Shown here in pieces: positions 1-57,579 of a stretch of DNA of 57,579 nt. How positions within the stretch are numbered: position 1 is the stretch's first letter; each line of letters begins with the position of its first letter. Where the stretch lies: the IMG/VR virus record IMGVR_UViG_3300025769_000133, positions 1 through 57,579 of that record; one strand, written 5' to 3'. The notes beneath the pieces were generated by a model. The model did not search any database and was not told the DNA's origin. It worked only from the letters and a program-made list of their open reading frames with translations. The stretch is from a virus. Made by a program: the position numbers and the translations under genes.

Positions 1-2
1 AA

Positions 3-779
3 CCAAAGCTTGACGGCGTACGTTGTTTATTTACAAAAGATGGTGCTTTCTCACGTGCAGGCAATCAATTTATGAATGTAGAGCATATAGAACATGACTT
101 AAAACCAGTATTTAACAGATACCCTAACCTAATACTAGACGGCGAACTATACAACCACGGTCTAAAAGATGACTTCGAAAAAATTATATCGTTAGTTAGA
201 AAGAAAAAACCAACTAAAGATAACAGAATTGAAGCAGCTCAGCAAGTACAATACCATATGTACGACGTAGCTAGCTTTCCAAACGCGACTTACACGTGGC
301 GTATGGGTTTTATTAATAGATTAACTGACTCTAGTATGGTGAGAACTAGCAACTGTCTAGTAGTCACTGAAAGTAAAGTAGCGCTAGATCTTGATGACGC
401 TATGGCTTTTCACAGTAAAAACCTACAACTAGGTTATGAAGGCAGTATGTATAGAACATTAGACGGCTATTACAAAGGTACAAGATCATGGGATCTTATG
501 AAATTTAAAGATTTCCACGATGACGAAGCAGTTATCGTAGGCTATGAAACAGGTAAAGGTAAGCGACAAGGCACGCTCGGTAAGTTCATCATGCAAGATG
601 ACGAAGGCATAGAGTTCGGCTGTCCACCGGGCAAAGGATATGACTACAAGGATCTTGCAGGTATGCTCAATAACGTTCATGACTATATAGGTCAACGTGC
701 TACCTTTACTTACTTTCAAAGAACTAAAGCAGGTTCTTACAGACACCCACATTATAAATGTCTACGTAACTACGAATGA
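3..779 (+). CDS. ATP-dependent DNA ligase (5' end outside window)
   Basis: Nick-sealing ligase for phage DNA replication and repair. The reading frame is open from base 3, so the gene starts upstream of the window; the in-frame ATG at 72 is not the true start. The visible part begins inside the nucleotidyltransferase core: KLDGVR at bases 9-26 is motif I, whose Lys receives AMP. LDGELY (motif III), GYEGSMYR (motif IV) and LMKFK (motif V) follow, then a short OB-like C-terminal region ending YKCLRNYE. The motif order and spacing are those of compact viral ligases. The stop overlaps the next gene start (ATGA), suggesting translational coupling at the head of this + strand replication operon. 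The family call is firm; the N-terminal length is unknown. Confidence 0.93.
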   Translation, partial: PKLDGVRCLFTKDGAFSRAGNQFMNVEHIEHDLKPVFNRYPNLILDGELYNHGLKDDFEKIISLVRKKKPTKDNRIEAAQQVQYHMYDVASFPNATYTWRMGFINRLTDSSMVRTSNCLVVTESKVALDLDDAMAFHSKNLQLGYEGSMYRTLDGYYKGTRSWDLMKFKDFHDDEAVIVGYETGKGKRQGTLGKFIMQDDEGIEFGCPPGKGYDYKDLAGMLNNVHDYIGQRATFTYFQRTKAGSYRHPHYKCLRNYE

Positions 780-1285
780 ATATATTTTATTTACATAAAG
801 ACCCAGTTATTGCTGCTAAGGTACAATACAACAAACATGTTGTTAAGATGATCTTAGAATCAGCCCAGATGCTTTGTACAGCGCATCATCATTATGCTGA
901 ACAGTATGATTATGACAATAGTTATATACCTTACAAAAAAGCTCATTACAATCATCCATCTACAATATGGACACGTGAAAGTGATGAGCATTACTTCTGG
1001 CTGTTTAACCACATGATGGCGTTAGGTAAAGAATATACTAAACGATACGGTAAAACACATTTATCTATTAATAAGTGTTTCTTACCATTATATAGAATAC
1101 CAAATGGTATACCGAGCAATGGTTTTACACAACCACCTCAATGTATGCCTGACGAATTTAAAGACAAATGTAGTGTTAAAGCTTACTGGAACTACTACAT
1201 AGGAGAAAAACATACAGTAGCTAATAAAAACGAGAAGATATATGAGAAAGCTGATATGGAAACTATACAACGAAAATATGATTAG
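776..1285 (+). CDS. conserved marine-phage protein of unknown function
   Basis: 169-residue protein beginning MNIFYLHKDPVIAAK, with a HVVKMILESAQMLCTAHHHY segment rich in His and aromatic residues. From memory, proteins opening MNIF-L--DP--AA and containing HVVKMI-E-AQ-L-TAH occur in many marine T4-like and podovirus-like phages, without an assigned function. The His cluster and the later Cys/His positions could bind a metal, which is inference only. It starts inside the ligase stop codon (4-base overlap), so it is expected to be co-translated with the ligase. No signal peptide or membrane segment is visible. Confidence 0.8.
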   Translation: MNIFYLHKDPVIAAKVQYNKHVVKMILESAQMLCTAHHHYAEQYDYDNSYIPYKKAHYNHPSTIWTRESDEHYFWLFNHMMALGKEYTKRYGKTHLSINKCFLPLYRIPNGIPSNGFTQPPQCMPDEFKDKCSVKAYWNYYIGEKHTVANKNEKIYEKADMETIQRKYD

Positions 1286-1328
1286 CGAAGAAGTAGCTAA
1301 CTTGTTACTAGATAAACATTACGAATGA
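1278..1328 (+). CDS. possible 16-residue coupled micropeptide
   Basis: A very short frame, MISEEVANLLLDKHYE, begins 8 bases inside the preceding gene and ends in an ATGA junction with the next. It exactly fills the gap between two longer genes, which suggests either a real coupled peptide or a translational bridge. No homology can be judged at this length. Confidence 0.2.
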   Translation: MISEEVANLLLDKHYE

Positions 1329-1522
1329 GAAGATACAGACACGAATTAATTAGATATCTTAAATATAAAAAGCATGTGTCTGTAGTTGAAACAAGATTAA
1401 TGCATTTAAGAAATAAATTATGCAAACAAGCAGTATTACACGGTAACATTGATATTGTTACTAGAAAACAGTATTTAAAATATAATAAATATTTATTAAA
1501 ATTAATACATGGCATCAAGTAA
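1325..1522 (+). CDS. small basic hypothetical protein
   Basis: 65 residues, strongly basic (many Lys and Arg, few acidic residues) and helical in character, starting MRRYRHELIRYLKYKK. I do not recognise a family. It starts at an ATGA overlap with the short upstream frame and overlaps the next small frame by 14 bases, the same tight packing as the rest of this operon. Its charge suggests nucleic-acid binding, but that is inference. Confidence 0.45.
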   Translation: MRRYRHELIRYLKYKKHVSVVETRLMHLRNKLCKQAVLHGNIDIVTRKQYLKYNKYLLKLIHGIK

Positions 1523-1646
1523 AAGAGATTATATGGAAACATACGACCCTTTATCATCAAGATATTATAATATAATACTTGAAAAGATTAAAGAAGAACA
1601 AATGATTTACGAGACATTGTGTGACACAAGGTCTAAAGATAAATAA
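1509..1646 (+). CDS. 45-residue hypothetical protein
   Basis: Frame opening MASSKRDYMETYDP and ending CDTRSKDK, helical and charged, with Tyr-rich content. It overlaps the upstream gene by 14 bases and ends 10 bases before the ATG chosen for the next gene, so it fills the space cleanly. No known family recognised. Confidence 0.4.
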   Translation: MASSKRDYMETYDPLSSRYYNIILEKIKEEQMIYETLCDTRSKDK

Positions 1647-1656
1647 TAATAGGCTA

Positions 1657-2280
1657 ATGTCACAAAGAACTATGAAATACCTAAATGATAACCGCATCAT
1701 TTACCGAAAGTATTCTGAAGATCAACCCACAAAGGAATATAAATGGGGTTGGTACTATGCTGATGGTACACATGGGTATTATAGTCTGTTTAATAGCCCA
1801 GCTAAGATAACTACAGTAAAATCTTTAAAGTGGCATTTATTAACTCTTTGGTGGTTAAATCCTAGTATGGATAAAACTAAGTTTAACGAATTAGCTACAG
1901 TAATTATACACAAACCTAACGGTTTTATTACTTTTAATGTATCAAACTTAATGCTAAACACAATAATAAATGATGTTTATATGCAAGATCTTGAAAGACC
2001 ACCTAAGAATAAATTACGCAAAGTAGTTTTTAAAGACGGAACAGGTTTATCTAAAATAGAAAAACTTAAAATTGTAGGACAATTGGTTGGTAGATCAACT
2101 AAAGTTAATGAACCGGTTATATATCAATGTATGTTGGATATAAATAATGTTGGTAAGAAAATAACAATTGAACATATAGCTAAAATATTAAAGTGTTCAA
2201 GTAGAACAATACATAGAAATATGAGCACAGAGCTAAAAAAAGAAAAAGATCTTTTAAATATAGAAAATGAAAAAATATAA
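1657..2280 (+). CDS. hypothetical protein with C-terminal helix-turn-helix
   Basis: About 207 residues from ATG 1657; an upstream in-frame GTG at 1621 is possible but would overlap the preceding small gene. The N-terminal part is rich in aromatic residues (KWGWYYADGTHGYYS) and resembles no family I can name. The C-terminal 60 residues contain a helix-turn-helix pattern, ITIEHIAKILKCSSRTIHR, preceded by a helical segment. The gene overlaps the sigma-factor gene by 14 bases and probably forms a regulatory pair with it: a DNA-binding protein that may steer phage or host transcription. The HTH is visible in sequence; the role is inferred. Confidence 0.7.
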   Translation: MSQRTMKYLNDNRIIYRKYSEDQPTKEYKWGWYYADGTHGYYSLFNSPAKITTVKSLKWHLLTLWWLNPSMDKTKFNELATVIIHKPNGFITFNVSNLMLNTIINDVYMQDLERPPKNKLRKVVFKDGTGLSKIEKLKIVGQLVGRSTKVNEPVIYQCMLDINNVGKKITIEHIAKILKCSSRTIHRNMSTELKKEKDLLNIENEKI

Positions 2281-3028
2281 TATCAAAAACTATATAAGAT
2301 GGAAAGAAGATGTTAAATTAGCCATAGCTAGAATAACAATAAAAGATTATATAGAATACTCAGATAAAGAACTAAAAATTATATTTTTACCTTTAGTTGA
2401 GAACGTAGCTAGAAAATTTTCAACAGCGCAAGAAGCCTCAGGTGTAATGTCTATAATGGATCTAGTACAAGAAGGTAGTTTACAACTATGTAAAGCTGTA
2501 GGAAAACTAGATAGAGACAAACTAGCGGAATCAGAGGATAAATTAAAATCTTTAAAATCTTTTTTCGCTAAAAGAATAAGAGGTGGTATACGTAGAGAAA
2601 TAGATAAAAACAGAGCTCAAATGAGAATACCTGAACACAAGCTTAATGAAATACGTAAAGATGGTGGTAAAGACAAAAAAATGGTAGCTATGTTTTTTAA
2701 TTCAATGTTTTTAAGTATTGATAATAAACCTTATGATGATGATGATGATATGATATACCAAATACCTGACAAGTCAGATCCGTATAACGAAGAAATGTTA
2801 AATGCTTATATAATGAGTTTATTAACAAAACATCTCAATTGGAATGAAATGTTTACTCTTGAAAAAAGCTATGGCTTAACAGGTCCTAAATGGTCTGCTA
2901 AAGAAATAGCTGAAAAACTAGACATAAAAGGAATATCATCTTATGTTCGTGTTTCAGAGATTAAAAGACAAGCTGTTGACAAGCTTATAGAAAACGTAGA
3001 TCACTCGCAAGTGGTTGATTTCCTGTAA
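2267..3028 (+). CDS. sigma-70 family RNA polymerase sigma factor
   Basis: 253-residue sigma-like protein expected to redirect host RNA polymerase to phage promoters. Region 2 is visible at about residues 40-105: LVENVARKFS, IMDLVQEGSLQLCKAV, then SFFAKRIRGGIRREIDKN, matching the core-binding and -10-recognition helices. Residues about 120-180 are a loosely conserved linker with a DDDDD tract. Region 4, a C-terminal HTH, is at about 195-240 (EMFTLEKSYGL, WSAKEIAEKLDI, VRVSEIKRQAVDKL). No RNA polymerase gene occurs in the window, so the phage probably depends on the host enzyme. It starts 14 bases inside the HTH gene. Confidence 0.85.
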   Translation: MKKYNIKNYIRWKEDVKLAIARITIKDYIEYSDKELKIIFLPLVENVARKFSTAQEASGVMSIMDLVQEGSLQLCKAVGKLDRDKLAESEDKLKSLKSFFAKRIRGGIRREIDKNRAQMRIPEHKLNEIRKDGGKDKKMVAMFFNSMFLSIDNKPYDDDDDMIYQIPDKSDPYNEEMLNAYIMSLLTKHLNWNEMFTLEKSYGLTGPKWSAKEIAEKLDIKGISSYVRVSEIKRQAVDKLIENVDHSQVVDFL

Positions 3029-3071
3029 GTTACCTATGTAAAACAATTAAATAATATGTAATTATAATAGT

Positions 3072-3599
3072 ATGACAATTAACGAAAAATTATCAAAAAT
3101 CCAAGTTGAGTTTAAATCAAAGAAATCTAGATTTAACTCGTTCGGTAAGTACAATTTCCGTTCTGCCGAAGACATTCTCGAAGCAACAAAACCCTTTTTA
3201 AAGGAGCTAAACGTTACTGTTACAGTAGATGAAGAGCTAGTATCATTTGACCCACCAGTTATGCAGGTTACTGCTAAAATATCTGATGGTAAAGATTCAA
3301 TAAACTCTAAAGCTGTAGTTGGTGTAGACTTAGATCAAAAAGGTATGCAAATGCCACAGAGATACGGCGCTGCAAGTTCATACGGTAAAAAGTATGCACT
3401 TGGTAATCTGTTCTTGATTGATGACACTCAAGATTCAGACGCAACGAACACACACGGCAAAGCAACTGCCGCTAAACAAACAATGACTAAAGAGTCTTTA
3501 GCTAAAGCAAAAGAGTATATTGCAAAAGGCGGTAGCTTAAATGCTATTAAAGCTAAATATGTAGTCACAAAAAAGCATGAAGAAATGCTAACACTATGA
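3072..3599 (+). CDS. erf: ERF-family single-strand annealing recombinase
   Basis: 175 residues. The N-terminal two thirds follow the ERF pattern: an initial helix (MTINEKLSKIQVEF), KYNFRSAEDILEATKPFLKE, and the signature GAASSYGKKYALGNLF followed by DDTQDSDA. ERF proteins anneal complementary single strands during phage recombination and genome circularisation or concatemer repair. The C-terminal tail (TKESLAKAKEYIAKGGSLNAI) is a short helical domain often attached to ERF. Its stop overlaps the exonuclease gene start by 4 bases, giving the classic annealase-exonuclease-SSB cassette. A 43-base A+T-rich gap precedes it, one of the few places in this arm where an internal promoter could lie. Confidence 0.88.
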   Translation: MTINEKLSKIQVEFKSKKSRFNSFGKYNFRSAEDILEATKPFLKELNVTVTVDEELVSFDPPVMQVTAKISDGKDSINSKAVVGVDLDQKGMQMPQRYGAASSYGKKYALGNLFLIDDTQDSDATNTHGKATAAKQTMTKESLAKAKEYIAKGGSLNAIKAKYVVTKKHEEMLTL

Positions 3600-4327
3600 A
3601 GAAAGAAAAGATAATAGAAATGCTAAGAGAAGATAAGCATTACTACGGTGACTTTGGTAAACAGTATTTAAGTAATTCAGATATATCTACATTACTTAAA
3701 AATCCATTAGCTTTAAAAGAACCTAGTAAGTCAAATGCTCACTTCTTAGTAGGAGGCTATTTTCACACTGCTATATTAGAACCAGATAAACTTAAGAATT
3801 TTAAGATTATTGATTCTAGTAGCAGAAACACTAAGGTCTATAAAGAAATGTCCGGTGGTGAAATGTGCTTGCTACAGCATGAGGTTGACTTAGTTGACAA
3901 TCTAATTTCTACAATGCTAAACAATAAAGTTTGCAGAGACCTCATCGCAGAAGAAAAAGGCGAATATGAAGTACCTGCAATAACTGAGTTGTTCGGTCAA
4001 ATGTGGAAAGGTAAAGCAGACGTTGTTAATCACAACGAAAAATTAATAATAGATCTTAAAACAACTTCTGATCTTGATAACTTTAAATGGAACGCTAAAA
4101 AATATAATTATGATTCTCAAGCTTACATTTATAGAAAACTATTTGGTTATGAATTTATATTTATAGCAATAGATAAAAAATCAGGTCAAATAGGTTTGTT
4201 CGACTGTTCTGATAAATTTTATAATTCAGGTATGGAAAAAGTTGAGAAAGCATCAGAAGCTTACGATCTATTTTATAACACAGAGGGATTTGACCCTCAC
4301 CAATATTTTATAAACCAAACCCTATAA
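3596..4327 (+). CDS. PD-(D/E)XK exonuclease, RecE/DUF3799-like
   Basis: 243 residues. An early G-GYFHTAILEP motif (about residue 60) is the G-x-x-x-H feature of RecE/AddB-type PD-(D/E)XK nucleases. WKGKADVV, LIIDLKTTSDLDNF, SQAYIYRKLFG supply the catalytic Asp, the D-x-K pair and the downstream Gln motif. It likely resects dsDNA 5' ends so that the adjacent ERF protein can anneal the exposed strand. Co-translation with ERF (4-base overlap) and the SSB-like gene one base downstream support this. The fold assignment is strong; polarity and exact substrate are inferred from context. Confidence 0.87.
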   Translation: MKKEKIIEMLREDKHYYGDFGKQYLSNSDISTLLKNPLALKEPSKSNAHFLVGGYFHTAILEPDKLKNFKIIDSSSRNTKVYKEMSGGEMCLLQHEVDLVDNLISTMLNNKVCRDLIAEEKGEYEVPAITELFGQMWKGKADVVNHNEKLIIDLKTTSDLDNFKWNAKKYNYDSQAYIYRKLFGYEFIFIAIDKKSGQIGLFDCSDKFYNSGMEKVEKASEAYDLFYNTEGFDPHQYFINQTL

Positions 4328-4328
4328 T

Positions 4329-4646
4329 ATGGCAGGAATAATTAAAGCGAGCATTAACTTAAATGCAATAGACAAATCAAAAATAATAGAAGGTAAGAAA
4401 GGAAAGTATTTGCCCATTACAATTACGGTGAATGACGAACCTGACCAATTTGGAAACCAAGGTCCAGTAACAATGGATCAAACCAAAGAAGAAAGAGAAG
4501 CTAAAACACCTAAACAATATCTAGGTAATGTTAAGGTTGTTTGGACTAACGGAACTTTCCCTGATAAAATACCATACGAGCAAAACGGTCAAGCTCCACA
4601 ACAAACTAAACAACCAGCAAAAGTAGAAGACGATCTACCATTTTAA
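4329..4646 (+). CDS. single-stranded DNA-binding protein-like
   Basis: 105 residues: an N-terminal beta-rich OB-like part (IKASINLNAIDKSKII, KYLPITITVND, LGNVKVVWTNGT), then a Gln/Pro-rich flexible linker and the terminal VEDDLPF. An acidic tail ending in D-D-x-P-F is the partner-recruiting tip found on bacterial and phage SSBs. It lies between the ERF/exonuclease pair and the primase-helicase, the usual place for an SSB. The core is shorter and more divergent than bacterial SSB, so the call rests mainly on tail, size and context. Confidence 0.8.
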   Translation: MAGIIKASINLNAIDKSKIIEGKKGKYLPITITVNDEPDQFGNQGPVTMDQTKEEREAKTPKQYLGNVKVVWTNGTFPDKIPYEQNGQAPQQTKQPAKVEDDLPF

Positions 4647-4655
4647 TTAAATCAA

Positions 4656-6368
4656 ATGCAAGTCGAACAAACAGAGATCAATGGTTTTCAAATTGAAAAC
4701 TTTAATCAGCACGGCTTAGAAGCAGGTAAAACGCAGGGGATTTGTCCCCTGTGTTCGTCTTCTAGGAAACCTGAGAATAAGAAAGCTAAATGTGCTTCTT
4801 ATGATTGGGAGCGTGGTCTCGGTACTTGCCATAACTGTGATAGCAGTTTTCAACTACACACATACAAACGTAAAGGTAAAGCTGAACGTGAATATGTTAT
4901 GCCTGAAGTTAAAAAGGTTGATCTTGTAGTTGATAAAACGTTAGAATGGTTTAAGACTAGAGGAATATCTAAGGATACACTAGATGAATTAAAAGTTAGT
5001 GTTGGTAAAGAATATATGCCTCAGACCGGCAAAGCCGAGAATACTATACAGTTTAATTATTATGTAGGTGGACAACTTACTAACGTTAAATACAGAGATG
5101 GTAGAAAAAACTTTAAGCTTTATAAAGGAGCTGAAAAAGTATTTTATAACATAGACAATATTGTAGGTCATGATACCTGTGTGATAGTTGAAGGTGAAAT
5201 GGATGTTTTAGCTTTACACGAAGCAGGTGTACCAAATGCAATATCAGTTCCAAATGGAGCTACACTTAACACGAACAATCTAGACTATTTAGACAACTGT
5301 ATTGATTATTTTGATGATAAGTCTAAAATAATTATTGCAGTTGATTCAGATGCACCGGGACAAGCCCTACAGACTGAATTGATACGTAGACTTGGAGCTG
5401 AGACTTGTTATATAACTACGTTTGATGATTGCAAAGATGCTAATGAGTATTTAGTTAAGCACTCTAGTAAGGAGCTATTGTCACGTATTACAAATGCAAA
5501 ACCTGTACCGTTAGAAAACGTTACTACATTTAGAGATATAGAAGATGAAATTACAGACTTTGTTAGAAATGGTTTTAAGCGTGGTCACACTATTGGCCTT
5601 GATAACTTTGATAGTATTTTTAGCACATATACTAAACAGTTTATCACAGTTACAGGAATCCCTAGCTCTGGTAAGTCAGATTTTGTAGATCAAATGGTTG
5701 TAGGTTATAATAAAGAGTATGAATGGAAGACAGCGTTTGCTTCACCTGAAAATGCTCCTACATATTTACATGCACACAAGTTAATGCGTAAAGTATGGGG
5801 TGATATGCCTGACAAAGGAGATATTGGTGGAGATAAATGGAATCAAGTAGCTGAACATGTTAATGATAACTTTTTCTTTATTGATATGGAACGTTACACT
5901 CTTGAGTCTGTATTACGTAAAGGAGCTGAGCTCGTGAAACGTAAAGGTATTAAATGTCTAGTTATTGATCCATTTAATAAAGTTAGAGATGTTGACTGTA
6001 CAACAGAGGACGTTAACCGTTACACGATGGAATATCTAACTAAGATTGAAACCTTTGCTAAGAAATATGATGTGCTAGTATTTATAGTAGCTCATCCAAC
6101 TAAAATGTATAAAACACAAGATGGTAAAATTGAAGAACCGACTATGTATAATATTAAAGGTGGCGGCGAATGGTACGATGCTAGCTATCATGGTCTTCTT
6201 GTACATCGTGATTATGAGCTTAAGACAACTAAAGTTAAAGTTCTTAAATGTAAATTTCAGAACCTTGGCGAAAACGGTGCTGAAGCACATTTTACGTGGG
6301 AGCCACGCTCAGGATGCTTCATACCGGAAATAAAACCAGAACTAGAAGAAAAAATGCCATGGGAATAA
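4656..6368 (+). CDS. bifunctional DNA primase-helicase (T7 gp4-like)
   Basis: 570 residues; unwinds the replication fork and makes lagging-strand primers. An N-terminal zinc-binding domain shows CPLC (C30, C33) and CHNC (C58, C61). A TOPRIM primase core follows, with IVEGEMDVLALHEAG at about residue 176 and IIAVDSDAPGQ at about 226. The C-terminal RecA-like helicase has Walker A GIPSSGKS at about 334, Walker B KCLVIDPFN at about 440, and an IVAHPTKM sensor-like motif. Domain order and length match T7 gp4. It is expected to work with the SSB-like protein and ligase of the same operon and with a DNA polymerase outside the window. Confidence 0.95.
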   Translation: MQVEQTEINGFQIENFNQHGLEAGKTQGICPLCSSSRKPENKKAKCASYDWERGLGTCHNCDSSFQLHTYKRKGKAEREYVMPEVKKVDLVVDKTLEWFKTRGISKDTLDELKVSVGKEYMPQTGKAENTIQFNYYVGGQLTNVKYRDGRKNFKLYKGAEKVFYNIDNIVGHDTCVIVEGEMDVLALHEAGVPNAISVPNGATLNTNNLDYLDNCIDYFDDKSKIIIAVDSDAPGQALQTELIRRLGAETCYITTFDDCKDANEYLVKHSSKELLSRITNAKPVPLENVTTFRDIEDEITDFVRNGFKRGHTIGLDNFDSIFSTYTKQFITVTGIPSSGKSDFVDQMVVGYNKEYEWKTAFASPENAPTYLHAHKLMRKVWGDMPDKGDIGGDKWNQVAEHVNDNFFFIDMERYTLESVLRKGAELVKRKGIKCLVIDPFNKVRDVDCTTEDVNRYTMEYLTKIETFAKKYDVLVFIVAHPTKMYKTQDGKIEEPTMYNIKGGGEWYDASYHGLLVHRDYELKTTKVKVLKCKFQNLGENGAEAHFTWEPRSGCFIPEIKPELEEKMPWE

Positions 6369-6661
6369 AATATATAATAGCAGCGTTATTGTTTACAAGT
6401 TGTAATGTAAGTTCTAAAGTATTAGAAAAATACAACAATGATAACTTCAATTACGTAGGCAGAACAGTAACATATGAAGATGAAGTTGTAGCTAAATTAA
6501 AAGCTATTGAATTATCATACGACGGAGGTGAATTAATATATGAAGCCACGTTTGAATTAACAAACAGCAAATACAACCCTTATGCTATCAACGTTATTAA
6601 AATAGCTAGAATGCATCCCAAAATGAAAGACTGGGATATAGAGGTTGAACTTAAGTATTAA
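6359..6661 (+). CDS. small lipoprotein
   Basis: 100 residues from ATG 6359, 10 bases inside the primase-helicase gene. The first 18 residues (MGIKYIIAALLFTSCNVS) form a short lipoprotein signal with a lipobox-like LFTSC, placing the Cys at residue 15. The mature part is mixed beta/charged and unrecognised. A longer frame upstream of this ATG lies inside the helicase gene and would bury the signal, so it was rejected. Expression with early replication genes suggests action on the host envelope, for example superinfection exclusion; that role is inference. Confidence 0.7.
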   Translation: MGIKYIIAALLFTSCNVSSKVLEKYNNDNFNYVGRTVTYEDEVVAKLKAIELSYDGGELIYEATFELTNSKYNPYAINVIKIARMHPKMKDWDIEVELKY

Positions 6662-6918
6662 TGACACCTAAAAAGGTTGATTGGAAACCACCTTTATGGG
6701 ATAAATCAAACACTGAAGCATACCAATGGTGTATAAAACATGGTATCAAAATATACTCCGTGCCTTGCGGTAAAGGTTTTAGCAACAAGACTTGTTGGAT
6801 AGAGGTAAATGTAAACGGAAGAAAACAATTAAGTCCAGGAACTTATGGTCCAACAGAATTATGGCCTAAAGTTATGGAACTATATAAATTTTATTATGAT
6901 AAAAACATTCGCAAATAA
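6661..6918 (+). CDS. hypothetical protein
   Basis: 85 residues, Trp- and Lys-rich (PKKVDWKPPLWDKS, CWIEVNVNGRKQLSPG), probably a small single-domain soluble protein. The TGA/TAATG-type junction with the lipoprotein gene (1-base overlap) and a 23-base overlap with the ThyA-family gene show it is part of the operon. No family recognised. Confidence 0.6.
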   Translation: MTPKKVDWKPPLWDKSNTEAYQWCIKHGIKIYSVPCGKGFSNKTCWIEVNVNGRKQLSPGTYGPTELWPKVMELYKFYYDKNIRK

Positions 6919-7609
6919 ATTTAGAAATGCAGACGATGCTTTTTCATATTGGTATCAATGCATAGAACACTATGGTACTGAATTTGCAGGTACAAAAGCT
7001 TTATTTAATATAGGTTTTGAAATGGAAAAGCCAGACCAAATAGATATCAAACAGTCATGGCGTAACTGGAAAAAAGACTATGCGTCAGCAGAGTTTCAAT
7101 GGTATTTAACAGGTGATCCTAACATTAGCAAGTTAGGAGATATATACGGTAAAGTACCTAAGATATGGACTAAGATGGCTAATGAGCTTGGTCAAGTTAA
7201 TTCTAATTATGGGGCACAATGGGAAAGACGTGGTCAATTAGACAAAGTTATTAAAATGCTAAGACGTAACCCAGACACTAGACAAGCTACGATATCTATA
7301 TATGATGGCAAAGAAATGGATCAATATAAATATGATACACCTTGTACCTACGCAATACAGTTCACAGTTGTAAACGACAAACTTAATATGTGTGTGACGA
7401 TGCGATCTAATGATCTCTGGTACGGTTTTTGTAATGATCAGTATTGTTTTGCAAGACTGCAGCAAATGGTTGCAGAGGAAACAGATTACGAACTAGGATC
7501 TTATTTTCATTTTGCACATAATTTACATTTGTATGAAAAAGATTTAGGAAAGTTCTTACCGCAAAAGCCTGATAATCTGCTACAAAGAAAACACGACATA
7601 TATGGATAA
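6896..7609 (+). CDS. ThyA-family enzyme, probable dCMP hydroxymethylase
   Basis: 237 residues from ATG 6896; an upstream in-frame ATG at 6845 would bury it further in the preceding gene. The fold is thymidylate synthase: catalytic Cys150 in DTPCTYAIQF, Arg170-Ser171-Asp173 in MRSNDLW, and His211/Tyr213 in HLYEKD. The spacing from Cys to these residues equals that from C146 in E. coli ThyA (R166, D169, H207, Y209). The position of the dUMP-selecting Asn (C+31) is Asp181 (GFCNDQY). The same Asn-to-Asp exchange distinguishes T4 dCMP hydroxymethylase, so a dCMP substrate and cytosine-modified DNA are likely. A divergent thymidylate synthase remains possible. Confidence 0.85.
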   Translation: MIKTFANKFRNADDAFSYWYQCIEHYGTEFAGTKALFNIGFEMEKPDQIDIKQSWRNWKKDYASAEFQWYLTGDPNISKLGDIYGKVPKIWTKMANELGQVNSNYGAQWERRGQLDKVIKMLRRNPDTRQATISIYDGKEMDQYKYDTPCTYAIQFTVVNDKLNMCVTMRSNDLWYGFCNDQYCFARLQQMVAEETDYELGSYFHFAHNLHLYEKDLGKFLPQKPDNLLQRKHDIYG

Positions 7610-8429
7610 AGAAATAACATATTATTTATACCACATCCCGGGTAAAAAGATTGGTGTAACACGTAATCTTATAGACAGAGTTACAACACAACAGGGATAT
7701 ACCCTAGACGAAATAGAAGTTCTAGATCAAAGCACAGATATCGATTATATATCAAGCCGCGAGTTAGAACTTCAAAAGTCTTACGGCTATCGAGTCGACC
7801 TTAAACCTTATAAACAATTATTTAAAATGAAAATTAACGCAACCGAACAAACCAGCACATTTCCTGTACCTTTAAACAAATTAAAAGGTAGGTTAATGGA
7901 TTCAATAGGATTAACATGGGAAACAATCCATGGTAAATTTGAAGTAACTAAAGAAACAATAGAATGGATAATACAAAATGCATCCGTGTCTATGTTTAAC
8001 AAAAATAGATCATACATATATAACAAAGCTTTCTATGAAAAATTTCTTAACGAAGCTAAGTCAGAAGCTAAGTTATTTTACGAACAGCTTACGAACAGAT
8101 CAAACTCTACTAATGGTGTTTCATATGTTCAAACAGATAACAGGTTTGAATTAATAAGACAATGGGCAAAAGATAGAAACTTATATGATAAAGGCGATAC
8201 AAAAACACAGTTTGCTAAACTAATGGAAGAGTCTGGCGAATTAGCTAGAGCTATATTAAAAGATGATAAGACAGAATTTGTAGATGCTATCGGGGATATG
8301 GTTGTTGTATTAACAAACCTAGCTCATTTAGGCGGTACTAACATTGAAGACTGTATTGACTCAGCGTACGACGTTATTAGAAAGAGAACTGGTAAAATGG
8401 TTAACGGAACATTTGTGAAAAATGACTAA
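7602..8429 (+). CDS. GIY-YIG-like / MazG NTP-pyrophosphohydrolase fusion
   Basis: 275 residues with two recognisable parts. Residues about 5-75 resemble a GIY-YIG fold: YYLYHIPGKKIGVTRNLIDR followed by YISSRELELQKSYGYRVD. Residues about 180-270 are a MazG-type all-alpha pyrophosphatase: FAKLMEESGELARAIL, then EFVDAIGDMVVVLTNLA, giving the E-E-x-x-E and E-x-x-D metal-binding motifs. Phage MazG-like enzymes hydrolyse (d)NTPs; T4 dCTPase belongs to the same fold superfamily. It overlaps the ThyA-family gene by 8 bases, so an activity that turns dCTP into dCMP for that enzyme is plausible. The middle region (about 80-170) is unassigned. Confidence 0.8.
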   Translation: MDKEITYYLYHIPGKKIGVTRNLIDRVTTQQGYTLDEIEVLDQSTDIDYISSRELELQKSYGYRVDLKPYKQLFKMKINATEQTSTFPVPLNKLKGRLMDSIGLTWETIHGKFEVTKETIEWIIQNASVSMFNKNRSYIYNKAFYEKFLNEAKSEAKLFYEQLTNRSNSTNGVSYVQTDNRFELIRQWAKDRNLYDKGDTKTQFAKLMEESGELARAILKDDKTEFVDAIGDMVVVLTNLAHLGGTNIEDCIDSAYDVIRKRTGKMVNGTFVKND

Positions 8430-8709
8430 GAAAGAAATAAAATTTAGAGACCCTGTAGTTGAACGCGTTGTTGATAAGTTCGTGGAACGATCAGACGTAG
8501 GGTTTGAAAAATATAAAAAAACACTAGACACTGAACGTAAGACTGGTGTTAAAGACTTAGCTGGATATCTTAATGATGTACAGGAAGAGTTAATGGATGC
8601 GATATTGTATATTCAAGCAGCACGTGAAGAGCTGTCTGAAGCTAAAGACAAAGTCTACGGCGAAAGTATTAACGGTTTACCATATTATGTCTCGGATATT
8701 GCGTCGTAA
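8422..8709 (+). CDS. small all-alpha protein, possible second NTP-pyrophosphatase-like protein
   Basis: 95 residues. DPVVERVVDKFVERSDVGFEKYKKTLD and DLAGYLNDVQEELMDAILYIQA match a small phage protein type I recall from many genomes. The EELMDAILY helix resembles the E-x-x-D metal site of all-alpha NTP pyrophosphatases, but the first E-E-x-x-E helix is not clear. It overlaps the MazG fusion by 8 bases and the nuclease gene by 23, so it is co-translated with nucleotide-metabolism genes. Enzymatic function is a guess; that the gene is real is much more certain. Confidence 0.65.
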   Translation: MTKKEIKFRDPVVERVVDKFVERSDVGFEKYKKTLDTERKTGVKDLAGYLNDVQEELMDAILYIQAAREELSEAKDKVYGESINGLPYYVSDIAS

Positions 8710-9139
8710 AAAACGCGGTCCAGTTAGAGCCAAAAAGAAAGTTGTAGATGGTATAGAGTTTAAGTCAGGACTTGAAGCATATATGTATAAAGCTTTAAAA
8801 GAAGCAGGTATACAGGCTGAGTATGAAGGGGTAAAGTATGAACTTACCCCTTCATTTGACTTTAATAACAATAGTTATGAGCGACAAGGAAATGGAAAAG
8901 GCGAGTATAAAAATCGCGGAGGCAAAAAAATACTTAAAATCTCTTATACACCTGATTTTACAGGAAGGGGATTTATCATTGAGTGTAAAGGAAGGGCAAA
9001 CGAATCTTTTCCTATACGTTGGAAACTATTTAAGAAATATGTCAGCGAACGACTTCATAGCGTTACTCTATATAAACCACAAAATCAAAAAGAATGCGAC
9101 GAAACCGTGAACTTAATTCTTGGGAAAAAAAAGACTTAG
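8687..9139 (+). CDS. T7 endonuclease I-like resolvase / PD-(D/E)XK nuclease
   Basis: 150 residues from ATG 8687; a longer upstream frame lies within the previous gene. The N-terminus is very basic (MSRILRRKKRGPVRAKKK). The nuclease core reads FKSGLEAYMYKALKE (Glu), SYTPDFTGRGFIIECKG (Asp, then E-x-K), and SFPIRWKLFKKYV, the same arrangement as T7 endonuclease I (SGLE, TPDF, ETKG). Such enzymes cut branched DNA and Holliday junctions during recombination and before packaging. An extra Gly/Lys-rich insertion sits at about residues 60-75. Neighbouring recombination genes fit this role. Confidence 0.83.
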   Translation: MSRILRRKKRGPVRAKKKVVDGIEFKSGLEAYMYKALKEAGIQAEYEGVKYELTPSFDFNNNSYERQGNGKGEYKNRGGKKILKISYTPDFTGRGFIIECKGRANESFPIRWKLFKKYVSERLHSVTLYKPQNQKECDETVNLILGKKKT

Positions 9140-9309
9140 CTAGAAGAAAATACGCTGAAAGAAAATTACAAAAATTTATAAACTGGAGCATGGAAAGCAA
9201 AGGTTATTTAAAATATGAAGAACTTATTGAATATGAAAGAAGATACTTTAATACAAATGAAAAACAAAATAGAAGCACAATCAAGAGTGCTTCAACAGAT
9301 AATAAATGA
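9094..9309 (+). CDS. small charged hypothetical protein
   Basis: 71 residues, helical and rich in Lys, Arg and Glu (WEKKDLARRKYAERKLQKF, KYEELIEYERRYF). It overlaps the nuclease gene by 46 bases and the next small gene by 95, more than usual here, so at most one of the two small frames may be expressed at a high level. No family recognised. Confidence 0.4.
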   Translation: MRRNRELNSWEKKDLARRKYAERKLQKFINWSMESKGYLKYEELIEYERRYFNTNEKQNRSTIKSASTDNK

Positions 9310-9451
9310 AATATCATACTTAAGAGAATTAAGTGTAGGAACCTTTGAAACAGTTAAACTTCTACCTGGTTATGATGAGGCTATTGAAAAACTTAAATCC
9401 AATATAATTGAAAAAAGCAAAGAAGAAAAAAAATTAGAAGTTAACGATTAA
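9215..9451 (+). CDS. small coiled-coil hypothetical protein
   Basis: 78 residues (72 if ATG 9233 is used, giving less overlap with the preceding frame). The sequence is almost entirely helix-forming with heptad-like hydrophobics (MKNKIEAQSRVLQQIINEI, YDEAIEKLKSNIIEKSKEE), suggesting a short coiled coil. It ends 9 bases before the ribonucleotide reductase gene. Function unknown. Confidence 0.5.
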   Translation: MKNLLNMKEDTLIQMKNKIEAQSRVLQQIINEISYLRELSVGTFETVKLLPGYDEAIEKLKSNIIEKSKEEKKLEVND

Positions 9452-9460
9452 TAATTATAT

Positions 9461-11323
9461 ATGGAGATATCAAATAAAATATTGTCCGACATAACAGTTT
9501 ACATGAAATATGCAAAATATATTCCTGAACTAAACCGTAGGGAGACGTGGGATGAGTTAGTAACGCGTAATATGAACATGCATATTAAAAAGTATCCTGA
9601 CTTAATAGATGAAATTAAAACAACGTACAAATTAGTATATGAAAAAAAGATTTTACCGTCTATGCGCTCACTTCAATTCGGAGGTAAACCGATTGAAATA
9701 TCACCTAATCGTGTCTATAATTGCGCTTATCTACCTATTGATCATATTGAATCGTTTAATGAGGTAATGTTTCTATTACTAGGTGGTACTGGTGTAGGTT
9801 ATTCTGTTCAAGATCACCATGTTAAAAAATTAGACCCGGTTAACAAGCCTTATAGTAAAAGAACTAGAAGATTTTTAATAGGAGATTCAATTGAAGGTTG
9901 GGCTGATGCTATTAAAGTACTAATGAAATCATATCTTGGTGACAAAAGAAGTTCACGTGTAGAGTTTGACTACTCTGATATACGCCCTAAGGGTGCAATG
10001 TTAGTAACGTCTGGTGGTAAAGCACCTGGACCTCAACCACTTAAAGAATGTATAGTAAAGATAACAGGAGTCTTAGACTCAAAGGAGGATGGCGATACGC
10101 TCTCCACTATAGAAGTACACGATATAGTTTGCCATATTGCAGACGCCGTATTAGCTGGTGGAATACGTCGAGCAGCTTTGATAAGTCTGTTCTCAGCGGA
10201 CGACGAGGAGATGATCTCTTGCAAGTCTGGAAATTGGTGGGAAACAAATCCACAAAGAGGAAGAGCTAATAACTCTGCTGTTCTTATGAGACATAAAATT
10301 ACTAAAGAGTTTTTTATGGATCTATGGAAACGCGTTGAACTATCAGGTGCAGGTGAACCTGGAATATATTTTAATAATGATAAAGACTGGGGTACAAACC
10401 CTTGTTGTGAAATAGCTTTACGACCATATCAGTTTTGTAACTTATGTGAAGTAAACGCTAGTGATATTGAATCACAAGAAGATTTAAATAACAGAGTGAA
10501 AGCAGCTGCGTTTATAGGAACGTTACAAGCTGGATATACGGACTTTCACTATTTAAGAGACGTATGGAAAGAAACAACAGAAAAAGACGCGTTAATCGGA
10601 GTATCGATGACGGGGATAGGATCTGGCACGGTGTTAGGATACGACATGAAGAAAGCCGCTCAATTAGTAAAACGAGAAAACGCAAGAGTCGCGAAAGCGA
10701 TTGGAATTAATTCTGCAGCACGATGCACAACAGTGAAGCCTGCAGGGACAACATCTCTGGCATTGGGAACATCATCCGGTATTCACGCATGGCATAATGA
10801 TTATTACGTTCGTAGAATCAGGGTTGGTAAAAACGAAAGTATATACAAATACTTAGTTGAAAATCATCCATTATTAGTAGAAGATGAGTTTTTTAGACCT
10901 CATGATACCGCTGTGATTAGTATACCGCAGAAAGCTCCTGAAGGATCTATACTTAGAACTGAATCTCCATTTCAATTACTTGAACGTATAAAAAAGGTAG
11001 CTACTGAATGGGTGGCACCTGGCCATAGAAAAGGCAGTAACACTCATAATGTGTCTGCCACGGTTAGTTTAAAAGCTGAAGAGTGGGAAACAGCTGGTGA
11101 ATGGATGTGGGATAACAGAAAATACTACAATGGTTTGTCTGTACTACCGTTTGACGGTGGAACTTATACTCAAGCTCCTTTCGAGGATATTGATGAAGGA
11201 ACTTACATAAATAAGTTGCAACATTTAACTGATATAAATCTAGAAAATGTACTCGAATCCGAAGACAACACTGATCTTTCTGGTGAGCTTGCTTGTGCTG
11301 GTGGTGCTTGTGAAATCACTTAG
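9461..11323 (+). CDS. class II (adenosylcobalamin-dependent) ribonucleotide reductase
   Basis: 620 residues; reduces ribonucleotides to deoxyribonucleotides for phage DNA synthesis. Features of the monomeric B12-dependent class: PSMRSLQFGG and NCAYLPID near residues 65-90, LGGTGVGYSVQ at about 107, NPCCEIALRPYQFCNLCEVN at about 310-330 with the active-site Cys and Glu, VKPAGTTSLALGTSSGIH at about 425-445, and a C-terminal Cys pair (C612, C617) in ACAGGACEIT that would pass electrons from thioredoxin. No small R2-type radical subunit is nearby, consistent with class II. The enzyme needs cobalamin from the host. It caps the nucleotide-metabolism cluster. Confidence 0.95.
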   Translation: MEISNKILSDITVYMKYAKYIPELNRRETWDELVTRNMNMHIKKYPDLIDEIKTTYKLVYEKKILPSMRSLQFGGKPIEISPNRVYNCAYLPIDHIESFNEVMFLLLGGTGVGYSVQDHHVKKLDPVNKPYSKRTRRFLIGDSIEGWADAIKVLMKSYLGDKRSSRVEFDYSDIRPKGAMLVTSGGKAPGPQPLKECIVKITGVLDSKEDGDTLSTIEVHDIVCHIADAVLAGGIRRAALISLFSADDEEMISCKSGNWWETNPQRGRANNSAVLMRHKITKEFFMDLWKRVELSGAGEPGIYFNNDKDWGTNPCCEIALRPYQFCNLCEVNASDIESQEDLNNRVKAAAFIGTLQAGYTDFHYLRDVWKETTEKDALIGVSMTGIGSGTVLGYDMKKAAQLVKRENARVAKAIGINSAARCTTVKPAGTTSLALGTSSGIHAWHNDYYVRRIRVGKNESIYKYLVENHPLLVEDEFFRPHDTAVISIPQKAPEGSILRTESPFQLLERIKKVATEWVAPGHRKGSNTHNVSATVSLKAEEWETAGEWMWDNRKYYNGLSVLPFDGGTYTQAPFEDIDEGTYINKLQHLTDINLENVLESEDNTDLSGELACAGGACEIT

Positions 11324-11362
11324 TAGCTGCAGCAGTGAAAAAATAATAATAAAACAAGGAAT

Positions 11363-11917
11363 ATGCAAAAAAGAAATAAAAAACTGTGCTTAATATTTCT
11401 TATTTATATATTGATTAGCTGTTCTAAAATAACAGACAAATACAAAACTTTTACTATAAAAGAGGGTAAACACAGGTCGACAAGTGCCTTAAATTATAGT
11501 AAAGACACAGTGTTCGGTTGGAACATTGAATTTGATTCAAGCGCTATCTACAAAACTGTGGATAGCCTTAATCAATATGATATAAATAAATTAATAGGTT
11601 GGAGTGACTGTGGTACTAGCCACATGGATAACTCTATAAGATTTGGATGGAGATGGTTAAACGACAGTTTAGAAATACACTGGTTTAAACATGAATATGG
11701 AAAATTTAGTTTTGATCTTATAAAAAGAGTTAGTATATGTGAAGAACACTACTATGAGTTAACTATATCAACTTGGGATTACAAAATGGGAGTAGACGGA
11801 ACATATGTACATGTGCCTAGGAATTGTGTACAAAATAAAAGAAAATATATGCTATATCCTTATTTTGGAGGAAATGAAACAGCTCCTCATGATATAAGAA
11901 TTAAAATCAAAAATTAA
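11363..11917 (+). CDS. lipoprotein of unknown function
   Basis: 184 residues. A basic N-terminus (MQKRNKKLC) and hydrophobic stretch LIFLIYILISC form a lipoprotein signal with Cys at about residue 20, followed by SKITDKYKTF. The mature domain is rich in Trp, His and Tyr, has several Cys (DCGTSH, SICEEHYYE, PRNCVQNK) and looks beta-rich. It resembles small host-type Bacteroidota lipoproteins rather than a phage structural protein, so host acquisition is possible. The gene stop touches the next membrane-protein start (TAATG), suggesting a two-gene envelope unit. Confidence 0.72.
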   Translation: MQKRNKKLCLIFLIYILISCSKITDKYKTFTIKEGKHRSTSALNYSKDTVFGWNIEFDSSAIYKTVDSLNQYDINKLIGWSDCGTSHMDNSIRFGWRWLNDSLEIHWFKHEYGKFSFDLIKRVSICEEHYYELTISTWDYKMGVDGTYVHVPRNCVQNKRKYMLYPYFGGNETAPHDIRIKIKN

Positions 11918-12156
11918 TGGACTTTATTAAATGGCTTTTTACAGATCATTACTTCAACAATAAACAAGGTATTATAAAATTTTTAGGAACTATAATGTTT
12001 ATATGTTTTGGAATTTATGTACCTGGACCAGTACTAGAAGAATACTATAGTGGTTGGATGCCTATTTGGCCAGTATTAGGTTGCTTTATAGCAATATATG
12101 GAGGTTTAATAGGAATAATATATCAACCATATGGAATTTATAAACGTTTAAAATAA
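11917..12156 (+). CDS. small two-segment membrane protein
   Basis: 79 residues with two hydrophobic segments: about 22-38 (FLGTIMFICFGIYVPGP) and about 47-68 (MPIWPVLGCFIAIYGGLIGI), ending in a basic tail YGIYKRLK. It shares its start with the stop of the lipoprotein gene, so the two are probably made together and may act at the host inner membrane and envelope. Holin function is possible, but the lysis enzyme lies in the other arm; exclusion or membrane remodelling is equally plausible. Confidence 0.6.
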   Translation: MDFIKWLFTDHYFNNKQGIIKFLGTIMFICFGIYVPGPVLEEYYSGWMPIWPVLGCFIAIYGGLIGIIYQPYGIYKRLK

Positions 12157-12161
12157 ATAAT

Positions 12162-12200
12162 ATGTGTGAATTATGCGGAGGTCTTTGCGGAGGCTGTTAA
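12162..12200 (+). CDS. Cys-rich 12-residue micropeptide (putative)
   Basis: Frame MCELCGGLCGGC, stop at 12198-12200, beginning 5 bases after the membrane-protein stop and ending 5 bases before the terminator stem. Four Cys in 12 residues form C-x-x-C pairs. The position at the very end of the transcript, in the only coding-sized gap, and the clean C-G-G spacing argue against chance, but no start signal or homologue can be demonstrated. Confidence 0.4.
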   Translation: MCELCGGLCGGC

Positions 12201-12205
12201 AAAAT

Positions 12206-12237
12206 AAAAGGGGAGGTCATTACGACTTCCCCTTTTT
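12206..12237. terminator. bidirectional Rho-independent terminator between convergent arms
   Basis: A 13-pair stem, AAAAGGGGAGGTC / GACTTCCCCTTTT with one G-T wobble, loop ATTAC. A T-run follows on the + strand, and a T-rich tract on the - strand (the complement of bases 12199-12209). It lies where the rightward replication operon meets the leftward virion operon, so it probably terminates both. Confidence 0.9.
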
Positions 12238-12266
12238 GGTTACAGGAACTTTGGGTATGGTGCCCA

Positions 12267-12563
12267 TTATTTTTTGTTCCTTCTTTTAAGTTTAGATTCC
12301 TTATTGTTTTGACAAAATTCTCTTGCAGCTTCTCTACTAGCAAATCCCCATTTTTTAAGTGCCATTGCATAGTTGCTTGGCTCACCATTGTCTTTAGTCA
12401 TACCACCTTTCATACCTGCAAATCTACAAGCAAATGATATTCTAGCTTTATCTTTACCACTGGTATGTCTTTTACCTAAAGTATTACCTGTTTCTTTTTT
12501 ATGCTTAGCTCTCATTTTTCTGTTACGAGCTTCATATCTTGCGTTTACACTTTTTTCAGCCAT
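12267..12563 (-). CDS. small basic conserved phage protein
   Basis: 98 residues, rich in Lys and Arg at both ends. The core ISFACRFAGMKGGMTKDNG followed by PSNYAMALKKWGFASREAA and EFCQNN resembles small basic proteins I recall from other marine and cyanophage genomes (pattern F-x-x-R-F-x-G-x-x-G-x-M-x-D-x-x-G then ALKKWGFGS). Function unknown; a small virion or DNA-associated protein is plausible. It is the last gene of the leftward transcript, with the terminator about 30 bases downstream of its stop. Confidence 0.7.
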   Translation of the reverse strand: MAEKSVNARYEARNRKMRAKHKKETGNTLGKRHTSGKDKARISFACRFAGMKGGMTKDNGEPSNYAMALKKWGFASREAAREFCQNNKESKLKRRNKK

Positions 12564-12697
12564 TATTTTTTTCTCTTTTTAGGTCTACAACTTCCCTTTG
12601 CTCCAGGTTTAGTACCAGGTACTCTTTCATATCCTAATCCGTAAGGACCACCTGTTTTCCAACAAGTGTTTTTTCTTCCTGTTTTTTTTCTTGCCAT
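12563..12697 (-). CDS. 44-residue basic hypothetical protein
   Basis: Opens MARKKTGRKNTCWKTGGPYG and ends KGSCRPKKRKK: highly basic, Gly-rich, two Cys. Its ATG overlaps the stop of the giant gene by one base and its stop overlaps the next ATG by one base, so it forms a coupled chain. No family recognised; likely DNA-associated. Confidence 0.6.
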   Translation of the reverse strand: MARKKTGRKNTCWKTGGPYGLGYERVPGTKPGAKGSCRPKKRKK

Positions 12698-13191
12698 TAT
12701 TTCTGTAATTCTAGTATTTTTCTAACTCTATCACCTTCGTACTTTAAGGCTTTTATTTCTTTCTCAGATAAACCAAGAGACTTAAGTGAGTCTTTTTGTT
12801 CAGCTGCAGGTAATTCATATAATTCTAATTCTTGTTTATTTCTTTTTTCTACAGGTACTCTATTGTTTTTAAAACTAGTGTTTTCTGTAAAATTAACCTT
12901 TTTAGGTTTAGTTTGTTTTGGCATAGCTTGTTTAGGCTTAGCTTCAGTTTTTGGTTTAGGCTTTTCTTCTGCTTTTTCAACTTCTACTTTTTCATCCTCA
13001 ACAACTATTGGTTCTGTTATTTCTTCTTCTTCTTTTTGTATACTTTTTTCAGTTGGTATTTTAGAAGTATATTTATTGCCAGAAGATTTTTCAGCTTTTA
13101 ATATAGCTTCAACTCTATCGCCCTGTTTTTTCATACCATCTATCTCATCTTGCGAATATCCATGCTGTCTTAAGATATCTTCTTGCTCCGC
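12697..13191 (-). repeat. duplicated C-terminal motif in the giant protein
   Basis: Residues 3533-3567 (AEQEDILRQHGYSQDEIDG... GDRVEAILKAEK) and 3662-3696 (AEQKDSLKSLGLSEKEIKA... GDRVRKILELQK) are divergent copies of one helical module. They are separated by about 95 residues rich in Glu, Lys and Pro. The last copy forms the exact C-terminus, so it may be a binding or packaging tag. Confidence 0.7.
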
Positions 13192-16100
13192 TTTATTATA
13201 TAAACTAGGGTTTTCTAAAGCTTTGTAGTAATGTTTTTCATCACTTTCTACATCTTTTCTTTGATCTTGTTGTGATTTAGATTCTAATTGCCACTCAGAC
13301 CAACCCATTAATAAAGCTACTCTTTTCCAATTTTCTTGATCTTGAGCTAAAGCATCTTTAACATTTATCATTTTTTGCAGTAATCTATCTAAAGGTATAT
13401 TTGTTACTGAAGCTGTTAACAAAGCACCTGACATGTATAAAGGATTATCAACACTAAAATAATCTTTCATTTTAGGACTATCTTCGTTGTACTCATATGT
13501 GTTCATGCCTCTAACAAACTTAGATACTTTAACATCTACAGGAGGAGCTATGTTTAAGGCTTCAAAAACTGCTTTATAATACTCAGGTCTTGGTTTTTGA
13601 GTTCTATCATATATATCTAAACCAACATCTTTTATCGCTGCAACTATTGATCCACCAACACCCATACCTCTAAGTAAACTAGTTAACATACCGTCTAAAG
13701 TATTTAATGTTTTTTCATCTAGTTCATCTTCATCACCATTTCCTATAGCAGCAAAAACAGCTTGTTGAAGAGCGTTAAACATGATATTTTGTAAAGCTCC
13801 ATAATAAGCTATTCTTGAGATATTACTTTTCCAATCACCTCTACCGTTAGCTAAGTCAGATATTGCTTTACCTATTATTCTATTGTACTGCATAGGTGTA
13901 TTAGCAAATGCAAGTATAGTTCTACCTAAACCACCAGCTTGTTGAGAACTAACTTCCATGGCATCAGAAGACTGTTGAGCTTCTCTTGACAATGCTGTCC
14001 ATTCTTCGTAGGCTTGAGCAGAAGCTTCATCTTCACTCATACCTTTTTTAGTTAAATCTTTTATTCTATTTCTATAAAAAGTAGCACCACCTGAAGCAAT
14101 AGCGAAACTATCAGCAACTTGAGTTATACTAAATCCTTTTCTTAAAAGTAAATTTAAAAAAGCTTTAGGTTTATTACTTTGATTATGTGTTGCATCGAAT
14201 ATTTCAGATTCTGATATATTTATTTTATTACCTCCTCTTCTATCAACTAAGAAATCAGAGTTAAATAAGTTCATAAAATCTTTCCAATACTGAGGTTGGT
14301 TAGCAAACGCCGCCGCTGCTTTAGCTGGATTATTGAAACTCCAATTTATATAGTTAGCTGCAGACAGTGTTTGTAGTATACCCGATCTCATGTTAAAGAA
14401 CATAACCGCACCAACAGAATTATTTAACCAGTCGTAAAATTTATTTTCTTGTGAACTATTACCTATTCTTCTGTTTCTACCAGACTTCATTCTTCTAAGC
14501 ATGTCCTCAAAAGATTTTCTATATTTAGTTCCATATTGATACTCAATAGCATTCATTAATTTACTATCATATCTAGACCCATTGTCTTTACCAAATATAG
14601 TTTCTATATTTTGATTCCATTCACTAAGTAACCTTGCTCTAGTTATTCTACTAACTCCCTGCATTAAGTCTCCCATCATTGAACCAGCTCCCCATTCTAA
14701 ACCTGGATAATAATAACCATCTCCTTTAGTTATATTAACTAACTGATCTGCCATTCTTTTTACAGCAGGATTATTACGAGCCATAGATCTTATTTTTTCC
14801 ATGGTAGTTTTAGGAACTCCATCTGCTTGAATACCTTGATTATCCCAAGCTAATATTCTAATAGCATCTTCATATGTGTAACCACCAAGCCCAGGCGCTT
14901 GTGCGTTTAGTTTAGGTATTGCTTTTCCTTTACCTACAAAATTATCTAATGTAGCATTAAAGTCTGCGAGTAAAGAATTCTTAAAAGCAGCTAGATCATT
15001 AAGAGCTCTAGTATATGGTTTAACTAAGTTATCTTTTAAAAACTCAAAATCTTCATTACCTTCTTGACCTTTACCTAAAAACTTATATAATAAACCAGTG
15101 AAGTTTTGGGTAGATGAAGGCGCCATTGGATTTTCAAACCTTTTACGACCTTTAATTTGTGCTTTTATATTAGATATATCTTTAATAGTTTCAGGATCTT
15201 TCTTAGCTTTTTTAGCTACCATTTCAAATAACCTATTAGCTATTTTTTCACCATCTAAAGCAAATCTCTCTTTAGCTTGTTGAGTTTTAGATTTAACATC
15301 TATTATGTCTAACACATCGCTAACAGCTTCTACATTTGGTAAGTGATCATCAGCAAAATAAAAGTCGTTATAATCTTCGTCTATATATTTACCTATAAAC
15401 CACTCGGCTTTTGCTTGAGGCGAACTATTACCTAATCCTGTTATATTTTCTAAAGGTATATCTACACCTTGAGATTTTAACCACTCGTGAATTGCTTTTG
15501 CTGATTCTGGAGCTCTAGCTGTAAGTATGAATATATCTCTTTTACCTTTTGCATTTTTCATTTGTTTAAGTAAGTCAAACAATGGGCCTTGCTTTCCTTC
15601 AACAACTCTGTTAAAATCACTAAAATCAAACTCTCCACCTTGCTCTCTTATTTTATCTCCGTCTTTTGCAAACTCTTCAGCAGTTAATTCACCTTTAGTA
15701 CCATCTGGCATTGTGTAAAACACCTTACTATTAGTGTTAGCTATAGTATCATCAAAATCAAATACTCTAGCCTTTTTAGGTTTTGTCTTTCTTTTATTTC
15801 TTGCCTTTTGAGTTAATGCGTCTAAGCTTTTCATCTTACTTAAAACTTCTGGACCTGTTAAATCACCTTCTAATACAACAGGTGCGTTGGTATTCTCTAA
15901 GGCTAATCTATCTTTGCTTTTTGGTTTTTGAGTATCTTCAATTGATTTTATTACATCTTCATTTTGATCAACTACTTCTTGTATAGTTTCTGCAGATACA
16001 GTAGCTTCAGCAGGATCAAAAGTTTCTGTTGGATTAGTTATACTAACTCTATCCTCTGTTTCACCCATCGACTCATACCTAATATTTTGAGCAGTACTAG

Positions 16101-19100
16101 TAGAACCTAATAAAGAATCTGTCATTTCAGCACGTACTTTAGGAACATGTGATTGGCTATAGTTAGTAAGTCTTAAAGCTATTTTGTTTTTTAAAGATTC
16201 TATTATTCCTTCTTTTTCTAAATTTGTTTGAGCTTTTCTTAATTTATCAGCTGCTTCCAAAACATCTATAGCCATGTCAGCCATTAAGTTTGAAGCAACA
16301 TCAATGTGTTCACCCTTGTATTTGAGTAAATCTGCTATCTTAGCTTCTATTTTAGCTTTTTTATTTACACGAGTGTTTTTATGAAATTCTTCAGCAAATT
16401 CTTTAGCCTCATCGTAAGAAGCGTGGTTAAAATTAATAACCCAGTCATTATCTTTTTTCTGTGCATCGCTAAGAGAGTTTGAAGTCTCTCCAGTTGATAA
16501 ATTTACAAAAGCAGCTTGAGATTTGTCATTAACCTCTATATCATTAACTCTAGATAAAGCTCGTAAAGACTTTGTATTATTAGTCATAGATTCTAACCAA
16601 CGTAGAAAACCTTTGATGTTTTTACTATCAGAAGCTATACTTTCCGCGGCTTTAGTCATTAGATATTCTATAGCTTTAGTATTAACTTCGTTTGCTTTTT
16701 GTATTTTATCTAATATACTACCTGACTTTACAGTGCCATCCTCGTTTAAACCTAATTGCTCTAGTTTTTCCTCTTTAGATATATCTTTATCTAATATCGT
16801 TTCAGCTCTACCTAGAACACCGTAACCAGCATTCATAAGTTCTATATCTTCAGGGTTGAAATCAAGTTCTTCTTGGTTTTTTAACTTGTTTATAACTTTG
16901 TTTACTTCATCTAATTGACTTTTAAATGGACCAAACCCACCACCTCTTTTCTTACCGCCATCTAAGTAATTGTATATGTAACTAAAAAAGTTTGCTCCTT
17001 TTAAGCTTTCAACTAACTTGCCAGGTAATTTAGAAATAAAATCCATTTGAAACTTATGCATCTCTTTCATAGATGTTTCAGTTCCCTTACCTTTAGACAT
17101 TGTTTTGTTCTCAAAAATATCGTTTGCTTCGTTTTTATAGTCTTGTGGCAAATTAGAATCGTCAATTTTACTTTTAAGTCTTTTCTTATAACCACTAACA
17201 GCGTCTCTAAATAAAGCTTTCAAAGGTTCTATAACATCATCAAACATTTCAAGCATTTCTTCACTAAAGTTTTTACTTAACTTAGTTTCTAAAACATCTA
17301 TCTTATCACCATCTTTACCAGCTTCTCTAACTGCATCAGCAAAAGTTTGATATAGTTTTCGTTGTATTTTTTCAGCAACACCATCTAAAGCAAATCTACT
17401 ATCAGGATTTTTATCTATAACCTCAGCTACTTCATTTATAGTAACTCTAGCTTGATTAAGTAGTTCGTTTCTTTCATTATACATTTCCATAACTTCAGGA
17501 TCAGATAAGACTTCCATAGTAGCGTCTTTACCTAATTCTTTAGCTAATAATGAAACTAAACCGTTTTTCTTGCTATAAGTAGTTCCTTTTTCTGGATTTG
17601 TAAAAGATTCAATAAACTTCTTTTTATTGTAAGGTTGTTTTTCATAAAGAAAATAACCAGCTGTTCTAGCTGTCGCAGCTTCTTTTTTATCTATTAAACC
17701 TTCAGAAACTAGTTTGTCAAATTCTGTAGTACTTAACCTTCTACCTGGTTTATTAAACTCAGGGTATGATTTATTAAATGCTGATTGAGATATCGCTTCA
17801 TAAACCTCTTCACCGTAAGTTTCTAAAAATGGTTCTACACCACCCATTTCATCTATTAGTAATCTAACAGATTGTTCACTTTGGGTTGCATAAGACTTTT
17901 CTAAAGCTTTTTTAAGTTTATTTGTTTTTACTTCTGGTAACACACCTTTGAAAGTATTTACAACACCTTCTTTTACTTTTTCAAATATATCGCTACCTTC
18001 TAATATACCCATTGCTTTTCGCATGTTTATTTTAGCTGCTTTTTTAGGCTCTACTTTTTCTAAACTTTCTTCAAGATTGCTATCTGTTACAAAAAGACTT
18101 GGTCCTTCTTCAGTATCTCTTTGTTCTCTAATATCTTTTTGAATAAGTGGATCAACAACTTGTTGCCATCTAAGAATTAAATCGTTCTTAACTTTTAATC
18201 CAAACGGCATATCTTTAAACTTCTTTTTACGTTTAAAAAATGCGTTATATATATTAGGATATTCAGTACTTCTTAAAGCTTCTTCTATTTCTGATCTAGG
18301 TATAGAGTAAGATAACTTCTCTCCATCTTTTGTCTCAACGGTACCTGTATATTCATTTCCAGTCATCTTAGAATTAACTACAAATTGAACTATAGCTTCC
18401 TTGTTGTTAGCATCTAATCTATTTTCAGCTCTCTGTTTAGCACCTGGACCACTATTAGGATCTTCTATAGTTGCAACGTCTTCAGCATTTTGTATACCTT
18501 TATTTAATTCTTTTATTCTTTCTTGAAGTCTAGATATTTTGTCTTTGTTTTTATCTTTATCCTTTATAAGATCTTTTATTTGACTTATTATCTTTTTCTT
18601 TTCAGCTTCATTATCTATTAAAGCAAACCTATCTGCATCAACTTCTTCACCTTGACCAATTGGCTCTAAAATACTTTTTGGTTGTTTTCTTTTAGTTTTC
18701 TTAGTAACTGGTGGTGGAGTAGGTTTTTTAGGTATTGTTTTCTTAATCTCTTCTTTAGCAAGTTCCGCATCTTCACTCATTAAATCTAAAAGCTTTAAGA
18801 AATCAACATCTGACGCTTCTTGAGATTCTAATATACCATCTGAGTTTACACTTAATTCAGTAGAAACAATGTCTTTTAACTTGTCTAAATCAATAGATTC
18901 AAGTTTTCCTTCTCTCATGAAATCTCTAGCATTAGCTATAATTTCATCAGCTTGCATTTGCTTGTTCTCTGGATCAAGTTTTATATAAGCATTTATTAAA
19001 TTCTTAAATTCTTGTTCAGACTCTGGACTATCAAACTTTAAAGCACCAGTTTCAAGATCTTTAGCTATTTGTTCTGCTATTTTCAATGTAATGTCATCTC

Positions 19101-22100
19101 CAAACTCTTCTTCTAGTACATCCACAAAGTAATGATCTAATTCATGATTAAACTTCGGAAGTGTTTTATTAGCTCTATTAAGTAAGTAAGCTTCTCTAGA
19201 GAATATAAATACTTTATCTTTTTTAATATACTTAGCTTGTTGAGTTATTCCGTCTGATTTTAAAGTAGTTCCGATAGATTCAGCATAAGCTTCAGCCTCT
19301 TCGTTTGTATCGAATATTTTTACATCTACATCTTTATCTTTTGCATTTTCTATTTTATTCAAAAATTCATTTTGACTTTCAGTAAATTGTTGAGATTTAT
19401 CACTAGTAAATTCTTGTTTAACATCTCCTTCTTCAGTTGTTGTAGCTTCAAACAATTGAGCTAATTGATCTTCAATTTCTTTTATTCTTTGCTCTGTTTC
19501 TAGTTTTATATTATAAGGCAACTCACCTTTTAATTTTTCTTTTAAATCATATAACTCACTTTCTAACATTACTTGCTGAGCAGCTACATCATCGCTTAGT
19601 GTTATATCTACTTTTTGAAGTATGTCATGAGTTTTTAACAAAGAAGCTTTTTGCTCATTAAACTTTATCTCTGCTTCTTCAATTTTCTTTTTCTTTACAC
19701 TTTCGTCTACAGCGCTGTTTGTTATTTTGTCTATTGTTTGCGTTCTTAAAACTTCTAATTGTTTCATGTAGACATCAACAACTTCTTTGCTTTTTAATGT
19801 AGACCATTCTGCAACGTGGTTTTCTAGCCATTTCTGTCTATTTCTAACTGATTTAACATTTGATATCACGTTTACAGAAACCATACCTTTGTTAACAATA
19901 CCCATACCCAAAAAAGAAACTTTAGCGGTTTCAATAAGTCTATTGTTATATTCCTCACTACCAAAATCAGGACTGTTAAATAAAGTATCTTCCCAACCTT
20001 TTTCTATTAATTTATTATCTTGAGATTTTTCGATGAGCATATTAACCATTTCCTGAATGGTCTCATCAGCTACATTAAAAGCTAAACCATTTACATATGT
20101 TATAGCTCCTGCTTTTACTAATTGATCAATTTCGTTTTTTACAAATTGTTTTAAACCTATACCTTTAATTTCATTTTTAGCAGCTCTACCAGTTATATAA
20201 GTAGCGAGTCTACTCATAGCTCGTGAGTTGCCTAAAGCTTCTATACCTATTTTATCCAAGTAAGCTTCTATACCTGGTTTAAAAAGCTCTATAATACTTC
20301 TGTCCATAGGAGATAGATTAACTTTCTTACCTGTTTTAGCTTCTAATTCCTTTATACTTTCATCTAAAGAAACCACAGAGTCAACGTGTAATCTAGTTAA
20401 AATACTTATAGGAGTATTTTCTACAGCACTTAAAGTTATAGCTTGTCTTTTGTTTATTTTACCAGCTTTATATGCGTCCATTATCTGCGCATTCTTTCTA
20501 CCTAGCCATTTTAGTCTAGATGGATTATCAACCCAGTTAACTAATCTACCAACTGTGCTAGCTTTACTAGCTCCAGCTGTAGCTACAGTTACTGCTATAT
20601 CAAAAGCAACATCAGTGACTAAGCCTAAAACTTGATACCCAGTTGTATCCCAATCTTGTAAATCATAACTCTGTGCAAATCCACCAGGTTTTATAGTAAG
20701 TTCGTCCTCAATAAATTGATCAACAGCAGCATTCATTGCACTAATGGCATCTTGAGTAAGATCTACCATTTGAGCTTCTAAAGCTGCAAGTTCATCTGCG
20801 CCAACACCTTCTAATATAGCTTCAGTAAGCATGTGTTGTAATTTCGTTATTTCTAACCCTATACTCCCTAATCCAGGTAGTATTTTAGCACCATTAGCTA
20901 GTATTCTGTTGAATACGAAAGCTACATCTTGAGCCCATGTTTGACCTTTTTCACTTATAGCATCGGTCATGTTTTCCATTTCTTGCTCTGCTGCTTTTTG
21001 AGCGCTGTTTAAACTTTGTATTGTTTTGGTTAACATGTTCTTAGAAAAGTCTATCTTATCATTAAGTTTTGACATTTCATCATGAAGACCTATTTGATCA
21101 ACCTTGTTCTCAACCTGTAACCCGCTCATTGGTAGTTGCCCTCTAGAACCTGAAAAATCACCAAGAAAATTATCTCTTTCTCTAATTATTAAAGGTAAAC
21201 CGCCATCAGTAGTTGCGTCTTTAGGGTATGTAAAACTAATTTCATTACCTGGTGAAGTTAAAACTGTTTGCTCTATACCAGCCGCATTAGCTGGTGGGTT
21301 ATTAAAAGAAGTGTTGTCTTTATATATCTGATTACCATCAGCGTCTAAATACTGTACACTATATAAACTTATTGGAGTACTGTTATAAGTAGCTAAAACT
21401 TGTTTATACTTATCTTTTATAACATTATTGTTGTCTATCCTATTATTTATTTCTTCACCTAGTTTAACATACTGTCTTCTAGTTTTACTTCCTTTTTCTT
21501 TACTTTTTGGATCTTTTTCTAGCTCAGCAAATTGTTGTTTTAATTTTTTAGTTTCAGTCTTATAGCTTTGAAAAGAACTAGCCATTTCATTAAGTACATT
21601 ATCCATCTGCAACTTAGTATTGCTAGTTTTGTTAATGTTGTCTGATAAACTGTTAGTTGTAGGATCGTTTTGTACTTCCTCTAACAATTGATCGTATCTT
21701 TGTTTAAAATAATTAGCTCTATTTAATATATCTTGAAGTTTACCAACAGCTGTATTATTAAAGTCTGCTTTTCCACCCTCTTTGATTCTATCAGCTATTG
21801 TTTCTTGATTTTTCTTTAACCAAGGAAAAATGAAAGCAAAACTTTCTGATTTCTGTAAAGCAAGTTCGTATCCATCTTCTGTATCATACTTTTGTAAAGC
21901 TCTTAAACCACCATCATCGTCTTCTTTTATACCGTCAGGCATATAACCATACCAATCTGTAAATTGTATAAAATCAGCAGCTTTGCCATCAGTGTTTAAA
22001 ACATCACCCGTATATAGGTTTTGCCAAACATCTGCGGTTCTAGGAACTCCATCTATATCATATGCAACATCTGCATATAGTCTCTTATCTATTGGATCGT

Positions 22101-23787
22101 AGAAAAAACCATACGAAGCAAACTCTGATGAATTTATAGACTCAAGTATTTCTCTAACTGTTATCTCACCGTTTTCAAATCTATTTTTCAAATTATCAAC
22201 GGCTGTGTTGAAAAACTCATAAGCATCCTCTGGTTCCATGTCTTCAAAGTCTGCAATAATTTTTACGTTTGGATCGCTTTTACTAGGAACTAACAGTAAA
22301 TCTAAGTCTGGTTGAAACAGTTCATCTATATAAGTTTGAGCATTTGCTTCAAATATTAAGTTTAACTCATATGGGGTTGGTGCATACTTCTCGCGCTTTT
22401 CATCAGCATTAGCGTCAATAATAAAGCCGTCATCGTAAGGATCTATAGCTGAATCCATTAAAGGTACTGGAGTATATTTAACTTCAATTTCTCCGTATGG
22501 AGTTTCTCTAGCTAAAACTAACTGATCTTCTCCACCAATAAAAGTTTCAATTTGACTTTCTTTAAACTTATAATCGTATTCAAAATCTATGTCACCGTCT
22601 TTAGTTTGAAACGGTATAGGCATTGAGTAATCTATCTCTGGAATTAATATATCTTGTTTACTGGTTTCAGGGCCTTTCCATTTTATACCTATTAGTTTAA
22701 AATCTTCAAAACCAGAACCTTTAACTTCACTTTTTCTTAAGTCTGGATTATAAACACTTCTTTTTTTGTTTTGCATTTTATCCCACTCGCTTGAAACTCT
22801 ATTAGCTAAGTTTGGATTAACTTCAGCTATTTCGTCCATTGAAGTTATATCAAAATCAGGATCAAAACTGTTTTTAGATAATTCTTTATTCCACTTTTCT
22901 CCTTGATAAACTTCATTTAATCTTTTATTAAATTCATCTATAGGTATATAGCTATTTCTACCTCCTGACATCCATAATTCTTTGTCTTCAGGTTTTAATT
23001 TATCTAAAGTGTTAAGATTATGCTCCGTAGCCTCGTCCAATGTAAGGGTTTTCGTAGTGTAATCTTCTCCATCACCTTCATAGACTCTTACCTCATCACC
23101 CGTTTCGTGCTTCTCATATTGCTCTAATCTTTCGTATTGATCTCTATTTAAATCAAGTTTTACTACTCCCTCTTGATCAACACTTGGATCAAATATATCA
23201 TCTAAAATATTTCTTAACGCTGGATCATCTATAGTAGAAGTATCTTTTTCTATGTTTATTAAACCATCTTCACTAACATTTTCTTCTGCCCAGTTTTTAA
23301 TTTCCTCTAATTTTTTATTATCTTTTTGTTCTTTTTTTGCTGGTTGTACATATCTCCATGGATAATCAGAAGACTGAGTGTAAGGATTGTTGTCGTTTAT
23401 AGTTGAAGAAGTTACGGTTGGCGTAGGTGCTTTTTTAACTTTATTATTAACTTTAGGTACTTTTATTTTATGATCGCTCCAGTTGTAGTTACCATTTTTA
23501 TCTTTAGTGTTCTTACCTTTACCCTGTACAGTGTACTTAAGTTTTTCTCTACCTTTTAGATCTTCCCATTTTTGATTAGTACCTGGTTTTATTTTGGTCT
23601 TTGGAGTTTTTTGCTTTTTATTGTAATTAGGCCCTTTTTGTGCTGTGGACACTTGAGCTTGAGAATATCCACTACCACCTTTACCTTTTAAACTAGCTTT
23701 GCTAGATTTTTTAGCTTGCTTTTTCGCTTTTCTCTTTTTTGGATTGCCAGGACCTGTGTTAAAATTAGTACTAGAAAATGTAACCAT
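12697..23787 (-). CDS. giant polyvalent virion protein with metallopeptidase, HAD and LPD38-like domains
   Basis: 3696 residues, 19% of the window; probably a virion protein ejected with the DNA. The N-terminus is Lys-rich; residues about 650-1100 are coiled-coil rich, followed by a hydrophobic stretch near 1110. A metallopeptidase site is visible: FNHELDHYF with H1548, E1549, H1552, and E1615 in ADEIIANARDF as likely third ligand. A HAD phosphatase-like domain spans about 2670-2830 (VFDFDDTIAN with D2677/D2679, FILTAR, FADDHLPN). Residues about 2850-3420 resemble the LPD38-type region of marine phage polyvalent proteins (FFNMRSGILQTLSAANYINW, LAFANTPMQYNR). R-F/L-A-L motifs at R1720, R2131, R2627 and R2841 divide the chain around these domains, suggesting processing. 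The C-terminus holds a duplicated 35-residue motif. No DxDGD polymerase motif was found. Confidence 0.85.
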   Translation of the reverse strand: MVTFSSTNFNTGPGNPKKRKAKKQAKKSSKASLKGKGGSGYSQAQVSTAQKGPNYNKKQKTPKTKIKPGTNQKWEDLKGREKLKYTVQGKGKNTKDKNGNYNWSDHKIKVPKVNNKVKKAPTPTVTSSTINDNNPYTQSSDYPWRYVQPAKKEQKDNKKLEEIKNWAEENVSEDGLINIEKDTSTIDDPALRNILDDIFDPSVDQEGVVKLDLNRDQYERLEQYEKHETGDEVRVYEGDGEDYTTKTLTLDEATEHNLNTLDKLKPEDKELWMSGGRNSYIPIDEFNKRLNEVYQGEKWNKELSKNSFDPDFDITSMDEIAEVNPNLANRVSSEWDKMQNKKRSVYNPDLRKSEVKGSGFEDFKLIGIKWKGPETSKQDILIPEIDYSMPIPFQTKDGDIDFEYDYKFKESQIETFIGGEDQLVLARETPYGEIEVKYTPVPLMDSAIDPYDDGFIIDANADEKREKYAPTPYELNLIFEANAQTYIDELFQPDLDLLLVPSKSDPNVKIIADFEDMEPEDAYEFFNTAVDNLKNRFENGEITVREILESINSSEFASYGFFYDPIDKRLYADVAYDIDGVPRTADVWQNLYTGDVLNTDGKAADFIQFTDWYGYMPDGIKEDDDGGLRALQKYDTEDGYELALQKSESFAFIFPWLKKNQETIADRIKEGGKADFNNTAVGKLQDILNRANYFKQRYDQLLEEVQNDPTTNSLSDNINKTSNTKLQMDNVLNEMASSFQSYKTETKKLKQQFAELEKDPKSKEKGSKTRRQYVKLGEEINNRIDNNNVIKDKYKQVLATYNSTPISLYSVQYLDADGNQIYKDNTSFNNPPANAAGIEQTVLTSPGNEISFTYPKDATTDGGLPLIIRERDNFLGDFSGSRGQLPMSGLQVENKVDQIGLHDEMSKLNDKIDFSKNMLTKTIQSLNSAQKAAEQEMENMTDAISEKGQTWAQDVAFVFNRILANGAKILPGLGSIGLEITKLQHMLTEAILEGVGADELAALEAQMVDLTQDAISAMNAAVDQFIEDELTIKPGGFAQSYDLQDWDTTGYQVLGLVTDVAFDIAVTVATAGASKASTVGRLVNWVDNPSRLKWLGRKNAQIMDAYKAGKINKRQAITLSAVENTPISILTRLHVDSVVSLDESIKELEAKTGKKVNLSPMDRSIIELFKPGIEAYLDKIGIEALGNSRAMSRLATYITGRAAKNEIKGIGLKQFVKNEIDQLVKAGAITYVNGLAFNVADETIQEMVNMLIEKSQDNKLIEKGWEDTLFNSPDFGSEEYNNRLIETAKVSFLGMGIVNKGMVSVNVISNVKSVRNRQKWLENHVAEWSTLKSKEVVDVYMKQLEVLRTQTIDKITNSAVDESVKKKKIEEAEIKFNEQKASLLKTHDILQKVDITLSDDVAAQQVMLESELYDLKEKLKGELPYNIKLETEQRIKEIEDQLAQLFEATTTEEGDVKQEFTSDKSQQFTESQNEFLNKIENAKDKDVDVKIFDTNEEAEAYAESIGTTLKSDGITQQAKYIKKDKVFIFSREAYLLNRANKTLPKFNHELDHYFVDVLEEEFGDDITLKIAEQIAKDLETGALKFDSPESEQEFKNLINAYIKLDPENKQMQADEIIANARDFMREGKLESIDLDKLKDIVSTELSVNSDGILESQEASDVDFLKLLDLMSEDAELAKEEIKKTIPKKPTPPPVTKKTKRKQPKSILEPIGQGEEVDADRFALIDNEAEKKKIISQIKDLIKDKDKNKDKISRLQERIKELNKGIQNAEDVATIEDPNSGPGAKQRAENRLDANNKEAIVQFVVNSKMTGNEYTGTVETKDGEKLSYSIPRSEIEEALRSTEYPNIYNAFFKRKKKFKDMPFGLKVKNDLILRWQQVVDPLIQKDIREQRDTEEGPSLFVTDSNLEESLEKVEPKKAAKINMRKAMGILEGSDIFEKVKEGVVNTFKGVLPEVKTNKLKKALEKSYATQSEQSVRLLIDEMGGVEPFLETYGEEVYEAISQSAFNKSYPEFNKPGRRLSTTEFDKLVSEGLIDKKEAATARTAGYFLYEKQPYNKKKFIESFTNPEKGTTYSKKNGLVSLLAKELGKDATMEVLSDPEVMEMYNERNELLNQARVTINEVAEVIDKNPDSRFALDGVAEKIQRKLYQTFADAVREAGKDGDKIDVLETKLSKNFSEEMLEMFDDVIEPLKALFRDAVSGYKKRLKSKIDDSNLPQDYKNEANDIFENKTMSKGKGTETSMKEMHKFQMDFISKLPGKLVESLKGANFFSYIYNYLDGGKKRGGGFGPFKSQLDEVNKVINKLKNQEELDFNPEDIELMNAGYGVLGRAETILDKDISKEEKLEQLGLNEDGTVKSGSILDKIQKANEVNTKAIEYLMTKAAESIASDSKNIKGFLRWLESMTNNTKSLRALSRVNDIEVNDKSQAAFVNLSTGETSNSLSDAQKKDNDWVINFNHASYDEAKEFAEEFHKNTRVNKKAKIEAKIADLLKYKGEHIDVASNLMADMAIDVLEAADKLRKAQTNLEKEGIIESLKNKIALRLTNYSQSHVPKVRAEMTDSLLGSTSTAQNIRYESMGETEDRVSITNPTETFDPAEATVSAETIQEVVDQNEDVIKSIEDTQKPKSKDRLALENTNAPVVLEGDLTGPEVLSKMKSLDALTQKARNKRKTKPKKARVFDFDDTIANTNSKVFYTMPDGTKGELTAEEFAKDGDKIREQGGEFDFSDFNRVVEGKQGPLFDLLKQMKNAKGKRDIFILTARAPESAKAIHEWLKSQGVDIPLENITGLGNSSPQAKAEWFIGKYIDEDYNDFYFADDHLPNVEAVSDVLDIIDVKSKTQQAKERFALDGEKIANRLFEMVAKKAKKDPETIKDISNIKAQIKGRKRFENPMAPSSTQNFTGLLYKFLGKGQEGNEDFEFLKDNLVKPYTRALNDLAAFKNSLLADFNATLDNFVGKGKAIPKLNAQAPGLGGYTYEDAIRILAWDNQGIQADGVPKTTMEKIRSMARNNPAVKRMADQLVNITKGDGYYYPGLEWGAGSMMGDLMQGVSRITRARLLSEWNQNIETIFGKDNGSRYDSKLMNAIEYQYGTKYRKSFEDMLRRMKSGRNRRIGNSSQENKFYDWLNNSVGAVMFFNMRSGILQTLSAANYINWSFNNPAKAAAAFANQPQYWKDFMNLFNSDFLVDRRGGNKINISESEIFDATHNQSNKPKAFLNLLLRKGFSITQVADSFAIASGGATFYRNRIKDLTKKGMSEDEASAQAYEEWTALSREAQQSSDAMEVSSQQAGGLGRTILAFANTPMQYNRIIGKAISDLANGRGDWKSNISRIAYYGALQNIMFNALQQAVFAAIGNGDEDELDEKTLNTLDGMLTSLLRGMGVGGSIVAAIKDVGLDIYDRTQKPRPEYYKAVFEALNIAPPVDVKVSKFVRGMNTYEYNEDSPKMKDYFSVDNPLYMSGALLTASVTNIPLDRLLQKMINVKDALAQDQENWKRVALLMGWSEWQLESKSQQDQRKDVESDEKHYYKALENPSLYNKAEQEDILRQHGYSQDEIDGMKKQGDRVEAILKAEKSSGNKYTSKIPTEKSIQKEEEEITEPIVVEDEKVEVEKAEEKPKPKTEAKPKQAMPKQTKPKKVNFTENTSFKNNRVPVEKRNKQELELYELPAAEQKDSLKSLGLSEKEIKALKYEGDRVRKILELQK

Positions 23788-23788
23788 A

Positions 23789-25060
23789 TTATACGATATT
23801 TACTTTTTCAACTGTTTCGTCAAATAAGTTATTAGATGATTTAACTACTTCACCAGCGTTTTCAACACCTTCATCAGAATCACCTTGCTTAACAGCTGAT
23901 TCTTGTTTGACGTAAGGTAATACGCTTTGGTTATGATAACCATTATTAAAAGACCAACCTAATAAATCTCTTTGAAAATCAATTAATGGTGAGTTTTTCT
24001 GAGTGTAGTTTACTTCAGCACCCATGTATGAACCCCATTGTTCTCCACCATTCTCTTGGTAATCCTTTACTAAATCTACATTAGGGAAATACTTTCTGTA
24101 TTCTGAAAATATAGACACAAGTTTATTTTCTAAAGGTGACCAAGAATCAGGATTTTCATAATCTAAACCATTTAAAACACTTACAGACATTTGTTGAGCT
24201 TGAGGCCATAAAGACTGCATACTACTTTTTTGATTTAATATATTAGTATGATCGTAATTAGATATAACTTCTTCTATTTTTTGATTATCTTCTATAGTAT
24301 ACATTACATCTTCTTTATCACTTTTTACAGGTTGTAATGCTAAATCAGCAGTTATTTGTTCTACTAATGGAACATCTCCTACTGAATCCATACTATTATA
24401 TACTAATTCTTTCGGATCACCTAATAAAGGTATTAATTGATCTGAGTTAATATTTGGATCTAATTGTTGTTGTATAAGTCTTTCTACATATATAGGTTCA
24501 CTATTCTCTTTGTATATTAAAAGCTCATCATTCTCGTCTAATTCTAAGTTAAAATTAGCATCTTGATTAACATTGAAGTCGCTTATGTAATCTAACCATT
24601 GTTTGTTTTCAGCCATTAAACCTACATTTATAGAACCTGGTGATCCTAACGGTTTCACCAAGGCTTCAGACAAAGCACTATTAGCGTCCTTAAATATGGA
24701 TAAAGCACCTACTATTTTATCAGGCATGTTTAAAAGCTTTTTTTGTCTAGCTGGATCATTATCTACAACAGCTTGATAATAAGCATCTTTCATTCTAGTC
24801 GCTACAAAATTAGCGTTTTTACTGTTAGTATTTACAGGAGGCTTTGAAATATTACTTAAAGATCCTAAGTTACCACCGTTGTAACTTTGTAATTTTAAGT
24901 AATTAATAGTATCACTAGCATGTTTAAAGTCGTTTTTTAAACCCTTTTCCGCAACACCTGATTGTATTTCTACAGCTTTATTAAAATCCTGTACACTATC
25001 AGTATCACGCTTGTTACCGTGTTTGTCACTAGTTGTAGCTTGGTTAGAATAATCTTTCAT
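23789..25060 (-). CDS. internal virion-type protein, function unknown
   Basis: 423 residues, mostly polar and acidic, without signal peptide or membrane segments. Asn/Gln/Ser-rich stretches alternate with helices (WLDYISDFNVNQ, YVERLIQQQLDPN, NKLVSIFSEYRKYFPNVDLVK). Its stop is one base from the giant gene start and it follows the repeat-bearing 247-aa protein, a trio reminiscent of the T7 gp14-gp15-gp16 internal-core order, where size increases downstream. That parallel is by position only. It could be a partner loaded into the capsid together with the giant protein. Confidence 0.65.
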   Translation of the reverse strand: MKDYSNQATTSDKHGNKRDTDSVQDFNKAVEIQSGVAEKGLKNDFKHASDTINYLKLQSYNGGNLGSLSNISKPPVNTNSKNANFVATRMKDAYYQAVVDNDPARQKKLLNMPDKIVGALSIFKDANSALSEALVKPLGSPGSINVGLMAENKQWLDYISDFNVNQDANFNLELDENDELLIYKENSEPIYVERLIQQQLDPNINSDQLIPLLGDPKELVYNSMDSVGDVPLVEQITADLALQPVKSDKEDVMYTIEDNQKIEEVISNYDHTNILNQKSSMQSLWPQAQQMSVSVLNGLDYENPDSWSPLENKLVSIFSEYRKYFPNVDLVKDYQENGGEQWGSYMGAEVNYTQKNSPLIDFQRDLLGWSFNNGYHNQSVLPYVKQESAVKQGDSDEGVENAGEVVKSSNNLFDETVEKVNIV

Positions 25061-25069
25061 TTTTTTATT

Positions 25070-25813
25070 TTAAGGATTGGGTGATATTGCTCCTACGCCA
25101 ACTAAGTTACCTATAGTACCCATTCCAGCGCTAGCTATATTCCCAAACGCATCGTATTTCATTTGAGTATGAGCTTGTTCTTTTTGTAACTCATTGTCCA
25201 TTTGAGCTGATAATCTATCTAATTTAGCCATGTCCCTCTCTTCTTGCTGAGCAAATCTCCATTGTTCGCCTTGTGCTACTTGAGTTTGTCTAGCTTGTTC
25301 ACCTCTTGCTACCGCCATTTGTCTAGTTGACTCTCCTTGAGCAACGGCCATTTGTCTAGATTGTTCGCCTTGTGCTTTTAACTTTTGGTTATTAGCCTCT
25401 TGTTGTTCTATACTAGCAGATATACCTTTTTTACTTTCTAGAGCCATACGAGCTAATGCTGTAGCACCTCCAGAACCTCTACCGGTCCTTAACATAGTGT
25501 CTAAGGTGTTAGCTAAAGCTTGATCAGCTTGTTCTGCTTGAAACTCAGCGGCTTGAGTAGCTACTCCTAAGTTAGCATAAGGATTATCCATTTTAGCATA
25601 TGGATTTGTTAGATCTTTAAAAGGATTAGTTGCGCTAGCGTATGGGTTGGTTATAGCCTGCATAGCGTTTTCTTTATCAGTTATAGCACCTTCTATTTCC
25701 CCTGCTTTTATTCTCGCTTTTTTAGCTTTATTATTATTAGAAATAGCACTAGCTGTGTTGGCTCCAACCGCTATCGCGCCTCCTACTACCACTGCTGTTG
25801 TTACTGCTGCCAT
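25070..25813 (-). CDS. internal virion protein-like (T7 gp14-like position) with repeats
   Basis: 247 residues. The N-terminal 25 residues are hydrophobic and small (MAAVTTAVVVGGAIAVGANTAS), fitting a membrane-inserting helix of an ejected core protein. Residues 56-83 contain four N-P-Y/F units at exact seven-residue spacing (N56, N63, N70, N77). Residues 148-191 contain four eleven-residue units built on QGEQxRQMAVA. The rest is Ala/Gln/Glu-rich helix, and the C-terminus (GNIASAGMGTIGNLVGVGAI) is again small and hydrophobic. T7 gp14-type proteins share this membrane-active, Ala/Gln-rich helical design. Sequence homology cannot be claimed. Confidence 0.65.
   Translation of the reverse strand: MAAVTTAVVVGGAIAVGANTASAISNNNKAKKARIKAGEIEGAITDKENAMQAITNPYASATNPFKDLTNPYAKMDNPYANLGVATQAAEFQAEQADQALANTLDTMLRTGRGSGGATALARMALESKKGISASIEQQEANNQKLKAQGEQSRQMAVAQGESTRQMAVARGEQARQTQVAQGEQWRFAQQEERDMAKLDRLSAQMDNELQKEQAHTQMKYDAFGNIASAGMGTIGNLVGVGAISPNP
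25241..25372 (-). repeat. four 33-base (11-residue) tandem repeats
   Basis: Units at residues 148-158, 159-169, 170-180 and 181-191: QGEQSRQMAVA, QGESTRQMAVA, RGEQARQTQVA, QGEQWRFAQQE. An eleven-residue period suits a slightly right-handed coiled coil or an amphipathic membrane-surface helix. Confidence 0.85.
25565..25648 (-). repeat. four 7-residue NPY/NPF repeats
   Basis: TNPYASA, TNPFKDL, TNPYAKM and DNPYANL lie head to tail, residues 55-82, with an exact 21-base period. The units are extended or turn-forming, unlike the helices on either side. Confidence 0.85.
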
Positions 25814-25814
25814 A

Positions 25815-26225
25815 TTAATTTATTTTTTTCATTAATTCATATGATGGTGTTTTATCCACAAACCATCCGCTTTTTTCAAAAGTGTTAATCAAGTTTTTAT
25901 GTTTTCCTACAAATAAAACGTATTTAAAACCTTGAGCTTTCAATATATTTTCTGCTGCATTTATAAAGAGTTCTAAAGCTTCTTGCCTGTCGTTTTCTCT
26001 ATATTCTGGGTCTGATATTATATATTCTACCCAAGCTCCTTTTGAGTTAGTAGTATACATAAAACCAGCAAGTATTTTTCTTTCTCCTTTTTCTACCATT
26101 AGACCACAAAGGCCATTATCGGGTAATGCTTCTCTATCAGGTGTTTTCCACCCATTCCATTTTTCCCACCAAGTTGGTAAAATTTTCCAGTCTGATTCTT
26201 GTAATCTTCTAATATTTAATTGCAT
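25815..26225 (-). CDS. GNAT-family N-acetyltransferase
   Basis: 136 residues. The GNAT pattern is visible: N-terminal strand MQLNIRRLQESDWKIL, a central beta segment KILAGFMYTT and AWVEYIISDP, the acyl-CoA helix region EYRENDRQEALELFINAAE, then FKYVLFVGKHKNLINTFEKSGW, the usual K/N-x-x-x-x-x-F-x-K-x-G-F ending. Genes of this type recur between tail and internal-protein genes in T7-like and marine podoviruses; targets are unknown and might be a virion or host protein. It is packed without a gap between the tail gene and the internal protein gene. The family is confident, the role is not. Confidence 0.82.
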   Translation of the reverse strand: MQLNIRRLQESDWKILPTWWEKWNGWKTPDREALPDNGLCGLMVEKGERKILAGFMYTTNSKGAWVEYIISDPEYRENDRQEALELFINAAENILKAQGFKYVLFVGKHKNLINTFEKSGWFVDKTPSYELMKKIN

Positions 26226-27926
26226 TTAATTGATTTGATTTGTTCTTATAAATTTACTACCTGCGGAGAATAGTTCTTTAACACCGCCTAATTGAGTACT
26301 TTCGTCTGTGCTAAGTTTAACTTCAGCTGTAAAACCTTTTATACCAGCCATATCTGATCCATAGATAATCTCTTCGTAAGCTACGTCACTATTGTTAATT
26401 AAGTTAGACATGTATACGTTTTCTTTCCTATTAAACCCAACTCTTAAGTTATAACCTTGATCGTCTATGTATAAACCTTCAGTGAAACTTTTAACGGATG
26501 CTGATGTGTCTCTAGTTTCTTCCCAATTAGAATAAAAATCTGGACCTGTAAAATAAGATCTAAAATAGTCTACTTGCCATCCATTGCTTCCTTCATAACT
26601 AACTGTTTTAAAGTTTTTCATTATTGATGGTTGGGGATTGAAAACAAAGACTATACTTGAATTATATTGTTCTCCATAAAAATAGCTTCTATTAGCTGTA
26701 GGAAAGTAGTGTTGGTATAACTCTATATTGTTAGACGTGTAAAAATTTCTTTTAAAACTTTGTATTATTGTTGGTTTATAAGTATAGAAACTAACCCAAC
26801 CTCTAACAGTTTCATCATAAGCTAAAGTTTTATATTCTCCAACTTCTTCATTTGGATTAGCTGGTTGAATAGATAGTAAATACTCGTCAGCATAGTTATC
26901 AAAGCCACCAACAACAGAATCTTTTCTAAAACTTGAAAATGTGGCTTCATCATCGACAGGTATGTCTATTTGGTTGTTTAAAGTTATATTTACAGTTGAA
27001 TTAGCTCCAGATCCAGCATATCCAGTTAAATCCACTATTATGGGTGAATTAGGAAATGATTGTAAAGTCATTCCATTTTCTAACAACTCTACATCTTCAC
27101 CCTCTGCCGTTATAACATAACCACTTCCTGCTTGTAAAGTAACTGAAACATTATATAAAGAAAGTTGTTCTCTCAAAGAACCTAACTTGTCTCTAAAAAA
27201 ATCTTTCATACCATAGTTGCTTATTTCAGTAAGCCCATCATACGTAAGTCTAAGAACTTTTCCTCTATAAGCATCTGTAAAATATCTTCTAGTACCAAAG
27301 TGAGCGAAACTTTCAGGATTTTTACTTATTCCATAATCACCATTATATGGTGTAACTTGACCAATAACTACATCAGCAGTTGTAAGAGAACCGCCTCCTG
27401 AAGCTGAATATATAGCATCTTTATCAATTAAACCTCTACTACATTTATTTTCTTGTAATATGTCTAGATTAGTATTAGATGCAAATATTTTTTGTATAGA
27501 TCCATATCTTGGATCTACATCTTTTCTTATATCTTCAGCTATAGAAAACACATTAGTTTCATTTATCTGTGTTGTAGAGTTAAAAATGCCTGAATATATT
27601 ATACTTGAACTTAGTACTTGCTCATCTTTTATTTCTACAGCTGCGTAAGCTTTTGGTCCTAATTCTGTTTGTGTATTATTGTAACCACCTCTTATTCTAG
27701 ATTCTTCTACGTACCAATTGTATTCAGCTGGAGCACTGTTTTTTCTAGTCATATCAACGCCAAAACAAGGGTAACCTTCAGGAACCCAAGGTAAACTAGG
27801 CCAAACAGCTTCTGAGTTAACTTTAACGGAAACATTATTAGTTCCTGAGTTAGTTTCAAACAAACTACCAACAGCTCTTTTAAGTAAAAAAGTGTTAAAA
27901 TAACTTACCTCTATTACTGTACTCAT
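26226..27926 (-). CDS. tail/virion structural protein
   Basis: 566 residues, beta-rich, polar, without signal or membrane segments. Segments such as FTDAYRGKVLRLTYDGLTEI and YGMKDFFRDKL recall tail-tube or tail-hub proteins of crAss-like phages, where a ring or tube protein follows the long 'stabilisation' protein. Several motifs pair aromatic residues with Asn/Ser (YFYGEQYNSSIVFVFNP). The start ATG follows an A+T-rich leader without a Shine-Dalgarno site. It sits directly downstream of the 1395-aa protein. Virion location is likely; the exact role is inferred from context. Confidence 0.7.
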   Translation of the reverse strand: MSTVIEVSYFNTFLLKRAVGSLFETNSGTNNVSVKVNSEAVWPSLPWVPEGYPCFGVDMTRKNSAPAEYNWYVEESRIRGGYNNTQTELGPKAYAAVEIKDEQVLSSSIIYSGIFNSTTQINETNVFSIAEDIRKDVDPRYGSIQKIFASNTNLDILQENKCSRGLIDKDAIYSASGGGSLTTADVVIGQVTPYNGDYGISKNPESFAHFGTRRYFTDAYRGKVLRLTYDGLTEISNYGMKDFFRDKLGSLREQLSLYNVSVTLQAGSGYVITAEGEDVELLENGMTLQSFPNSPIIVDLTGYAGSGANSTVNITLNNQIDIPVDDEATFSSFRKDSVVGGFDNYADEYLLSIQPANPNEEVGEYKTLAYDETVRGWVSFYTYKPTIIQSFKRNFYTSNNIELYQHYFPTANRSYFYGEQYNSSIVFVFNPQPSIMKNFKTVSYEGSNGWQVDYFRSYFTGPDFYSNWEETRDTSASVKSFTEGLYIDDQGYNLRVGFNRKENVYMSNLINNSDVAYEEIIYGSDMAGIKGFTAEVKLSTDESTQLGGVKELFSAGSKFIRTNQIN

Positions 27927-27953
27927 ATAATTACTTGTTTTAAATTAATATTA

Positions 27954-30900
27954 CTAAGTGTATGTAGGACAAATCTCATCGCTTGTGTCTCCTGTAAAGC
28001 AATTTACTTCAAATTGTATGTACCTATATATAGATATACCAGCTGGTGTTTGACCTACTAAAGCACCATCTGATAGTTTAACCAACAACATGTAACCTAA
28101 AGGTTCATTTGATTTTTTGTATATTGGATTATTACCACCACAATCTATAACATTAGGTATACTACCAAAAGCAACAACATCCCAATTGCAAGTTCCACCT
28201 GGATCACTACACGCATACCAATTGTTGGGCGTAACAAAATTGCCACTTTGAAAAACATTGTCCAAGCCGAAACCATTTGGATTACCAGGTCTAACACTTC
28301 TATTATAAAATATTGTATTAGAAAAAGTTTGCGTTCCTTGTTGTGGTGAATTTCCAATTTTAAACCATGGATCACCAAATGGTGAATTCCAATTATTTGT
28401 TGCATTACTACCATCTAACTTTATATAACCTGAACCTGACTCAACCCAAGCTTCTTCAATCTCCCATCTTAATTGTCTTCTGTTTGGCTCTGGAGAATTT
28501 GTTGAAGGATCAGCGCTTCCATTAAAACCATCTAAAACGACTAAAGGAGAATAAGTGTTAGAATTAGGTTGAGGTTGACAAGGGTTTGGATCTGTAGGTC
28601 CATTTGATCTTACTCTTGGTTTTAAATTTAAATTAAGTCTATTAACTGGATTTACAGGAACTGGATTAGATGGGTTAAAAGTAGGAGGTGGTACAGGCAT
28701 AGGTGTTTGTGATCCTACAGGATAATAAGCATAAGGTGATATGTTATTCAACAAATTAGGAGGTTGTACAACTATGCTATTAGTAACATTACCGTTAACC
28801 ACTTCAAAAGTAAAAGTATAATTATCAACAGTAGGTGAACTAGCATACCAAACAAAATATTGGTTTGGGGCAATAGCCATTTTAAAACTATTGTTAGCAT
28901 TTTTTATAAGCGTAGTGCTGAATACACTAGTAACGTTTCCACCATTACCGTTTGTAGCTAAAGTGAGTGTTATAGAAGTACTACCGTTATTTATTACTAA
29001 TCCACCAGCCGTAAGAGGATAAAAATCACCTGTAACTATATCGCCATCACCCATGCTTTCGTCTAAAAAGAAGTTTAAAGACTCTAAATCGGTTGGTAAA
29101 TCATTATCTTGTGCTGGATCTTCATCTAATATAAAGTCATTTAATTCTGATATTAATCCAGTAGTATTTGTTTCGTAAAATATGGGTATATTAGAAACTG
29201 TAGGAGCTGTTTCATATACGCTTAATACTCCTACTTTGTAATTAGGTAAAGGCCATTGTTCAGGAAAATTAAAAGCATAACTTGAACTTCTAGGATCAAG
29301 TTGATTTGATTGATCAAGATAACCAACAGCTGTACCTATTTGTTTTTGAGTTGAAATACTTGCTATTAAAGCAGAGTTGTCATTGTCAAATTCAATTTGA
29401 TTACTTAAATCTCCAGCTATAGAATAAAAAGGCGAGATTCTATAATCTCCTGTAGCTCCAAATTCAAAACCATTTATAGATCTATCCGTGCCAACATCTT
29501 TAGATTTACCTATTCTAACTACTTTATCCGCTGTTTTTTCAGGTGTTATTTGTATATTTTTATTTCTCCATTTTACCAATGCATCACCATTAAAAATATT
29601 GTTACCACCATTAGGTGCAAAAGCGTCATCAACTAAATAATTAACAACCCTTGGCCACATGCTTACACTACTATTAAAAAGAGATTGTTCTGGACCTACT
29701 TCTTGTAAGTCTCTTGGAACTTTATTTATGTTATCTCCATATAGAGGTGTGTATGCCTTTATTTTACTATATGTAAAACCAAAAGGAGTAGACCAAAAAC
29801 CACCAGCTGGTTGTGTCTGTGTGGTTGATGGAGCATCTTGAGTAGAATCTTTGTCTTGAGGTAAGTTATTTAAAATGCCTGGAAGATAAACATTGTAATA
29901 GTCTTGTTGCTGCTGTTTAACTACTATTTTATAAGTGTACCAACCCAGAGGATTCGCATCTTTTAAAACTTTTACTTCCACTTCTATATCAGGCACACCA
30001 CTTCCAGTTGGTTCTTCGAATAACACAAATTCACCTATTCCATAATTTTTTCCAGCTTTAATTATATTAGCACTACTTACATTTGTGTCTCCATTAGCGT
30101 CTACTGCAACCTGCAATGTTAAACCAGTACCTACACCTTCAGTGTCGTAAGCTTCAACTTGATAAGTATTATTAGGTAACCAATTAGCTCCTTGACTTAG
30201 AACTTCAAACTGTAATACTCCTCCTTCATCGGCGTATAATCCAGCATATCCAACAGTATTTAAAGCTGATGGTATTACATTGTTAAATTTAACCTTTAAA
30301 GAATCACCTGGCCAAACATCTTCTGGTTCAATACCATTGTAAGAAAACAAATCTTGTCCTTCACTTCTATAGTATGAAAAAGTTGTGGATCCTCCAAATT
30401 GTCCTAAATTACCAAACTTATTTGTTTTTGATAAATCATTTTGAGATAATATAACGTCAGATTGTCTTCCGTATCTGTCTGATAAAACAATACCAACTTG
30501 ATAAGTTCTGTTTTGTTTTAAACTATGATTTTGATACTCTTTTCTATAATATGGTTTAGTAACTATACCAGTTACTCCTTCTTTTAGTTTAGGTGTCACA
30601 CTTACGCTATAATCAAAATTGTCTGGTACAGCTGTTTTTGCGGTGTAATTAGCATATAATATTCTATTACCAGCGGTGTCTTGTGTTAAAGCTCTTATAG
30701 GTGTTACATCAGAAACTCTTACTAAATAAGATTCAGGTAAAGTTCTAATAGGTTTTCTAGAGTTGTAAACATATTCATAAGTATCAGTAGTAGTAGCATT
30801 TATTATTTCTTGTGTTTTTATAGTATCTAAAACCATTAAATTTAGACTATCTGAAGATTTATACAATATATCAATTTCTTGAACATGATATATATCATAA

Positions 30901-32141
30901 AGATCACTAAATTTATCTACATCTGCCGCTGTTGGAATCTGAAGTTTTACTTGAGTTATTTTATTTTCAAAGAAAGAAGCTATCGTACTATCATATATTT
31001 GTTTTTCACCATCAAAATTATCTTCTTGTCTATTTTGTATATAACCATCGTTTTTAGGAACAAATATAGATTGCGTAAATGGAGAAGCTATAGAATACTC
31101 ATTATCGTCAAATTTAAACCTATAGGCTAATTTTATAAACTTATCTTTTAAAAAATTTTCATCTCCGGGAAATTCAGAATCATAGTACGGGTTTAAACCT
31201 ATAGTTAGCGTATCGCCAATATTTAAATTAGGAACTTCATCTGAAAGATATATCTCACCATTTATTACGTTAACTTTTAATATAGTTTCACCCCAACTAT
31301 TAGTATCTTCTAAAATACCAATTCCAACGCCTTCGCATAAAATTCTTTCATTTCCAGCAACACTTTCAACGCCTACATATTGAGCAATATTCGTTGCTGC
31401 GTCTACTTCATCACCGTTAGAAGCGTCAGGTTTTGTGCAAATACCTTTAATCCAACCAGATGCTGAAAATTGATTATCTGTTATTTCTATTTGAACATAG
31501 TAAGGCAATGTTTTAGATGTAACATCTCTCATTGTAGACTCTATCTCTCCACTAGAATTTTCTTTCCATAACTTTATAGGATCCCAAGGAAAATACTTAG
31601 CAACAGATATTTGTTCTTCCCTATAATAATAAGGACTACCAGAAGTAAAACTTTGCTCTAAAGCTTTTGTTATGTTTATTTTTCTAGGTTGATTACGATT
31701 GTCAGTCCAAAACAAAAGATTTTCAAGTATTGTTACACCTTGTACTGGATGAGTTTTAGAAAAATTCAAAAAACTACCAGCTACTAATATTAAGAAGCTA
31801 TCTGTATCAAAATTATAATATAATACAAAACACTCTGAGCCACTTGTAGCTCTATTTGATAAAGTGTTAAAAGACGAATCTGTATAGTTTGTCGCGAAAG
31901 CATACAAACTATTGGTACTTTCATCTACTTGTGACCCTATTATATCTAAATTTCTAGTTGTTATACCAAAATTAGTTAAAAGATGATTACCTAAAATATT
32001 TTCCATAGCCCCAACATCATCACTTTCTGATTTGTTTACAGCTATATTTACGCCTTCTCTATACTCTCCGTTAGGTAAAAGTCTCTCGTCCAAGTCTTGA
32101 TTCATTTTGGACTTCATAAAAGTATTTTTTATTTCTGGCAT
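27954..32141 (-). CDS. long tail protein, 'stabilisation protein'-like
   Basis: 1395 residues. The opening FMKSKMNQDLDERLLPNGEYREGVNIAVNKSES is split here for reading: KSKMNQDLDERLLPNGEYR is the conserved start of tail 'stabilisation'-type proteins of crAss-like phages (compared by annotation with P22 gp10-like tail proteins), followed by VGAMENILGN. The remainder is beta-rich with many Ig- or propeller-like repeats and a Pro-rich linker near residue 1150 (PMPVPPPTFNPSNPVPVNPV). The C-terminal 200 residues, Gly/Asn/Trp-rich, may reach outside the tail and contact the host. It lies between the connector genes and the 566-aa tail gene. Confidence 0.75.
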   Translation of the reverse strand: MPEIKNTFMKSKMNQDLDERLLPNGEYREGVNIAVNKSESDDVGAMENILGNHLLTNFGITTRNLDIIGSQVDESTNSLYAFATNYTDSSFNTLSNRATSGSECFVLYYNFDTDSFLILVAGSFLNFSKTHPVQGVTILENLLFWTDNRNQPRKINITKALEQSFTSGSPYYYREEQISVAKYFPWDPIKLWKENSSGEIESTMRDVTSKTLPYYVQIEITDNQFSASGWIKGICTKPDASNGDEVDAATNIAQYVGVESVAGNERILCEGVGIGILEDTNSWGETILKVNVINGEIYLSDEVPNLNIGDTLTIGLNPYYDSEFPGDENFLKDKFIKLAYRFKFDDNEYSIASPFTQSIFVPKNDGYIQNRQEDNFDGEKQIYDSTIASFFENKITQVKLQIPTAADVDKFSDLYDIYHVQEIDILYKSSDSLNLMVLDTIKTQEIINATTTDTYEYVYNSRKPIRTLPESYLVRVSDVTPIRALTQDTAGNRILYANYTAKTAVPDNFDYSVSVTPKLKEGVTGIVTKPYYRKEYQNHSLKQNRTYQVGIVLSDRYGRQSDVILSQNDLSKTNKFGNLGQFGGSTTFSYYRSEGQDLFSYNGIEPEDVWPGDSLKVKFNNVIPSALNTVGYAGLYADEGGVLQFEVLSQGANWLPNNTYQVEAYDTEGVGTGLTLQVAVDANGDTNVSSANIIKAGKNYGIGEFVLFEEPTGSGVPDIEVEVKVLKDANPLGWYTYKIVVKQQQQDYYNVYLPGILNNLPQDKDSTQDAPSTTQTQPAGGFWSTPFGFTYSKIKAYTPLYGDNINKVPRDLQEVGPEQSLFNSSVSMWPRVVNYLVDDAFAPNGGNNIFNGDALVKWRNKNIQITPEKTADKVVRIGKSKDVGTDRSINGFEFGATGDYRISPFYSIAGDLSNQIEFDNDNSALIASISTQKQIGTAVGYLDQSNQLDPRSSSYAFNFPEQWPLPNYKVGVLSVYETAPTVSNIPIFYETNTTGLISELNDFILDEDPAQDNDLPTDLESLNFFLDESMGDGDIVTGDFYPLTAGGLVINNGSTSITLTLATNGNGGNVTSVFSTTLIKNANNSFKMAIAPNQYFVWYASSPTVDNYTFTFEVVNGNVTNSIVVQPPNLLNNISPYAYYPVGSQTPMPVPPPTFNPSNPVPVNPVNRLNLNLKPRVRSNGPTDPNPCQPQPNSNTYSPLVVLDGFNGSADPSTNSPEPNRRQLRWEIEEAWVESGSGYIKLDGSNATNNWNSPFGDPWFKIGNSPQQGTQTFSNTIFYNRSVRPGNPNGFGLDNVFQSGNFVTPNNWYACSDPGGTCNWDVVAFGSIPNVIDCGGNNPIYKKSNEPLGYMLLVKLSDGALVGQTPAGISIYRYIQFEVNCFTGDTSDEICPTYT

Positions 32142-32143
32142 AA

Positions 32144-33328
32144 TTAATGTTTAATCCATTTTGACTTACCTCTCATAACCTGTGTAAATGTATCTAGTTT
32201 TATATTTTGTAATCTTATTTTAGCATTTCTAGTTTTCACAGATTTTTCTTTTTTGTAAAAGCTTTTAGTAAAACTATCGATATCTTTTCGAGGTGCTATT
32301 ACATTATACATTATTGACATGTACATTGCTTCTTCTGCTAGTTTAGGAACTCTCATATCGCTTTCGCTTCCTAATCCATCAGATATGTACTTTAACACTA
32401 TAGTTCTATTAGCTAAATCGCTTGAAAAAGAAAAATTACCAGTTCTTTCATTAATGCTAAACCAACCATTAGAATTACTATATTGAGGATCTAATCCAAA
32501 TCTTCTACCATAAACAAATTTCCACCAAACATAATCATAAACACCACTATAACCTTCCATGTTGAAAGCTCCTGTTATATTGTTGTCGTTAGCATTAGCC
32601 CATTCTTCTTCTATTAAAGATTGTTGAGCTTCATTATTTTCGCCAAATGAATTTTGTGTAGGTATGCCATTAGAATCTTGAATAGGTAGTTCAGTTGGAT
32701 TAGTACTTAATCCTTCTAATGGATTAATAGTGTGTAAAACACCTGATCTATCTGACCAAGCTACTCTAACATAGTTCACGTAATCTTGTGGTATTGGCAC
32801 AGATAAACTTGGGGGTATTGTTAATTCTTGAGATTTCAAGCAGGGTAATGTGTCATACGAAAGCTCTTGCAAACTTCTTTTAGCATGAAAAAGTATATTA
32901 GTCCTTTTAACATCGTTTAATATTTGGTCAACACCAGTATAACCAATTATAAAGTTATCTACAATATCATTAAGTGATATATAACTATAATCACCATAAT
33001 TTTTATTTATAGCATATTCTTTTAATTGACACAATATAAAATCACCAGCTAAAACTTGATTTTGCAAACCAACTTCATTTGTAGAAGGATTTATTATATA
33101 TATTTCAGATTCGGGAATTTGTTGTAAAGTAGTTGCGTGAAATAAATTAAAGTTTGAACTAGATAATATTTGATCACCAGCTTGATTGTAAGCACTAATT
33201 AAAGTAGTGTTAAAACCTTGTCCTGTGGCTGAATTTCCAAATGTTAGTGTAGACGTATTGCTAGGAAGTGGACCTAAAACTTTTTGTCCTGAATAATATT
33301 CTGCGTTTGATTCTTTTATAAGTCCCAT
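32144..33328 (-). CDS. head-tail connector / tail hub protein, crAss-like
   Basis: 394 residues. The middle portion SLNDIVDNFIIGYTG, KRTNILFHAKRSLQELSYD, LTIPPSLSVPIPQDYVNYVRV matches a conserved pattern I associate with the crAss-like ring/connector proteins that follow the portal-capsid cluster. A C-terminal AEEAMYMSIMYNVIAPR...SFYKKEKS region is helical and basic, suited to docking on a neighbouring ring. It is packed 1-2 bases from both neighbours. The virion role is strong by context; ring number and exact stacking position are not determined. Confidence 0.72.
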   Translation of the reverse strand: MGLIKESNAEYYSGQKVLGPLPSNTSTLTFGNSATGQGFNTTLISAYNQAGDQILSSSNFNLFHATTLQQIPESEIYIINPSTNEVGLQNQVLAGDFILCQLKEYAINKNYGDYSYISLNDIVDNFIIGYTGVDQILNDVKRTNILFHAKRSLQELSYDTLPCLKSQELTIPPSLSVPIPQDYVNYVRVAWSDRSGVLHTINPLEGLSTNPTELPIQDSNGIPTQNSFGENNEAQQSLIEEEWANANDNNITGAFNMEGYSGVYDYVWWKFVYGRRFGLDPQYSNSNGWFSINERTGNFSFSSDLANRTIVLKYISDGLGSESDMRVPKLAEEAMYMSIMYNVIAPRKDIDSFTKSFYKKEKSVKTRNAKIRLQNIKLDTFTQVMRGKSKWIKH

Positions 33329-33329
33329 T

Positions 33330-34097
33330 TTAACTTGCTTCTAATTGATCTTGTTGAGCTACAGCTTGTGCAGCCGTTTGAGTGATCTGTGAATTTCCTA
33401 TTACTATACCTGAGTACGCTAATATTCTTAAAATAACTTCAGTTTGGTCTGTTTCGTCTATTTCAAAATCTTGAAAACCAGTTGAAGGTATAACACCTGG
33501 ATCTACAGGGTTACTAGAGTTATTGAATATATAATTGCCTAAACCAGCATTTATAGTATATGCCCAAACAACATTTTTAGGTTTTCTAATATATTCTAAA
33601 GTGTATGTAGAATTAGTATCGCTTATCGGTAGTGTTTTTATCTTGTCACCTATCTGTGTGTATATAGGCCCTTGCACACCGCTTGTAGGTGCAGTTGGGA
33701 TAGGATTTGTTAAAGGAGATCTAACGATATGGTTAAACTCTCTTTTAGTAGTTTTCTCTACTTCAATATCTTTATAGTCATATTTTTTATACATTATAGA
33801 ACCTAATCTATAAACTTCACTTGGTAAGGTAGCTTCACCAGCGTTGTTAAAAACCAAAACTTGTTCTTCTTCAAAGTAAGCTATTTTTTCTTCTAAAAGT
33901 TTAACTCTATTAGCATATTCACTACTATTTCCACCAACTCTCAATTGTTGATTAAGATTTTCAAAATAAGTTTCAAATATTTCTAACTGTACTTGCGTAG
34001 CTATTTGATTAAACTCATACGGTGTTATATAACCTCTTTGTTCTTTGTTTATTATACTTAGTACAGTTTTATATACTGTGTTTACATTTATAGCCAT
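33330..34097 (-). CDS. connector (ring) protein
   Basis: 255 residues. An N-terminal helical part (TVYKTVLSIINKEQRGYITPYEFNQIA split; YITPYEFNQIATQVQLEIF) precedes a beta-rich middle with conserved LPSEVYRLGSIMYKKYDY and YTLEYIRKPKNVVW, the sort of pattern seen in small adaptor rings below phage portals. The C-terminus is Gln/Ala-rich helix. It is the first gene after an internal terminator at 34.1 kb, so it may have separate or readthrough expression. Ring identity is inferred from order (portal, capsid, rings, tail). Confidence 0.68.
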   Translation of the reverse strand: MAINVNTVYKTVLSIINKEQRGYITPYEFNQIATQVQLEIFETYFENLNQQLRVGGNSSEYANRVKLLEEKIAYFEEEQVLVFNNAGEATLPSEVYRLGSIMYKKYDYKDIEVEKTTKREFNHIVRSPLTNPIPTAPTSGVQGPIYTQIGDKIKTLPISDTNSTYTLEYIRKPKNVVWAYTINAGLGNYIFNNSSNPVDPGVIPSTGFQDFEIDETDQTEVILRILAYSGIVIGNSQITQTAAQAVAQQDQLEAS

Positions 34098-34111
34098 TTT
34101 AGTCTTTTTAT

Positions 34112-34140
34112 AAAAAAAAGGCGGCGCTTTGCCGCCCTTT
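34112..34140 (-). terminator. intrinsic terminator inside the virion operon
   Basis: On the - strand the sequence reads GGCGGC AAAGC GCCGCC followed by eight T (complement of 34112-34119). The G+C-rich stem stands out in an A+T-rich genome. It lies 24 bases after the stop of the 250-aa gene and 15 before the next start. Confidence 0.88.
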
Positions 34141-34163
34141 TACTATTATTACAGGTTAAGAAA

Positions 34164-34916
34164 TTATTTTAACTTTTTTTCTATAGATTTATAAACTTCT
34201 ACGCCATCATCAGTTTTTAACCACGCTGCAAAAGCAGAGTATGGGTTTTCTTCAAACGGAACAGTCATTAATTTTTTACCATTACTAGCCCAAGCGAAAG
34301 TTCTTTGATCTGCAGATAATTTTATTATCATTGCTTCAGTAGCTTTGATAGCAAAATTTCTAAGTTCAACATTATCATCATTTGATAACTCTAAAAACAA
34401 AGCTGGGTTTCTTTTAGCAAATATAAGTAAATCTCTTTTTATCTCCTTAGAACTCATCTTAGACACTCTAGAGCCTTGTTCAACTCTTAATATAGCTTCA
34501 CAATGTTCTATATCTAACTCTCTAGCTAAAGCAATAGCTTCAAATTCTAGTTCTATGATATCTATATCATCTTCAGCGTTTTGAACTGTATCTAACTCAG
34601 TGTACTTCTTATTTAGTTCTGGGTGATATAAAGATAATAACTTTTGTAAGTTTTGTTTTTCTTTTGGTACATGTAACACACCATCTTTAAATACCACATG
34701 CTCTAATGTTGACATACCTTGCTGTTCATCTGTAAACACAGATCTTTGATTACTAGCATATCTAAGTTCTCTTTGATATCCTTTTTCAGCATCAAAATGC
34801 ATTAATGGAAAACGCCTAGTATGTTTAGAACGTAGTGTATACGTTAATGGTGATTTATCATTTAAAAGATAATAGTTTCTATCTTTAACTTCCCATGTTT
34901 TTTCTTTTGTTGACAT
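34164..34916 (-). CDS. conserved crAss-like head-region protein
   Basis: 250 residues, helical and charged. The pattern LRSKHTRRFPLMHFDAEKG, RELRYASNQRSVFTDEQQG, VVFKDGVLHVPKE and LQKLLSLYHPELNKKYTELD is one I recall as conserved just downstream of the major capsid gene in crAss-like phages. The C-terminal half (residues about 150-250) contains a helical repeat-like region (LLIFAKRNPALFLELSNDDN). Function unknown; a head-completion or internal head protein is plausible. Its start is preceded by an unusual run of four TAATA units. Confidence 0.68.
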   Translation of the reverse strand: MSTKEKTWEVKDRNYYLLNDKSPLTYTLRSKHTRRFPLMHFDAEKGYQRELRYASNQRSVFTDEQQGMSTLEHVVFKDGVLHVPKEKQNLQKLLSLYHPELNKKYTELDTVQNAEDDIDIIELEFEAIALARELDIEHCEAILRVEQGSRVSKMSSKEIKRDLLIFAKRNPALFLELSNDDNVELRNFAIKATEAMIIKLSADQRTFAWASNGKKLMTVPFEENPYSAFAAWLKTDDGVEVYKSIEKKLK

Positions 34917-34947
34917 AATATAATATAATATAATTTATTTTTTTGTT

Positions 34948-35769
34948 TTATTTTTGTGTGCTATATTCTTCTTCCCATACTTGTAGTTGTTCATCTCTAA
35001 CTGCAGTTAAAAGTTGAAGACCATCATTAAGAAGCTCTTGCAAGCCCACTTGATCATAACTGTATAAATTTTCGGTTAGATCTCCTGTATCAAATGGCCA
35101 AAAAGATATAAAACTTCCATCAGGAGTTTGCATTTTATTTTGGTCTTGTCCAGATCTAGAAGCAGTTCCTAATCCTTCTGCAATATAAAGATTAACCATT
35201 CCTCCAGCATCATTGTTTATGAAAGGATCAAAATACTCTTTGTTTTTTGTTTTAAACCAATTACCTGCCAAAGTAGCGTATTCATCAAGAACAGCTGGAT
35301 AATATTCAATTTGGTAACTAAAATCAATAATCTCAGTTTCATCTGAAGCCATTGATTTAGAAAAATTACTATTTATTTCAGCAGCAGCTTTTGTGTAAAT
35401 ACTATGACTAACTTCACTACCATTTAATGGGTCATACGGTTCCATTAATTGATCAACGTATTTACCTAAAGACGGATTTCCTGATATATTTATTACTTTT
35501 CCAAACGTGGGATTAAGTTGAAACGACTGGCTTATTAAAGCAGAAGCAGCAAATAATGCATACCTAATACCCTTGTCTTTTGGGATGGCTAATGCAATAA
35601 TAGCACCTTCTCGCCCCAAGTATAAACATGTAGCTTCTGTAAAAGGATCGCCATAAGGTATGTATGCTTTGTTATCAAGGACTTGCCCGTTCACTGAATT
35701 ACGTAATGCAAGACCTCCATTGATTCCAAATGGCGGTTGGGCTACTTTATAACTTATTGTTTTTTTCAT
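34948..35769 (-). CDS. head-associated structural protein, unknown
   Basis: 273 residues, mixed alpha/beta, with LYLGREGAIIALAIPKDKGI and FQLNPTFGKVINISGNPSLG as its most ordered segments. It lies two genes after the major capsid gene, separated from the preceding gene by a 34-base hairpin, and its ATG has the AATTATG context typical of this arm. It might be a head decoration or fibre protein; no family can be named with certainty. Confidence 0.6.
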   Translation of the reverse strand: MKKTISYKVAQPPFGINGGLALRNSVNGQVLDNKAYIPYGDPFTEATCLYLGREGAIIALAIPKDKGIRYALFAASALISQSFQLNPTFGKVINISGNPSLGKYVDQLMEPYDPLNGSEVSHSIYTKAAAEINSNFSKSMASDETEIIDFSYQIEYYPAVLDEYATLAGNWFKTKNKEYFDPFINNDAGGMVNLYIAEGLGTASRSGQDQNKMQTPDGSFISFWPFDTGDLTENLYSYDQVGLQELLNDGLQLLTAVRDEQLQVWEEEYSTQK

Positions 35770-35784
35770 AATTTTTATATTTTA

Positions 35785-35818
35785 AATACAGCCTCTGATT
35801 TAAATCAAAGGCTGTATT
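35785..35818 (-). terminator. long hairpin, probable weak terminator or processing site
   Basis: Inverted repeat: AATACAGCCT pairs with AGGCTGTATT, and the interior TGATTT pairs with AAATCA, with one C/A mismatch between. It lies about 11 bases after the stop of the 243-aa gene. The - strand continues TTTAAAATATAAAAA, a weak U-tract, so it could slow transcription or protect the upstream capsid mRNA. Confidence 0.65.
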
Positions 35819-35829
35819 ATTAATTGTTA

Positions 35830-36561
35830 TTAGTTCCCTCCACTTTGTACAAACTTGTATATGTGCTTTTTGACAATAGTGTCAGCTGAAACATTAGCAT
35901 CTGCAAAAATTGGAGCAGACTCTGTTTGTAATTTAGCTAGTTGATAAACTGGTTTATATTCTTGACAACATAATTGTGTTGAACATTCTTTTTCTTCCAA
36001 TACAACATTTCCACTACTGTCTATAACAGCTGGCCACGTAAATGGACCTCCAGCGACTATTGCTACACAATCATTAGCTAAAGTATCTGCATCATCGGCA
36101 ACTTGTTGCCCCACAACATTCAATTGTCCAACAATCGCTTTAAAATCATCAGTGTTAAATGAAGCACCAAATTCTGACCAAGAATATATCAAACTGAAAT
36201 CAACTACTGCTGTATCTGATAAACCTAGTGATGATACAACACCATTCATTGATTTTTGACCATCCAGTGCAAGATAAGGTATATACTCTGCATTCAAGGA
36301 CAATTCTGTACCTAAATTAGGATATCCTGTTTCATTAGGGTATAAACAAATGTATCTATAAGCAAGTTCAATTCCAGCGTTCCAGTTTATTATATCTTGA
36401 CTTGGATCAACCTTATAGTTTTCAATTACATAATTACTTCCACCCCAGCCAAAATTCGTTGATTGTGGGCTAAAGTCAAAATTGGTAGGTAAATCATTAT
36501 TTGGAGACGATATAAAATAAGAACCGTCTGTTTGTGCTATTTTTACTTTTATACTTGACAT
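35830..36561 (-). CDS. capsid-associated structural protein with Cys cluster
   Basis: 243 residues, directly downstream of the major capsid gene with an AATTATG start. Beta-rich N-terminal half (SYFISSPNNDLP, AYRYICLYPNETG), helical centre (FKAIVGQLNVVGQQVADDADT), and a compact Cys group KECSTQLCCQEY near residue 200. The disulfide- or metal-type cluster is uncommon in cytoplasm-assembled head proteins. Abundant co-expression with the capsid gene suggests a decoration, vertex or head-fibre protein; no family identified. Confidence 0.62.
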   Translation of the reverse strand: MSSIKVKIAQTDGSYFISSPNNDLPTNFDFSPQSTNFGWGGSNYVIENYKVDPSQDIINWNAGIELAYRYICLYPNETGYPNLGTELSLNAEYIPYLALDGQKSMNGVVSSLGLSDTAVVDFSLIYSWSEFGASFNTDDFKAIVGQLNVVGQQVADDADTLANDCVAIVAGGPFTWPAVIDSSGNVVLEEKECSTQLCCQEYKPVYQLAKLQTESAPIFADANVSADTIVKKHIYKFVQSGGN

Positions 36562-36587
36562 AATTTATGTTTTTAAAGATTAATAAA

Positions 36588-38048
36588 TTACGCTACAAAT
36601 AATACAAAGTTATTAGCAGCCTGTACACATAGACATCTTTCAGAAAGATAATGAACTTCCATAGCATCAAGAGATGAAGTATAAGCTCCACCTACTGAAC
36701 CAGTGATCCATGATTTCATTCTTCTATCGTCTGTTTCAGAAGCTCTGTATCTTACGTGTAAGAACGGGCGTCTGATGTTTGATCCTAACATTTGATCATA
36801 TACTGTTGAAGTTCCAGCAGGAATTAACACACCTTTGATATCGTTAACCATACCTCTTGTAGAAGCATCGTTTAAGTATTTCCAGTCAGTTTTGTAGAAG
36901 TCATAAGAACCTCTTCTGAAACCAGAAAAACCAAAGTTTAATGCCATTTCAGCTTCGTTATCGAATAAACCATAAGAAGCAGCGCTTGTGTTGTTATATC
37001 CACCACCAGCTTGAGCAGCAATCATATCATCAAAGTCTAAAGCTGTAGCCCTGTCTAAGAATAACATGTTTTCTTCAATAGCACCTTGTAAATCTAGTTG
37101 TGAAAGTATTTGATCGAAATCACCTAAAGCACCAGCACCAGGATTAGCAGCACCAGAAAAACCAGCATATACATTACCTCTTTCTTCTAAAGCAGCAAAC
37201 ATACCTTGAGTACCAGTTCCATTAGTACCACCAGTATAGCCAGCAACACCAGAATTAGCAGCGGCTAATTCACCTTCAACCATCGCCATTTCAAGATAAT
37301 CTTCATATCTTAATCTAGTTTCTGATTCAGCTTTCATATACCATAAGAATCCAGACGTTCCGTCTTCTGTAGCAACTTCAACCCAACCGATTTGAGCAGT
37401 GTCAGAACCATTAACTAAATACTTGTCTTTAATAATAGTTGGTTTGTTAGAGAACTGAGTGAAAGATGGAGTTACTGATCCTTCCATTCCTAATGTTCCT
37501 TTTGCAAAGTCAGATCCGTAAACGAATACTTTTAAATCAGCGTTTGATAAAGCAGCAAAGTCAGCAGCAGTATAACAAACAGCAGTAAAATCTAAGTTTG
37601 TTGGATTTCCAGGATTTGGAGCTACAGTAATTAAACCTTTTAATGTTAATCCAGTAGCTGGATCAAACACCACGATGTTTTGATTAACTCTAACAGCAAC
37701 CTCATTACCACCAGGTACAATAACTGAAAATACAGTTTCACCATTAGCAGCAGGTGCTCCTTTTGATACATTGTCATAACCAATGTGTAATCTATTTTGT
37801 TCAGACCAAATTACTTGATCAGATGTCATTGGCATTTCAGCGCCAACCATTCTTAAAAATCCAGATAACGTTCTGTTACCGAATCTCTCTACTTCCTGCT
37901 CATATAATTCAGGTAAGTATTGTTGTGCAAAACTGCTAAAGTCAGCAGCATTTGGATCAGTCCACTGCAAGTAGTTACTTGACAATATTGACTGGTCTTG
38001 AGTTGGTGTTAATCCAGCGTTTTGCACTGTAAAATTTCCTAAAGCCAT
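36588..38048 (-). CDS. major capsid protein, crAss-like HK97 fold (probable)
   Basis: 486 residues. The N-terminal arm (MALGNFTVQNAGLTPTQDQ) is followed by SFAQQYLPELYEQEVERFGNRTLSGFLRMVGAEMPM (read as YLPELYEQEVERFGNRTL then SGFLRMVGAEMPM), SDQVIWSEQNRLHIGYD, and a C-terminal NIRRPFLHVRYRASETDDR with VHYLSERCLCVQ. These segments match the major capsid proteins of crAss-like phages in pattern and in position after the portal and scaffold genes. The sequence uses more Gly/Ala codons than its neighbours, as expected for a highly expressed gene. The HK97 fold itself is inferred from family. Confidence 0.87.
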   Translation of the reverse strand: MALGNFTVQNAGLTPTQDQSILSSNYLQWTDPNAADFSSFAQQYLPELYEQEVERFGNRTLSGFLRMVGAEMPMTSDQVIWSEQNRLHIGYDNVSKGAPAANGETVFSVIVPGGNEVAVRVNQNIVVFDPATGLTLKGLITVAPNPGNPTNLDFTAVCYTAADFAALSNADLKVFVYGSDFAKGTLGMEGSVTPSFTQFSNKPTIIKDKYLVNGSDTAQIGWVEVATEDGTSGFLWYMKAESETRLRYEDYLEMAMVEGELAAANSGVAGYTGGTNGTGTQGMFAALEERGNVYAGFSGAANPGAGALGDFDQILSQLDLQGAIEENMLFLDRATALDFDDMIAAQAGGGYNNTSAASYGLFDNEAEMALNFGFSGFRRGSYDFYKTDWKYLNDASTRGMVNDIKGVLIPAGTSTVYDQMLGSNIRRPFLHVRYRASETDDRRMKSWITGSVGGAYTSSLDAMEVHYLSERCLCVQAANNFVLFVA

Positions 38049-38066
38049 AATTTTTGGTTTTAATTT

Positions 38067-39242
38067 TTATCGTTTTTTAATTTTTAATTTAGAACTATTG
38101 GCCCCACTAATAGCTTTAACCTTTAGACCATTTAAATAAATAGAGTCGTCTGGTTGCGATATTCGTGGTGAATTACTTATATTTTTAGAATTAGCAGCTA
38201 CGTTTTTAATAGCATCAGCTTTTCCTTGTTCATAAAAGTGACTAGCTATAGTATCTATGTTTTTAGCAGCGAACAAAGATTTGTGATATTTGTTTAAGTC
38301 TTTAACTCTACCTTCTTCATCAAGGAACATCCCCAAGAATTTAGTAATGTCAGATTGACTATCTAATAACTCTTCTGTATTATTAACATTATATCTAACC
38401 TTTTTCTCTCCAAGATTAAAATCAAAACCTTTGAAATCTTCTTTAAAGAACTTGTTAGTGTTGTCAATAAACTCTTCGCGAGTCTTTTTAACTTTCTCTT
38501 GTTCGTTATTGTATCTATTGAAAAAGTCCATTGCTTTTTGTTGTTCTTGAGTTACGCCTGGTCTCAACTTGATCTCATCGTAATATTTGGATTTTGTTTC
38601 TTCAAGAAAATCTTTAGCTTTGGCTACTTCTTCTTTTATAGCAAGCTTTCGCTTGCGTATAGTTTTTTCATCATCTTCTTCTTCATTATATGAAAATTCA
38701 TCATTAAGTAGAAACTCAATTTCTTCCATATTTAAATGAGGTTTAGAAGATTTATAATATTCTTTTAATAATGTTACGTCATCCACTTTGTTGTAATCAG
38801 CGTTTAATCTAACGTAATCTTCTACATTACCACCAGTTTCTTCCATAAATGAAACTAGTTTCTCTATATTTTCAGGTAATTTTTTACCTAATACTTTTTC
38901 GTCTCTAACAGCTTCTTTAAGTTCTTTTTCAACTTCTTTAGTTTCATTTTTAACTTCTTCTTCTGTTATTTCTTGAATCGGCGACCCACTCTCTTCTTTG
39001 TTTTCTTCTTTGGTAAGCTCTTGCACGGGCGGTTTGGATACGCTTCCTTCCATCTTTTGTACATCTTCGGCTTGTTTATTTTCATCCAAGTGCACTGTGC
39101 TTGACTCTGTAGTGGCATCTTCTTTATTTTTACTTAAATCAATTTTATTGTTTTCTACTTTTTTATTAGAAAACTTTTTTGGTTTTTTCTTCATTTTAAA
39201 CTCACCTTCTTGAGGTATGTTTTCTTTTGGCTTTTCTTCCAT
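38067..39242 (-). CDS. scaffold-like capsid assembly protein
   Basis: 391 residues, almost all Lys and Glu with long helices and no hydrophobic core segments. Its first 130 residues are a disordered Lys/Glu/Ser/Thr run, residues about 130-330 form coiled-coil segments (VEDYVRLNADYNKVDDVTLL, KEEVAKAKDFLEETKSKY), and the tail is basic (SGANSSKLKIKKR). This composition, with position between portal and capsid genes, is that of phage scaffolding proteins, which bind the coat through a basic C-terminal hook. The name comes from design and context, not from sequence homology. Confidence 0.7.
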   Translation of the reverse strand: MEEKPKENIPQEGEFKMKKKPKKFSNKKVENNKIDLSKNKEDATTESSTVHLDENKQAEDVQKMEGSVSKPPVQELTKEENKEESGSPIQEITEEEVKNETKEVEKELKEAVRDEKVLGKKLPENIEKLVSFMEETGGNVEDYVRLNADYNKVDDVTLLKEYYKSSKPHLNMEEIEFLLNDEFSYNEEEDDEKTIRKRKLAIKEEVAKAKDFLEETKSKYYDEIKLRPGVTQEQQKAMDFFNRYNNEQEKVKKTREEFIDNTNKFFKEDFKGFDFNLGEKKVRYNVNNTEELLDSQSDITKFLGMFLDEEGRVKDLNKYHKSLFAAKNIDTIASHFYEQGKADAIKNVAANSKNISNSPRISQPDDSIYLNGLKVKAISGANSSKLKIKKR

Positions 39243-39259
39243 GATATGATATTATATAA

Positions 39260-41614
39260 TTAACGTGGTACTTCAAAGTTAGTAGGTAAAGTATCTTCTT
39301 GCCTTTGTTGTATCATTTGACTCTGTTGAGTCGCTTGTATTTTAGTTCGTTTGTCTTTACGATCTTCGATTCTATTTTCTTTCTGTTGCATAGCATCAAC
39401 TTCCATTTGTTTTAATTGTTTGTCAAAACCAAATTGAAGTTCTGCTAATTGTTTTTTAAGTTGACCTTCTGTTTCTATTTTTTGTAATTCAAATTGAGAC
39501 TTACCTTGCTCTATTTGAAGTTCTGTTTGAGCTATCGCTTGTCGCTTTTGAACTTCTGCAGCAGCTGTTCTTTCAGCTGTTTGAGCTTGAGCATCTGCTT
39601 GTGCAGCTATCATTTGCTGTTGCTGAGCGTTGTCTTGTTCTCTTTTCTGTTCTTCTTTTAATTTTAAAAGTTTATTAGCAAGCTTAAGGTTTTTTATTTC
39701 TCTTATATCTACAGCGTCTGGTAAAGTTATACTTTGTTGTTGAAGAGCCATTTGAATGTTTTGCTCAAGCATTGCTCTTTCTTCCTCATCAGGTTCTATT
39801 TCTAAGTAAATACCAAAATCGTATAAATGTATATTTTTTATTTCTTCTAAAGTTTTAACATTATACAAACTAATACTGTCTATTAAACTTTCTCTTAATA
39901 AATCAAATTCTAAACTATCTGAAACTCTAAGCGAAATATTTTCACAAGCTCTTAATACTAGATATAAACTAGCACTTAATATATGTCTAGTAGCAGTGTT
40001 TGAGTTTGCTGCAGCTAGCTTTTGTAAACCTACTAAACTATCTTTTGATGGGTTACTACCATCTCTAGCTTCATTTAAACCGGTCACGTCTCTTATCATT
40101 TGTAAATAATATTGATAAGTCTGTATTAAAGCCTGAATTTTTTGCTGACCGCTTGATGAAGTTAGCTCTTGTATTGGAACTTTACCGTGATTAAAGTCTC
40201 CATCTTGAGTCATTGATCTACCTACAATACTACCAGTTTGAAAATACATATTTAATGCTTCCGCTGGATTATAACTAGTGCCATTACCTAAATCAACCTC
40301 TGCTAAACCATCAACATCCATAAACACACCATCAGGAACTGTTCTAGATAATACTTGCTGTAGTTTCAACGAGGTCAACTGTATAGTATCAGCAAAACCT
40401 ATCATACGTTCTACAAGAGATTCTATACGTCCTTTGTAAATATGAGGAGCAACTATTTGATAATTCATATTTACTTTTGTAGCATTAGAGAAGGGTCTAG
40501 TCATATTTTCAGCTATTTCCCATTCCAACATTATAGGATGACCTAGTATTTTAGCACCTTTATATAACACTTCTACTGATCTAGAAACTCTATCAAATTT
40601 ATCACTTGGTGGTGGGTTAAAAAAATCGTGTTTTTCTATAGCTTTTTCTAAACCTTGATCAGTATATTTTATTTTATAAACTTGATCAGCAAATGTTTTA
40701 TATTCAAAAAACAGCACCTGAACAGTGTTATTATTGTCCTCTCCTTGCCAGTTTCTTGTATAATTAGTATTACCTGGATATTTTTGAATTTCCTCTAACT
40801 CTTTTGGTGGTATTTCTGGATATAACTTTTTTAACTCAGGTATACTCAAAGATTTAACTTCCCCAACGTAATATATATCCTCAAAGTTAGGATCTTCTGT
40901 ATATGACCAAACTAAGTTAGCTGGATCAACATAATCAACAGTAATACCTTCAGTTCTATTCCAACCTGTTTTTACTGCGCCAATACCTAAAACAACTAAA
41001 TCTCTGTTAAATCTATTTCTTACTAAGTCAAATTTATTTTTAGCTAAAGTATTTTCTATTAATTCTTCTTCAGCTATTTCAATTGCTTGCTTATAGTCAA
41101 GCTGCATGTGTATTTCTAATTCTTCTTCAGTCTCAGGAGAACCTTCTGGTGCTTCAGCTATATCTATATTTAGCTTTGACTTTACTTGATTTATAAATTG
41201 TCTAGTCTTTATATCTCTAAGTATTTTTTCACCGTAGTCAGTTCTTTTTTTCTGTGAAGAAGGATCTTGAGAATAAGCTTTTATATCGTAAACTTTTTCA
41301 GACATTCCATTAACTACAATATCTACAAATTTAGGAATAACAGGCACAGGTTTCCAGTCTAGGTTTAAATACGATAAATCTCCATTCACGGATAATTCGT
41401 CTTTATATTTTTGCACTGATTGTTCTCCTCTAGAATATAATCTTCTTTGGTGAAATATATTATAATTAAAAGAATATCTAGTTCCACCAACACCTTGAGC
41501 AAACCATTGTCCTTCTATTGCTCTTGCCACTTGCATACCGTAGTCTAGTGACATTTTCTCTTCTTGAGGTACTACTTGATCAGGAAAGGAACTTCTATTA
41601 TTGGTGTAAATCAT
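39260..41614 (-). CDS. portal protein, crAss-like
   Basis: 784 residues; forms the dodecameric ring for DNA entry and exit. Portal features include the early WFAQGVGGTRYSFNYN, YLNLDWKPVPVIPKFVDIVV, VDPANLVWSYTEDPNFED, the helical stem region ERMIGFADTIQLTSLKLQQVL, and VTGLNEARDGSNPSKDSLVG, which matches the conserved wing/crown part of crAss-like portals. The last 130 residues are a Gln/Lys/Glu coiled coil (EEQKREQDNAQQQQM, FELQKIETEGQLKKQLAEL) forming an extended barrel-like tail. Its start lies 17 bases inside the TerL gene, the usual terminase-portal arrangement. Confidence 0.88.
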   Translation of the reverse strand: MIYTNNRSSFPDQVVPQEEKMSLDYGMQVARAIEGQWFAQGVGGTRYSFNYNIFHQRRLYSRGEQSVQKYKDELSVNGDLSYLNLDWKPVPVIPKFVDIVVNGMSEKVYDIKAYSQDPSSQKKRTDYGEKILRDIKTRQFINQVKSKLNIDIAEAPEGSPETEEELEIHMQLDYKQAIEIAEEELIENTLAKNKFDLVRNRFNRDLVVLGIGAVKTGWNRTEGITVDYVDPANLVWSYTEDPNFEDIYYVGEVKSLSIPELKKLYPEIPPKELEEIQKYPGNTNYTRNWQGEDNNNTVQVLFFEYKTFADQVYKIKYTDQGLEKAIEKHDFFNPPPSDKFDRVSRSVEVLYKGAKILGHPIMLEWEIAENMTRPFSNATKVNMNYQIVAPHIYKGRIESLVERMIGFADTIQLTSLKLQQVLSRTVPDGVFMDVDGLAEVDLGNGTSYNPAEALNMYFQTGSIVGRSMTQDGDFNHGKVPIQELTSSSGQQKIQALIQTYQYYLQMIRDVTGLNEARDGSNPSKDSLVGLQKLAAANSNTATRHILSASLYLVLRACENISLRVSDSLEFDLLRESLIDSISLYNVKTLEEIKNIHLYDFGIYLEIEPDEEERAMLEQNIQMALQQQSITLPDAVDIREIKNLKLANKLLKLKEEQKREQDNAQQQQMIAAQADAQAQTAERTAAAEVQKRQAIAQTELQIEQGKSQFELQKIETEGQLKKQLAELQFGFDKQLKQMEVDAMQQKENRIEDRKDKRTKIQATQQSQMIQQRQEDTLPTNFEVPR

Positions 41615-43838
41615 TATTTATTATTTTTGAAAGTATACCATTATTGTTATACGTTTTTATCCCTAAATTAATTTTTTTAGTTTGTCTACTGGCAATTGGT
41701 TTATACTTATTTTTATTGCAAGCCATTATCGCTAAACCTGAACTAATAGAAGCATCGTGTTTTGTTCTTCTATTTATATCAAATTGAGCCCAATCTTCTA
41801 AGGTTTTTTGATGATACATATCACCATAAAAGTCACCTTTTAAACCAACATATGAATCTATATAGGATTCTATAGCCGCCGCGTGTGCTTGTTTAATATC
41901 TTCGCTAGAATTAGGTATTCCACCTATTTCTTTTTCTGTAGTTGAAAGCTTGTTCCAAACTTTATCAGGCCTATTCATTGAAAAACCTCTATAACCTCTA
42001 CGTTTAAAGTAATAAAGTAATCTAGGTTTATTGTTTTCTGCTAACAATGGCATTCCATAAAACACACATGCCATCAAAACTTCTTCAAAAAATATATCAG
42101 CAGTCTGAGGTCTAGCTATATATTCTAAAAAGAAATGATTTGGAGGTGCATCTTCCATAGAAAATTTTGTTAGTCCATGTAGTGATCCATTAGACCCTTT
42201 GCCGTCGACAGTACCACTAATATCATAAGAATCACAACCAAGTGCTCCGATATGATCATTTCCAGGGTATTTAACTCCATTTTTTATAATTACTTGATTT
42301 TGAAGATTTTTAGGTGGAACCCATGATATATTAAATCTACCATCTTTGTTTGGCATAAAAATAACATTAGTATCTTTAATACCATCCACCCATTGAAAAC
42401 TTCCTGTTGTAACACTGTTTATATTGTTTATTTCTTCGTTATAATCTATCTGTTCGTAGATTTTAGTTAAGTTAAATAAACTTTGTTTAGTTTCATCTCT
42501 AAAAGCGTGCTTTTCTGTTCTAGGAAATTGTCTGTAATATTCGTTTAAACTATCAGCGTCTTCTTTTAATCCTTCAACTTCATTTTCCCAATGCTCTATT
42601 ACTCCAATTTTAATTGGGATACCATCAATTCCATTTGTTTTATTTTCTGGCGTATTGAATACAGGTGATCCAAAAGTATCCATGAATCCTTCGTAGTTCC
42701 ATTCCATAGGGATGAAAAGAGAATAGAGTCCGCTAGCTGTTTGTCCGTTTCTATTTCTTTTTGTAACATCTGAAGAGTAGTATAATTTTTTGAAGTTATT
42801 TCCACCTTTATCTAATGCATTTGAAGTTGAGCCCATCATACATTTACCTACGATCTTACGTCCTAGTCTTAATGTAGTTTTTGTAACTCTCCAGTTATTT
42901 AATATATTGTCAGGTCTTTCCCATTTACCACTTTCATCATGAGCTAATATTTTCAATTTCTCACCATCGTAAGAGTTGTCACCTGTGTTTTTCCAATCTA
43001 TAGTTGTATCTAATCCTTCTAACTCGGCTAATTTAACATTGTCGTCTAGTTTACGTCTAGTAAGTTTCGAAGCTGGGACTCTATATGCCAGTTCGGTCTT
43101 AGGACGATCCATACCATCCTGGATCGGTTTGAAGAAAAACGGATAGTTAACGGATATCGGGACAACTTTATCTGTGAACATTTTTTTAGCATCTGCTCCA
43201 GACTTTGAAAGGATACCGAATCTAGCGTCTGAAGATATTGTGGCTTGGTTGACAAGTTCAGCGGACGACATAAACGAAAATCCTGATCGTCTGTTTTTAA
43301 GATAACACATTCCGTAGCATCTATTGTCAGCTTTGCAAGCTTGCCAGAATATAAAAAATAACCTGTTTGCTTCTCTATAATCGGCTGAACCAACATCGAT
43401 TTTTGACCACTGCAAGTACATATAGTGAGTGCCTGTAATATAAGTAGGCACGCCGTTATTATAAAACCAGTAACCTTCTTCTCTTCTCTTAAATTCTTCA
43501 TCTATATAATCAAACCATTTTTCTTTAAAATCTGTAGGATATTCCTCCCAGTCAAATCTGCTTTTAATTTTAGCTAATTCTTTTGGGTACTCTTGTTTTT
43601 CCCAGTATTGTTCCGTTTTGTTTTCGCTTCGTTTAAACGGTTCATGCTCTGCTGGTAAAGCAATCCTGAGATTTTGAATTTCAATGATCTGTCCAATTTG
43701 TCCAGTTTTACTAATTACTATAAAGTCATAATCTGCATTGTAACCATATTCCCACTTTTTTAATTTATTTTGTTTTTTGAGAATTTTGTCATTAACAACA
43801 TCTTTTATTTCTTTCCAAAGTGTCTGTTGATAACTCAT
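41598..43838 (-). CDS. terL: terminase large subunit (TerL), crAss-like
   Basis: 746 residues; ATP-driven packaging motor with a nuclease domain. GYWFYNNGVPTYITGTHYMY near residue 118 is typical for crAss-like TerL. The Walker A-like motif CYLKNRRSGFSFMS (about 177-190) is the deviant arginine-bearing type, and Walker B is KILAHDES (about 297-304). RNase H-like nuclease residues are visible in LGCDSYDISGT (about 533) and NRRTKHDASISSG (about 690). It overlaps the small upstream gene by 4 bases and the portal gene by 17. The length is somewhat above the usual TerL. Confidence 0.93.
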   Translation of the reverse strand: MSYQQTLWKEIKDVVNDKILKKQNKLKKWEYGYNADYDFIVISKTGQIGQIIEIQNLRIALPAEHEPFKRSENKTEQYWEKQEYPKELAKIKSRFDWEEYPTDFKEKWFDYIDEEFKRREEGYWFYNNGVPTYITGTHYMYLQWSKIDVGSADYREANRLFFIFWQACKADNRCYGMCYLKNRRSGFSFMSSAELVNQATISSDARFGILSKSGADAKKMFTDKVVPISVNYPFFFKPIQDGMDRPKTELAYRVPASKLTRRKLDDNVKLAELEGLDTTIDWKNTGDNSYDGEKLKILAHDESGKWERPDNILNNWRVTKTTLRLGRKIVGKCMMGSTSNALDKGGNNFKKLYYSSDVTKRNRNGQTASGLYSLFIPMEWNYEGFMDTFGSPVFNTPENKTNGIDGIPIKIGVIEHWENEVEGLKEDADSLNEYYRQFPRTEKHAFRDETKQSLFNLTKIYEQIDYNEEINNINSVTTGSFQWVDGIKDTNVIFMPNKDGRFNISWVPPKNLQNQVIIKNGVKYPGNDHIGALGCDSYDISGTVDGKGSNGSLHGLTKFSMEDAPPNHFFLEYIARPQTADIFFEEVLMACVFYGMPLLAENNKPRLLYYFKRRGYRGFSMNRPDKVWNKLSTTEKEIGGIPNSSEDIKQAHAAAIESYIDSYVGLKGDFYGDMYHQKTLEDWAQFDINRRTKHDASISSGLAIMACNKNKYKPIASRQTKKINLGIKTYNNNGILSKIINNDLHQ

Positions 43839-44113
43839 TTACTACGCCCTTCTGCAAAACCTTTAAAAGCTCTTTCTTCTTTTACTTCTTCTTTAGGTTT
43901 TCCTTCTAATAAGTTTTCTTCTTCTTCTAGTCTTTTTAATATTTCAAAAGCATCAAATATTGCTAGTTTTTTAGTTGCAGCGGCGTTCTTGAGTCGGTCC
44001 GCAGTCACATCCTCGCCCGTATCTACAATCGGTTCCTTTGCTACTTTTATAAGCTCCTTCACTGCTAATTGCCCAGCTTGGATTATACTCTTTTTCGTTT
44101 CCTTCGTATTCAT
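43835..44113 (-). CDS. small helical protein upstream of TerL, candidate terminase small subunit
   Basis: 92 residues, entirely helical: KKSIIQAGQLAVKELIKVAK, then DRLKNAAATKKLAIFDAFEI and ILKRLEEEENLLEG, with a basic/acidic tail. The central pattern DRLKNAAATKKLAIFDAFEI is one I have seen in several marine phage genomes without a function. Overlap of 4 bases with terL and a small helical DNA-binding-like shape make it the best terminase small-subunit candidate here, though no clear HTH is visible. It overlaps the upstream gene by 143 bases in another frame. Confidence 0.7.
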   Translation of the reverse strand: MNTKETKKSIIQAGQLAVKELIKVAKEPIVDTGEDVTADRLKNAAATKKLAIFDAFEILKRLEEEENLLEGKPKEEVKEERAFKGFAEGRSK

Positions 44114-44654
44114 GCTTAATTAAAATGTCTTTTGATTTCATACAATATAATAATTGATTGTCAACAACGAATTCCCATTGTCTTAAATCAGGAAAGCTAA
44201 CTAAATCACCATCATTTATACCTAATGACTTTAGTTTTTCGTTTCCATATTTAATAATACCTTTGTTTGGTATTACTTTATCACCTAACTTTTCAGACTT
44301 TAAAGGTTTTATAAAACACCTGTCTAAAAATGCATTATTAACTCCGTTGTTATATAAATACACCTGATCAGGTGCACAAAAATATAAATCCTCTTTAAAA
44401 TAAGATCTACTGTTTTGTTGGACTCCTTTCATATTGTAGAATCTTCTAAAGACATTATGATGAACATATACTATATCACCAGGTTTTATTGGTAGATCAT
44501 AAGCGCTTGGAACACTTATCACCTTAGCCTTTTTATTTATTACTTTAAACTCTTCTATTTTAGTGTTTAACACTAAGGATTTATCACCAACTTTTTTTTC
44601 GTTGTTATATCTTTCGCCAACTGGAGTTATTATGTAGTCATAAAGACTATTCAC
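43971..44654 (-). CDS. tandem GroES-fold-like protein
   Basis: 227 residues with two halves of the same design. First half: SLYDYIITPVGERY, an AKVISVP strand, LPIKPGDIVYVHHNVFRRF, then FKEDLYFCAPDQVYLY. Second half: FLDRCFIKPLKS, KGIIKYGNEKLKSLGINDGD, LVSFPDLRQWEFVVDNQLLY and CMKSKDILIKHEY. Each repeats the GroES pattern (LHDRVIVK..., G-x-V-x-x-V, V-K-x-GD-x-V, E-x-x-x-DIL). The mobile-loop GGIVL is not evident. Similar proteins are common in marine phages without known role; here it shares a genome with true GroES and GroEL. The Cys-rich tail (DCRYGRGCDCG) is encoded in the overlap with the next gene. The fold call is my pattern reading. Confidence 0.7.
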   Translation of the reverse strand: MNSLYDYIITPVGERYNNEKKVGDKSLVLNTKIEEFKVINKKAKVISVPSAYDLPIKPGDIVYVHHNVFRRFYNMKGVQQNSRSYFKEDLYFCAPDQVYLYNNGVNNAFLDRCFIKPLKSEKLGDKVIPNKGIIKYGNEKLKSLGINDGDLVSFPDLRQWEFVVDNQLLYCMKSKDILIKHEYEGNEKEYNPSWAISSEGAYKSSKGTDCRYGRGCDCGPTQERRCN

Positions 44655-44877
44655 TGTAACTTAAGTTATATTCAACAGAAACAGCCATATTAGAATTAAA
44701 CTTTTTCCAAGGTAGTATTTCGTTGTTTTTTGTTATGTATATATTATAACAATTATGTTCATCAACCAATATATCAGATATAGTATGACCTCCGTAAACC
44801 TCTTGGCCTACGGAGTAATGCATTGCGTCATTCTTATAATCAGAACCTATACTTATTTTTCTAATTTTATTACTCAT
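44647..44877 (-). CDS. conserved small phage protein
   Basis: 76 residues: RKISIGSDYKNDAMHYSVGQEVYGGHTISDIL, read in two parts as RKISIGSDYKNDAMHYSVGQ and EVYGGHTISDILVDEHN, then NIYITKNNEILPWKKFN. It is a small beta-barrel-like pattern (SH3-like by eye) that I recall from Bacteroidota phages. It overlaps the double GroES-like gene by 8 bases, so their products may work together. Confidence 0.65.
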   Translation of the reverse strand: MSNKIRKISIGSDYKNDAMHYSVGQEVYGGHTISDILVDEHNCYNIYITKNNEILPWKKFNSNMAVSVEYNLSYSE

Positions 44878-44882
44878 GATCG

Positions 44883-45131
44883 CTATTTAACAGGTTCTAG
44901 TTTTTGTTCTCTATCAACTTCTGTATATTCACCTGTTTCTACATTTATGTCTATAGATCCATATTTAGATTCTAACTCTTTTTTAGTTGCTTCCACATCA
45001 GCATTTACAGCAGCAATTTCGTGAAGTGCAGCATGCTTAGCTGTTTCTAAACCTCCTATTTTAAGCATTATAGAGTTTAACAAGCCTTGTTGTTCTTGAA
45101 TTGTTTTTAATTCATCTTCCTTAATCTTCAT
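44883..45131 (-). CDS. conserved small coiled-coil protein
   Basis: 82 residues: KIKEDELKTIQEQQGLLNS, KIGGLETAKHAALHEIAAVN, KKELESKYGSIDINVETGEY. A helical hairpin followed by a short beta segment; similar small proteins of the pattern E-x-x-Y-G-x-I-x-I-N-x-x-x-G-x-Y are frequent in crAss-like and other Bacteroidota phages near the terminase. Function unknown. Confidence 0.68.
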   Translation of the reverse strand: MKIKEDELKTIQEQQGLLNSIMLKIGGLETAKHAALHEIAAVNADVEATKKELESKYGSIDINVETGEYTEVDREQKLEPVK

Positions 45132-45173
45132 TTTATTAAATTTAATTGTTTGTTTTTTATTTATATATTCTTT

Positions 45174-46412
45174 TTAAAAAGAACTTTTTCTCACTGAACA
45201 GAGTATTGGTACGCCAGTATATAAAGTACTAGATTTAGTAAATGTAACTTCATAATATCCAAAACCTGGTTGTAATGAAGCATCTGGAGTCCACAATCTA
45301 AGTATCATAACTTCATCAGTGGTGAAGTTAAAATCTAAAGTGCCTGTTGTAGTAGCATTATTTGCATTAAAGTCTGTAGTAGTTGTAGTAGTGCTTGTAC
45401 CATCAAAGCTTGTGTATGATGCATGATATACAGAAGCGGTTGATCCACTTCCACCGCCTTGATTTGTTATTTCAAGCTCTATGTCACTAGCGCTTGTATC
45501 CCACCAAAGTCTAACAACACCATCATCAAACATATCTAGATCACCGACGTTACTTGGAGTTAAAGAGTTAATTGGCGCACTTGGCGTTGTCCATTCTACA
45601 CTAGTTCCTGTTGATGTAAGAACTTGTCCTGATGTACCAGATGAAGCTGAACCACCACACTTAAAAGCGCTAGTAGGGCTAAGTCTTAAATCCATTTGGC
45701 TAGTAAGCTCTGCTACAGCATTACCTGAAGTTGAGTCAGTCAATGAAATTCTTTTTTGTCCGCTAATTCCTGTTTGTAGAAAAATAGTTCCAGATGTAGC
45801 GCCTTGTAGAGAAAAATTACCTTGTCCAACTCTTATACCAAAAGTACCTGCTGGATCTTTACCAACACTAAATTGTGAAGTTGTATTTCCTTCTCTAAAA
45901 TCTATAAAAGAACGATTCCCACCTTGATCATTAATAACTGAATTACCGCCTGCATTAACGACAGTTTGAATATCTGGAGTTGAACCTCCAGCTGAAATCC
46001 ATTCTACATCGCCTAATGTGTTTTTAGCAGCTAATACATCTCCAACCGCTGGAGTTCCTAAACTGGCGTTAGGGGTAATTCTTAGATTTCCACCACTAGT
46101 TAAAGTTAAATTAGTATTAGTTGTAGTTCCAATAATGCTAAAGCTAGTATCACTTGATATTGAGTTAACACTCATTGTAGTGATTGTATTACTAGCACCA
46201 TTTTTGAAAAGAATACTACCTGTTCCTCCATTACTGTCAATAATATTACCATTATCTACTATAAATTGTAGATCTGAGGTACTTTTTGCAAAAGCACTGT
46301 CTATAGTCGCACCACTTATCTGCGCGGTTCCAGCCGCGTTATAACCAGCTATACCAGTCATATTAGCTAAAGTTGTTTCTACGGGTAAATTACTTATTTT
46401 TACGTTTGCCAT
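45174..46412 (-). CDS. receptor-binding/fibre-like protein
   Basis: 412 residues, Gly/Ser/Thr/Asn-rich, low in charge, with beta-repeat character. The N-terminal ANVKISNLPVETTLANMTG is a typical phage fibre/appendage attachment start. It has two VL-x(8-10)-VEW modules (DVLAAKNTLGDVEW near residue 130 and GQVLTSTGTSVEWTT near 270) and a Ser/Thr run near 350. The C-terminal 80 residues form a distinct globular part with Trp and Phe. Such proteins line fibres or baseplate appendages and often diverge between relatives. Receptor contact is inferred from design. Confidence 0.68.
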   Translation of the reverse strand: MANVKISNLPVETTLANMTGIAGYNAAGTAQISGATIDSAFAKSTSDLQFIVDNGNIIDSNGGTGSILFKNGASNTITTMSVNSISSDTSFSIIGTTTNTNLTLTSGGNLRITPNASLGTPAVGDVLAAKNTLGDVEWISAGGSTPDIQTVVNAGGNSVINDQGGNRSFIDFREGNTTSQFSVGKDPAGTFGIRVGQGNFSLQGATSGTIFLQTGISGQKRISLTDSTSGNAVAELTSQMDLRLSPTSAFKCGGSASSGTSGQVLTSTGTSVEWTTPSAPINSLTPSNVGDLDMFDDGVVRLWWDTSASDIELEITNQGGGSGSTASVYHASYTSFDGTSTTTTTTDFNANNATTTGTLDFNFTTDEVMILRLWTPDASLQPGFGYYEVTFTKSSTLYTGVPILCSVRKSSF

Positions 46413-46422
46413 TTTTATTTAT

Positions 46423-46581
46423 TTAAGGTGCTGCTTCTTGAAGTAGCAAGTCTGTTGTGTTTTGTAGTTCTAAAAATCCTAAACCATTTTCAAGTTCAAT
46501 GAAAAAAGTCTCCGCTGGCGGAGCAGATGGTCCTTTCGGTCTTCGAAGATCTTGAAACTGATTTCCTATACTTATTATCAT
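46423..46581 (-). CDS. 52-residue hypothetical protein
   Basis: MIISIGNQFQDLRRPKGPSA followed by a short acidic, Leu-rich end (FFIELENGLGFLELQ). It fills the space between two structural genes, sharing one base with the upstream stop. No family recognised. Confidence 0.55.
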   Translation of the reverse strand: MIISIGNQFQDLRRPKGPSAPPAETFFIELENGLGFLELQNTTDLLLQEAAP

Positions 46582-47360
46582 TAGAATAAAGCTAAAATAA
46601 CTTCTTTAGGGTCTACGCCTTCTTCATTTGCTTTGGCAGCACATACTGTTAAGCAAAGCACAGGCATAAAACTTCCAGCAGGTACATTTGTATAAGTTGC
46701 TTTACTTCCACTCTCCATTATAACAGTTAAACTATCCATGGCAGCGCCAACATATAAGGCAGCTCCTGGATTAAATGTAGCCCAATCACAACCAGCAGAT
46801 TGACCTGGTTCTTCTCCTTCTTTACAGTTCCATTTTACTATATCTTTCTGTTTGAAAGCTTTTAAAGAGTTATCAACTGGTAACACATTACCTAATGCAT
46901 CTATTTCGTCTATCGTTAACCTATTTTCCATAGGGCTAAATGGACATCCATAATCCCAAGGAAGAAATACAAGACTTTCTACTTGTACTAAATTATCTGC
47001 ATTAGTTCCAGATGTATAAGTATTACTTTCTTCCCACACTACAGTAAGAATATCTCCTTCGCTGTAAGAAGATCCCGGACTGCAAGAACCCTGACAAATT
47101 TCAGCACTTGTAATTTCTCCATTAGGACCTATAGCTGTAACGCATATAACAGCTCCACTTCCTGTGCCGTCTGGATTTAATGTTTGATAAGTCTGCCCAT
47201 TTGTAATATTTAGTTCAAAACCAGTACCTGAAGTATCTGGTCCAGTTAAAATATCTATACTTTTTACACCTGCATAAACACATCCTGGTAAGTCTTGTAA
47301 AGCTACAGCATCATGCGCGAATACTCTCGGCTGTTTTAGTGTTGTTCCTATTACACTCAT
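46581..47360 (-). CDS. structural (appendage/head) protein, unknown
   Basis: 259 residues, low charge, Thr/Gly/Val-rich, with at least eight Cys (CVYAG, CVTAIG, CQGSC, GCPFS, NCKEG, GCDWA, CLTVCAAKAN). It looks like a beta-sandwich virion protein, with an ordered C-terminal domain (FNPGAALYVGAAMDSLTVIM, YTNVPAGSFMPVLCLTVC). The start has the AATTATG context. Its position beside a fibre-like gene and a holin-like gene favours a head or tail appendage. No specific family can be assigned. Confidence 0.62.
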   Translation of the reverse strand: MSVIGTTLKQPRVFAHDAVALQDLPGCVYAGVKSIDILTGPDTSGTGFELNITNGQTYQTLNPDGTGSGAVICVTAIGPNGEITSAEICQGSCSPGSSYSEGDILTVVWEESNTYTSGTNADNLVQVESLVFLPWDYGCPFSPMENRLTIDEIDALGNVLPVDNSLKAFKQKDIVKWNCKEGEEPGQSAGCDWATFNPGAALYVGAAMDSLTVIMESGSKATYTNVPAGSFMPVLCLTVCAAKANEEGVDPKEVILALF

Positions 47361-47366
47361 AATTTA

Positions 47367-47816
47367 TTATTTTCTTAATTTTTGAATTTTTTCAGCACCT
47401 CTGCTACCAAAGTATGCTACATATACTGTTATTAATAAAGCTTCCAATAATGAAACCCACCCGTTGTTTATTTCTAATACCACCGTTGAGTCCAGTACTA
47501 TAAAAATAGTCATGGCTAAAGTTAAATATATAAGCGTCAGTGGTCTGGTATTTTTACTCAGCCAAGAGTCGCTTGTCATATCACTTTGCCATCTATTTGA
47601 GATGTTGTTCATCTCGGCAATATCTTGATCTAATAGCTTTAAAGCCATTTCTTTATCTTTGGGTTCTATATTAGAATCACCTGATATAAGATTTTTTACA
47701 ATACCAAGTCCTCCCTTATCAGGAAGAAACTCTCCTACTGTATCTAATATAGCTGGAGCTTTTTCTTTTAAAAATACTCCAACTTTAGTTTCTTTAAATT
47801 TTTTCTTTTTTCTCAT
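47367..47816 (-). CDS. holin-like membrane protein (3TM-holin type)
   Basis: 149 residues from ATG 47816; an upstream ATG at 47861 overlaps the previous gene and is less likely. The soluble N-terminal half (FLKEKAPAILDTVGEFLP, KEMALKLLDQDIAEMN) is followed by DSWLSKNTRPLTLIYLTLAM and two hydrophobic segments (LIYLTLAMTIFIVLDS at about 97-113; VSLLEALLITVYVAYFGSRG at about 123-142). The WLSKNTRP-LTL...YFGSRGAEK pattern is that of small phage holins of the 3TM type. It may permeabilise the membrane for the amidase at 50.0-50.5 kb. Confidence 0.75.
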   Translation of the reverse strand: MRKKKKFKETKVGVFLKEKAPAILDTVGEFLPDKGGLGIVKNLISGDSNIEPKDKEMALKLLDQDIAEMNNISNRWQSDMTSDSWLSKNTRPLTLIYLTLAMTIFIVLDSTVVLEINNGWVSLLEALLITVYVAYFGSRGAEKIQKLRK

Positions 47817-47817
47817 T

Positions 47818-48567
47818 TTAAAATAAACTTCTTCTAGACCTTCTACTACCTCTTTTAGCATATCTCTTATTAGATCTATTTCTAGCTTTTAGCTTTTGAT
47901 CTTGAAGCCATCCTTTAGGGTCAAAAGTCTTTTTTAGTTTTTGAGTTCCGTCAGGTTTTACTTTATATATTCTATCTTTTTGAGCTTTGTTATAAGCTTT
48001 GTCTTCCGCTTTTCTTTCTGCCGAGGTTTGCTTTGCCATGTCTAATCCACAAGCTGTTGGGTCTTCAGGGTCACATTCGTATAATGATCTTCCTCTTATT
48101 TTTCCATCACTACTTACTGAGTACTTATTACTAGAGTTTGAACTAGTAGATTTTTTAGTTTCTTTTTTTTCTGTTCCGTCTACGCCTGAAGGGTCTTTGT
48201 GTATTTCAATAGTCCTTAACTGTGGTGTTGAATCTACAAATATACTTCCTCCTGTTTTGTTTATTCTTTCTAGAGTTTCTGTTTGTTCTGGGGATTTGCT
48301 AGGGCTTTTGTATATCTTGTCAGTTCTTTTAGCTCTTATATACTTGTTTAAATCAGATCCTTCATAACCATATTTAGCTTTAGCAAATCCTGAATCAATT
48401 TCGGCTTGAAGTTTATCATAAACTTTAGGGTCTTTTTTTGCAGAGCTAAAAGGTTTATAAATCTCCTTCATTTCAGTTCCTTTAGAAATATCTGTAGATT
48501 TTTTCCAAGAAGATTTTATTTTATCACAAGGTACTATATTTCCATTGCTGTCATAACAATCTGCCAT
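47818..48567 (-). CDS. hypothetical protein with Arg-rich tail
   Basis: 249 residues, polar, mostly disordered in appearance. Starts MADCYDSNGNIVPCDKIKSS, has Lys/Ser-rich middle repeats (KYIRAKRTDKIYKSPSKSPE, KKETKKSTSSNSSNKYS) and ends with an Arg-rich stretch NRSNKRYAKRGSRRSRRSLF. The tail resembles DNA-compacting or packaged basic proteins. No family recognised; one of several basic proteins in this part of the virion arm. Confidence 0.58.
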   Translation of the reverse strand: MADCYDSNGNIVPCDKIKSSWKKSTDISKGTEMKEIYKPFSSAKKDPKVYDKLQAEIDSGFAKAKYGYEGSDLNKYIRAKRTDKIYKSPSKSPEQTETLERINKTGGSIFVDSTPQLRTIEIHKDPSGVDGTEKKETKKSTSSNSSNKYSVSSDGKIRGRSLYECDPEDPTACGLDMAKQTSAERKAEDKAYNKAQKDRIYKVKPDGTQKLKKTFDPKGWLQDQKLKARNRSNKRYAKRGSRRSRRSLF

Positions 48568-48568
48568 A

Positions 48569-48856
48569 TTATCTTATTTTACGTTTACTTTTTCTATTTC
48601 TTAATGGACCTTTAGATTTATAGCTATCAACAACAGCTCCAGCTCCATATTCAGCCATATATTCTTTATTAGACATTCCTTTTTGATTAGGTTTACCTTC
48701 ATTAACTATAACATCTGGATTTTTAGGAACACCTTTATTATATAATCTTCTACTTTGTTCATCAAGTGTTTCAAACTCCATGTTTTTAGGATTATAATAC
48801 AAACCTTTACTTTTTTTTCGTTGTATTTTTCTTGGGCTAGGATGTCTATTTGGCAT
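48569..48856 (-). CDS. small basic hypothetical protein
   Basis: 95 residues with basic ends (HPSPRKIQRKKSKG; SKGPLRNRKSKRKIR) and a short ordered centre (EFETLDEQSRRLYNKGVPKN, SNKEYMAEYGAGAVVDSY). Probably DNA- or capsid-associated; family unknown. Confidence 0.58.
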   Translation of the reverse strand: MPNRHPSPRKIQRKKSKGLYYNPKNMEFETLDEQSRRLYNKGVPKNPDVIVNEGKPNQKGMSNKEYMAEYGAGAVVDSYKSKGPLRNRKSKRKIR

Positions 48857-48859
48857 AAT

Positions 48860-49015
48860 CTAGTTTTTAAAAGCTAAAAGTAATTCTCTTAATCCCATAC
48901 CAAAAGCTACACCAGCATAAAGTGGATGGGCTTCTAATAAAAGTATTGCACCTAACATACCACAAGCTACTGATTTAGAAAGTGGGTGATTTACTATTTG
49001 TTTTACTGTTTCCAT
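48860..49015 (-). CDS. small hydrophobic protein
   Basis: 51 residues, METVKQIVNHPLSKSVACGM then LGAILLLEAHPLYAGVAFG and MGLRELLLAFKN. One long or two short membrane segments with a charged start and end. Start has the AATTATG context. A holin or membrane-anchor role is possible because it lies near the amidase, but nothing diagnostic is visible. Confidence 0.6.
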   Translation of the reverse strand: METVKQIVNHPLSKSVACGMLGAILLLEAHPLYAGVAFGMGLRELLLAFKN

Positions 49016-49024
49016 AATTTTAAT

Positions 49025-49372
49025 TTAATGACCCCAAGTAGATGGATCCATAGGGTCATAGTTTACATTATATATTCCGCCTACAGTACCTGGAACTCTA
49101 GTACCAAGATTAACTTTTTTACCACTAGGTTTGGATGATCCTGGCATAGGAGGTTTAAGTGTATTTGCTATATTAGTATTTGTACTTCCAGTTTTTGAGT
49201 CAGAATCGTCATCATCATCATTGTCTTTGCAAGCACTAGGATTTTCTCTACAATATTTTTCTTGTTGTTTTCTTTCCGCTGTTTCAGCAAACTTATCAGT
49301 AGCTTCCATCATTTTTTCTCCAACTACATTTGGGTCAGCTGGAGCAATATATCTAGGTTGTCTATAACTCAT
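49025..49372 (-). CDS. hypothetical protein with acidic run
   Basis: 115 residues: helical N-terminus (VVGEKMMEATDKFAETAER), a Cys pair and Asp-rich run (CRENPSACKDNDDDDDSDS), a Ser/Thr/Pro linker, and a C-terminus ending YDPMDPSTWGH. Its ATGA-type overlap with the preceding gene (4 bases) suggests coupled translation. No family recognised. Confidence 0.55.
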   Translation of the reverse strand: MSYRQPRYIAPADPNVVGEKMMEATDKFAETAERKQQEKYCRENPSACKDNDDDDDSDSKTGSTNTNIANTLKPPMPGSSKPSGKKVNLGTRVPGTVGGIYNVNYDPMDPSTWGH

Positions 49373-49617
49373 GATCTTCTATTTTTCATTTTACTACCTT
49401 TTCTAAGCTCTGGGTATTTAGAATACACACAACTTTTTATAGCTTCTGGGTCTTCAGCGTTATGCGCTAGACTTAGAGCAGACTTTGCTCTTTTTAAACT
49501 ATCTACAGGATATGTTTCATCTGGTCCACAAAAATTACCTTTAGCAACGTTTTTATATGTATAAGCATTTGATTTACCTGGTTCTTCTCTAAGCTCTGTT
49601 AAATTATCTTTTTTCAT
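49369..49617 (-). CDS. conserved small phage protein
   Basis: 82 residues. The core GNFCGPDETYPVDSLKRAKS, SLAHNAEDPEAIKSCVYSKY and PELRKGSKMKN is a pattern I recall in other phages (F-C-G-x-x-x-T-Y-P-V-x-x, RA-x-SA-L, Cys-x-Y). It is probably a small helical domain. Function unknown. Confidence 0.65.
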   Translation of the reverse strand: MKKDNLTELREEPGKSNAYTYKNVAKGNFCGPDETYPVDSLKRAKSALSLAHNAEDPEAIKSCVYSKYPELRKGSKMKNRRS

Positions 49618-49621
49618 AATA

Positions 49622-49765
49622 CTATTTGTTATAAGGAAACATTTCGTTTAGCTTATTTTTTCTTGCGCTACAGCCGCAACCGCCTGGTATTTTATCAGCT
49701 AACTTTTTTATACCTGTAGCTGTAGTAAATTTTTCTATTGTATCGCCTAAACCTTTTGATTTCAT
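49622..49765 (-). CDS. conserved 47-residue protein with CGC motif
   Basis: MKSKGLGDTIEKFTTATGIK, then KLADKIPGGCGCSARKNKLN and EMFPYNK. KGLGDTxEKxTxATGIKK followed by CGC...R...LN and an FPY end is a pattern that recurs in Bacteroidota phages near the lysis and terminase genes. Function unknown; the CGC could bind a metal. Confidence 0.72.
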   Translation of the reverse strand: MKSKGLGDTIEKFTTATGIKKLADKIPGGCGCSARKNKLNEMFPYNK

Positions 49766-49766
49766 T

Positions 49767-50042
49767 TTAATTTTTTTTCTTTTTATATAGTTCTTGATCT
49801 ATCTCTCTACACCAGTCTCTGAGTTCTTTAACTTCTTTTTCAAGTTCATTAATATGATCAGTATGCCAATTTTGTTTTAAATCGTATTCTATACGATCTA
49901 TAACAGCTTTAGGCATTTTTTTAGCGTCTGCTATGTCATCTTGTAAAGTATAATACATACCAACTAAAGACGCTGTAAACATTATTATACCTAAAATAGT
50001 TTTAAGATCTATTTTAAGTTCTGTATTTTGACTTATCTTCAT
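49767..50042 (-). CDS. membrane-anchored coiled-coil protein (spanin- or holin-like)
   Basis: 91 residues: KISQNTELKIDLKTIL, one membrane segment GIIMFTASLVGMYYTL (about 18-34), and a periplasm-type coiled coil DRIEYDLKQNWHTDHINELE followed by KEVKELRDWCREIDQELYKK. A single N-terminal membrane anchor with a long coiled coil, overlapping the amidase gene by 4 bases, is the layout of an inner-membrane spanin or a small holin partner. No outer-membrane lipoprotein partner is visible next to it. Confidence 0.68.
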   Translation of the reverse strand: MKISQNTELKIDLKTILGIIMFTASLVGMYYTLQDDIADAKKMPKAVIDRIEYDLKQNWHTDHINELEKEVKELRDWCREIDQELYKKKKN

Positions 50043-50455
50043 AAATTTTTATACTCCTCAGTTGCATCAAAACTAGGGCAAGCTTTATTAGCAAAGTCTC
50101 TATGCCCATGTATAGTTGCTTCAGGATACATTGCTTTTAATGTTCTTAACACTGCTAGCAAGCTATCTTTCTGACAATCATATCTAGTATCTTTCGGGGT
50201 CTTACCATCTGCTTCTACGCCTCCGCAATAGCATATACCTATTGAATTACGATTCTGCCCTTTAGAGTGAGCCCCGATTTTAGCTATATCTCTACCTTTG
50301 TGTATTTCACCATATAAGTCTATATAGAAATGATAGCCTATGTCGCTCCAACCTCTACCGTCTACGTGCCAACTACGTATAGTATCTACAGTGTAGTTTT
50401 CACCTTCCCTGGTAGCAGAGCAATGTACAATTAGTTTATTTATTTCTCTCATCAC
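50039..50455 (-). CDS. N-acetylmuramoyl-L-alanine amidase (T7 lysozyme-like endolysin)
   Basis: 138 residues; cleaves the peptidoglycan stem-peptide link for lysis. The Amidase_2 zinc site is visible: H11 in LIVHCSAT, H118 in HGHRDF, C126 in NKACPSFD, with K124 two residues before the Cys. The H-x5-K-x-C spacing is the same as T7 lysozyme's H122/K128/C130. Y41 (IGYHFYI) takes the active-site Tyr role. No signal peptide, so it depends on a holin. It is flanked on each side by small membrane proteins overlapping by 4 and 20 bases. T7 lysozyme also inhibits RNA polymerase, but no phage RNA polymerase occurs here. Confidence 0.93.
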   Translation of the reverse strand: MMREINKLIVHCSATREGENYTVDTIRSWHVDGRGWSDIGYHFYIDLYGEIHKGRDIAKIGAHSKGQNRNSIGICYCGGVEADGKTPKDTRYDCQKDSLLAVLRTLKAMYPEATIHGHRDFANKACPSFDATEEYKNL

Positions 50456-50600
50456 TATTATTTTTCATCAGCCACCAACGATGGGCTGTGTAACCTATAG
50501 TAACTAATAAAAGTGTAATTTTTAACACTGGTTCTAACCAATCCATCATTGTAACGCCAAATGCTCCAGCATTTAAAACGTACAGTTTAATATCTTCCAC
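50436..50600 (-). CDS. single-span membrane protein, candidate holin
   Basis: 54 residues from GTG 50600, or 37 from an internal ATG pair. EDIKLYVLNAGAFGVTMM precedes DWLEPVLKITLLLVTIGYTA, a membrane span, and a Trp-rich basic end HRWWLMKNNSDERNK. Overlaps the amidase start by 20 bases, as expected for a coupled holin-endolysin pair. Similar short proteins of the form LNAG...LK-x-x-LLL-x-T-I-G-Y-T-x-x-x-W-W occur in related phages. Confidence 0.68.
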   Translation of the reverse strand: MEDIKLYVLNAGAFGVTMMDWLEPVLKITLLLVTIGYTAHRWWLMKNNSDERNK

Positions 50601-50603
50601 AAC

Positions 50604-50774
50604 TTACTGATTTGCTCTAAGAGCAGCGTTGCCTTTGTATTCTATATTATCTATTCTTAAACTAGTTCTAATAGACACATCTCTCGACTTCATAGATCTT
50701 TCTCCAGCTAAAGGCTTTAAACAAGGTTTACACTGTTTTCCTGCTGGTATTTGTTTTTCTCCGTAACTTGGCAT
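50604..50774 (-). CDS. 56-residue hypothetical protein
   Basis: MPSYGEKQIPAGKQCKPCLK followed by PLAGERSMKSRDVSIRTSLR and IDNIEYKGNAALRANQ. A C-x-x-C pair near the start and a basic middle suggest a small zinc- or nucleic-acid-binding protein. AATTATG start. Family unknown. Confidence 0.6.
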   Translation of the reverse strand: MPSYGEKQIPAGKQCKPCLKPLAGERSMKSRDVSIRTSLRIDNIEYKGNAALRANQ

Positions 50775-50783
50775 AATTTATTT

Positions 50784-50993
50784 TTACATTGTTAGTGATT
50801 GTCCTGTAGCAGGATCTACTTGGGTAGTATTACCAAGTTGATTTACTTTAGCAGTTGAAGCATATACTGGATTCATAGGTAGTGTACCTGCTCCTGATAT
50901 ATCTTGAAACTGTGTAAAATTTCTTTGTGTTTGTGGATCTTGCTGCGTTTGCGGCATACCACTAAGTATTTTATTTGGTTGATTATTAATCAT
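50784..50993 (-). CDS. small Gln/Asn-rich hypothetical protein
   Basis: 69 residues, Gln/Asn/Thr/Pro-rich with no charge clusters (ILSGMPQTQQDPQTQRNFTQ, GAGTLPMNPVYASTAKVNQL). Looks flexible, like a linker or virion-surface peptide. AATTATG start. No family recognised. Confidence 0.52.
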   Translation of the reverse strand: MINNQPNKILSGMPQTQQDPQTQRNFTQFQDISGAGTLPMNPVYASTAKVNQLGNTTQVDPATGQSLTM

Positions 50994-51008
50994 AATTAGT
51001 TTTATTTT

Positions 51009-51428
51009 TTAAGGTTTTTTTCTTCCTCTTTTTATTACGTTTTCTCCTTTTACAAAATATAAACCACCTTTTGGATCTCTTAGGTTGCCCTTTTCATCAG
51101 TGTCCCAACCTCCAAACTCTTCTACCATTCCTGATTTCTTATTTATAGGAACACCAGTAGTATCTATTTCCATATATCTCGCATTTGACCCATCTTCAGG
51201 TTCGTATTTTGTAGCTGTATGCCCTGTCATTGGAGTGCTGGGTCCAAATAAACTCGGAGCTTTACGCATTGGCAAAACTTTCTCAGGTAAGTCTTGATTA
51301 GGGTATACTCTTACAGTATCACTTGGAGCTGGTCGTGGTGGATCTATAGGTTTTTTATTTCCTAAAACATCTGAATCTGTTCGAGAAAAGTTAGCGTAAT
51401 CTTTTTGATTGTTTTTTCTTAGTGCCAT
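51009..51428 (-). CDS. hypothetical protein
   Basis: 139 residues, polar, with Pro-rich segments (IDPPRPAPSDTVRVYPNQDL, SLFGPSTPMTG), an ordered C-terminal region (EFGGWDTDEKGNLRDPKGGL) and a basic end IKRGRKKP. Probably a small virion protein; AATTATG start. No family recognised. Confidence 0.55.
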   Translation of the reverse strand: MALRKNNQKDYANFSRTDSDVLGNKKPIDPPRPAPSDTVRVYPNQDLPEKVLPMRKAPSLFGPSTPMTGHTATKYEPEDGSNARYMEIDTTGVPINKKSGMVEEFGGWDTDEKGNLRDPKGGLYFVKGENVIKRGRKKP

Positions 51429-51433
51429 AATTA

Positions 51434-51610
51434 TTATTTATATGATTTTTCGTAATCTCCCATATCATAATCACTATGATCAGTAGATCCAGTGCTGTGG
51501 AAATCGTCTAAAGCTCGTCTCTGCTCAGGCGTAAGATTATCTCTACCTTTAGCTTCTAACCTCTTCATTTTTCGAGCTTCTCTTTTCTTTTTGTTAAATA
51601 ACTTACTCAT
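51434..51610 (-). CDS. 58-residue hypothetical protein
   Basis: Basic N-terminal half (MSKLFNKKKREARKMKRLEA) and acidic, Tyr/Ser-rich C-terminal half (DFHSTGSTDHSDYDMGDYEK). Its ATG overlaps the stop of the upstream MarR-like gene by one base. Function unknown. Confidence 0.58.
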   Translation of the reverse strand: MSKLFNKKKREARKMKRLEAKGRDNLTPEQRRALDDFHSTGSTDHSDYDMGDYEKSYK

Positions 51611-52038
51611 TATCTTGTTTTATCTTTATTTACGTTGTTTATGGAAGTTTTTAAAACAACGTCCATATAGTTATTTTTAAGCTTTTTGCTGGGCATATCT
51701 TCTTCGCCCAGCATAATACGGTACATACGACTAATTAACTGTTTGCACTTTATGGATACTTTATAGATATGATATTTCTGCGTTGTCCTATTGCGTTTTC
51801 TCCAAACTACTATCCAACCCTCTTTTAACAATCTGTTCCAGCGCCTGTTATCCCAGCTGTATGAGTACGTACCGGTTTTAAAATCTTGTTTTGTGAATAA
51901 ATCTACTGCTTCTAAATATATTAATAATTCTAAATCAGCATCATTTAATCCGTTTGTTTTGCAAGCCCACTTGCGAATGATTCTATAATGTTTAAGTAAA
52001 TTTAATTCTCTAAGATCACCTGAGGTGAGTTTTCTCAT
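51610..52038 (-). CDS. winged-helix (MarR-like) DNA-binding protein
   Basis: 142 residues. LNLLKHYRIIRKWACKTNGL, DADLELLIYLEAVDLFTKQD, then WNRLLKEGWIVVWRKRNRTT, YHIYKVSIKCKQLISRMYRI follow the winged-helix plan: helices, recognition helix, a beta wing with Arg-rich tip, and a C-terminal dimer helix. Located in the late arm, it may regulate late transcription or bind packaged DNA. It overlaps its neighbours by 1 and 4 bases. The MarR-like call is by secondary-structure pattern. Confidence 0.68.
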   Translation of the reverse strand: MRKLTSGDLRELNLLKHYRIIRKWACKTNGLNDADLELLIYLEAVDLFTKQDFKTGTYSYSWDNRRWNRLLKEGWIVVWRKRNRTTQKYHIYKVSIKCKQLISRMYRIMLGEEDMPSKKLKNNYMDVVLKTSINNVNKDKTR

Positions 52039-52511
52039 TTCCAGTTTTTTCCTAAGTTTCTTTTTTTAACACCTTTTGTTATTGGTCTATCAGCATCGTC
52101 ACTAGGTAGTAACTCTACTTTTTTATTACCTTTGTTAAAATAAAATTCTCTTTTTTCATTATTATACTCTGTAAGATCTCCTTTATTTTTATCAGTATAA
52201 CCTTGTTTGAACTTTGAAATAGCATCTTTTCTTTTAGGTGGATTTTCTGGAAAAGGGTTATAAACTTTTTCATGTAATTTTTTATATCTATTAGTTTCAG
52301 ATTTGCCTTTAGATTCCATCTTTTTCAACCTAGCATTTCTATCGTATTGTTTATTTTCTCTTTGATACTCTTTCCATTCTCCATCTGCTTTCATTTCTCT
52401 TCTATTCTCTCTTTTTCGCTTAGCGTTTTTCAACATTTGAAGTATACCTTCTCCTCTGACTTCATCAGGACGTTGAGCTCTTTTCTTGGAACTTGGAAAA
52501 ACATTTTTCAT
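52035..52511 (-). CDS. basic hypothetical protein
   Basis: 158 residues, over one third Lys, Arg or Glu: RAQRPDEVRGEGILQMLKNA, KRKRENRREMKADGEWKEYQ, RYKKLHEKVYNPFPENPPKR. It looks like an extended helical, nucleic-acid-binding protein. It overlaps the MarR-like gene by 4 bases. No family recognised. Confidence 0.58.
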   Translation of the reverse strand: MKNVFPSSKKRAQRPDEVRGEGILQMLKNAKRKRENRREMKADGEWKEYQRENKQYDRNARLKKMESKGKSETNRYKKLHEKVYNPFPENPPKRKDAISKFKQGYTDKNKGDLTEYNNEKREFYFNKGNKKVELLPSDDADRPITKGVKKRNLGKNWK

Positions 52512-52516
52512 ATTAT

Positions 52517-53023
52517 CTATATACGTTTCTTAGATTTCATATTTATCGTACCAGAACCTGACATCGATTTCATTCTTTTTGTTATCGTACCAGAACCTGA
52601 CATCGTTTTTGGTGCCGTTCTAGTTTTTGTAGGTCTACTTGATGTAGTAGTTTTTGAAAAAGTTTTGCCACCCTTTTTAACTGTCTTTTTTGTTCTTGTG
52701 GATTTAACACCTACGTCTGTTTTAGAAGATACTTTAGATTTTGCTTTTTTAACTGGTTTATATTTTTTACTAGCATTTGCGCTACTCACTTTTTTGTTAA
52801 GGAACTTTTCTGTTTTCTTTTTTACCTTATCTTCCTGTTTTTTCTCTACCTTATCGTACTTCTCTTTACTAATGCTTTTTACTTTACCTCTTCTATTGGT
52901 TTTACTATAAGTTGTTTTAACTTCAGTTTTTCCATCTTCAACAGGTTTTTTTCTTTTAGGAGCCATTTTAGCACTTCTAGATGATGTTGATTTTTTAGCA
53001 GTTGGTTTTTTTCTAATTGCCAT
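52517..53023 (-). CDS. Lys-rich histone H1-like protein
   Basis: 168 residues, dominated by Lys, Ser, Thr, Arg and Val (RKKPTAKKSTSSRSAKMAPK, KKYKPVKKAKSKVSSKTDVG, RTKKTVKKGGKTFSKTTTSS). This low-complexity composition is like eukaryotic H1 tails and bacterial HctA/H1-type proteins that condense DNA. The C-terminus has two copies of MSGSGTI from a DNA duplication. Its position beside groES and other basic genes suggests a packaged DNA-compacting protein, which is inference. AATTATG start. Confidence 0.68.
   Translation of the reverse strand: MAIRKKPTAKKSTSSRSAKMAPKRKKPVEDGKTEVKTTYSKTNRRGKVKSISKEKYDKVEKKQEDKVKKKTEKFLNKKVSSANASKKYKPVKKAKSKVSSKTDVGVKSTRTKKTVKKGGKTFSKTTTSSRPTKTRTAPKTMSGSGTITKRMKSMSGSGTINMKSKKRI
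52543..52605 (-). repeat. 24-base direct repeat, 39-base period, in the Lys-rich gene
   Basis: TTATCGTACCAGAACCTGACATCG (given here as TTATCGTACCAGAACC plus TGACATCG) occurs at 52543-52566 and 52582-52605, an exact 24-base copy offset by 39 bases, so the frame is kept. It encodes the repeated MSGSGTI at the protein C-terminus. Perfect identity indicates a recent duplication. Confidence 0.93.
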
Positions 53024-53028
53024 AATTA

Positions 53029-53289
53029 TTATATTACTATTACTATATCTTGTTCTTTAATTACTTTGAACATTTTACTTTCAATTTCAATATTAAAACC
53101 AGCGTGTCTATCATAATAGATTTTATCACCTTTATTTAATAATGTTACATCAGAACCTGGGTTTAATACCTCAGCTTCTTGATATCTAATATCTTCTCGT
53201 TGTTTATCTGACAAGAGTAAACCACCTTTTGTTTCGGTGGTTTTTTCTTGTAGTTCTTTTATTACTATATATTTACCTACTGCTTTCAT
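53029..53289 (-). CDS. groES: co-chaperonin GroES
   Basis: 86 residues (bacterial GroES about 97). MKAVGKYIVIKELQEKTTET opens with the GroES strand, GGLLLS forms the mobile-loop tip that docks on GroEL (bacterial GGIVL), and NKGDKIYYDRHAGFN with KMFKVIKEQDIVIVI supplies the V-x-x-GD-x-V and E-x-DI elements. The roof loop is shortened. It starts 17 bases inside the groEL 3' end, so it is translated after GroEL from the same message. Together they should form a full phage chaperonin for folding virion or host proteins. Confidence 0.9.
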   Translation of the reverse strand: MKAVGKYIVIKELQEKTTETKGGLLLSDKQREDIRYQEAEVLNPGSDVTLLNKGDKIYYDRHAGFNIEIESKMFKVIKEQDIVIVI

Positions 53290-54823
53290 TTGCTCTTAAA
53301 TTATTAATAACACAATCAGTGGATAATATAGTTGTAGCTACTGAAGCCGCGTTAACTAAAGCACTTTTAGTAACAAGTAATGGATCAATAATCCCTGCTT
53401 TAACCATATTTACTTCTTTTCCTGTAACCACATTTAAACCTTTGTTTTTAACATTGGGATAAACAATTTCAAGACCTGCGTTTGCAAGGATAGTTTCATA
53501 AGGAGCTTTAATTGCTTTTAGCAATACTTTTTCACCTTCAGTCTTAGCCTTTGTATAAACAGACGCATTAAGCAAAGCGATACCTCCTCCTGGAACTATA
53601 CCTTCTTTAATAGCGGCTTTTGTAGCACATATAGCATCTTCTACTCTATCTTTCTTTTCTTTTAACTCTACTTCAGAACTAGCACCAACTTTAACAATAG
53701 CAACCTTACCTGCTAATCTAGCCATTCGCTTTTCTAGTTGAATAACCATGTTAGGGTTTTTTGTTTGCTTTATCTGTTCTTTTAACTCACTTATTATTTT
53801 ATCTATTTCTTCAGAAAAATAATCTTGTTGAATTATAGTTTCAGATGTAGTGCTTACGGCTTTGAAACAACTTCCTAGATGTTCTTCTGTTATAAGATCC
53901 ATATCATCGCCTAAATCCTCATTTATAATAGTAGCACCTGTTATTAAAGATAAGTCTTTTAATGTATTTAACTTGTTTACTCCAAAAACTGGAGCGTCAA
54001 CTACATTAACTTTAATATTGCCTTTCATTTTATTCATGGCTAATGCTGATAAAACAGCTGGCTCCATGTCTGCAATAATCAATAAAGCTTTGTTCTTTTT
54101 TATAACATATTCTAGTACGCCTTGTATTTGCCTTATGTTATCTATCTTGTTTTCTACAATTAATACTAGAGCGTTATCTAATTCTGCTATACCTCTGTCA
54201 TTATTAGTGATAAAGTGAGGATTTTTAAAACCTTTGTCGTATTGAGCTCCATCTACTACTTCTACAACTGTTTTTGGAGCATCGTGTGTTTCCATCATTA
54301 CAACACCAGTCTCGTCAACGGCTTTAAATGCATCAGCAATAATTCGTCCAAGTTCTGTATCATTATTCGCGGATATCGATGCAACTTGGTGGATTGACTC
54401 GCCTGTTACTTCTATTGATATTTTTTCTAAATATTTTATTACAGAATCAACAGCTTTGTTAACGCCTTCTTTAATTGCTCTTATATCTGTTTTTGAGCTT
54501 TTATATGCTTCAGTTAATATAGCGTGTGCTAATACTGTCGATGTTGTAGTTCCATCACCAGCTTCTTTAACGGTTTTTCTAGCTGCTTCTTTTAAAAGCT
54601 TAGCACCCATATTTTCTACTGGATCTAGCAATATAATACTATCTGCTACTGTTACTCCGTCTTTAGTTATTTGAGGGTTTCCTGCGCCGTCTTCTAGTAT
54701 AACACACTTGCCGCTAGCTCCTAAAGTAGAGCTAACAGCTTTAGTGAGTTTCTCTATACCGCTAAATATAGCGGATTTAGCGTCTTCACCGAAGTTAAGA
54801 TGCTTTACTATTGTTTCGTTCAT
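53273..54823 (-). CDS. groEL: chaperonin GroEL
   Basis: 516 residues with all three GroEL domains. Equatorial ATP site: ITKDGVTVAD (D52 equivalent), AGDGTTTSTVLA (D87 equivalent), DRVEDAICATKAAIKEGIVPGGG (shown as DRVEDAICATKAAIKEG then IVPGGG; D398 equivalent). Apical domain residues KGFKNPHFITNN and LIVENKIDNIRQI are present. It ends NNLRANESSR without the Gly-Gly-Met tail of bacterial GroEL, so the cavity bottom differs. Placed in the late arm next to a fibre gene and groES, it probably folds capsid or tail proteins. Gene order is groEL then groES, the reverse of bacteria. Confidence 0.96.
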   Translation of the reverse strand: MNETIVKHLNFGEDAKSAIFSGIEKLTKAVSSTLGASGKCVILEDGAGNPQITKDGVTVADSIILLDPVENMGAKLLKEAARKTVKEAGDGTTTSTVLAHAILTEAYKSSKTDIRAIKEGVNKAVDSVIKYLEKISIEVTGESIHQVASISANNDTELGRIIADAFKAVDETGVVMMETHDAPKTVVEVVDGAQYDKGFKNPHFITNNDRGIAELDNALVLIVENKIDNIRQIQGVLEYVIKKNKALLIIADMEPAVLSALAMNKMKGNIKVNVVDAPVFGVNKLNTLKDLSLITGATIINEDLGDDMDLITEEHLGSCFKAVSTTSETIIQQDYFSEEIDKIISELKEQIKQTKNPNMVIQLEKRMARLAGKVAIVKVGASSEVELKEKKDRVEDAICATKAAIKEGIVPGGGIALLNASVYTKAKTEGEKVLLKAIKAPYETILANAGLEIVYPNVKNKGLNVVTGKEVNMVKAGIIDPLLVTKSALVNAASVATTILSTDCVINNLRANESSR

Positions 54824-54851
54824 TTGATTTAATTAAATTAGATTTGGTTTT

Positions 54852-55139
54852 TTACTCGAATGTTTTGACCACTTTTGGTCCTTTTAAAAATTCTAGCTTT
54901 TTAGAGTAATGCTCTATAGAAGCATCTATAGCTTGTTCAGCTCCTTGTATTGTTTCTCTTCTAGTCACGTCTATCCATTCTTCTTCTTCTGGATGTAAAT
55001 ACTCTGTTTGTAAAAATCCATTTGGTAACTGAACAATTCTCCAATTGCTCTTTGTGGTTATATGTTTCCAAAGGTTGATCATTCTTTGATCTGGTCGTGT
55101 AGCAGAGGTAAAATCTCTACTGGTGTATAAAAACGTCAT
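54852..55139 (-). CDS. conserved marine-phage protein
   Basis: 95 residues: SNWRIVQLPNGFLQTEYLHP, DVTRRETIQGAEQAIDASIE, HYSKKLEFLKGPKVVKTFE. The last part, LEFLKGPKVVKTF, is a pattern I recall from many marine phage small proteins. It appears to be a small alpha/beta domain. It directly precedes groEL in transcription, so the two are probably co-expressed. Function unknown. Confidence 0.7.
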   Translation of the reverse strand: MTFLYTSRDFTSATRPDQRMINLWKHITTKSNWRIVQLPNGFLQTEYLHPEEEEWIDVTRRETIQGAEQAIDASIEHYSKKLEFLKGPKVVKTFE

Positions 55140-55174
55140 AGTATTTGGTTTTAGTTAAACGTTTGGTTATTTAT

Positions 55175-55190
55175 ACTATCACATGATAGT
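55175..55190. other. short inverted repeat in intergenic gap
   Basis: ACTATC and GATAGT pair around an ACAT loop in the 59-base gap upstream of the 95-aa gene, one of the longer gaps in this arm. It may be an operator or weak hairpin; nothing in it proves function. Confidence 0.35.
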
Positions 55191-55198
55191 TCGGTTAT

Positions 55199-56599
55199 TT
55201 AGTGATTAAGGCTTTGAGTAGCTAACATAATTCCCAAGATTCCTGCTCCTGGGTCTGGTTCTTTAACACAGTACAAGTCATATACTTCATAAATAAATCC
55301 TGTACCTGGTGTTGCAATTTGACTTCCTTGTCCCACATTACCATCAGTTGAGTTAGGGAATTTAACCAAACCATCCTGATAAAATAAGTTCAATTTAAAA
55401 CCTGGCTCTTGGTAAAAAGCTATAAATTTATAAGTAGCTCCTACAACTGCATTAGTTATGTTTATATCAACTGATTGATATAAATCAAAAAAGTTGTTGT
55501 TTGCTCTTCTTACATCTAAATCAACTTTTGTTGGAGGAGCTGGCCAACCTGTATCACCATCTGGTGTAGTTCCAGTAGTTGAAACTTCCCAATTATCTTG
55601 CTTTAAATTTAAGGTTCCTCTTTTCATACTAACGCTAGTTGGAGCTGCCGTTGGTTTAGACTCTCCAAAGTCAACACCACCAGCTACTGAAATAGTAAGT
55701 TCTCCAGGTGCTTCTGGTCCCAGTGGTTGTGACGCCAGTATACTCCATTTATTCTCGTTACCTATGTTTGTGATCCAACTATTGTCAAAAACTAAGTTTG
55801 AATTAGCTACATTAGTATTTTGACTGACTGTTTGTTTCCATTCTACACCTTGAGCAGCTGCACTGTTTGCTGTTAATACATAATCATTTGTGCCTACTGA
55901 TAATACACTAGATGAATTAGCTGAATTACCAACAAAAATACTACCTTTATTTAAATTAGGAGTGGCATTAGTTCTACCTATTGCAGTTACTTGAATACTA
56001 CCAGATGACCCAGGGCTATTTTTAATTATTATACCAACGTTTTGTATTAAACCTGTTTCTCCAGTTGGAGTATCTGTAGTTATACCTGGTATACTTCCTA
56101 GAAAATCACCACCAACATATAATATAGAAGCTTCTGCAGGTGATCCTTCTATACCCGCTGTGTTAATACCATCTAGTATTCCGGATATTATCATTTCACC
56201 TGTAGATCCAATTCCTATTTCCTCATTGGCTAATCCAGAAACGGGCATTAAGTTTGCGTCTGACGAAAGTGCTACATCTACTGTTGGAACTATTCCACTA
56301 ACACCTGTTATGTGTAGCGGTTGGCCTTTTTGTATTACTGAACCTGTTTCGTTTTTTACTGTCTCAACTAGTCTACTTCCATCTGCTGTCGATGTTATTG
56401 TAACATCACCTGTACCAGTAACAGGATCTATAGCTATATTTTGACCAGCTATAATACTACTAACCCCAGAAACAGTTGCGCCTCTTATGTCACTTATCAA
56501 TACTTGCTTAGTCTTCTTGCCATCTTCAGAATCAGATATTAGTATTAAATCATTATTAGCAGGATTACTTTTTTTAGGATATGTATATATTATAGGCAT
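55199..56599 (-). CDS. fibre/appendage-like structural protein
   Basis: 466 residues, Gly/Ser/Thr/Ile/Val-rich and beta in character. NDLILISDSEDGKKTKQVLI at the start is a common attachment-domain pattern of phage fibres; IAIDPVTGTGDVTITST and many short beta repeats follow. A module DYVLTANSAAAQGVEW matches the VL-x(n)-VEW element of the 412-aa fibre-like protein. The C-terminal part (residues about 300-466) is a separate globular region with LDVRRANNNFFDLYQSVDI and LFYQDGLVKFPNS. AATTATG start. It probably lies on the capsid or tail surface and contacts the host. Confidence 0.66.
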   Translation of the reverse strand: MPIIYTYPKKSNPANNDLILISDSEDGKKTKQVLISDIRGATVSGVSSIIAGQNIAIDPVTGTGDVTITSTADGSRLVETVKNETGSVIQKGQPLHITGVSGIVPTVDVALSSDANLMPVSGLANEEIGIGSTGEMIISGILDGINTAGIEGSPAEASILYVGGDFLGSIPGITTDTPTGETGLIQNVGIIIKNSPGSSGSIQVTAIGRTNATPNLNKGSIFVGNSANSSSVLSVGTNDYVLTANSAAAQGVEWKQTVSQNTNVANSNLVFDNSWITNIGNENKWSILASQPLGPEAPGELTISVAGGVDFGESKPTAAPTSVSMKRGTLNLKQDNWEVSTTGTTPDGDTGWPAPPTKVDLDVRRANNNFFDLYQSVDINITNAVVGATYKFIAFYQEPGFKLNLFYQDGLVKFPNSTDGNVGQGSQIATPGTGFIYEVYDLYCVKEPDPGAGILGIMLATQSLNH

Positions 56600-56602
56600 A
56601 AT

Positions 56603-57448
56603 TTAAAATTTTGCTTTTATTGTTCTTTTTCCTCTTTTAACTTTCTTTTCAGCCTTTACAGTCTCAGATTTTGTGTATTTAGGTTTTCCTTTTGGCTTTT
56701 GGCTTTTTGACTTAGGTTTTTGAGGTTTAGGACCTTCCTTAGTTACAACTGGTGGTTTAACAGGTCCACCAGCTTTTGATGATATTGTTCCTAAATGAGC
56801 TTCTTTTAATGCCATATCTCTTTCAGATGGTTTAAATGATCCTGTTGTTTTTGCAGGACTCATTTCAATTGCGTCTAAAAGCGCTGGTCCTTCAAAGCCT
56901 TTTTTCATTTTCCCAGCTAAAGGTTGTTTAATTTTAGGAGCAGTCATGCTAGGTGCTTTGCTCACAGAACCTATTGGTGTTTTTACAGCTGATTGTGCTA
57001 TTCTTGTTCCTAAATCAGCTGATAATCCTTTTTGTATAGTTTGCTTCATCATAGCGTTCATAGCTTTAGTATTACCTAAAGGTTTAGTTGATCCCTGAAA
57101 TCTTTGCAAATTTAGCTTATCTTGCTCTTCAAGATTAAATCTATTTCTTGATAAAAATTCAGTGTTAATAGGTTCTATAATTGGAGTGTTAAGAGCAGGT
57201 GCACTTCCACCTTTGTCCATTTTCTTATATCTCTTCTTAATATCCTTTTTGCTTTGCGTATAGTCGAAGCCAGAATCATTAGATCTATTAACTACAGGGT
57301 TTTCTGTAATTAAGTTTTTTCTTTCTTGCTTAGCTGATTCTCTACTAGCTTTTTTAGCGCCTTTCATAGGTTTAGGTCCTTTACCTGATCTACGACCTTT
57401 GTTACCCATGTCGTCTTTTTGTCTTTTTGGTTTATCTCCGTATGCCAT
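56603..57448 (-). CDS. basic, disordered hypothetical protein
   Basis: 281 residues. Lys/Arg-rich ends (RRSGKGPKPMKGAKKASRES; SKSQKPKGKPKYTKSETVKA then KRGKRTIKAKF), a Pro/Ala/Lys middle, and one more ordered helical part (NTEFLSRNRFNLEEQDKLNL). No family recognised; another candidate DNA-associated or internal head protein in the late arm. Confidence 0.58.
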   Translation of the reverse strand: MAYGDKPKRQKDDMGNKGRRSGKGPKPMKGAKKASRESAKQERKNLITENPVVNRSNDSGFDYTQSKKDIKKRYKKMDKGGSAPALNTPIIEPINTEFLSRNRFNLEEQDKLNLQRFQGSTKPLGNTKAMNAMMKQTIQKGLSADLGTRIAQSAVKTPIGSVSKAPSMTAPKIKQPLAGKMKKGFEGPALLDAIEMSPAKTTGSFKPSERDMALKEAHLGTISSKAGGPVKPPVVTKEGPKPQKPKSKSQKPKGKPKYTKSETVKAEKKVKRGKRTIKAKF

Positions 57449-57458
57449 GATGTATATT

Positions 57459-57578
57459 TTAAGATCTTGAACCCATATGTTTCATTACTTTACTTCTCGA
57501 ATGCCTATGATAAGCATCATCGTGTGCATCTCTTTTTAAAGCATGTGCGTGATCGAAATCATTTTCAGCATTTGCCAT
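57459..57578 (-). CDS. 39-residue His-rich hypothetical protein
   Basis: MANAENDFDHAHALKRDAHD followed by DAYHRHSRSKVMKHMGSRS; six His in 39 residues with a basic end. Its ATG lies one base from the window edge, so upstream context is unseen. Metal binding is possible. Confidence 0.5.
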   Translation of the reverse strand: MANAENDFDHAHALKRDAHDDAYHRHSRSKVMKHMGSRS

Positions 57579-57579
57579 T

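Follow-up and report, generated by a model that had tools for sequence, protein, structure and literature searches.

A giant, cysteine-free phage protein with a conserved zincin-like domain and matched border motifs: a candidate for self-processing virion cargo

Does a single giant phage protein carry both a peptidase and the sites at which that peptidase would cut it? The question is raised by the IMG/VR virus record IMGVR_UViG_3300025769_000133, a viral sequence of 57,579 bases that was analysed over its whole length (here the window). A first-pass annotation had read its longest product as a polyprotein that is processed by its own metallopeptidase and whose parts are delivered into the cell. 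The reading frame was confirmed on the minus strand and is the final gene of the virion structural cluster:

12697..23787, minus strand: giant cysteine-free polyvalent-type protein, 3696 aa
19321..23787, minus strand: N-terminal part, residues 1-1489, without border motif

Two features of polyvalent proteins are seen in this chain, namely several unrelated domains in one protein (a peptidase, a HAD domain and a conserved C-terminal domain) and a zincin MPTase hub domain. Searches of the giant with Pfam, PHROGs and PADLOC returned the HAD domain as the sole match. The C-terminal part gave no match in a single-sequence search of viral contigs or in a direct search against 50,697 GenBank phages. 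Relatives, in which giants occupy the syntenic position, were located by way of the portal gene and of the records behind the portal matches; the resulting comparison set comprises 123 relatives longer than 2000 aa, taken from viral contigs.

Cysteine is excluded from these proteins: the window giant has 0 in 3696 residues and the giants of the family together only 31 among 358,084, as expected for proteins that are ejected. The near-absence of cysteine and the gene's place as the last of the virion cluster support the delivery into the cell that had been suggested. The positional counterpart in phi18:3 was annotated from MS/MS of virions. Neighboring genes encode crAss muzzle domains (PF25731 and PF25729, both exceeding Pfam cut-offs), and the nearest portals by similarity belong to ctfjg026, Elemovirus, and Pervagoviridae and Pachyviridae phages of flavobacteria. 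The giant is probably packaged in the virion and ejected into a Bacteroidota host of a marine, crAss-related podovirus. Residues 1-1489, with a TM-like stretch at residues 1053-1071, are the probable virion or ejection part of the chain.

The proposed metallopeptidase lies directly behind this N-terminal part:

18868..19320, minus strand: zincin-like metallopeptidase domain, approximately residues 1490-1640, assigned by active-site conservation, structure prediction and structural matches
19132..19146, minus strand: HELDH, residues 1548-1552 (H1548, E1549, H1552), from sequence and alignment
18943..18945, minus strand: E1615, the predicted third ligand of the metal; 114 relatives have an invariant Glu at the aligned position

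Both HELDH and E1615, within ADEIIANA, were found as the first-pass annotation had described them, and the gluzincin-like site that it proposed proved to be a real and conserved site of zincin type. An HExxH is carried by 114 of the 123 giants longer than 2000 aa, with a chance expectation of 0.4%, and three others (L163, L197, L255) have HExxxH at the corresponding position. Loss of the catalytic residues in relatives was checked directly: H1548, E1549, H1552 and E1615 are invariant in a 68-row alignment, and E1615, which sits in a predicted helix, is invariant in a 114-row alignment as well. The structure model of the domain is confident (pLDDT >90 in the core). Its best structural matches are zincins with middling scores, all below Z 8: the top match is the zincin-like domain of anthrax lethal factor (Z 7.4, rmsd 4.1, 155 aligned), and PPEP-2 was also matched (Z 4.8, rmsd 4.3, 140 aligned). 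Foldseek with the model returned nothing at E 0.001, a profile of the domain had no significant match among PDB sequences, and a BFVD search gave weak matches only, the top one being a phage MuF protein (E 0.018). The giant is predicted to carry a zincin metallopeptidase with peptidase activity.

Four short, near-identical motifs had been noticed in the giant, all of them C-terminal of HELDH, and this arrangement was confirmed:

18619..18630, minus strand: border motif 1, R1720 FAL (DRFALI), in a disordered tail behind the peptidase
17386..17397, minus strand: border motif 2, R2131 FAL (SRFALD), from sequence and comparison with relatives
15898..15909, minus strand: border motif 3, R2627 LAL (DRLALE), ahead of the HAD domain
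15256..15267, minus strand: border motif 4, R2841 FAL (ERFALD), immediately behind the HAD domain, in a conserved DVKSKxQQAK tail

The tetramers could have arisen by chance, as the protein is long and rich in lysine and leucine. The R[FL]AL pattern was picked after it had been seen, and many tetramers appear two or three times in the giant; the weight of evidence therefore lies with the comparative tests. Residue shuffling gave 0.08 expected R[FL]AL per protein, and four were reached in 0 of 2000 shuffles. The pattern is absent from the remaining ORFs of the window. In the nearest relative (L116), [DE]R-x-A is retained at all four homologous borders. A chance origin, which we consider very improbable, is refuted by the family-wide comparisons described below: the matching of sites flanking the HAD domain, and the recurrence of motifs, for which fewer than 1 of 10,000 permutations reached the observed value.

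The tetramers had also been placed at domain borders. Two modules behind the peptidase could be delimited:

15277..15777, minus strand: phosphatase domain of HAD type, residues 2671-2837, akin to polynucleotide kinase phosphatases
13084..15255, minus strand: conserved C-terminal domain, residues 2845-3568, family-wide and without Pfam match

The HAD domain had been said to fill the piece between R2627 and R2841 exactly. This holds at its downstream end, where site 2841 lies directly behind the predicted core, but not upstream, where site 2627 lies about 44 residues ahead of it. Site 1720 falls in a predicted tail with pLDDT <50. Structure models and recurrence tests together support a location of the motifs outside folded domains, at module borders downstream of the peptidase. 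The LPD38 domain (Pfam PF18857) proposed for the last piece gave no match in the giant, and control genomes were equally silent. A fifth match, less strict (RVAL 3489), is located within the conserved C-terminal domain.

Across the family, the RFAL tetramer itself is not conserved, whereas the matching of borders within each genome is. The motif differs by lineage (RFAL, KFSK, AKDID, LNESK, NTSEK or ASKR); L123, for example, is of KFSK type and L165 of AKDID type. Sites flanking the HAD domain match each other within a genome (z 8.7, n=51; p 0.0002 at <70% identity), and controls taken within the HAD domain and within the C-terminal domain were null. At offsets +1 to +4, the tetramer at the junction of the HAD and C-terminal domains recurs in its own protein approximately 2.5-4x as often as in relatives; beyond these offsets, recurrence is close to background. 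In the stretch from the peptidase to the HAD domain, the junction motif recurred 50 times vs. 10.5 expected, and 18 times vs. 3.2 expected among genomes with <60% identity. Elsewhere in the giant, observed and expected counts were 4 vs. 5.1 (N-terminal part), 1 vs. 0.95 (HAD domain) and 1 vs. 2.3 (C-terminal domain). Matched lineage sites are therefore confined to the region between the peptidase and the C-terminal domain. Exact recurrence was found in only 35 of 59 genomes. The giants of Elemovirus gp18, ctfjg026, phi38:1, phi18:3 and Panino were left out of the border test, which is not applicable to them because they lack the shared C-terminal domain and QQA junction. These results support the border motifs as a non-random, lineage-specific set at module borders behind the protease.

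Matching linkers might also arise as copies made by duplication or recombination during module insertion, with no recognition function. Modules have indeed been inserted at the HAD border in two relatives (L123 and L124), one of which (L123) contains a kinase, a HAD domain and DUF6934, with sites on either side of a kinase-plus-phosphatase unit and of a DUF6934 unit. In the window giant, the DNA of sites 2131 and 2841 is the same throughout RFALDG, and a weak similarity continues for about 30 further residues. Homology of the stretch after site 2131 with that around site 2841, indicated by a strong iterative-profile score, was rejected: direct comparison recovered the motif plus those ~30 residues (E 0.004), and the profile score is treated as drift. 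The likeness between sites spans approximately 9 residues, with flanks beyond at background in 48 site pairs, and codon identity between matched sites is close to random (232 identical codons among 370, against 210 expected), with serine codons switching between AGY and TCN. Recent duplication is thus unlikely in general, and the signal among genomes with <60% identity also speaks against it. Linker copying as a general cause is largely refuted, and we regard it as improbable.

If the motifs are recognised, they could serve as uncut docking tags, through which the module linkers bind a lineage-specific scaffold, portal, tail or ejection partner that packs or threads the chain. Short, co-varying motifs confined to linkers would suit a binding tag and a cleavage site alike, and the phicrAss001 cargo protein gp45 contacts the portal and tail barrel through short segments (PMC10172136). 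However, the sites occur solely behind the peptidase, with none in the longer N-terminal part that would need packing as well, and the peptidase residues are conserved. We consider docking unlikely. Slightly less so is true cleavage by another enzyme, either a head-maturation or a host protease, with the zincin directed at a host protein or the cell wall. Three relatives without HExxH retain their sites: one has a recognisable peptidase with EELFH in place of HExxH and keeps three KFSK sites (L166), and two others keep KFSK/KYSK sites (L263, L267). A single prohead protease of SPN3US cleaves virion proteins at A-X-E (PMC10052503), and action of zincins on host proteins is allowed by Iyer et al. 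2017 (PMC5512222). Nevertheless, a general head-maturation site should also be found in genes near the giant, where the lineage motif is not enriched (162,179 residues of neighboring ORFs; own 6 vs. cross 9). Preference for a different sequence in each phage lineage is not to be expected of a host protease, and Pfam on ten window proteins gave no second protease.

We favor, with a probability of roughly 0.56, the reading in which the giant would be cut by its own peptidase at the border sites. From the sequence comparisons we infer that the modules behind the peptidase, the HAD phosphatase included, are separated by linkers that each bear a recognition site of about 9 residues (of RFAL type in the window phage), that the peptidase would cleave these in cis or between copies, before or after ejection, and that effectors could so be released. 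The predicted products would be a ~195 kDa N-terminal/peptidase part, modules of ~47 and 56 kDa, the 24 kDa HAD phosphatase and the 97 kDa C-terminal domain. The peptidase may drift in concert with its sites, and it is proposed that each lineage therefore has its own site sequence. Partial Mantel tests of peptidase and motif divergence were positive, equally so for neighboring regions and so not specific to the peptidase, and they are not counted as evidence; one peptidase subtype can accompany different motifs. Because this co-evolution is not specific and three relatives without HExxH keep KFSK sites, cleavage by the giant's own protease is advanced here as a proposal, for which the giant is a strong candidate. 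More tentatively, and at somewhat less than even odds, the marine crAss-related family as a whole may encode self-processing giants with a private cleavage code per lineage, in which 3-5 sites and the zincin co-diversify and the modules between sites are swapped.

The matched motifs provide exact, testable candidate cut sites for the whole family, and their variation by lineage is a built-in internal control. If the cuts occur, one ejected chain would yield several proteins in the cell, the identities of the modules would be revealed, and a large set of related zinc proteases that differ in their short recognition sequences would become available. Should each lineage have its private code, effectors might be pluggable into a cut-to-release cassette. 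The family would then be a bacteriophage equivalent of the polyproteins of RNA viruses, with a specificity that shifts rapidly. The polyproteins of eukaryotic RNA viruses likewise have an embedded protease and several domain-border sites that differ between lineages; their proteases are different and they encompass the whole proteome, whereas the phage giant is predicted to be virion cargo.

Among phage proteins, the N4-type virion RNA polymerase of the Schitoviridae is similar in its length of approximately 3500 aa, its lack of cysteine (PMC3915230), its ejection into the cell and its HExxH domain (PMC12633501). This polymerase is packaged uncut despite its HExxH (PMC5512222, PMC12633501). 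Pfam and PHROGs gave no match to an RNA polymerase signature in the giant. We know of no border motif in the N4-type enzyme. The phicrAss001 cargo proteins gp45-gp50 also lie next to crAss-type muzzle proteins, are stored in head and tail and are ejected partly unfolded, and gp47 contains a HExxH; they are several separate genes in place of one giant, and cleavage is unmentioned in the paper (PMC10172136). In SPN3US, a short motif cut by the gp245 prohead protease (A-X-E) marks cuts in several head proteins, ejected ones included, but there a separate protease and one motif serve several substrate genes, while the giant has an embedded protease and its motif in one protein (PMC10052503).

The closest system is that of the polyvalent proteins. 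In 2017, domain logic led to the proposal that these proteins are processed by the zincins embedded in them, P1 DdrB being cited as a case of processing and N4 as a counterexample (PMC5512222). As described there, these are large multidomain phage proteins that carry an HExxH zincin with a Glu downstream of it, some relatives having HEXXXH instead; the embedded peptidase is predicted to free the modules, and the proteins to be delivered together with the DNA. An open-access literature search for RFSL in phage found no paper. Self-processing of phage polyvalent proteins was thus predicted earlier, and what appears to be new is a border code specific to each lineage: the available part of the 2017 account leaves the processing site unnamed (PMC5512222), whereas the window family has matched motifs, particular to each lineage, behind the peptidase.

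The 3,696-residue giant protein is encoded at the end of a virion gene cluster that begins with the terminase, and the features of the window, an IMG/VR record of 57,579 bases, that bear on its interpretation are as follows.

Features of the window
12697-23787, minus strand: giant protein, 3,696 residues
26226-27926 and 27954-32141: crAss muzzle proteins, matching PF25731 and PF25729
36588-38048: virion structural protein, virion gene cluster
39260-41614: portal, virion gene cluster
41598-43838: terminase, virion gene cluster
53273-54823: phage-encoded GroEL-like chaperonin (phrog_5725, E 1e-136)

The portal is 49% identical to that of the metagenomic phage ctfjg026 (MW202828) and ~42% identical to those of Flavobacterium Elemovirus phages, with the Cellulophaga phages phi38:1 and phi18:3 more distant. 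A large protein occupies the same position in ctfjg026 (3859 aa), in Elemovirus (3694 aa, annotated 'structural') and in phi18:3 (1935 aa, assigned to the virion by MS/MS in its annotation). Crassvirus muzzle protein domains are divided between the two muzzle genes of the window, and the phage is of a marine, flavobacterial type.

Relatives were collected with the portal gene as query, which recovered hundreds of related contigs; searching their records with the window giant gave a first set of giants, and alignments of the HAD and C-terminal region, used in two more scans, brought the total to 127 distinct giants (123 longer than 2000 residues; L numbers below denote giants of individual contigs). 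The C-terminal domain was encoded by none of the GenBank phages searched. Two differing giants, L122 and L123, lie on opposite strands of one 50 kb IMG/VR contig, representing either two copies within one phage or a chimeric assembly.

The first-pass annotation had read the giant as a self-processing polyprotein with an embedded metallopeptidase, the latter based on HELDH (residues 1548-1552) and a downstream glutamate, E1615, within ADEIIANA. These residues were confirmed, and H1548, E1549, H1552 and E1615 were invariant columns in two alignments (114 and 68 sequences). HExxH occurs once per protein in 114 of 123 giants, compared with 0.4% of shuffled sequences. Three giants without it carry HExxxH, placed at the corresponding position by profile in two, a variant that Iyer et al. 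2017 (PMC5512222) report from polyvalent proteins. In an AlphaFold2 model of residues 1440-1720, pLDDT exceeded 90 across about 1490-1640, and the nearest solved structures were zincins with middling scores (anthrax lethal factor zincin-like domain: Z 7.4, rmsd 4.1, 155 aligned; PPEP-2: Z 4.8, rmsd 4.3, 140 aligned). Conservation thus makes the catalytic signature of the predicted peptidase firm, and the assignment to a zincin fold is suggestive.

Four R[FL]AL motifs, at 1720, 2131, 2627 and 2841, do all lie C-terminal of HELDH, as had been proposed, with a looser fifth match, RVAL at 3489, within the conserved C-terminal domain; R[FL]AL is absent from every other window ORF. Residue shuffling yielded 0.08 motifs per protein and reached four in 0/2000 shuffles. 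As the pattern had been seen before it was tested, relatives were used as the main evidence. Among these, RFAL as such proved not to be general, and what held of the proposed border motif was a matched set within each lineage. Behind the HAD domain, a nearly invariant family tail (D-V-K-S-K-V-Q-Q-A) is followed directly by sequences that vary by lineage: K-E-RFALDG in the window, elsewhere KFSKS, AKNID, AKDID, LNESKNLN, NTSEKMN or ASKR. Matched motifs include AKDID on both sides of the HAD domain in L165, LNESK on both sides in L149, NTSEKM in L164, ASKR in L287 and L189, and four KFSK in L123. In L116, 41% identical to the window giant across its match, [DE]R-x-A is retained at each of the four homologous borders (DRAATT, DRFALN, ERNAKT, ERFALD), with linkers that align poorly.

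Tetramers from the junction directly behind the HAD domain, at offsets +1 to +4, recurred in their own protein ~2.5 to 4 times as often as in other genomes' giants, and the ratio was near 1 at offsets farther out on either side. When the junction was matched over five residues to the 100 residues preceding the HAD domain, the best match exceeded that of pairs of mismatched genomes (z 8.7, 51 genomes below 90% identity; p 0.0002, 25 below 70%). HAD-internal and C-terminal stretches gave a null result in this test. Recurrence was concentrated between peptidase and HAD domain (50 own versus 10.5 expected), with 2 versus 0.9 inside the peptidase, and was not raised in the N-terminal part (4 versus 5.1), the HAD domain (1 versus 0.95), the C-terminal part (1 versus 2.3) or neighboring ORFs (6 versus 9; 162,179 residues). 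The signal persisted among 19 genomes below 60% identity (18 versus 3.2, reached by 0/10,000 permutations) and in 28 lineages without FS or YS in the motif (29 versus 4.4). At least one exact recurrence was found in 35/59 genomes, so in the remainder either the motif is more degenerate than a tetramer test can pick up or recurrence is lacking.

Simple duplication could also produce repeated motifs, but the short span of similarity and near-random codon choice speak against it. Own site pairs (n=48) were similar only at about -2 to +6 around the tetramer, with background beyond; 232/370 codons were identical versus 210 expected from codon usage alone, and many serines switched between AGY and TCN. 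Locally, sites 2131 and 2841 of the window are an exception, with identical RFALDG DNA and weak similarity across 30 residues.

Site 1720 falls in a model tail with pLDDT <50, and in a model of residues 2586-2883 sites 2627 and 2841 flank a high-confidence HAD core (2671-2837) at pLDDT about 60-67. The HAD domain had been described as exactly filling 2627-2841, which agrees with the core at its end and not at its start. It matches the PHROG polynucleotide kinase family, with acid phosphatases and the Pnkp1 RNA-repair complex among its weak fold matches. In L123, a bifunctional polynucleotide kinase/phosphatase-type unit lies between the KFSK sites 2118 and 2516 (P-loop kinase AAA_33, 2186-2329, then the HAD phosphatase), followed by a DUF6934 unit (2529-2633); nucleic-acid repair activity may arrive with the phage DNA. 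For the last piece, labeled LPD38-like, a search that stayed silent on its control genomes as well gave no LPD38 match, and membership could not be shown. A short C-terminal repeat (12697-13200; residues about 3535-3570 and 3655-3695), ILRQHGYSQDEIDGMKKQGDRVEAIL / SLKSLGLSEKEIKALKYEGDRVRKIL, occurs two or three times in many relatives and weakly resembles the HeH fold PF21488.

The window giant contains no cysteine, and neither do the products of the two adjoining virion genes (23789-25060 and 25070-25813). The 123 giants, 358,084 residues in sum, hold 31 cysteines, and 109 giants are free of it; most of the window's replication and nucleotide enzymes contain it at roughly 10 to 25 per thousand. 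A lack of cysteine is also reported for the N4-type virion RNA polymerase and attributed to the need for injection (PMC3915230). This composition suggests that the whole chain, including HAD and C-terminal domains, would cross an oxidizing compartment unfolded, and near-total absence of cysteine could mark ejected phage proteins.

Most likely, the giant is packaged and then ejected, and its embedded zincin would cleave the linkers behind itself at lineage-specific sites, freeing modules that include a phosphatase; predicted fragments are about 195, 47, 56, 24 and 97 kDa. Thermolysin-type zincins commonly favor a bulky hydrophobic side chain immediately C-terminal of the scissile bond. Cleavage at R|F or K|F would be in keeping with this preference, but AKDID and ASKR lineages break the rule, so it does not place the cut within the motif. 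Two findings weaken the self-processing reading. A test of peptidase/motif co-evolution was positive, but not specific. L166 has three KFSK sites and a recognizable peptidase domain (residues about 1001-1105) that has lost the first histidine (EELFH), and L263 and L267 retain such sites with neither HExxH nor a recognizable peptidase. In these giants either another enzyme reads the sites, the losses are recent, or the motif serves another role, e.g., docking. If the giant's own zincin does cleave, cutting could occur in the cell or, as has been inferred for DdrB of phage P1 (PMC5512222), in the head.

N4 shows a HExxH domain carried by an uncut virion protein (PMC5512222; PMC12633501). The window giant has the main features of phage polyvalent proteins as well as the zincin sequence signature, and self-processing of polyvalent proteins is a prediction already published (PMC5512222). 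In the literature searched, no description was found of a border code that differs between lineages and sits at defined positions, and this code makes the older prediction directly testable.
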